Shown: piece by piece, positions 1 to 22,352 of the stretch
How the letters are laid out: each line of letters opens with the position of its first letter
How positions within the stretch are numbered: the stretch's first letter is position 1
Source of the DNA: Gracilaria domingensis
Lineage: Eukaryota; Rhodophyta; Florideophyceae; Gracilariales; Gracilariaceae
Reading direction: 5' to 3'
NCBI GenBank assembly: GCA_022539475.1
Contig: VCMS01000418.1
Coordinates: forward strand, 23,855 to 46,206
Length of the DNA stretch: 22,352 nucleotides
Program-made: the position numbers and the translations under genes
The notes under the pieces: model-generated
The model's database searches: none
What the model saw: only the letters and a program-made list of their open reading frames with translations
What the model was told of the DNA's origin: nothing

Positions 1-1
1 G

Positions 2-29
2 TGGCCTATCACTCTGTAGGTATAGGCCA
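2..29 (+). other. Leader stem-loop of element A
   Basis: TGGCCTAT (2-9) pairs perfectly with ATAGGCCA (22-29), an 8-bp stem with a 12-nt loop that begins CACTCT. A stem-loop with the same core and a differently paired outer stem occurs at 21979-22012 in element C. The position just after the expected primer-binding site suggests an RNA packaging or dimerisation signal. That role is inferred. Confidence 0.5.
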
Positions 30-404
30 GTTGCCATTCGGCTTACAACGAGTTTACGGATGGTACAGAAGGGCTCTGTCTATTGGTCCTGCCATCTCTC
101 ACGAGAGGCGGACCTTCGGACAGGTCTGGTGGGTTTTCACTCTTCCAGAGTTCTTGCCCCACACAGTGGTCTCCGACCTAGAACCGTTTTAGTATGCTCC
201 GTGGATTGACTTGATTGTTGACGGATCACGTTTTTTCTGACAAAGATCAGAGGATCTTTAGAGTTTTGGAGGTTGACAACTTTTGAACGTGAACCGCTGA
301 CGTGGTGGTTTACCGAGAAGGTTTATTGAGTTTTCTTGTTCTTTGGAGACTCGTGTACGAGTTTAACTGGATCATCTGGACCAGACTGCTTACTGGTTTC
401 CAGT
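30..404 (+). other. 5' untranslated leader of element A
   Basis: There is no convincing coding region before the gag ATG at 405. A short perfect hairpin is visible: AAAGATC (242-248), loop AGAG, GATCTTT (253-259). Several short open frames cross the region but have no family resemblance and overlap each other, so I leave them out. Confidence 0.5.
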
Positions 405-2470
405 ATGCCGCAACCGCCTCGAGGTTCTCGAGCTGGTTCAGCGCGGTCGTCAGCTGCGGTTCCACCCGTTGCACCGACGTCCCGGTCTATCCAGATGAGG
501 CGCAACCTCTTGTGGTCGTACCCGCCCCCGGAGAACGCGTTCAGTTACGGAAGCACCCAAGGAAAATGTGGGTTCTGCTCAACCCGTCGTTGAGACACCA
601 TCCATGGTTAACCCTAACGCTGCTACCGTAGCCGAGTTGGCTAGGTTGGAATCCCGCTTGGATATTAATCACGCTGCTCACGTGGAACTCCTACAGGATG
701 TTACCTCGTTGAGGACGCAGGTTGATAATACCCAGGTGAGGGATGTCTCAGGAGACTTACGTCTTCTGAGAAGGGACGTGAATTCCATTATGGAAAATCT
801 GGGTACCCCAGACGTCTTCGTCACGGAGTACCGGGCATTTGTCGAGGAAATGCGCACCGATATCGGTCGAATTCGTTCGCGCTTGGAAACGCTGGAGGAT
901 ACAATCCGTATGGATGAAGCTGTGGACGCACAGGTTCCTCAAGGAAATCCATCTGCGGATGAAGACCATCGTTCGGTGAAGCAGAAACGTCGACACCCAA
1001 AACGAGTTCACTATGATTCGGATTCATCGCGCTCTGACTCGAGCGGCATGACTGAAGACAGTTCGTCAGATTCATCTGATAGTGATGACAACCGTCATAG
1101 GTCACGTTCGACACGGTCGAAAGCGACGCAGTCTACTCAGGCAGTGATGAGATCACGCGTGAAAGGACGGCGCCACTTGGGACTCAAAGAGTTAAAGCCG
1201 ACGGACCGCTCTACACAAAGCTGTTGTCGTACCGCTATTATCGGTTGGAGGATGTTACTTCGAATCGCTCCTCGCGAGGAACCGGTAAGGTGAAGGACTA
1301 CATTCGAAGGTTGAATGTTACCCTTGAAACAAGGAAGTTCTCGGGGACAGATCCTATCCTTATCTTGGATTTCCTTGCCAGGTTCGTCCAGGAGGCCGAT
1401 ATACTCGGTATGAGTGAAGCACAGGCATATGTGGCACTGCCGTACTTCCTAACAGGGACTGCGGAAGATCAGTACAACTCAGTTCGAGGAACCTCGAGAG
1501 CCTCGGAAGGAGGAGTCACGTGTTGGCCGGAAGCCGTGAACTACCTTCTCAGGTCGTACGCGACTTCCAACGCGATTTACAGCGCTACTCTTGCTGTTCG
1601 CGACACTAGACAGAAGAGTGGAGAATCTGAAACGGTTTATTCAACGCGGTTGAACAAAGCGTTTCACCGATGTGGTAATGTGTATTCCGCACAGGAGCGG
1701 TGTACCATGTTCGTTGATGGTTGGACCCCACCATTCGGTCGTTGGTCGCTCGCCGACGCGAGGAAAAACGCCGAATGACGTACCTAGAGTTGGTTAATTA
1801 CGCCCAGGCGGAAGGAGAGACGTATCAAGCCCGCAACCCGGGGCAGCGCCGCTCGAAAGCGCTACTCGCGGAGAGTTCGTCACCATCGATGTCGGTTTTG
1901 CGACGTGAAACCGCTGTCGGTGATGCTGATAACGTCCACTTCATCGGAAGTAACCCCGATTCTTACGGATCTACGGACCTGCCGTCAACCTCGATTCCGA
2001 GCACGGAAGAAGACCCCGCATTGTATGCCCAAGGTGTCCGGGTGCCTGCAGCCCCGCTGCCTTACGCTAACAATTCGTCGCGTCTGAACCGTCCAGGGTG
2101 GAAGGACACAGCACCACAACGTCGAGTGGACAATCGCCCTCGCGACAAACCGGCCTCGGTCATATGTTACCAGTGCTACCTTCCAGGTCACGTATCGACG
2201 CAGTGCGTATTTCCGCCGTCGCACAGGCCGAAAATCATTGCGTATTACGACGCCCTCACGCCCGAAAAAAAGGAATCTGTTCCAAGAAAGGAATATGATA
2301 AGGCCAGAGCTGAACTGGGATTACCGGTTCCGGTCTATGCTCAGCCCTCCGTTCCGGCACAGGCACCTTCGAACCAGGTTCAAGGCGAAGTACCCACGCA
2401 TGGGGTTCAGTTAGGCCCCCCGAACGGAATTCACGCACCGAATTCGGTGAGCCCCGTTCAGAAAAACTGA
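405..2470 (+). pseudogene. gag: gag of element A (capsid and nucleocapsid), frame-disrupted
   Basis: Gag forms the virus-like particle and binds the element RNA. The likely start is the ATG at 405 (A at -3), opening a Pro/Ser/Arg-rich N-terminus in frame 3. The reading then needs frame 1 (about 500-1160: long heptad-rich, coiled-coil-like segment, then a Ser/Asp-rich tract), frame 3 (about 1160-1720: capsid domain with FSGTDP and FLARF, alignable with FSGDDP and FLQRF in element B), and frame 2 (about 1720-2470). The CCHC zinc knuckle (C-x2-C-x4-H-x4-C) is at 2165-2206. No in-frame stops occur inside the matching pieces, only about three single-base shifts, so decay is recent or the indels are sequencing errors. 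Gag ends at TGA 2468-2470, overlapping the pol frame. Confidence 0.85.
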
Positions 2471-4536
2471 CTTCGGGAGTTTCCCCTACGGGAGGGGCGC
2501 CTTCCGAGCCGAAGTTAAAGGCGCCCGAGGCGTCACAGCTTCGCTCCCCAGCTGTTAGAATCCTTTCAAGGATAGCGGCTACAACTGACGTGAGCTCAGA
2601 ACACCTTTCGGTTCTACGTCGTCCGTGGATACGGTCCCGTAATCTCCGTATTCCGGAAAGAGTTCTTGTGATGGCCAAGAGAAACTACAAAGTTTATGCC
2701 GATCTTGGCTTGTCTAACCAGTTCATGGTTCGACAGTTGTCTGTGTTGGATACAGGAGCTGCACCGAACCTGATTCACCTTGAGTTGGTGCCACCCGCGC
2801 TACGGGATGAAATTCGTCATGGTCCAGGTTTGGATATAGCGGATGCCAACAATAACCCGTTGCGTACTCTTGGGTACATACCTCTCATGGTACGATTAGG
2901 AACCTGTATGGTTAAAGTGGATTTCATGGTTTGCAAAAGCATTGCCGCACCGGTGATACTCGGTTGTGACTTTTGTGATCGTTTTGTTGAAGCGATTCGA
3001 CCTCGAGCTCGAGTTGTTACCATGGATGATGGTTCCGAAATACCGATTGTAAGGAAACCGCTAAAGAGAGCTACACGCAAGCGCGTCCCGCTCCCTGCTG
3101 CACAGGAAGTTCCAACCGTCGACCCGGTATCATCTAAGCTCCATGTGGCTCATGCCATCGCAATCCCTGCGCAATCCCAAGTTTGGGTCACCATAACTAC
3201 TAAGCAGTCTGGCCTACGTGTGGTACAACCATTGCCATCATTGTATGATCAGAAGCAACTCGCTTTGGCGAACGGAGTAATCTCGGTGGAACCCGACAAA
3301 CCATTCAGAGTTTTGGTCGCCAACTTTGGCACAACCCGACAGTGGTTAGCTAAAACCCAAATCCTTGGTACCACTCTCCCACACCCTGCTGCTATCGTAC
3401 GGACGAAGATACCCGTTGCGGATGTTCTCGGTATAACCGATGCTAAGGAGGGGGAGGGATCAGCGGAAACCGCTTTTACCGCATCGGTTACCCCGGCGAG
3501 CGAAGTTACCGAATCGCTGGCACCCACCGAGGGTAAGGCGTTGCCACCAGGAACGGAAGATACAGACCCTGTCAAGGAACTGGAACAGTTGAATTTTGAT
3601 CATGTACCTGAATCTCATAGAGGTAAGCTAAGAGAAATGTTGAGGGAGTTCACACCCATGTGGGATGGATCCCTCGGGACAATTGGAATCACGGAACACC
3701 GTATTGACCTACTTCCAGGTACTAGCCCCATTTCCCAACACCCATACCGGGCTGGTCCCAAAGCTAGGGAAGAAGAGCAATCTCAGGTTGAGAAGATGTT
3801 ACGCGCTGGCGTCATAGAGGCGGCTCAATCCGCTTGGGCCTCACCCGTGGTGCTAGTTCCAAAAGCGGACGGATCGTGGCGATTCTGTATTGATTACCGT
3901 CGTCTAAATTCGGTCACCGTCAAAGACGTTTATCCCATACCCAGGATGGACGAATACATTGACTCGCTTGGGAGTGCTACAGTGTTCACCGCCTTGGATG
4001 CCAATTGGGGATACTGGCAGGTTCCGATCCGTGAAAAGGATAAGGACAAAACTGCTTTTGTGTGCCACCAAGGTTTGTACCGGTTTAAACGAATTCCGTT
4101 CGGATTAACCAACGCACCGGCTACGTTTCAACGTGCTATCGATATCCTCTTGGCTCGATTCAAGTGGAAGACCTGCTTGGTGTATCTTGACGATATCATC
4201 GTGTTCTCCGATAACCTTGATGACCACTTAACACACGTCCGGGACGTCATGAGAGTCCTCAGGGACGCGGGCATTACGCTGAAACTCAAGAAGTGCGAGT
4301 TCTTCACAGATTCTGTCAAATACCTAGGGCATATCATTCGACCTGGACAGCTCTCAGTTGACGCAGTTCGCGTGAAGTCGCTGAAGGAAGCGAAACACCC
4401 TACGACACAAACGGAACTCCGCAGTTTTCTGGGTCTTTGTAATGTATATCGGCGTTTTGTCCCGAACTTCGCAGATATTGCGACCCCCCTTAACCACCTT
4501 TTGAGAAAAGGTCAACCAGTTCAACTGGAACCCTAG
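2299..4536 (+). CDS. pol: pol part 1 of element A: aspartic protease and reverse transcriptase
   Basis: The frame is open from 2299 and is probably entered by -1 frameshifting from gag; the first ATG in frame is at 2671, just before the protease. The retropepsin active site DTGAA starts at 2749, with a typical hydrophobic ILGCDF strand downstream. A linker with DAKEG follows, then a full reverse transcriptase: WRFCIDYRRLN, LDANWGYWQ, PFGLTNAPATFQ and the catalytic YLDD at 4183-4194. The thumb region FLGLCNVYRRF ends the ORF. The product copies element RNA into DNA inside the particle. The TAG at 4534 is reached through a one-base deletion, since RNase H continues in the next frame at 4533. 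Confidence 0.93.
2461..2515 (+). promoter_or_regulatory. Candidate -1 gag-pol frameshift region of element A
   Basis: The gag frame ends with G AAA AAC TGA (2461-2470), and the pol frame, one base back, is open from 2299. Gag and pol therefore overlap by 172 nt in a -1 relation. GAAAAAC resembles slippery heptamers but its first three bases are not identical. Downstream, ACTTCGG (2470-2476) can pair with CCGAAGT (2509-2515), enclosing a CCCC/GGGG hairpin. The spacer is only 2 nt, so the signal is weaker than the one in element B. Confidence 0.4.
3443..3456 (+). other. Internal polypurine tract copy 1 (element A)
   Basis: CTAAGGAGGGGGAG is identical over 14 nt to the tract that abuts the 3' LTR (10140-10153). 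It lies in the protease-RT linker and encodes AKEGE. A tract at the same place occurs in element B. It is a candidate central plus-strand primer; it could also reflect only a conserved peptide. Confidence 0.5.
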
Positions 4537-6728
4537 GCGACGCGGAAGCGTCTGCCTTTTCGGCATTAATTGACGCAGTAACGTCACCGCCAATCTTGGC
4601 TTTGCCTAAGCTAGGACTTCCATTCGAAGTAGACACTGACGCCAGTGCACACCAGGTTGGTTGCGCCCTGTTTCAGGTCACGGAAGACGGCGTGAGGCAT
4701 CCAATTGGATACTGGTCGCGATCCTTGAACGTACACGAACGTAACTACTCAGTTTCGGAGAAAGAGTGCTTAGCCGTTGTATGGGCTCTAACTACACTGA
4801 GGCCATATCTTATGGGCAACCATTTTACGGTACATACGGACCACTCATCTCTCCGATGGCTCATGGAAATCTCGGAACCATCAGGACGCTTGATGCGTTG
4901 GCGCTTGAGGTTATCGGAGTTCGATTTCACAGTTACGTACAAAAAAGGAACGTTGAATCTGCAGGCAGATGCACTCTCCCGCTTGGGAACAAATGCAGAA
5001 CCGGCACCAGTTGACGATCTGGACATACCATGCTTTATGGTGGAAGAACAAGCAGGTTGGGTCGAATCTTTGTCGGATGACATCTGTGACGACATCCTGC
5101 TCACTTCTGAGAAGTTGGATCCATTGACTGGATCTTTTGTACCCATCACTCCCGAGGAGATGATCCGAGAACAGCAAACGGATGAGTTTTGTACGCGAAT
5201 TCGCGCTCGTCTCAATGGAGGAGATCGTATACCTTTTCAGGTTAACGATCAGGGGTACCTGGTTAGGTTGGTCGAAGCGTATACCCAAATTGTGGTCCCA
5301 TACTCGCTGCAAAACCGTGTGTTGGTCATGACACACTATGTGAAGGTAGGAGCCCACCCAGGAGGTCGAAAACTATACTTGACCCTGCGTAGGGATTTTT
5401 ACTGGCCGTCAATGGCATTGGACTGCTACGCAGTACGACGCTCTTGCACCGAGTGCGCTAAGAATAACGTGAAACTTCGTAAGTACTCGAAGAAGTTAAC
5501 GCTGTTCCCAGCACGGTCTCCTTTGGAGTTTATCGCTATCGATATCTTAGGTGAATTGATCAGAACCGCAAGAGGTAATCGATACCTTCTGGTTATCACC
5601 GATCGGTTCTCTAAGTTGGTACGGACAGTCCCGCTGAAACGGATTACGGCCACCGTGGTTGCACAAGCTTTTGTCACCCACTGGGTCTTTGTGTACGGTC
5701 CACCGGTTCATCTATTATCAGATAACGGTTCACAGTTCACGTCGAAGTTTTTCCAGGACGTCTGTCGGATCTTGAGTGTCAAGAATCTATTTACGACCAC
5801 CTACCACCCCCAAACAAATGGTCAGGTAGAACGATTTAACCGTACCATGCTGAATGCATTAAGATCTTATGTGGCAGATCATCCTAAGGATTGGGATTTG
5901 TATAAGGACGCTATTACGTATGCGTACAACACCCAAGTCCACCGGGTAACGAAGCTAGCACCTTTTGAGTTGGTATTGTCAAGAGTACCGCCACCGGTTG
6001 CAATCGAGGCTCAAGAAACGCTTTCTACGTACCCGTCTGTTGGGTTATACAGGAACGCTTGGAAGGATTGGTTAACCAAAATGGTACCGGTCGCTCGCAC
6101 AGCGATGGATAAGGCGCAGGCCGCTTATAAGCGCAACTTCGACGCGAAGGTTAAGACCCCATTACCAAAGGTCAAACCAGACGATATGGTATTTCTCCGC
6201 AAAGAATACTATAATCCGGAGAAGGAACGCCGCCACAAGCTCTCGCCTATCGCGGAAGGACCCTACAAGGTTATTTCCGTCACGGACGATACCGTAGTAT
6301 TGGATATCAGTAATCTCCACGAACGGATATCGTTAGACCGTGTCGCGCTGGCCCCACCACCCTACGTTCACGTTAACACCCAACTGGGTGAAGCTACAGG
6401 AGACGAACAGGTCGTATCTTCGCGCCCTGCGACTCTCCGCCCTGATCGCGGCTTATCGGATCTACCGAAGTCAGAATCACCCACGCGGGTAGCACAACCC
6501 GTTGCGGGAGACGAAGAGGAAAACTCAACTAGAGCTGACCCCCCACCGGACGTCGTGGCTCCCGTGCCACCGCCTAAGGAGGGGGAGGAAAGTACGGAAC
6601 CCGTTACACCGGCGTCGCACGGTCACTCTGTGTCGCAAGGTACCGCAACCAATCTCGCGGTCTCTCCGATAGTGTTGTGGTGCGCCGAGGCGCTGTACCT
6701 CGTGGTGATACTCCGTCGAGTTCGTTGA
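4533..6728 (+). CDS. pol: pol part 2 of element A: RNase H and integrase
   Basis: Residues here count from codon 4596. RNase H catalytic residues are visible as D15 (DTDAS), E57 (SEKECLA), D82 (HTDHS) and D125 (QADALSRL). The integrase zinc finger is H247, H254, C284, C287. The catalytic triad is D316, D376, E412 with the canonical 35-residue gap between the last two. A GPY/F-like module (EGPYKV) follows near residue 555. RNase H removes template RNA and integrase inserts the cDNA. It continues the preceding RT after a single-base shift near 4530. The last 100 or so residues are Pro/Glu-rich with no chromodomain, which appears instead as a separate ORF 880 nt on. Confidence 0.92.
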   Translation, partial: LGDAEASAFSALIDAVTSPPILALPKLGLPFEVDTDASAHQVGCALFQVTEDGVRHPIGYWSRSLNVHERNYSVSEKECLAVVWALTTLRPYLMGNHFTVHTDHSSLRWLMEISEPSGRLMRWRLRLSEFDFTVTYKKGTLNLQADALSRLGTNAEPAPVDDLDIPCFMVEEQAGWVESLSDDICDDILLTSEKLDPLTGSFVPITPEEMIREQQTDEFCTRIRARLNGGDRIPFQVNDQGYLVRLVEAYTQIVVPYSLQNRVLVMTHYVKVGAHPGGRKLYLTLRRDFYWPSMALDCYAVRRSCTECAKNNVKLRKYSKKLTLFPARSPLEFIAIDILGELIRTARGNRYLLVITDRFSKLVRTVPLKRITATVVAQAFVTHWVFVYGPPVHLLSDNGSQFTSKFFQDVCRILSVKNLFTTTYHPQTNGQVERFNRTMLNALRSYVADHPKDWDLYKDAITYAYNTQVHRVTKLAPFELVLSRVPPPVAIEAQETLSTYPSVGLYRNAWKDWLTKMVPVARTAMDKAQAAYKRNFDAKVKTPLPKVKPDDMVFLRKEYYNPEKERRHKLSPIAEGPYKVISVTDDTVVLDISNLHERISLDRVALAPPPYVHVNTQLGEATGDEQVVSSRPATLRPDRGLSDLPKSESPTRVAQPVAGDEEENSTRADPPPDVVAPVPPPKEGEESTEPVTPASHGHSVSQGTATNLAVSPIVLWCAEALYLVVILRRVR
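6574..6587 (+). other. Internal polypurine tract copy 2 (element A)
   Basis: This is a second exact copy of CTAAGGAGGGGGAG, near the end of the integrase ORF (encoding PKEGE). In element B the comparable tract overlaps the pol stop codon, so both elements have one near the end of pol as well as one next to the LTR. Confidence 0.45.
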
Positions 6729-7611
6729 GCAATGCGCTGGAAACGACACGACCCACCCAGGGGTACACACCGCTGTGGATAACGTAACCCCGTCGGGAAC
6801 ACCACAACTGAGTGAGGTCACCACCCGCAGAGCGGAGAAGACAGTATCTGTAGACCCGGGCTTTCCGGGAACGCAGAACCGCAAGCGGTAGATCAGCTCA
6901 ATGTTACCGACCGGTGTTAACCACGCCGTGGTATGAGGAAACGAGAAGTCGTACTTACCCGCGTATTATTTGGGAAAACAACCTTGGAAAGGTGAAGTAC
7001 GAAGTACGAGTTTGGAAACCGTCGATGGTGCACCCACGCCGCGTGGCAGAGGCCTCATGACACACCCAAGTGGAGAGTAACACGTTGTGTGACGTGGTGA
7101 CGTATGGAAAGCACCGCCGACGCGGGGAACTGCTGACAGTAAGTCGCGTGCGCGAGTACCACACGTGCACGGTGCACGATGTACGGTCGCCAACCGTAGG
7201 CGAACGGACACCTGTTAGGGTAACTCGTGGCTCACACGTGCCACCGCCGGCCAACCAGAAGGCCGCGATATGCACCGTGATTGGTCAATCCGCCTCCATG
7301 GCGCACGAGCGAGACCCTGCCCGTTCTCCGTCGCACGGACGATCCTTCTGGATAGCAAGAGGGAGCTCAGAATCCCGAAGCTACCGTTGGACGGTCGGAA
7401 GCTCAACCAAAACGAGCCGAAGCTCGTCAGACTCAAGAAGGAGAGTACTTCAAGAAGAACCTTTCAGGTTGAAGATTGGACGCTCCTGGCGTAAGTTGTA
7501 GTTGTCGCGCAGCGAGGAACTCCTAGTGAGTCGTGACTGGTTAAGTCCAAGAGGAACCTCTCTAGAGGTTAGCCGGCCACCACCCGCCACCCTCGAAGGT
7601 ACGAAACCACA
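6729..7611 (+). other. GC-rich spacer between integrase and chromodomain of element A
   Basis: No frame here carries a recognisable domain. Two overlapping frames (7070-7501 and 7270-7494) give basic Ser/Arg-rich products that look like frame shadows. In element B the corresponding stretch is a continuous Pro/Gln/Thr-rich linker joining integrase to the chromodomain, so this may be the same linker broken by indels. A GTAAGT at 7491-7496 resembles a 5' splice site but no partner is convincing. Confidence 0.4.
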
Positions 7612-7869
7612 ATGGGTGAAGGAGAGCAGTCAAACACCGAGGTGTACCCGCAGGAATACGTGATCGAACGTATCGTACGTCATGTTGTAGACCCCGATGG
7701 GACGGTACTGTACCAAGTGCGATGGTATGGCTACTCCGCCGAGGAGGACACCATGGAGCCGGTCGGGCACCTACCTAGGTCGAAGATCGTTTCATACCAC
7801 CGTCGCACTCATCAGCCTTGCCGTCCAACCTGGACCAAGCCCAGGTGGGATAAGAACCGTTCCCGGTGA
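7612..7869 (+). CDS. Chromodomain ORF of element A
   Basis: This 85-residue ORF starts at ATG 7612. Residues about 16-65 match a chromodomain: EYVIERIV, then VRWYGY, then DTMEPVGHLP and an SYHRR helix end. Chromodomains at the integrase C-terminus bind methylated histone H3 and steer integration into heterochromatin. The third cage aromatic, W in the usual TWEP, is M here and also in element B. Here the domain is not in frame with integrase (stop at 6726-6728), so it is either a remnant of the Gag-Pol C-terminus or separately expressed. The former is more likely. Confidence 0.8.
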   Translation: MGEGEQSNTEVYPQEYVIERIVRHVVDPDGTVLYQVRWYGYSAEEDTMEPVGHLPRSKIVSYHRRTHQPCRPTWTKPRWDKNRSR

Positions 7870-8221
7870 GGAGCTTTCAACTATACCGCGATGCGGAAGA
7901 CTCAGAATGGAGAGTTGACCCCTCCTGTGTGGGGATGAATGAAGGAAGAAGACCAATGAAGCGGTGAAGACCGAACTAGAGGAAGTGAGAAGAAAGAAAG
8001 AAGAGCATACCGAAATGCCGGTTGTACCGATTTAAAACGGTTAGAGTAGAAGAAGCACCAAAGAAGTGAAGTACACTTGAACACAGTGTGAGTGAAGAAG
8101 TAATCGAAGATCGATCAAGTTCGTGGAGAACAGGCAAAAGGGTGAAGGGAAAGTTACCACTAGATGGTTTTACTGTTTCTATCTTATACTAAGGACCAAG
8201 TCCCCAGCCCTGCTGGTCATC
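7870..8221. other. Intergenic stretch between convergent genes of element A
   Basis: It lies between the chromodomain stop and the stop of the reverse-strand gene. It is strongly A/G-rich on the + strand (about 7935-8110, many GAAG/AAGAA units). I see no coding region, no clear AATAAA for the reverse gene and no repeat. Confidence 0.5.
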
Positions 8222-10075
8222 TTACACCCCCGATGAGGGACCGGCACCGCCGCTACCGGAGGGACCCTGCGAAGGGTGCGGAACGGCGTAAGCCAGTATC
8301 CCTGCCATAGTGGTGAGATGATCGGGCACGATAATTCCAGCGTTCTGGAGACTGGCGCGCAACATCGCGATGTTCGCCGGAGAATCTCCCGGAGCGACCG
8401 GAGCTGTCGGGGCCGGAAGAACCGAAGGAACGGTAGCCGCTACAGGGGCCGGACCCACCACCGGAACACTCGCTTGAGTCGGAACATTCCAACCCACAGG
8501 AGCCTGGGGTACCCCGCCGCTGGCGTGCAACACCTGATTCGCCGCCGGTAGGTCGTTCACCAATTCCTGGTCCATCTCGACGAGTGCTCCAGCCGCCTCT
8601 CCACCAGTATCCATGTTCGGATCATCCAGATCTACTGGGGCGACCCAGTTGTCACTGAACATGAACCCAACGGGGTGACCGTCTGGAATCGACCGTGGCT
8701 GGTTCGCTGCCCACTCGGCATACGCGCTAGTCGGCATCGTACCCTCCCATGGGTCGTAATACACGAAATCTCCTGCTGTGGGATGTCTCCTACCGGGTGA
8801 GCGGTCGTAGTGACGACGAGGACCTTTCCCGCGTTGCGAACGGGGCACCGTTTCCCAATCGACTCCATCGATAACATCCAAGATGTAATGGATCTCATCC
8901 ACGTTCTCTTCGGACCCCAAGGGAGTGTGCAAATCCAGCGAGCGGATAATGCTGCGAAGCATCGGCGGAATATACCAAACACGGTAGTTGTCGTAAGCCT
9001 CCCAGAGGAGAAACGCTGCTACGCGTGCCGCCCACTCGCCGGCTACGAGACCCCACCATCCTGAACGCGGATCGCTGATCAATCGGGAGCCGATGTAACT
9101 CAAGCACGGAGGCAGTTCTGCAAAACACCCTTTGGGTACCTCCACATCACGCCACCAATCTGGTAGAGGAGGGAACCGTCCAACAAAGGCCTGCGGTCTG
9201 TACCTCTCGGTCTCGATATTCGGGTACGGAATCAGATACCCATGACGGGAACGAGCTTTCCGCTCAAACCGAATGCGGTTGACGAACCCACCCTGGGAAG
9301 CGTTCTTGCGAAGATAACGGAACTCCGCTCGGAGTATGGGCCGATTCCAGCACAACATCAACCTCGATGTGGTCGGGCCATCGCCGGCGTACCGCGCATG
9401 GTCGAACGTCGCCAAGTTGTCTCCATATCGGACTTCACCGAAAGTACGGTAGAACGGAGTATCGAACCCATATGACGGTGGAACCAGGTGCTCGAGGTGC
9501 ACTCGACTGAGTCTCTTGTACGCCAACTTCGCGTGTTCCGCGCGCGCGGTGTTCAGGTTCTCACCCTCGCGGGTATCGTACCGGAGGAGCATCGGGTCGA
9601 TCGCTATACGAACTTTCCATTCTGGGGATTGCACTACCGCTAACGGCAGACCGCCCGGTAGGAAGCCGTTTTCGGCATACGACTCCAGGAGAGTGTCATC
9701 GTTAACAGCTACCGGATGAAACCACGGTGCACGGCTGAACGCAAACCCATCACGGAGTGGATCGCGTACTGCGAGAGATTCCTTCGATATCCAACCAGCT
9801 TGGTTCGCCATCAGCGGCATCGCTTGCGCTGAATTCCATAACGGAACGTTCACCGGGACCATCGGTTGAGACTGAGGCAGTGGAGCCGTCGCAGAACCCG
9901 GCTGAGGGTAGTTCGACGCGCTCGCCTGACCCGTCGGGTGATGAGGAAACTGATTCGGGTTCATCGGAATGACAGATGATGTACTGTGATCGAGTTCGGA
10001 TACTTGAATACTCTGTTCGCTTGAGTGTGTATCGCGCTTGCGAGGTATAGAAACCGAGGAGTTGGTACCGCTCAT
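8222..10075 (-). CDS. Antisense accessory gene of element A, unknown function
   Basis: This is an uninterrupted 617-residue ORF starting at ATG 10075, 80 nt inside the 3' LTR and reading away from it, opposite to gag-pol. The frame stays open 12 codons upstream but without an ATG. The N-terminal 100 residues are Ser/Pro/Gln-rich. The core (about 100-450) has many aromatics: WW at 307-308, LPPCLSYIGS near 321-330 and GEWAARVAAFLLWEA at 346-360. The C-terminus is Pro/Ala/Gly-rich, ending in GGAGPSSGV. The core aligns with the antisense protein of element B (WW 390-391, then PPVLAYFGS and SEWAVMVAILALQAS with near-equal spacing), so both descend from one gene. No catalytic motif, membrane segment or known fold is recognisable. 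Conservation in two diverged elements argues for a function in the element's life cycle; a regulatory role is a hypothesis. Confidence 0.85.
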   Translation of the reverse strand: MSGTNSSVSIPRKRDTHSSEQSIQVSELDHSTSSVIPMNPNQFPHHPTGQASASNYPQPGSATAPLPQSQPMVPVNVPLWNSAQAMPLMANQAGWISKESLAVRDPLRDGFAFSRAPWFHPVAVNDDTLLESYAENGFLPGGLPLAVVQSPEWKVRIAIDPMLLRYDTREGENLNTARAEHAKLAYKRLSRVHLEHLVPPSYGFDTPFYRTFGEVRYGDNLATFDHARYAGDGPTTSRLMLCWNRPILRAEFRYLRKNASQGGFVNRIRFERKARSRHGYLIPYPNIETERYRPQAFVGRFPPLPDWWRDVEVPKGCFAELPPCLSYIGSRLISDPRSGWWGLVAGEWAARVAAFLLWEAYDNYRVWYIPPMLRSIIRSLDLHTPLGSEENVDEIHYILDVIDGVDWETVPRSQRGKGPRRHYDRSPGRRHPTAGDFVYYDPWEGTMPTSAYAEWAANQPRSIPDGHPVGFMFSDNWVAPVDLDDPNMDTGGEAAGALVEMDQELVNDLPAANQVLHASGGVPQAPVGWNVPTQASVPVVGPAPVAATVPSVLPAPTAPVAPGDSPANIAMLRASLQNAGIIVPDHLTTMAGILAYAVPHPSQGPSGSGGAGPSSGV

Positions 10076-10139
10076 GATTGTGACGTATTTACGTACTTGC
10101 GTTTCGCACAAAACTTCAGCCTCGAAGTCGTTCTCGGCT

Positions 10140-10154
10140 CTAAGGAGGGGGAGA
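10140..10154 (+). other. 3' polypurine tract of element A
   Basis: CTAAGGAGGGGGAGA lies immediately before the TG that opens the LTR at 10155. This is the standard place for the plus-strand DNA primer. The first 14 nt are repeated exactly at 3443 and 6574. Confidence 0.85.
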
Positions 10155-10576
10155 TGTAGAGCAACGCATTTTGCGTGGTTATCAGGATGATACGCCTCAT
10201 ATACTCAGGGGAGTGATACGAGGATGCACTGGAAGAGTTATGAGTTGGACCCAATTTTGGCGGTTACTTTTGGAATGGCTTTCCCACAGTTACCTGTAAT
10301 CAGGGTTGCCATTGCTGGCCAATACCGCTAGGTGGACGCGTGTACTACACCACCGTGTGTGTGCATATTACGGGACAATAGGTAGTGCACCTGAGGTGCC
10401 TGAAACTGGGCTAGCCACGTGTACGGACCCCTGCGGGTGTGCACCACGTGTACATAGTTAGTTTAGACCTACTTAGGTGAGCTCGACCTCGTCGTCGCGA
10501 GCACCTTTGTAAAGTCAACCCGAGCACTTCTAAGTGAACTCTTTGTCGAATAGCGCTCTCCTGAGTGGACTCTACA
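10155..10576 (+). repeat. 3' LTR of element A
   Basis: The 422-bp segment starts TGTAGA and ends TCTACA, a perfect 6-bp terminal inverted repeat with TG...CA ends, directly after the polypurine tract. It holds two CACGTG boxes but none of the CCANTTGG motif so common in element B. Its partner LTR is outside the window, so the boundaries rest on the terminal inverted repeat and the tract. Confidence 0.82.
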
Positions 10577-10585
10577 CGAGTGAGG

Positions 10586-10590
10586 CTCTG
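10586..10590. repeat. Target-site duplication of element B, left copy
   Basis: CTCTG lies directly left of the left LTR and recurs directly right of the right LTR (21961-21965). Five bp is the usual duplication for Ty3/gypsy integrases. Confidence 0.93.
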
Positions 10591-10800
10591 TGTGGTATAG
10601 CCGATCGGTGCGAGCTGCTAGTGGGGAGCCCTGCGTGGGCTCGACCCGGCGGAGGAGTGAAACACGTGACACCTAATAGGTCGGCAGCACCCACCGTTGC
10701 CTATAGTGCACGGTGACCAAGTGGTAAATACGCCTGCACTGGTGTGCGGCCGGCACGTATAACCCTCGAGGTCAGCAAAACTATTAGAGGACTACTAGAC

Positions 10801-10880
10801 TTACCAATTGGTGACTGTAGAACCGAACTGGTGTCAAATTAGCCTAGTTGGTGCTTGACTTTACCATTTGGTGTGGGAGG
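10801..10880 (+). promoter_or_regulatory. 20-bp-period array of four TTGGTG-type sites in the left LTR
   Basis: TGGTG occurs at 10809, 10829, 10849 and 10869, exactly 20 bp apart, in contexts ACCAATTGGTG, ACCGAACTGGTG, GCCTAGTTGGTG and ACCATTTGGTG. The sequence between them is not repeated, so only the site is kept. Two helical turns of spacing suggests several protein molecules binding one DNA face. The same array is at 21603-21682. Confidence 0.75.
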
Positions 10881-11105
10881 TTGGCGTCTCGGGGGTCTAG
10901 TACACCCGAGCGCCCCTCCGGCTCTCACGGGCCTAGTGCCACGTGGGCCACCGGGAGGTGCGTTTGTGGTGCATCACCCCGGCCACATATCTACACTACC
11001 TAGTAAATATTAATTCTAAATTAACGAGAATAAACTAATTAGTCTTGTCCAAGCCTGCGCTTGCGCGTCCCACGTGGTACAGGAGGCACACGTGCCCGGG
11101 AGCCC

Positions 11106-11123
11106 GTGACGTCACCACTTGGT
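11106..11123. promoter_or_regulatory. CRE-type palindrome touching a CCACTTGGT site, left LTR
   Basis: GTGACGTCAC (11106-11115) is a perfect ATF/CREB-type bZIP site and shares its last base with CCACTTGGT (11115-11123). The same pair is in the right LTR at 21904-21921. It is probably an enhancer element of the LTR promoter; the binding protein is unknown. Confidence 0.45.
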
Positions 11124-11162
11124 CTTGTAGAGCCCCCGTTGATCTGGCCGAGCTATACTACA

Positions 11163-11819
11163 GACCCCCCTCCTACCGACAGGCACGCCCCGTGGCTGCG
11201 AAGTTCCCACGGCGGTTGCCGCCTTTTCGCCAAACGGTCGTTGGCGCGCGTCGCCTGGCGCACAACACGTCTCGCAATGACGCGGAGACGGCGCGGTGCA
11301 CGGCGCGGCTCGCCACATGCCCTGCAGCGCCATTACCCACGCCGCCGTACCCCCTGTGGTAGGTACGACCGTACCTTGCATCCCTCGTGGTATTGGAACG
11401 CGAAACCGCGAACCGCGACCATTCAGGTTGATCTTGTCGCGCGCCTGGTACCACGTGGTTGTCTTCGCCTCTTCGGTCCCTCCCGGAGGAGTCCGCCACT
11501 CCATCTTCCCCTGTCCGTCCTCCCCCTGGGCGGGTTAGTCCCGGCTTACCAGTCGGTTTCGAGCTTCCCGTCGGTGGGGTTCGTAGTTGTCGACCGATCG
11601 GCACCCGGCCCCCTCGTGGTGGTTGTGACTTCTCGTGTTCCCGAAACTCGTGCAGCCTGCGCACCAATCTGGTCATTTTCACGGTGTGTCAGCTCACTCG
11701 AGCGTGCGAGTTCTCCGTGACCCCTCAGGTCTCATCTGTCATCCAAGTGGTGGTGTTCCCCTTTCCAATTGGTGTCCTCCGTGGCGCGCTCTCGCTCCAT
11801 TCCGCTCCTTTCATACCCC
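11163..11819 (+). promoter_or_regulatory. Upstream region and leader of the antisense gene of element B
   Basis: These 657 bp lie between the LTR and the antisense ATG. The first half is GC-rich; 11460-11535 is C/T-rich on the + strand, as often seen upstream of fungal genes. CCAAGTGGTGGTG (11743) and CCAATTGGTG (11765) lie 22 bp apart within 80 bp of the ATG. Overlapping open frames on both strands (for example 11061-11720) look like products of high GC content; none has a recognisable domain. Confidence 0.5.
11165..11174 (-). other. 3' polypurine tract of element B
   Basis: On the - strand AGGAGGGGGG followed by TC lies directly before the LTR end TGTAGTATAG. This is the plus-strand primer position and fixes the left LTR as the 3' LTR of a - strand element. 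Confidence 0.85.
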
Positions 11820-14546
11820 ATGGGTGAACGACCAGCCTCCCCAACGGGGTGGTCAATGACGTTCGAACGCCGTGAAGACGAAACTGAAGAGACTACCGCT
11901 CCCTCTCCTTCCAATATGGTAGATCACGGGGACGAAGCAGCGCCGCTTCAGTCGAGTTACCACACGGTTGAACCTTCGCAGCTCTATCTGCCCTGCCAGG
12001 CCGGTACACCCGTGTCCATTCCATCGGGCGCCGAGGCCCCCGTGGTGGCCAACCAATTGGTACTGGATGAGCCGCACTACGACCCTATAAAGGGATATTC
12101 CGCTTCTGAAGTTTCCCCCTCATCGGAAGCCACCCGCTCGGTTCGCGAAACCGCTGTCGCCCGGTCGAGGATGTCCGGCAAAACCCCTGGGGTGGCGCGC
12201 GGCCGTGGCGGTGGCATCTTCAAACCCAACACGCGGTCGAGTACACGCGCTCGTCAAGATCCGTACGGTCGCGGTGGGTATGATCCTTATGCGGCCGCCG
12301 CCGGTCCGAGCAGCGTCAACCCTCTTGCGGTCGCTGGTACGGTGGAAGCTCAACAGCTGAATCCTCATGACCTTAACAGGACGCACGGGCAGCCGCATGC
12401 CCACTATGGTGCGCGATTTGCTGATGTCTCTACCGAGTTGGTCGCTCTGGGGAACTGGCCTTTCCACATCAGTTCCTCCTTCTGCCCCTTGCGGTTTCGC
12501 CACATGAGTCTGCAGCAGTATACTACGATTGCCCGTTGGGATTGTCGCCGCTTGGAGGCGGTGCCTATGGCGCCTCCTCCACCACGCAAGGGCGAGAAGC
12601 AGAGCCGGTTCGGTCGACAACAGTGTTTCCATGCGCGGCAGCGGCACACGAAGTTCCTGTACTATATCCCCGTGGCCATACCGTCGGATCTCCCCTTCAT
12701 CCGCTGCGATGGGGAGATCCACTACTTTCGCCGTTTGGTCGATATCCTTCACCGCTTGGACGAACCTGCTACCCATATCGAGGTCGATCTGGATTACGTC
12801 GCGTTCGAGCGCCCTTTAGATACCAACTATTGGACCGACCGTGGGAGGTGGGCGACCGATGCGATGGCTGAGAGCCGTGTTCGTCACCGTAACAACCGTA
12901 CGAGGACCATGTTCCTGTTCCACAACGTTGAGTATTGGTCGCAGAGCGACCAGAACCGCCGGGCATGGTATGTCAATCGACCCTCTTGGTGGGACCACTA
13001 TGAAGTATGCCAGTGGCTGGAAGTGCCGACCCCGCCGGTCCTTGCGTACTTTGGTAGTAGCATCTCCCTCGATAGGAACAACGCATATGCCGTTTGGTCG
13101 GTCGCGCGCAGCGAGTGGGCCGTCATGGTGGCTATCCTCGCCCTTCAGGCTTCCGTGGAAGGTGTGACTTGGGACACGCGTTGCCCTGACAAGTCTGTCG
13201 GGATCAGCGGAACTCAACCAGTTGGTCGTATCTTCAACATTCCCAACGATGTGGTCGGCGACATTCGTGCCATGGGGCTCTCCAACATCGTGGAGGGCAC
13301 CAAATATACTGCGCAGCAGTTGGATGGTTACCTCACTGCGGTAAGTAACCACAATTGGGGGCCTGAACAGGGTTGGGATGTCTACGACCCGGAGGTTCAT
13401 AGCATCGTGCCTCTCCAACAGCAGCACATGGCTGGCGAAGACCCATTTGGTAATGACGATACCGTGATGGTGGCTGCCGAGAACTATGAGTCCCCCGCAT
13501 TGCCTCCGTCGGCACCTGTACAGGCTACTCCTCCGACCAGCGTGGCTGCGCCTGTTCCAAGTGGTCCGGCGAACCCTCAGGCGGCTGCTCACCCTCCCGG
13601 ACGGGCTGCCCAGGGGCCTCTTCGGGTTGGTTTCCAGTCGCTTCCGGTGAATCCGGTGCCCCCTGGTGGTGATAGTGGCGCGATACGGAGCGCTCTGGCT
13701 CGTCTCAACCACGCCTCGATGGTGCATTTCAACCGTCCTAGTCCAAATGACATCCTCACCGCTGTAGATACTCTTACCAACTTGCTCCCCGTGGTTGCTC
13801 ACCACGAGCGGCGCACTTCTGAACTGCGACAGTTCCGCGACTACTTCCAGCGCAATCTCTACCGTGAGGTGACAGCCTATGTTGGTCAGTTGAGCAACCT
13901 TGTGGAAGGCCACGCGCCGTTACATCGACCCCCGGTGGAAAGTTTCAACCCGTACGCTCCTGCGTCACAGCAACCTGCGACCCCAATGGTAGGCTTTGGT
14001 GGCCTTGGTACGTATCAACTCCCTGGTGGACCTCCTGGTGGTGATTCTTCGGCACCTTTCCATACTCCGCTTGGTCCTCACAACGTTCCTCTTCCTCCAG
14101 CAAGTACTGGGACAGGAGCACCAAGTGGTTTCTCAACTGGTTTCCGTTCGGCTCCGCTTCCGCCGACGTCCGGTGCTCCTAGGCCGCCTACTCGTCTGAC
14201 CCCCGGTGCAGGGCCGTCTAGTGGTCTTGCTCCTCCGACCTCTGGTGGCATCCCTCCGTCTAGCTTACCGCCTTCCTTCCATCCACCCACTGGTCCTGCG
14301 AATACCATGCCGGTAGTCAGCAGCGGTACCCCTGCGGGACCTGCTGGTACTTCTGCTCCCTTACCAAGTGGTGGTGCGCCACCGAGCGCGGCTAGCGGCG
14401 GGAGCGGAAGCTCCGCCGGACCTATGTCGGTGTCCTCTGGTCGTGGAGGTTCCGCTTCATCTCGCGGGACCTCCCGTGGACGTGGTCGCGGTCGTGGAAC
14501 CAGTCGTGGACGCGGACGTGGCCGTGGGTCCTCCAAGGCCTCCTAA
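11820..14546 (+). CDS. Antisense accessory gene of element B, unknown function, RG-rich tail
   Basis: This is an uninterrupted 908-residue ORF from ATG 11820 (context CCCCATGGG; the frame is open 17 codons further without an ATG). Order: acidic, disordered N-terminus (1-100), a basic patch with VARGRGGG and RGGYDPY (about 125-160), an aromatic-rich core (about 195-560), a long Pro/Gly/Ser/Ala-rich region (about 580-870) and a tail of RG repeats (RGRGRGRG twice). The core is related to the antisense protein of element A: WWDHYEV at 390, PPVLAYFGSS near 405, SEWAVMVAILALQAS at 431-445. RG-rich tails usually bind nucleic acid. It is convergent with pol, with 152 bp between the stop codons and an AATAAA just past its end. 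No known family is recognised. A DNA- or chromatin-binding regulator of the element is my leading guess; an env-like or RNA-binding role is possible. Confidence 0.88.
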   Translation: MGERPASPTGWSMTFERREDETEETTAPSPSNMVDHGDEAAPLQSSYHTVEPSQLYLPCQAGTPVSIPSGAEAPVVANQLVLDEPHYDPIKGYSASEVSPSSEATRSVRETAVARSRMSGKTPGVARGRGGGIFKPNTRSSTRARQDPYGRGGYDPYAAAAGPSSVNPLAVAGTVEAQQLNPHDLNRTHGQPHAHYGARFADVSTELVALGNWPFHISSSFCPLRFRHMSLQQYTTIARWDCRRLEAVPMAPPPPRKGEKQSRFGRQQCFHARQRHTKFLYYIPVAIPSDLPFIRCDGEIHYFRRLVDILHRLDEPATHIEVDLDYVAFERPLDTNYWTDRGRWATDAMAESRVRHRNNRTRTMFLFHNVEYWSQSDQNRRAWYVNRPSWWDHYEVCQWLEVPTPPVLAYFGSSISLDRNNAYAVWSVARSEWAVMVAILALQASVEGVTWDTRCPDKSVGISGTQPVGRIFNIPNDVVGDIRAMGLSNIVEGTKYTAQQLDGYLTAVSNHNWGPEQGWDVYDPEVHSIVPLQQQHMAGEDPFGNDDTVMVAAENYESPALPPSAPVQATPPTSVAAPVPSGPANPQAAAHPPGRAAQGPLRVGFQSLPVNPVPPGGDSGAIRSALARLNHASMVHFNRPSPNDILTAVDTLTNLLPVVAHHERRTSELRQFRDYFQRNLYREVTAYVGQLSNLVEGHAPLHRPPVESFNPYAPASQQPATPMVGFGGLGTYQLPGGPPGGDSSAPFHTPLGPHNVPLPPASTGTGAPSGFSTGFRSAPLPPTSGAPRPPTRLTPGAGPSSGLAPPTSGGIPPSSLPPSFHPPTGPANTMPVVSSGTPAGPAGTSAPLPSGGAPPSAASGGSGSSAGPMSVSSGRGGSASSRGTSRGRGRGRGTSRGRGRGRGSSKAS
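14440..14543 (+). repeat. Low-complexity repeat encoding the RG-rich tail
   Basis: Units of CGTGGACGTGGTCGCGG type repeat imperfectly, encoding SRGRGRGRG twice. The short unit suggests expansion by slippage. The antisense protein of element A lacks such a tail. Confidence 0.7.
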
Positions 14547-14584
14547 GTCACCTCGTGGTTCCCTCTCGTGGATTCTTCTCGACT

Positions 14585-14590
14585 AATAAA
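14585..14590 (+). terminator. Poly(A) signal AATAAA of the antisense gene of element B
   Basis: AATAAA lies 38 nt past the TAA, followed by a GT/T-rich stretch (TCTTTTGTTTTCCTGTT near 14614-14630). This is the usual layout of a cleavage/polyadenylation site and supports real transcription of the + strand gene. Confidence 0.6.
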
Positions 14591-14684
14591 GTGTCTTGCA
14601 TTGTGATCTCTGATCTTCTTTTGTTTTCCTGTTAGGTTAGTTAGTTAGCTTTTCGTGTAGCGTGGCGTTCAACGGCTTCGATAA

Positions 14685-14702
14685 CCCCCCCCCCTTCCTT
14701 AG
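14685..14702 (-). other. Internal polypurine tract at the pol stop (element B)
   Basis: On the - strand CTAAGGAAG runs into a run of ten G in all, overlapping the pol stop codon (TAA at 14699-14701). The same sequence with eight G is at 18098-18113. It may be an additional plus-strand primer, or mark where the polypurine tract stood before the antisense module was gained. Confidence 0.45.
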
Positions 14703-16290
14703 CGACGCGTACCACGCGAAGCAATACCAGTTGGTGGGGGCGTTCGCCCTTGTTTGCGCCAGTATCGGATGATGAAGTTGTTAGGGATATGACCAGGTGG
14801 TTCCATAGAGTCGTACTCGGGCGACCATCCATACCATCTTACCCGGTAGCGCATACCCTTTGTGGTGTGTTCGTGACCTACAATGGTGTCAATAGCGCAC
14901 TCCTGAGTGTCTACTTGAGGGTGTGACTCTTCCATTTGGTCATGGGGTGCGTGGCTCCCCGTGGGTGGTGTGACCCGTTGGTCTTGCCGAGGGTCGATCT
15001 CCTGTGCCGTTTGGGTCGTGGGGTCAGCCGTTACGGCTCTGGTGGAAGGTTGACCGCTCGGCTGACTCATCATAGGAGGGTGTATGGGAGACGTTTGCTC
15101 CCTCTCCGCTTCCTGCTGCGTTGGCTCACCTATTGGTTGTGCATTCGCTGTCGTCGGTTGTGCGGCCTTGACAATCCTGTCGATGGAGACCGTGTTCTCC
15201 AAACCTTCCATTATGACCGTAGCGGTATGCTCGTCGGAGCGAATCACCTTGTATGGTCCCGTGGACTTGGGTAGTAGTTTAGAATTGATATCCTCCTCAA
15301 GGCGGATGTCCTCTTCCATCTCCGCTGGGGTTGGACGCTTACCTTTTGGTGGCACGTCGAGGAAGACCATGTCTCCTGCTACCACTTTGGTCACTTTGCT
15401 CACCGTTCGGTCATAGTCCGCTTTATACCGTTCTTGGGCTGCTGTCATCTTAACTTTGGCAGCAGCCAAAGCGGCGCGTAACTTCTGGAGTATGTCTCTC
15501 TTGACCTTCGCCGGTGTGAGTGTCCCGGCCGCTTCCGAGCGGTCAGGTCCGGGCTGGACGATAATACCATGTGGTGTTCGCGAAAGTACCAGGTCGAATG
15601 GGGTTGTTTGAGTGACCCTGTGGACCTGGAGGTTGTACGCATATGTCAATGGTTGGACATACTCCGACCATGTGGTTTGGTGCTCTTCGACATAGTGCCG
15701 TAGGCGTGCCACTAGGGTCTTATTGAAGCGTTCCACTTGGCCGTTTGTTTGCGGATGATAGGCCGTGGTAAAGTAGTGCTTGACCCCTAGCATTGTACAA
15801 ACCGCCTCGAAGAACTTAGAAGCTAGGTTCGAACCGTTATCGGTCAGTAGGTACATGGGAGCACCGTACGGGTAGACCCAATTCTCCAGGAAGGCTGTTG
15901 CTAGTGTCGTTGCCGTTTGGTTCTTCAGGGGTATGGCTCTGGTGAGCTTTGTGAACCTGTCGGTTATGACTACCACAAAGCGATAACCCTCTGAGGTCTT
16001 GGGCAGGGGCCCCAGTATGTCGATTGCTACGAATTCCAGGGGCCCCGCCGCCGGGAATAGCTTCAGGTACTTCCTGTGCTTCGCCACACCACCTCGGGTC
16101 TTAATGCACGAATTGCATTGCGCCACATAGGTATATACATCGTTAGCCATATGCGGCCAGTAGAATTGCCTCCGAAGGGTATAGTACAACCGCGTGGCTC
16201 CAGGGTGCCCCGAGAGCCGTGGATTGTGTGACAGATATAACACCCTTTGTCTTAATGACTCAGGTACGACTTCTGGGAGCTCCGTCTAAA
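14699..16290 (-). CDS. pol: pol of element B: integrase with C-terminal chromodomain
   Basis: The frame is open from about 16290; it has no obvious ATG and continues the upstream pieces after a one-base shift. Counting from codon 16243, the zinc finger is H6, H13, C43, C46 and the catalytic triad D75, D135, E171 with the canonical 35-residue gap. TGPYKV of the GPY/F module is near residue 328. A Pro/Thr/Gln-rich linker leads to a chromodomain at about 448-497 (VRWYGW, DSMEPPGHIP, RYWRK), with M where the third cage W is expected. The protein inserts element cDNA; the chromodomain likely guides it to particular chromatin. The stop overlaps a polypurine tract. Confidence 0.94.
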
Positions 16291-16613
16291 GGTGAGCGTC
16301 TGATGAGGTACCCATTGTGGTCGACGTCGAAATGAGAATCCTTCCTTCCAAGTACGTCAGCGAGCGTTTTGCACAACCTATCGGTCGATTGTTCGCGTAA
16401 GAATTCCTCACGGGTGATTGGAGCGTGTTCCCCTTCCTCCACAGGAAGGAGGGTCTCCACTACCACTTGGTACGTACTGTCATCATGCCAATATCCCTTC
16501 AGAACTTCATTGACCTCGTGGTTAGCTAGTTCTATAGTAAAGCATGGGATGTCGTCGTCCACTGGGTCAGTGTCCAATCCTTCGGTATTCAACCGGGACA
16601 ATGCATCCGCCAC
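16260..16613 (-). pseudogene. pol: pol of element B: end of RNase H and connection to integrase
   Basis: It begins in the RNase H C-terminal ADALSRL motif (catalytic D) and continues through an acidic connection domain to GYLIRR, equal to GYLVRL in element A. It is out of frame with the preceding RNase H piece by one missing base in a G run near 16625, and with integrase by a shift near 16285. Both are needed to make a continuous polyprotein. Confidence 0.85.
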
Positions 16614-16858
16614 TCGGTGCTTGACCCCGGGCGGTACTGCACATCGTACTCAAACTCCGAGAGTCTCAGACGCCATCGGGCCAGACGACCCGATGCGTCC
16701 GCCAAGCCTAATATCCACCTCAAGGAGTCGTGATCCGTTCGGAGCGTGAAGCGCACACCATATAGGTAAGGACGTAGCATCAGCATGCTCCAAACAACCG
16801 CTAGGCATTCCTTCTCCGTTACGGTGTAGTTCTGCTCCGCTTGGTTAAGAGCTCTACT
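16589..16858 (-). pseudogene. pol: pol of element B: RNase H middle part after a stop codon
   Basis: Directly after the stop at 16859-16861 the same frame continues with SRALNQAEQNYTVTEKE, then RTDHDSLRWIL, both RNase H signatures with the catalytic E and D. It runs out of frame after YRPGS. The stop is TGA where element A has TGG (IGYWSR), a single G-to-A change on the coding strand. Confidence 0.87.
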
Positions 16859-17416
16859 TCAATACCCAATTGGTGCGAGCTTGCCGTCCTCCTGTTCCTG
16901 CATTAGGCAGCAACCTATTTGGGCGTCCGACGCATCCGTGTCCAGTGTATACGGGAGTCCCGTTTTGGGCAATGCCAGTACCGGTGGGGAGAGAAGCGCT
17001 GCTTTCAATGTATAGAACGCCTCTACCTCGTCCTCTTCCAGGTGGTCAAAGTGTGTGGGCTGCCCCTTCTGCAACCTCCGGTTCAGGGGTGCGGCTATCT
17101 TTGCAAAACCCTTGATGAACCGCCGGTAGACGTTGCATAGACCTATAAAGGATCGTATGTCCGTTTGCGACGTAGGGAGCTTCGCTTCCTGTACCGCTCG
17201 GATATTCCGTTTGGTCACTTCGAGTTTCCCGGGGCTTATTGTATGCCCTAGGTACTCTACCTCTTGGTTGAAGAACATACACTTTCGTAGTTTGAGGGTC
17301 ACGCCTGCCTCTTGTAGCAACTGCAGTACCACTTGGACGTGCGAGAAGTGCTCCTCTATGGACCTCGAGTAGATGACTACGTCATCTATGTATACCAATG
17401 CGGTTGTCCACTTCAC
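16859..17416 (-). pseudogene. pol: pol of element B: RT catalytic/thumb part and start of RNase H
   Basis: It begins with KWTTALVYIDDVVIYS, the YIDD catalytic box at 17381-17392, then the RT thumb (SFIGLCNVYRRF) and the first RNase H motif (LDTDASDAQIGCC). It ends at an in-frame TGA. It is separated from the upstream RT piece by a one-base deletion near 17415; element A is intact at this point. Confidence 0.9.
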
Positions 17417-18180
17417 TTAGACAGTATGATGTCTAACGCCCTTTGGAAGGTAGCGGGGGCGTTTCTTAAACCAAACGGCATGCGTAAGAAGCGATACAGG
17501 CCTGCGTGGCATGTAAACGCAGTCTTATCACGGTCACCCTCTGGTATTTCGATCTGCCAATACCCGCAGTTGGCGTCCAGTGTGGTAAAGATGTTCGCAT
17601 CTCCTAGGGAGTCGATGCATTCATCCATCCTCGGGATGGGGTACGAGTCCCTTACCGTTACGGCATTAAGTTTTCTGTAGTCAATACAGAACCTCATACG
17701 GGTCTCTCCTCGTTTTTGGACTAGCACTACAGGGCTAGCCCATTCCGAGTTTGCCGGTTCTATAACCCCCTCGCGGAGCATCCGCTCTACCTCCTCCAGC
17801 TCTACCTCACGGGCCTTATGTCCCGCGCGGTATGGCTGTTGGTGGATGGGACGGGAGTCCGGTTTGAGGTCAATCCTGTGCTGGGTGGCCTTAATGGCTC
17901 CCAGCTTACCCGACCACATGGTACTGAATGGCTCCAGGAGTCCAAGGATCCGAGCTCTGAGCTCTTCCCCTTCAAGTCCTATATTCACCTCCGTCTTCCA
18001 ATTGGTCACTGGGTCGAGCTCCAGTTTCTGGTCTTCTCGCTCAGCTAGTCGCTGCACCATATGGTCTGTTCGCGACGAATTCAACGAATTGACACTGCCC
18101 CCCCCTTCCTTAGCATCCACGACCTCGTGGGACCATTGTGGTATAATGTAAAGATCGTACGGGGAGCCGGTAAGGCAAGA
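17413..18180 (-). pseudogene. pol: pol of element B: RT fingers and palm, N-terminal part
   Basis: It contains YRAGHKARE, MRFCIDYRKLN, LDANCGYWQ and PFGLRNAPATFQRALDIIL, the standard RT blocks up to just before YIDD. The frame is open upstream to about 18180, where DLYIIPQWSHEVVDAKEG gives the linker from protease (element A has DAKEG at the same place). It differs in frame from the protease ORF by one missing base between about 18130 and 18190. Confidence 0.9.
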
Positions 18181-21100
18181 CCAATTACGGTGTGTTTTGG
18201 CAACTTGACCGGGCGGTTGCTGAAGTTACTCAGGTAGACCTGAAACGGTTTTGTCGGTATGTTGTCGACTATACCATTCGCCATTAAGGTCATGTGTCGT
18301 TCGGCCAACCGTGAATGGTTCTGAATGGATAACAGGCCAGGTTGTTGGCATGTGACCTTCACTACCAAGTGGTTCATAGGCGGTATTGTTACCGCCTTTG
18401 CCAATCGCACCTTGTTGGAGAGTGTGTTTTCCGGGACCGGTTGGTGTTGAGTGCGGTTCTCTTTCGTAGAGGCACCCTTGTGGTTACCAATAATGGCGAT
18501 CCGGGGGCCATTATGGAACAGAACTGTCTTAGAACGTGGAAAAATTGCCCTGACATGCTGGTCTATAAAAGTTGTTCCAAGGATACAGTCTGTTGCCAGT
18601 TGGTTAACGACTATGAAGCGAACTCGGACCCTCATGGTGTCAATCAATACCATTATGGTAAGCGCTCCCATGACGGTTAGTGGTCTGTTGTTGGCGTCAA
18701 CCAGTGGGTTAGTTAATGTACATGGCTGAAGCTTATTAAGTTGTCTGTTAGTTAATAGTTTGGCATTCACCAGATTAGGTCCTGCCCCGGTGTCCAGGAC
18801 AGTGACGCATGGTACCAAGTGGTTAGAAGTAAACCCGAGGGTGACGTTTACCTTATAGTTACTATGCTTGAGAAAGCATATCGGTTCGGTGCCGTCCATG
18901 AGGCTCTCCTCCCCTGTAACCAATGGGTAATTGTCCATACTTGCACCACTTGGTTCTGGAAGGCCTTCCGTCTTCGGACAGTTGGGGAAGGCCTCTATCC
19001 CAACTGTTCGGCGTTTTCCGCCTGCGGGGCGGGATCCGTTTGGTCCTGCTCCGTGACGAGGTGTACCTGATGAGGTGTGGCTGCATTGGGTCGCGCATTT
19101 GCGTGTCCCGTGCCTGCGCTCCGTGCCGGGGGCCCAAATATATCCTGGTGGTTCTGCTGGCGAGCAGTCAGGAGAGCGTTCCTGTTCTGCGGAGCCACAC
19201 TTGGGCACGCTGTTGCCAAGTGGTGGGGCGACAAACAGAACCAACAGAGGAGATTGCCGGTTGTGGGGTCCTTCATGCGAGCGACGACGCGCGCGATGGG
19301 GACGGCCTCCAGTAGGTACTGCACTCCGTTGCTGCGGGTATGGTCCTTGTTCACCATATTGCTTGAATGGTACCGCTAGGACCGGGCTGACCGGTACGGA
19401 TACCTGTGATGGTGGAGCTGAGGTTTGTCTTGAGGGTGGCTCGCTGGATAGCGAGCTGGACCAAGAGGTATTACCGTGCGATCGAGTTGTCGGTTGTGCA
19501 TGCACCAAGTGGACTGGGTGACCCTGGGAGGCGTATTGTGTGGACGCCTCCCCCGTAGTGGTCTCCTCTTCCTCTACGTCAAACACTGACCGCCTGGTCT
19601 TTCCTTTCTCCTTCGATGGTTTGCCGAGTGGTGCGGAGTCTTTCCTGGCCCCTGACCGAACGGTGTCGCCTAGTCCCTGTGCATGGCGGGCTAGTGCGTT
19701 GTAGTCGACCGTGCGGTTGGTAGCTACGTAGTTACGAACCTGTGATCGGATAGACTTCGCCACGTTGTCGGCGTACATCGATTTCAACCTTTTGGTAGTA
19801 AAGACGCTTCCACAGCGGGAGGCTAATGCCCATAAGGAGCGAGCGAATTCCAATTCGGTTTGTCCCGCGCGCTGGCGGTACGCAAGCACCTCTGCGTACG
19901 CCTCCTGGATTACCTCATCGGTCGCGTAGGTTTCCAGTAGGAAGTTAACCACCTGTGGGTATGTTGTCAACATTTCCGTTTGGTCTTCGTCCACCGCCAT
20001 GGTGTTCCCTTGGAGGCGGCTGTGGAGCAACGCTCCAGCCTGACCAGTTAGGTAAAATTGAAACAGCCACATGGCTGCTGCCTCTGAAAACCCATTCTGA
20101 TCACAAGCGATCTTGAACCTTTGAAGGAAATCAATGATCGCAATAGGGTCATCCCCGCTAAAGCGAGTTTCACCCAGTTGGAAACGAAGCTTCCTATGAT
20201 GCTTCGTTATCTTCTGAGCTACCTCTTTGGTATACTCAGCCTGTCTGTTCTCTAACCTATAGGTACGATAGTCGACCGCTTTGGTGAATAAATCATTGAG
20301 CGGCGTAAGCACCTCTAGGTCAGTCTCCTCGTCGGAAGTTGAGTCCGAATCGTTATACCTTTTGGTCTTACCCTTGCGGGGATTCTTTCCTTTCTTCTTG
20401 CGAGAGTCCTTCCTCTTGCGTCGTGAACCTGTACGGTCGTCGTCTCCTGACGAATCCGAATCGGTGTCTGAGGACGAAGAGTCCGAGTCCGACCGGCGAC
20501 TCTTTCTCTTTCCCCTTTTGGTTTTCTTCTTCTTACCATTTGGTTTACGTCGACGCTCGTCTCCTGAGCTCGACGAATCTCCATCAGGGTCTCCACCACT
20601 TGGTCCTGACGGAGCTACACCAGTAGGTTGGGGGAGGTAAACGTACCTCGGGCCCTCCATCCCTGGAGGCTCTGCCCCTTTCCCCATACGGTCGATAAAT
20701 CCTTCACCAGTCGGTTGTGTAGGAAGGTTAGGGTGGAGAATACCAAGTGGTTTGGTGGCGTCTACTGCAGGCGGGGGAGCTTGCTTCATGAGCGCGGCCT
20801 GGGCCACCATCTCAGGTTGAAGCTTAGCCCCCTGCTGCTGCAGAGCCAGCATAACCAATCGGTCGATGTGTCCTCGCACCTCGTTTTCGAGGTACTGTAA
20901 CACCACCACAGGTACCTTGTCGAGGACCTCCTGGGAGGCTCGATCAACTACCACTCGGGTGACCTCGTCCAAGTCCAGTCGCGGTCCGACTGGCACCTCC
21001 ATTTGGTCTACCACTGGGGTTGTTACAGGAGCGGGCTCCGCCCTTGCGGAGCCTGCTCCTCCGTCCACTTGGTCAGCCCGGGGAAGGGTCGAGGGGCCCC

Positions 21101-21260
21101 CAGCCTCTCGGTCTACCTTCTTCCCCCTCGGTGGGCGTTCCTTCCGAATCAGGTCCTCCGGGTTATCCAACACCGGATAGGACACTGAACCCCGTATGGG
21201 GTGACCACTTGGTGGAGCGCTCGGCGCCCTATTTGGGTAGCGCGCGCCCCGTTTCTCCAT
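18081..21260 (-). CDS. gag: gag and protease of element B fused in one long frame
   Basis: The ORF has 1059 codons from ATG 21260, 132 nt after the LTR. Gag part: Pro/Gly-rich N-terminus, a predicted helical segment (VLQYLENEVRGHIDRLVMLALQ), a long Ser/Asp-rich and Lys/Arg-rich tract (about 230-330), then the capsid domain (RTYRLENRQ, FSGDDPIAIIDFLQRF, FYLTGQAGALLHSR). The protease has DTGAG at about 18780-18794 and ILGTTF downstream. The zinc knuckle that should lie between is in another frame (18995-19381). A one-base shift near 19340-19382 thus makes gag read directly into pol and skip the nucleocapsid. The ancestral arrangement was probably gag ending at 18995 and protease entered by -1 frameshift. 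The last residues before 18081 are also out of frame. Confidence 0.88.
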   Translation of the reverse strand: MEKRGARYPNRAPSAPPSGHPIRGSVSYPVLDNPEDLIRKERPPRGKKVDREAGGPSTLPRADQVDGGAGSARAEPAPVTTPVVDQMEVPVGPRLDLDEVTRVVVDRASQEVLDKVPVVVLQYLENEVRGHIDRLVMLALQQQGAKLQPEMVAQAALMKQAPPPAVDATKPLGILHPNLPTQPTGEGFIDRMGKGAEPPGMEGPRYVYLPQPTGVAPSGPSGGDPDGDSSSSGDERRRKPNGKKKKTKRGKRKSRRSDSDSSSSDTDSDSSGDDDRTGSRRKRKDSRKKKGKNPRKGKTKRYNDSDSTSDEETDLEVLTPLNDLFTKAVDYRTYRLENRQAEYTKEVAQKITKHHRKLRFQLGETRFSGDDPIAIIDFLQRFKIACDQNGFSEAAAMWLFQFYLTGQAGALLHSRLQGNTMAVDEDQTEMLTTYPQVVNFLLETYATDEVIQEAYAEVLAYRQRAGQTELEFARSLWALASRCGSVFTTKRLKSMYADNVAKSIRSQVRNYVATNRTVDYNALARHAQGLGDTVRSGARKDSAPLGKPSKEKGKTRRSVFDVEEEETTTGEASTQYASQGHPVHLVHAQPTTRSHGNTSWSSSLSSEPPSRQTSAPPSQVSVPVSPVLAVPFKQYGEQGPYPQQRSAVPTGGRPHRARRRSHEGPHNRQSPLLVLFVAPPLGNSVPKCGSAEQERSPDCSPAEPPGYIWAPGTERRHGTRKCATQCSHTSSGTPRHGAGPNGSRPAGGKRRTVGIEAFPNCPKTEGLPEPSGASMDNYPLVTGEESLMDGTEPICFLKHSNYKVNVTLGFTSNHLVPCVTVLDTGAGPNLVNAKLLTNRQLNKLQPCTLTNPLVDANNRPLTVMGALTIMVLIDTMRVRVRFIVVNQLATDCILGTTFIDQHVRAIFPRSKTVLFHNGPRIAIIGNHKGASTKENRTQHQPVPENTLSNKVRLAKAVTIPPMNHLVVKVTCQQPGLLSIQNHSRLAERHMTLMANGIVDNIPTKPFQVYLSNFSNRPVKLPKHTVIGLALPAPRTIFTLYHNGPTRSWMLRKGGAVSIR
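18098..18113 (-). other. Internal polypurine tract in protease-RT linker (element B)
   Basis: On the - strand CTAAGGAAGGGGGGGG lies at the same protein position (AKEGGG) as the tract at 3443 in element A, and again matches the tract at the pol stop of B. It is a candidate central polypurine tract. Confidence 0.5.
18979..19019 (-). promoter_or_regulatory. -1 programmed frameshift signal at the gag/pol junction of element B
   Basis: On the - strand GGAAAAC (19019-19013) is in register G|GAA|AAC with the nucleocapsid frame, followed by a 6-nt spacer and a perfect 8-bp stem CAGTTGGG/CCCAACTG (19006-18999 with 18986-18979) around a 12-nt loop that holds the gag stop codon. A -1 slip enters exactly the protease frame. 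G GAA AAC is the slippery site reported for visna/maedi virus; spacer and stem are in the usual range. Confidence 0.7.
18995..19381 (-). pseudogene. gag: Nucleocapsid part of gag of element B, zinc knuckle in shifted frame
   Basis: This frame is open from a TAG near 19382 to a TAG at 18995-18997. It encodes CWFCLSPHHLATAC (19205-19246), a CCHC knuckle with the C-x2-C-x4-H-x4-C spacing seen in element A, followed by a Gln/Ala/Pro-rich tail. The frame is +1 relative to the capsid frame, so capsid and knuckle are separated by an indel here. The end of this frame holds the slippery site and stem-loop described next. Confidence 0.85.
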
Positions 21261-21392
21261 TTAGGTAACTGGCGTCGGAGCCAATTGCTTCGGCAACGGG
21301 AACCAAACCACTCGGGTATCTCGTGACTTCCAAATCCTCTCTTCCCAAAACCACTTGGTAATCCACAAATTCTAGGTCGGGAGACCAAAATA
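21261..21392 (-). other. 5' leader and primer-binding site of element B
   Basis: This is the short region between the 5' LTR and the gag ATG. TGGTCTCCCGACC on the - strand (21387-21375) starts 5 nt from the LTR and begins with TGG, complementary to a tRNA 3' CCA end, so it is the likely minus-strand primer site. I did not assign the tRNA. A CCACTTGG site lies at 21351-21358. Confidence 0.7.
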
Positions 21393-21960
21393 TGTGGTAT
21401 AGCCGATCGGTGCGAGCTGCTAGTGGGGAGCCCTGCGTGGGCTCGACCCGGCGGAGGAGTGAAACACGTGACACCTAATAGGTCGGCAGCACCCACCGTT
21501 GCCTATAGTGCACGGTGACCAAGTGGTAAATACGCCTGCACTGGTGTGCGGCAGGCACGTATAACCCTCGAGGTCAGCAAAACTATTAGAGGACTACTAG
21601 ACTTACCAATTGGTGACTGTAGAACCGAACTGGTGTCAAATTAGCCTAGTTGGTGCTTGACTTTACCATTTGGTGTGGGAGGTTGGCGTCTCGGGGGTTT
21701 AGTACACCCGAGCGCCCCTCCGGCTCTCACGGGCCTAGTGCCACGTGGGCCACCGGGAGGTGCGTTTGTGGTGCATCACCCCGGCCACATATCTACACTA
21801 CCTAGTAAATATTAATTCTAAATTAAGAGAATAAACTAATTAGTCTGTCCAAGCCTACGCTTGCGCGTCCCACGTGGTACAGAGCACACGTGCCCGGGAG
21901 CCCGTGACGTCACCACTTGGTCTTGTAGAGCCCCCGTTGATCTGGCCGAGCTATACTACA
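21393..21960 (-). repeat. 5' LTR of element B (right copy)
   Basis: This 568-bp copy is nearly identical to 10591-11162: three substitutions and three small gaps, all missing from this copy (4 nt in total). As the 5' LTR it should hold the promoter for gag-pol on the - strand. It carries the four motif sites, the 20-bp array (21603-21682), the CRE palindrome (21904-21913) and an AT-rich block near 21807-21842. Confidence 0.95.
21603..21682 (+). promoter_or_regulatory. 20-bp-period array of four TTGGTG-type sites in the right LTR
   Basis: TGGTG occurs at 21611, 21631, 21651 and 21671, the same array as in the left LTR. It lies in the 5' LTR, where it can act on the gag-pol promoter. Confidence 0.75.
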
Positions 21961-21965
21961 CTCTG
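21961..21965. repeat. Target-site duplication of element B, right copy
   Basis: CTCTG pairs with 10586-10590. Its last two bases are the start of the TGG of the interrupted primer-binding site. Confidence 0.93.
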
Positions 21966-21975
21966 GCGCCAACCG
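21964..21975 (+). other. Primer-binding site of element C
   Basis: TGGCGCCAACCG begins with TGG and has the look of a tRNA 3'-end complement. It is followed by a leader stem-loop like the one at the start of element A. Element B is inserted at its first two bases, so the left flank 10577-10590 is the other side of the same site. Confidence 0.6.
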
Positions 21976-22352
21976 CCTACGTGGGTTATCACTCTCGCGA
22001 GTATAGCCACGTCTGGTTACGGTGGTCCTACCCTCTCGGTACCTTTAAGGAACATCTGTCGTTGATGTCGGGACCTGAGGGTCGTACCGAGGAGGTATAG
22101 GACTAGATTACGAAGTGATCCGACTCTGTATAGAGTTTTGCCGTGTTTACGGAAACCCGTGCATTACCGTTGGAGGATCTCGCCTCGCTCCGGGCACAGT
22201 GCCGAGGAGGCCCTACCCGTCGCGTGTGGGTGTTGTTTGGTTGTTGTTTTCTGTTGCTTTCCCTCTCGGGACTACACCTGTCGTTGGTCGTGTTTCATCG
22301 TTGCCGATACCACCCCATCTCTGGAGTTTCTTATCGTTTCCTCACCCACGTG
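21966..22352 (+). mobile_element. Leader of a third LTR element (C), cut by the window end
   Basis: A stem-loop at 21979-22012 pairs ACGTGG with CCACGT and TTAT with ATAG, with an inner ACTC/GAGT stem and the palindrome CTCGCGAG. After it the sequence diverges from the leader of element A, so C is a different family member. No coding region is visible before the window ends; the last 120 bases are G/T- then C/T-rich. Either C shares the 10155-10576 LTR in a tandem arrangement or element A inserted next to it. Confidence 0.6.

Follow-up and report, generated by a model that had tools for sequence, protein, structure and literature searches.

VANDALs are Mutator-like DNA transposons. In the account of VANC21 given in PMC5735166, its motifs are mainly non-coding, share one orientation and often occur in tandem repeats. 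Among LTR retrotransposons, the plant Retand elements are described as having antisense ORFs with a TRP28 domain (PF04195) in the interval that separates pol from the 3' LTR, and about half of the Retand-type elements with an antisense ORF have tandem arrays according to the same description (PMC11963269). Chronos and Archon are oomycete Ty3/Gypsy elements, Chronos being described with a C-terminal chromodomain and a dual RNase H (PMC5348765). Here, we analysed a window (the whole stretch of 22,352 nucleotides) that holds two Gypsy elements, A and B, with antisense ORFs (aORFs) and a dispersed motif, hereafter the label. The features are as follows.

1 to 10590, + strand (gag-pol): element A, Gypsy, extending leftwards beyond the window, with Pfam matches to RT, RNase H and integrase
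8222 to 10111, - strand: aORF of element A (629 aa), remotely homologous to its counterpart in B
10591 to 21960, no strand assigned: element B, Gypsy LTR retrotransposon with the dispersed label (LTR pair, target duplication, Pfam RT, RNase H, integrase, chromodomain)
10591 to 11162, - strand: LTR of B, 3' end in the gag-pol sense, with 8 ACC-N4..6-GGT and 4 CCANTTGG cores
10717 to 21920, no strand assigned: 37 CCANTTGG cores of B, element-wide
11721 to 14546, + strand: aORF of B, 941 aa stop to stop, antisense to gag-pol, candidate label reader
14699 to 16285, - strand: integrase (INT) and C-terminal chromodomain of B (Pfam PF17921, PF00665, PF00385)
16859 to 18225, - strand: reverse transcriptase/RNase H of B, two frames in the window copy (Pfam PF00078, PF17919, PF17917)
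18081 to 21260, - strand: gag-protease (gag-PR) frame of B, 1059 aa
21393 to 21960, - strand: LTR of B, 5' end in the gag-pol sense, with 8 ACC-N4..6-GGT and 4 CCANTTGG cores

Element B and its motif

Element B has the LTRs, the RT-RNase H-integrase order and the 5-bp target duplication (CTCTG, at 10586-10590 and 21961-21965) of a Ty3/Gypsy element; the protease match in its gag-protease frame is weak (E 0.0012, under the Pfam cut-off), and a search for tandem repeats in B found none. Its neighbours are element A on one side and a possible remainder of A on the other, where A may continue at 21966. B insertions landed in A copies in 2 of 5 usable flanks, the window copy included (only 5 of 30 B loci were usable). 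As in Chronos, the integrase of B ends in a C-terminal chromodomain (PF00385, at the 3' end of pol), whereas in the pol of element A Pfam finds a single RNase H region and does not find a chromodomain. In section 5 of PMC5348765, no mention is made of an antisense ORF or of a dispersed motif.

A sequence-only reading of this DNA had counted about 36 sites of CCANTTGG in B. All 36 are present, and one more at 18596 brings the total within 10591-21960 to 37 (10717, 10804, 10864, 11115, 11743, 11765, 12053, 13218, 13443, 13557, 14121, 14364, 14727, 14932, 15733, 16463, 16866, 17329, 17998, 18365, 18596, 18815, 18946, 19216, 19505, 20174, 20536, 20596, 20743, 20999, 21065, 21205, 21351, 21519, 21606, 21666, 21913). 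In positions 1-10590, the four sites it had listed were recovered, but the total is 5, the site at 4001 having been overlooked. Dinucleotide shuffling of B (300 shuffles) gives 1.75 sites on average and never more than 6; when B is counted with a single LTR, 33 sites compare with an average of 1.44 and at most 7 in shuffles, and across the whole window 50 strand-matches compare with 3.18. The near-matches were also found, CCGTTTGGT at the six places given before (12731, 13090, 15913, 17207, 19036, 19976) and CCTTTTGGT at four (15342, 19788, 20358, 20514). Genome-wide, ACCACTTGGT occurs 1688 times versus 139 for the reversed pattern.

The motif had been defined as CCANTTGG, which is strongly enriched but is only the strongest version of a wider signal, in which two 3-bp half-sites stand inverted to each other (ACC-N4..6-GGT). 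Element B has 65 ACC-N4-GGT (8.2 expected), 38 ACC-N5-GGT and 20 ACC-N6-GGT, 123 in total or about 1 per 92 bp, and there is a minimum spacer, with ACC-N3-GGT occurring 7 times. The cores lie in both LTRs, the 3' UTR, the aORF, INT, RT/RNase H, gag-PR and the leader, bearing out the statement that LTRs, gag, pol and the antisense gene are labelled alike. The asymmetric centre is divided between strands 7 vs 5 in gag-pol, 3 vs 3 in LTR/UTR and 0 vs 3 in the aORF. Site spacing was more even than random (P<0.05 in 5 of 6 stretches; CV 0.63-0.85 in all six vs about 0.97), and no helical phasing at 10.5 bp was seen between neighbouring sites.

Codon use, composition and retention

Each coding segment was compared with 1000 synonymous-codon shuffles. 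For CCANTTGG, the aORF (6, maximum 4 in shuffles) and gag-PR (13, maximum 7) lie above all shuffles, and INT (3, maximum 4), RT1 (1, maximum 3) and RT2 (2, maximum 2) stay within the range. For ACC-N4..6-GGT, none of the 1000 shuffles reaches the count in the aORF, INT or gag-PR of B, where all three reading frames are used, as expected from the earlier remark that codon use does not explain the sites; in the two RT pieces of B the count was reached by 4 and 16 of 1000. The excess is large in gag-PR (44 vs 10.3 under synonymous shuffling) and integrase (20 vs 5.6). Over 14 coding segments, the count was matched by 0 of 1000 shuffles in nine and by 1-30 of 1000 in the remaining five. In five whole elements scanned at gaps 0-40, only the inverted order peaks (z 11-21), the largest z for everted or direct order being 3.3 (C, direct, N3).

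Thus, codon use and composition were ruled out as the cause by the synonymous-codon and dinucleotide shuffles, the very comparison that had been named as able to overturn the sequence-only reading. That base composition, codon use or local repeats produced the motif incidentally is in our view a negligible prospect. ACC/GGT is indeed the top over-represented trinucleotide in A, B and E; however, the same half-sites give no such peaks in everted or direct order, neither kind of shuffle reproduces the signal, and sites also occur in non-coding DNA and in an element, B, without tandem repeat.

Retention between copies was compared with that of identical half-sites at other spacings. Label sites are kept beyond these matched controls in the B family (52/55 vs 83/127 against locus L024, p 9e-6; 33/36 vs 56/90 against L029) and in the C/H pair (28/38 vs 34/64). 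Overall, 8 of 13 comparisons reached p<0.05; retention was no higher than control in E-L056, J-I, J-K and D-L033, and was not significant in E-L037 (p 0.077).

Related families

The sequence-only reading had pointed to copies beyond the window as a place to look for the motif. Related families are enriched, each with its own half-site and spacer: ACC-N6 in A, ACC-N4 in B, ACC-N5/4 in E, CCG-N4/3 in C and H, CCG-N2 in D, F and G, and CCA-N1-TGG in J and K, as well as, weakly, in I. Besides B, peak counts seen and expected are 65 and 7.5 for ACC-N5 in E, 34 and 6.25 for ACC-N6 in A (over 1-10590 plus 21966-22352), 48 and 7.5 for CCG-N4 in C, and 49 and 10.3 for CCG-N2 in D. In A, N5 and N7-N9 are raised in addition to ACC-N6-GGT. 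The top z in A-E is 11.1-21.0 vs shuffle maxima of 5.2-6.5 (20 shuffles each). Sites follow each other at mean intervals of 70-154 bp in A, B, C and E and 96-123 bp in pieces of D, and in B, C and E they lie in LTRs or other non-coding DNA besides genes. The integrases are 50-62% identical across families and their motifs differ (ACC-N4..6: 20 in B, 18 in E, 4 in D, and 1 in C over 253 aa only).

For six loci (F, G, H, I, J, K) the prediction was written down before their sequences were obtained. F, G, H and J were above all 30 shuffles, K was marginal, and in I the label was not significant against 30 shuffles. No pair was significant in L034, a partial D locus, when taken by itself; the D label is based on the whole element. 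Of the 12 CCG-N2-CGG sites in locus G, 11 precede position 3000, and the part with a DDE transposase ORF (PF03184) has one.

No comparable ACC or CCG peak was found in 16.9 kb of host flanks (largest 7 vs 3), nor a comparable dispersed pair in four distant Gypsy elements (largest ACC/CCG 5 vs 1). Three controls were above or near their shuffles through local structure: L048 (GTA-N4-TAC, 9/11 sites in 2193-2298) by a local repeat, and L049 (CGC-N5-GCG, 11/13 in 2272-2586) and L047 (CGC-N10-GCG, 13/13 in 1949-2434) by local clusters with many spacers raised. As side observations on flanking DNA, CC-N7-GG is raised in host flanks (81 vs 53) without an ACC or CCG peak, and the flank of the D insertion has the pair in opposite order, CGG...CCG.

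The antisense gene

Homologues of the B aORF were found in A, C, D and F-K; the aORFs of A and B share 22% over 270 aa (BLASTP, E 2e-9 for a single comparison). Since dN/dS was 0.16-0.28 in five comparisons, the aORF is, as judged by substitution rates, under purifying selection. Loci F and G have no integrase within the 5.1 kb examined, so that the Gypsy context and antisense position of the aORF are only putative there. In family E (at least 7 copies), which has the label and prefers spacer N5 where its sister B prefers N4, no aORF was found 3' of the integrase in the four copies examined (L032, L037, L056, L057). On the aORF tree, motif class can be explained by 4 changes, the fewest possible, a number as low as which was seen in none of 200 shuffles; motif class, taken by half-site, is equally congruent with the integrase tree, so the congruence is not specific to the aORF.

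Pfam gave no family for the aORFs of A and B and for P0001 (limit E 10, PF04195 included), or for those of C and D (limit E 0.1). Two AF2 runs, with pLDDT of 31.3 and 33.5, gave no DNA-binding fold. UHRF1 was rejected as a relative, its PDB profile matches being weak (E 0.012 and 0.11) and taken as chance. The B aORF alone found no homologue in the protein collection searched; a four-family aORF profile had one match there, P0001 (769 aa, on a contig of 3849 bases), 47% identical to D over 69% of P0001. Viral contigs matched neither the aORF profile nor the B integrase.

Discussion

Our results suggest that a group of retrotransposons with family-specific tags encodes a protein recognizing only its own kind of DNA. 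The motif probably serves as a self-label whose reader is a dimer encoded by the element itself and acting in the manner of VANC, with the aORF product as the foremost candidate; binding and function are inferred. The family-specific versions, the unlabelled host flanks and the retention in the B family argue strongly, though indirectly, for the self-label first proposed in the sequence-only reading. The dense array of sites would mark element DNA as self, and the anatomy of the sites points to a homodimer on double-stranded DNA, with one subunit per half-site and dimer geometry setting the spacer length. With less certainty, the aORF, lying antisense in the stretch from pol to the 3' LTR, may encode this reader, and the protein might have diverged together with its sites; family E, labelled but with no aORF found 3' of the integrase in the four copies examined, speaks against the aORF product in this role. 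As to function, we tentatively propose, by analogy with VANC in VANDAL elements and with more doubt than confidence, that binding along its own copies prevents silencing and permits transcription; as labels are particular to each family, activity in one would then leave the others silent.

A different element protein, the integrase with its chromodomain or Gag, might instead read the label so as to coat the cDNA, to keep the element from integrating into itself or to direct insertion, with the aORF as a passenger. Motif class fits the integrase tree as well as the aORF tree, label and integrase are both present in family E while no aORF was found in the four copies examined, and sites are more even than random, as expected of a coat. 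However, such site specificity is not known for Gypsy integrases, and element A is labelled, yet no chromodomain was found in it. Moreover, no ACC...GGT or CCG...CGG pair lies in the 15 bases on either side of the B, C and D insertions, which speaks against this reading and led us to reject an integration-site preference. We hold it to be unlikely, at about one chance in a handful. Rather less probable still is that the elements gathered sites for a set of host proteins (repressors, activators, chromatin factors), for which E, with the motif and without an aORF in the copies examined, would again speak. In addition, fungal Zn2Cys6 factors have everted sites similar to CCG-N4-CGG, and an E-box is present within ACCANNTGGT. 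Nevertheless, several half-site and spacer classes following element phylogeny would need a separate host factor each, comparable peaks are missing from the flanks and the four distant Gypsy elements, and activator sites would be expected in LTRs, whereas the label runs through coding DNA.

The inverted repeats, with the minimum spacer observed in B, could also form small RNA hairpins read at packaging or translation. This was disfavoured and seems to us very improbable: the stems have just 3-4 bp, the half-site letters are fixed by family although a hairpin would not need it, and neither in gag-pol nor in LTR/UTR does the asymmetric centre of B strongly favour one strand.

Returning to a dimeric element-encoded reader, our judgement is evenly balanced on a broader proposal, in which a superfamily of LTR retrotransposons would have a private addressing code. 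The DNA of each family would be filled with one inverted CC...GG version (flanking letter, spacer from 1 to about 6), read only by an antisense-encoded dimeric DNA-binding protein of undescribed fold; protein and about a hundred sites would coevolve even in coding sequence, so that families tell self from non-self, with the aORF-less E either exploiting the code or mimicking it. Were this so, a retrotransposon would be imposing a binding code of some hundred sites on its own coding sequence, and related families would have switched to other codes. Nature would then offer a set of matched protein-DNA specificities, with half-site and spacer on one side and protein sequence on the other, useful for studying joint change in a DNA-binding protein and its many sites. 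LTR retrotransposons, too, would have evolved VANC-like self-recognition, and a role could be proposed for antisense genes located between pol and 3' LTR, those of plant Retand included.

To conclude, like Retand elements, element B has an aORF (11721-14546, + strand, with gag-pol on the - strand) between pol and the 3' LTR. The aORFs of A and B differ in having no PF04195 match, B has none of the tandem arrays described for about half of the Retand-type elements, and a dispersed element-wide motif is absent from the Retand description as given in PMC11963269. The likeness to VANC, drawn in the sequence-only reading, holds for the logic and not for the anatomy. In line with the VANDAL accounts in PMC5735166 and PMC10398659, as far as these extend, a short motif is dense in an element's own copies and rare in other elements, related families have different motifs, and the candidate reader is an element gene additional to those for transposition. 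In contrast, the elements described here are LTR retrotransposons (LTRs, RT, RNase H, integrase) and not Mutator-like DNA transposons, and their label consists of inverted half-site pairs with a variable spacer that extend into coding DNA and, in B, stand without tandem repeats.

Results

An inverted half-site pair dispersed over element B

Element B, an LTR retrotransposon of the Gypsy type, carries an open frame antisense to gag-pol (aORF) and is arranged as follows:

10591-21960, gag-pol on the minus strand: element B
10586-10590 and 21961-21965: target duplication CTCTG
10591-11162 and 21393-21960: LTRs
18081-21260, minus strand: gag-PR
16859-18225, minus strand: RT/RNase H
14699-16285, minus strand: integrase and chromodomain
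11721-14546, plus strand: aORF (941 aa), antisense to pol, in the interval from pol to the 3' LTR

The aORF of element B had no Pfam match. The insertion site, flanked by the CTCTG duplication, adjoins element A (1-10590), and the sequence 3' of 21965 may be the remainder of element A. The pol of this copy (14699-18225) is broken across several frames; among the matches listed, B-family copies elsewhere have open integrase frames reaching at most about 1550 codons.

The sequence-only reading had placed 36 CCANTTGG sites in element B; all 36 were recovered, with one more at 18596, and dinucleotide shuffles gave a mean of 1.75 and a maximum of 6 (n=300). For 1-10590 it had given four sites; five were counted there. 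When inverted pairs of every 3-mer were counted at gaps 0-16, CCANTTGG proved to be one version of a broader pair, ACC-Nn-GGT, found 7 (N3), 65 (N4), 38 (N5), 20 (N6) and 7 (N7) times, against 8.2 expected per spacer given how often ACC and GGT occur in the element. In five whole elements at gaps 0-40, z stayed at or below 3.3 for everted and direct orders of the same half-sites (the maximum being direct N3 in C), and outside the peaks none of the inverted gaps was conspicuous. Letter preference outside the half-sites is weak, except that at N4 an inner A is favoured (60% for B and 58% for E). Distances between sites were more regular than random (P <0.05) in five of six stretches, with a CV of 0.63-0.85 over all six. 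Genome-wide (77.9-Mb assembly), there are 1688 occurrences of ACCACTTGGT and 139 of the reversed pattern. A homodimer on double-stranded DNA would be expected to leave such a trace: two half-sites in inverted order around a short spacer of slightly variable length.

Codon use and non-coding DNA

Synonymous-codon shuffles, which keep protein and codon counts, were run 1000 times on each of 14 coding segments of families A-E. In nine segments the observed count was above all shuffles (for example 44 vs 10.3 in B gag-PR, 20 vs 5.6 in B INT and 22 vs 7.0 in C aORF); the number per 1000 that did was 4 in B RT1, 16 in B RT2, 30 in A gag, 2 in D aORF and 1 in D INT. Codon use as the cause of the motif is thus rejected. 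The earlier exclusion of codon use stands for the broad pair; strict CCANTTGG exceeds all shuffles in the B aORF and gag-PR, but not in the INT and RT pieces, which have counts of 1-3. Label density in non-coding DNA equals or exceeds that in coding DNA, with 14 sites per kb in the B LTR and 15 per kb in the pol-LTR region of E (34 vs 4.8).

Versions of the label in related families

Representatives of further Gypsy families were picked through Pfam integrase matches (at least 150) in the same genome. Element A, which lacks its left end here and was counted together with 21966-22352, has 34 ACC-N6-GGT (6.25 expected); C has 48 CCG-N4-CGG and 41 at N3 (7.5); D has 49 CCG-N2-CGG and 27 at N3 (10.3); E has 65 ACC-N5-GGT and 42 at N4 (7.5). 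Best z values were 11.1-21.0, against shuffle maxima of 5.2-6.5 (whole elements, 20 shuffles each). In element D (L034, L042, L043) CGTACG is also in excess (33 vs 8.9), and its label may be wider than CCG-N2-CGG, for example CCGTACGG.

No comparable ACC or CCG peak was present in 16.9 kb of host flanks or in the distant Gypsy elements L046-L049 (four, 4.6 kb each). In a wider pair scan L048 and L049 rose above their own shuffles and L047 came close; these peaks were rejected as dispersed labels, most sites being local clusters within 110-500 bp. The strongest of these false peaks came from L048:2193-2298, a local simple repeat with many GTAC words that adjoins a distant Gypsy integrase.

For six extra aORF-bearing loci (5.1 kb each, 30 shuffles), one dominant inverted pair each was predicted beforehand. 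Four exceeded all 30 shuffles: F (CCG-N2, 26 seen/4.1 expected), G (CCG-N2, 12/1.2), H (CCG-N4, 24/3.1) and J (CCA-N1-TGG, 16/2.7). K was marginal (CCA-N1-TGG, 13/2.5; z 6.6, shuffle maximum 6.5), and I, whose pair matches that of J and K, was not significant (11/2.9; z 4.7). Neither integrase nor pol was found within the 5.1-kb stretches of F and G, whose Gypsy membership is putative. In G, 11 of the 12 CCG-N2 sites precede position 3000. The remainder of the locus, with one site, holds a DDE transposase frame of 405 aa (DDE_1, PF03184, E 6e-17; L051:3694-4911) adjoining the aORF, and this almost label-free frame may be an inserted DNA transposon. In F, where there is no integrase within 1.7 kb of the aORF and a Ser/Asp-rich frame on the aORF's strand (L050:4069-4518) looks Gag-like by eye, the architecture may thus be different.

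Retention of sites

Identity among the integrases of B, E, C and D is 50-62%; in that order they hold 20, 18, 1 and 4 ACC-N4..6 sites (with 253 aa covered for C) and 8, 5, 9 and 13 CCG-N2..5 sites.

Table. Sites retained between copies and families, and control (identical half-sites at gaps 10-40). Thirteen comparisons, p values uncorrected; most B pairs have one sequence in common and are non-independent.
Pair; sites; control; p
B, L024; 52/55; 83/127; 9e-6
B, L029; 33/36; 56/90; 6e-4
B, L030; 37/44; 68/108; 0.0075
B, L027; 37/47; 69/110; 0.036
B, L005; 52/55; 106/126; 0.039
L036 (B copy), B2; 31/41; 53/90; 0.047
B, E; 4/6; 1/13; 0.017
C, H; 28/38; 34/64; 0.031
E, L037; 44/59; 59/95; 0.077
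E, L056; 24/41; 29/48; no excess
J, I; 6/11; 25/42; no excess
J, K; 7/11; 19/36; no excess (0.39)
D, L033; copies 99.5% identical; no excess

We have very little doubt that the dispersed pair is real and family-specific and that, for the B family and for C/H, its sites are kept beyond matched controls. C (L031) and H (L052) have integrases identical over 228 aa and aORFs only 53% identical; judged by these sequences they are probably a recombinant pair.

Discussion

Homologues of the aORF, the candidate reader, are present in A, B, C, D, F, G, H, I, J and K, at 22% identity for A-B (E 2e-9) and about 30% for B-C and B-D, and they lie antisense in each of these families except F and G, where no pol was seen. 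The B aORF has dN/dS of 0.16-0.28 (five comparisons) and at least 53 matched stretches in this genome (among 50 scored candidates). P0001 (769 aa, 47% to D), on a 3.8-kb contig, was the sole homologue found in the protein collection, and its source may be this species or a relative. AlphaFold2, run on the aORF with two or three sequences as input, gave no usable model.

Four changes, the minimum, suffice for the five motif classes on the aORF tree, and none of 200 shuffles was equally low; two classes are single rows, A and B sit on long branches, and I was placed with J/K despite its non-significance alone. The integrase tree, with classes by half-site, is also at its minimum (3 changes), with weak support (A joined to B and E, 76/90; D joined to C and H, 37/9), so the aORF is not singled out as the reader. 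Against it stands family E, the sister of B on the integrase tree (98/98): four of four copies examined (L032, L037, L056, L057; at least seven exist) carry the label, yet 3' of their integrase there was neither a long ORF nor a tblastn trace of an aORF, and E prefers N5 where B prefers N4. Its 2.2-kb pol-LTR region, about 80% identical between copies, is dense in ACC-N4/5-GGT and has a longest ORF of 125 aa (L057). Family E may use another family's protein or have lost its own gene, or the reader may be a different protein. On balance we lean towards a self-label whose reader is a dimer encoded by the element, the aORF product being the likeliest candidate.

Among the matches listed, in titles and abstract openings of a mainly open-access literature, no dispersed, family-specific inverted motif was reported for LTR retrotransposons. 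Oomycete Chronos elements combine a chromodomain with dual RNase H (PMC5348765). The sequence-only reading had likened the CCANTTGG sites to those of VANC proteins of Arabidopsis VANDAL transposons. In excerpts of PMC5735166 and PMC10398659, VANC motifs are mostly non-coding, in single orientation and frequently in tandem repeats, whereas a search of element B found no tandem repeat. An anti-silencing role of the label is a guess by analogy with VANC, which we rate as somewhat less likely than not. In the same excerpts, the site bound by VANC21 is YAGTATTAY, which is dense in VANDAL21 and rare in other elements, and VANC6 targets bear a different motif.
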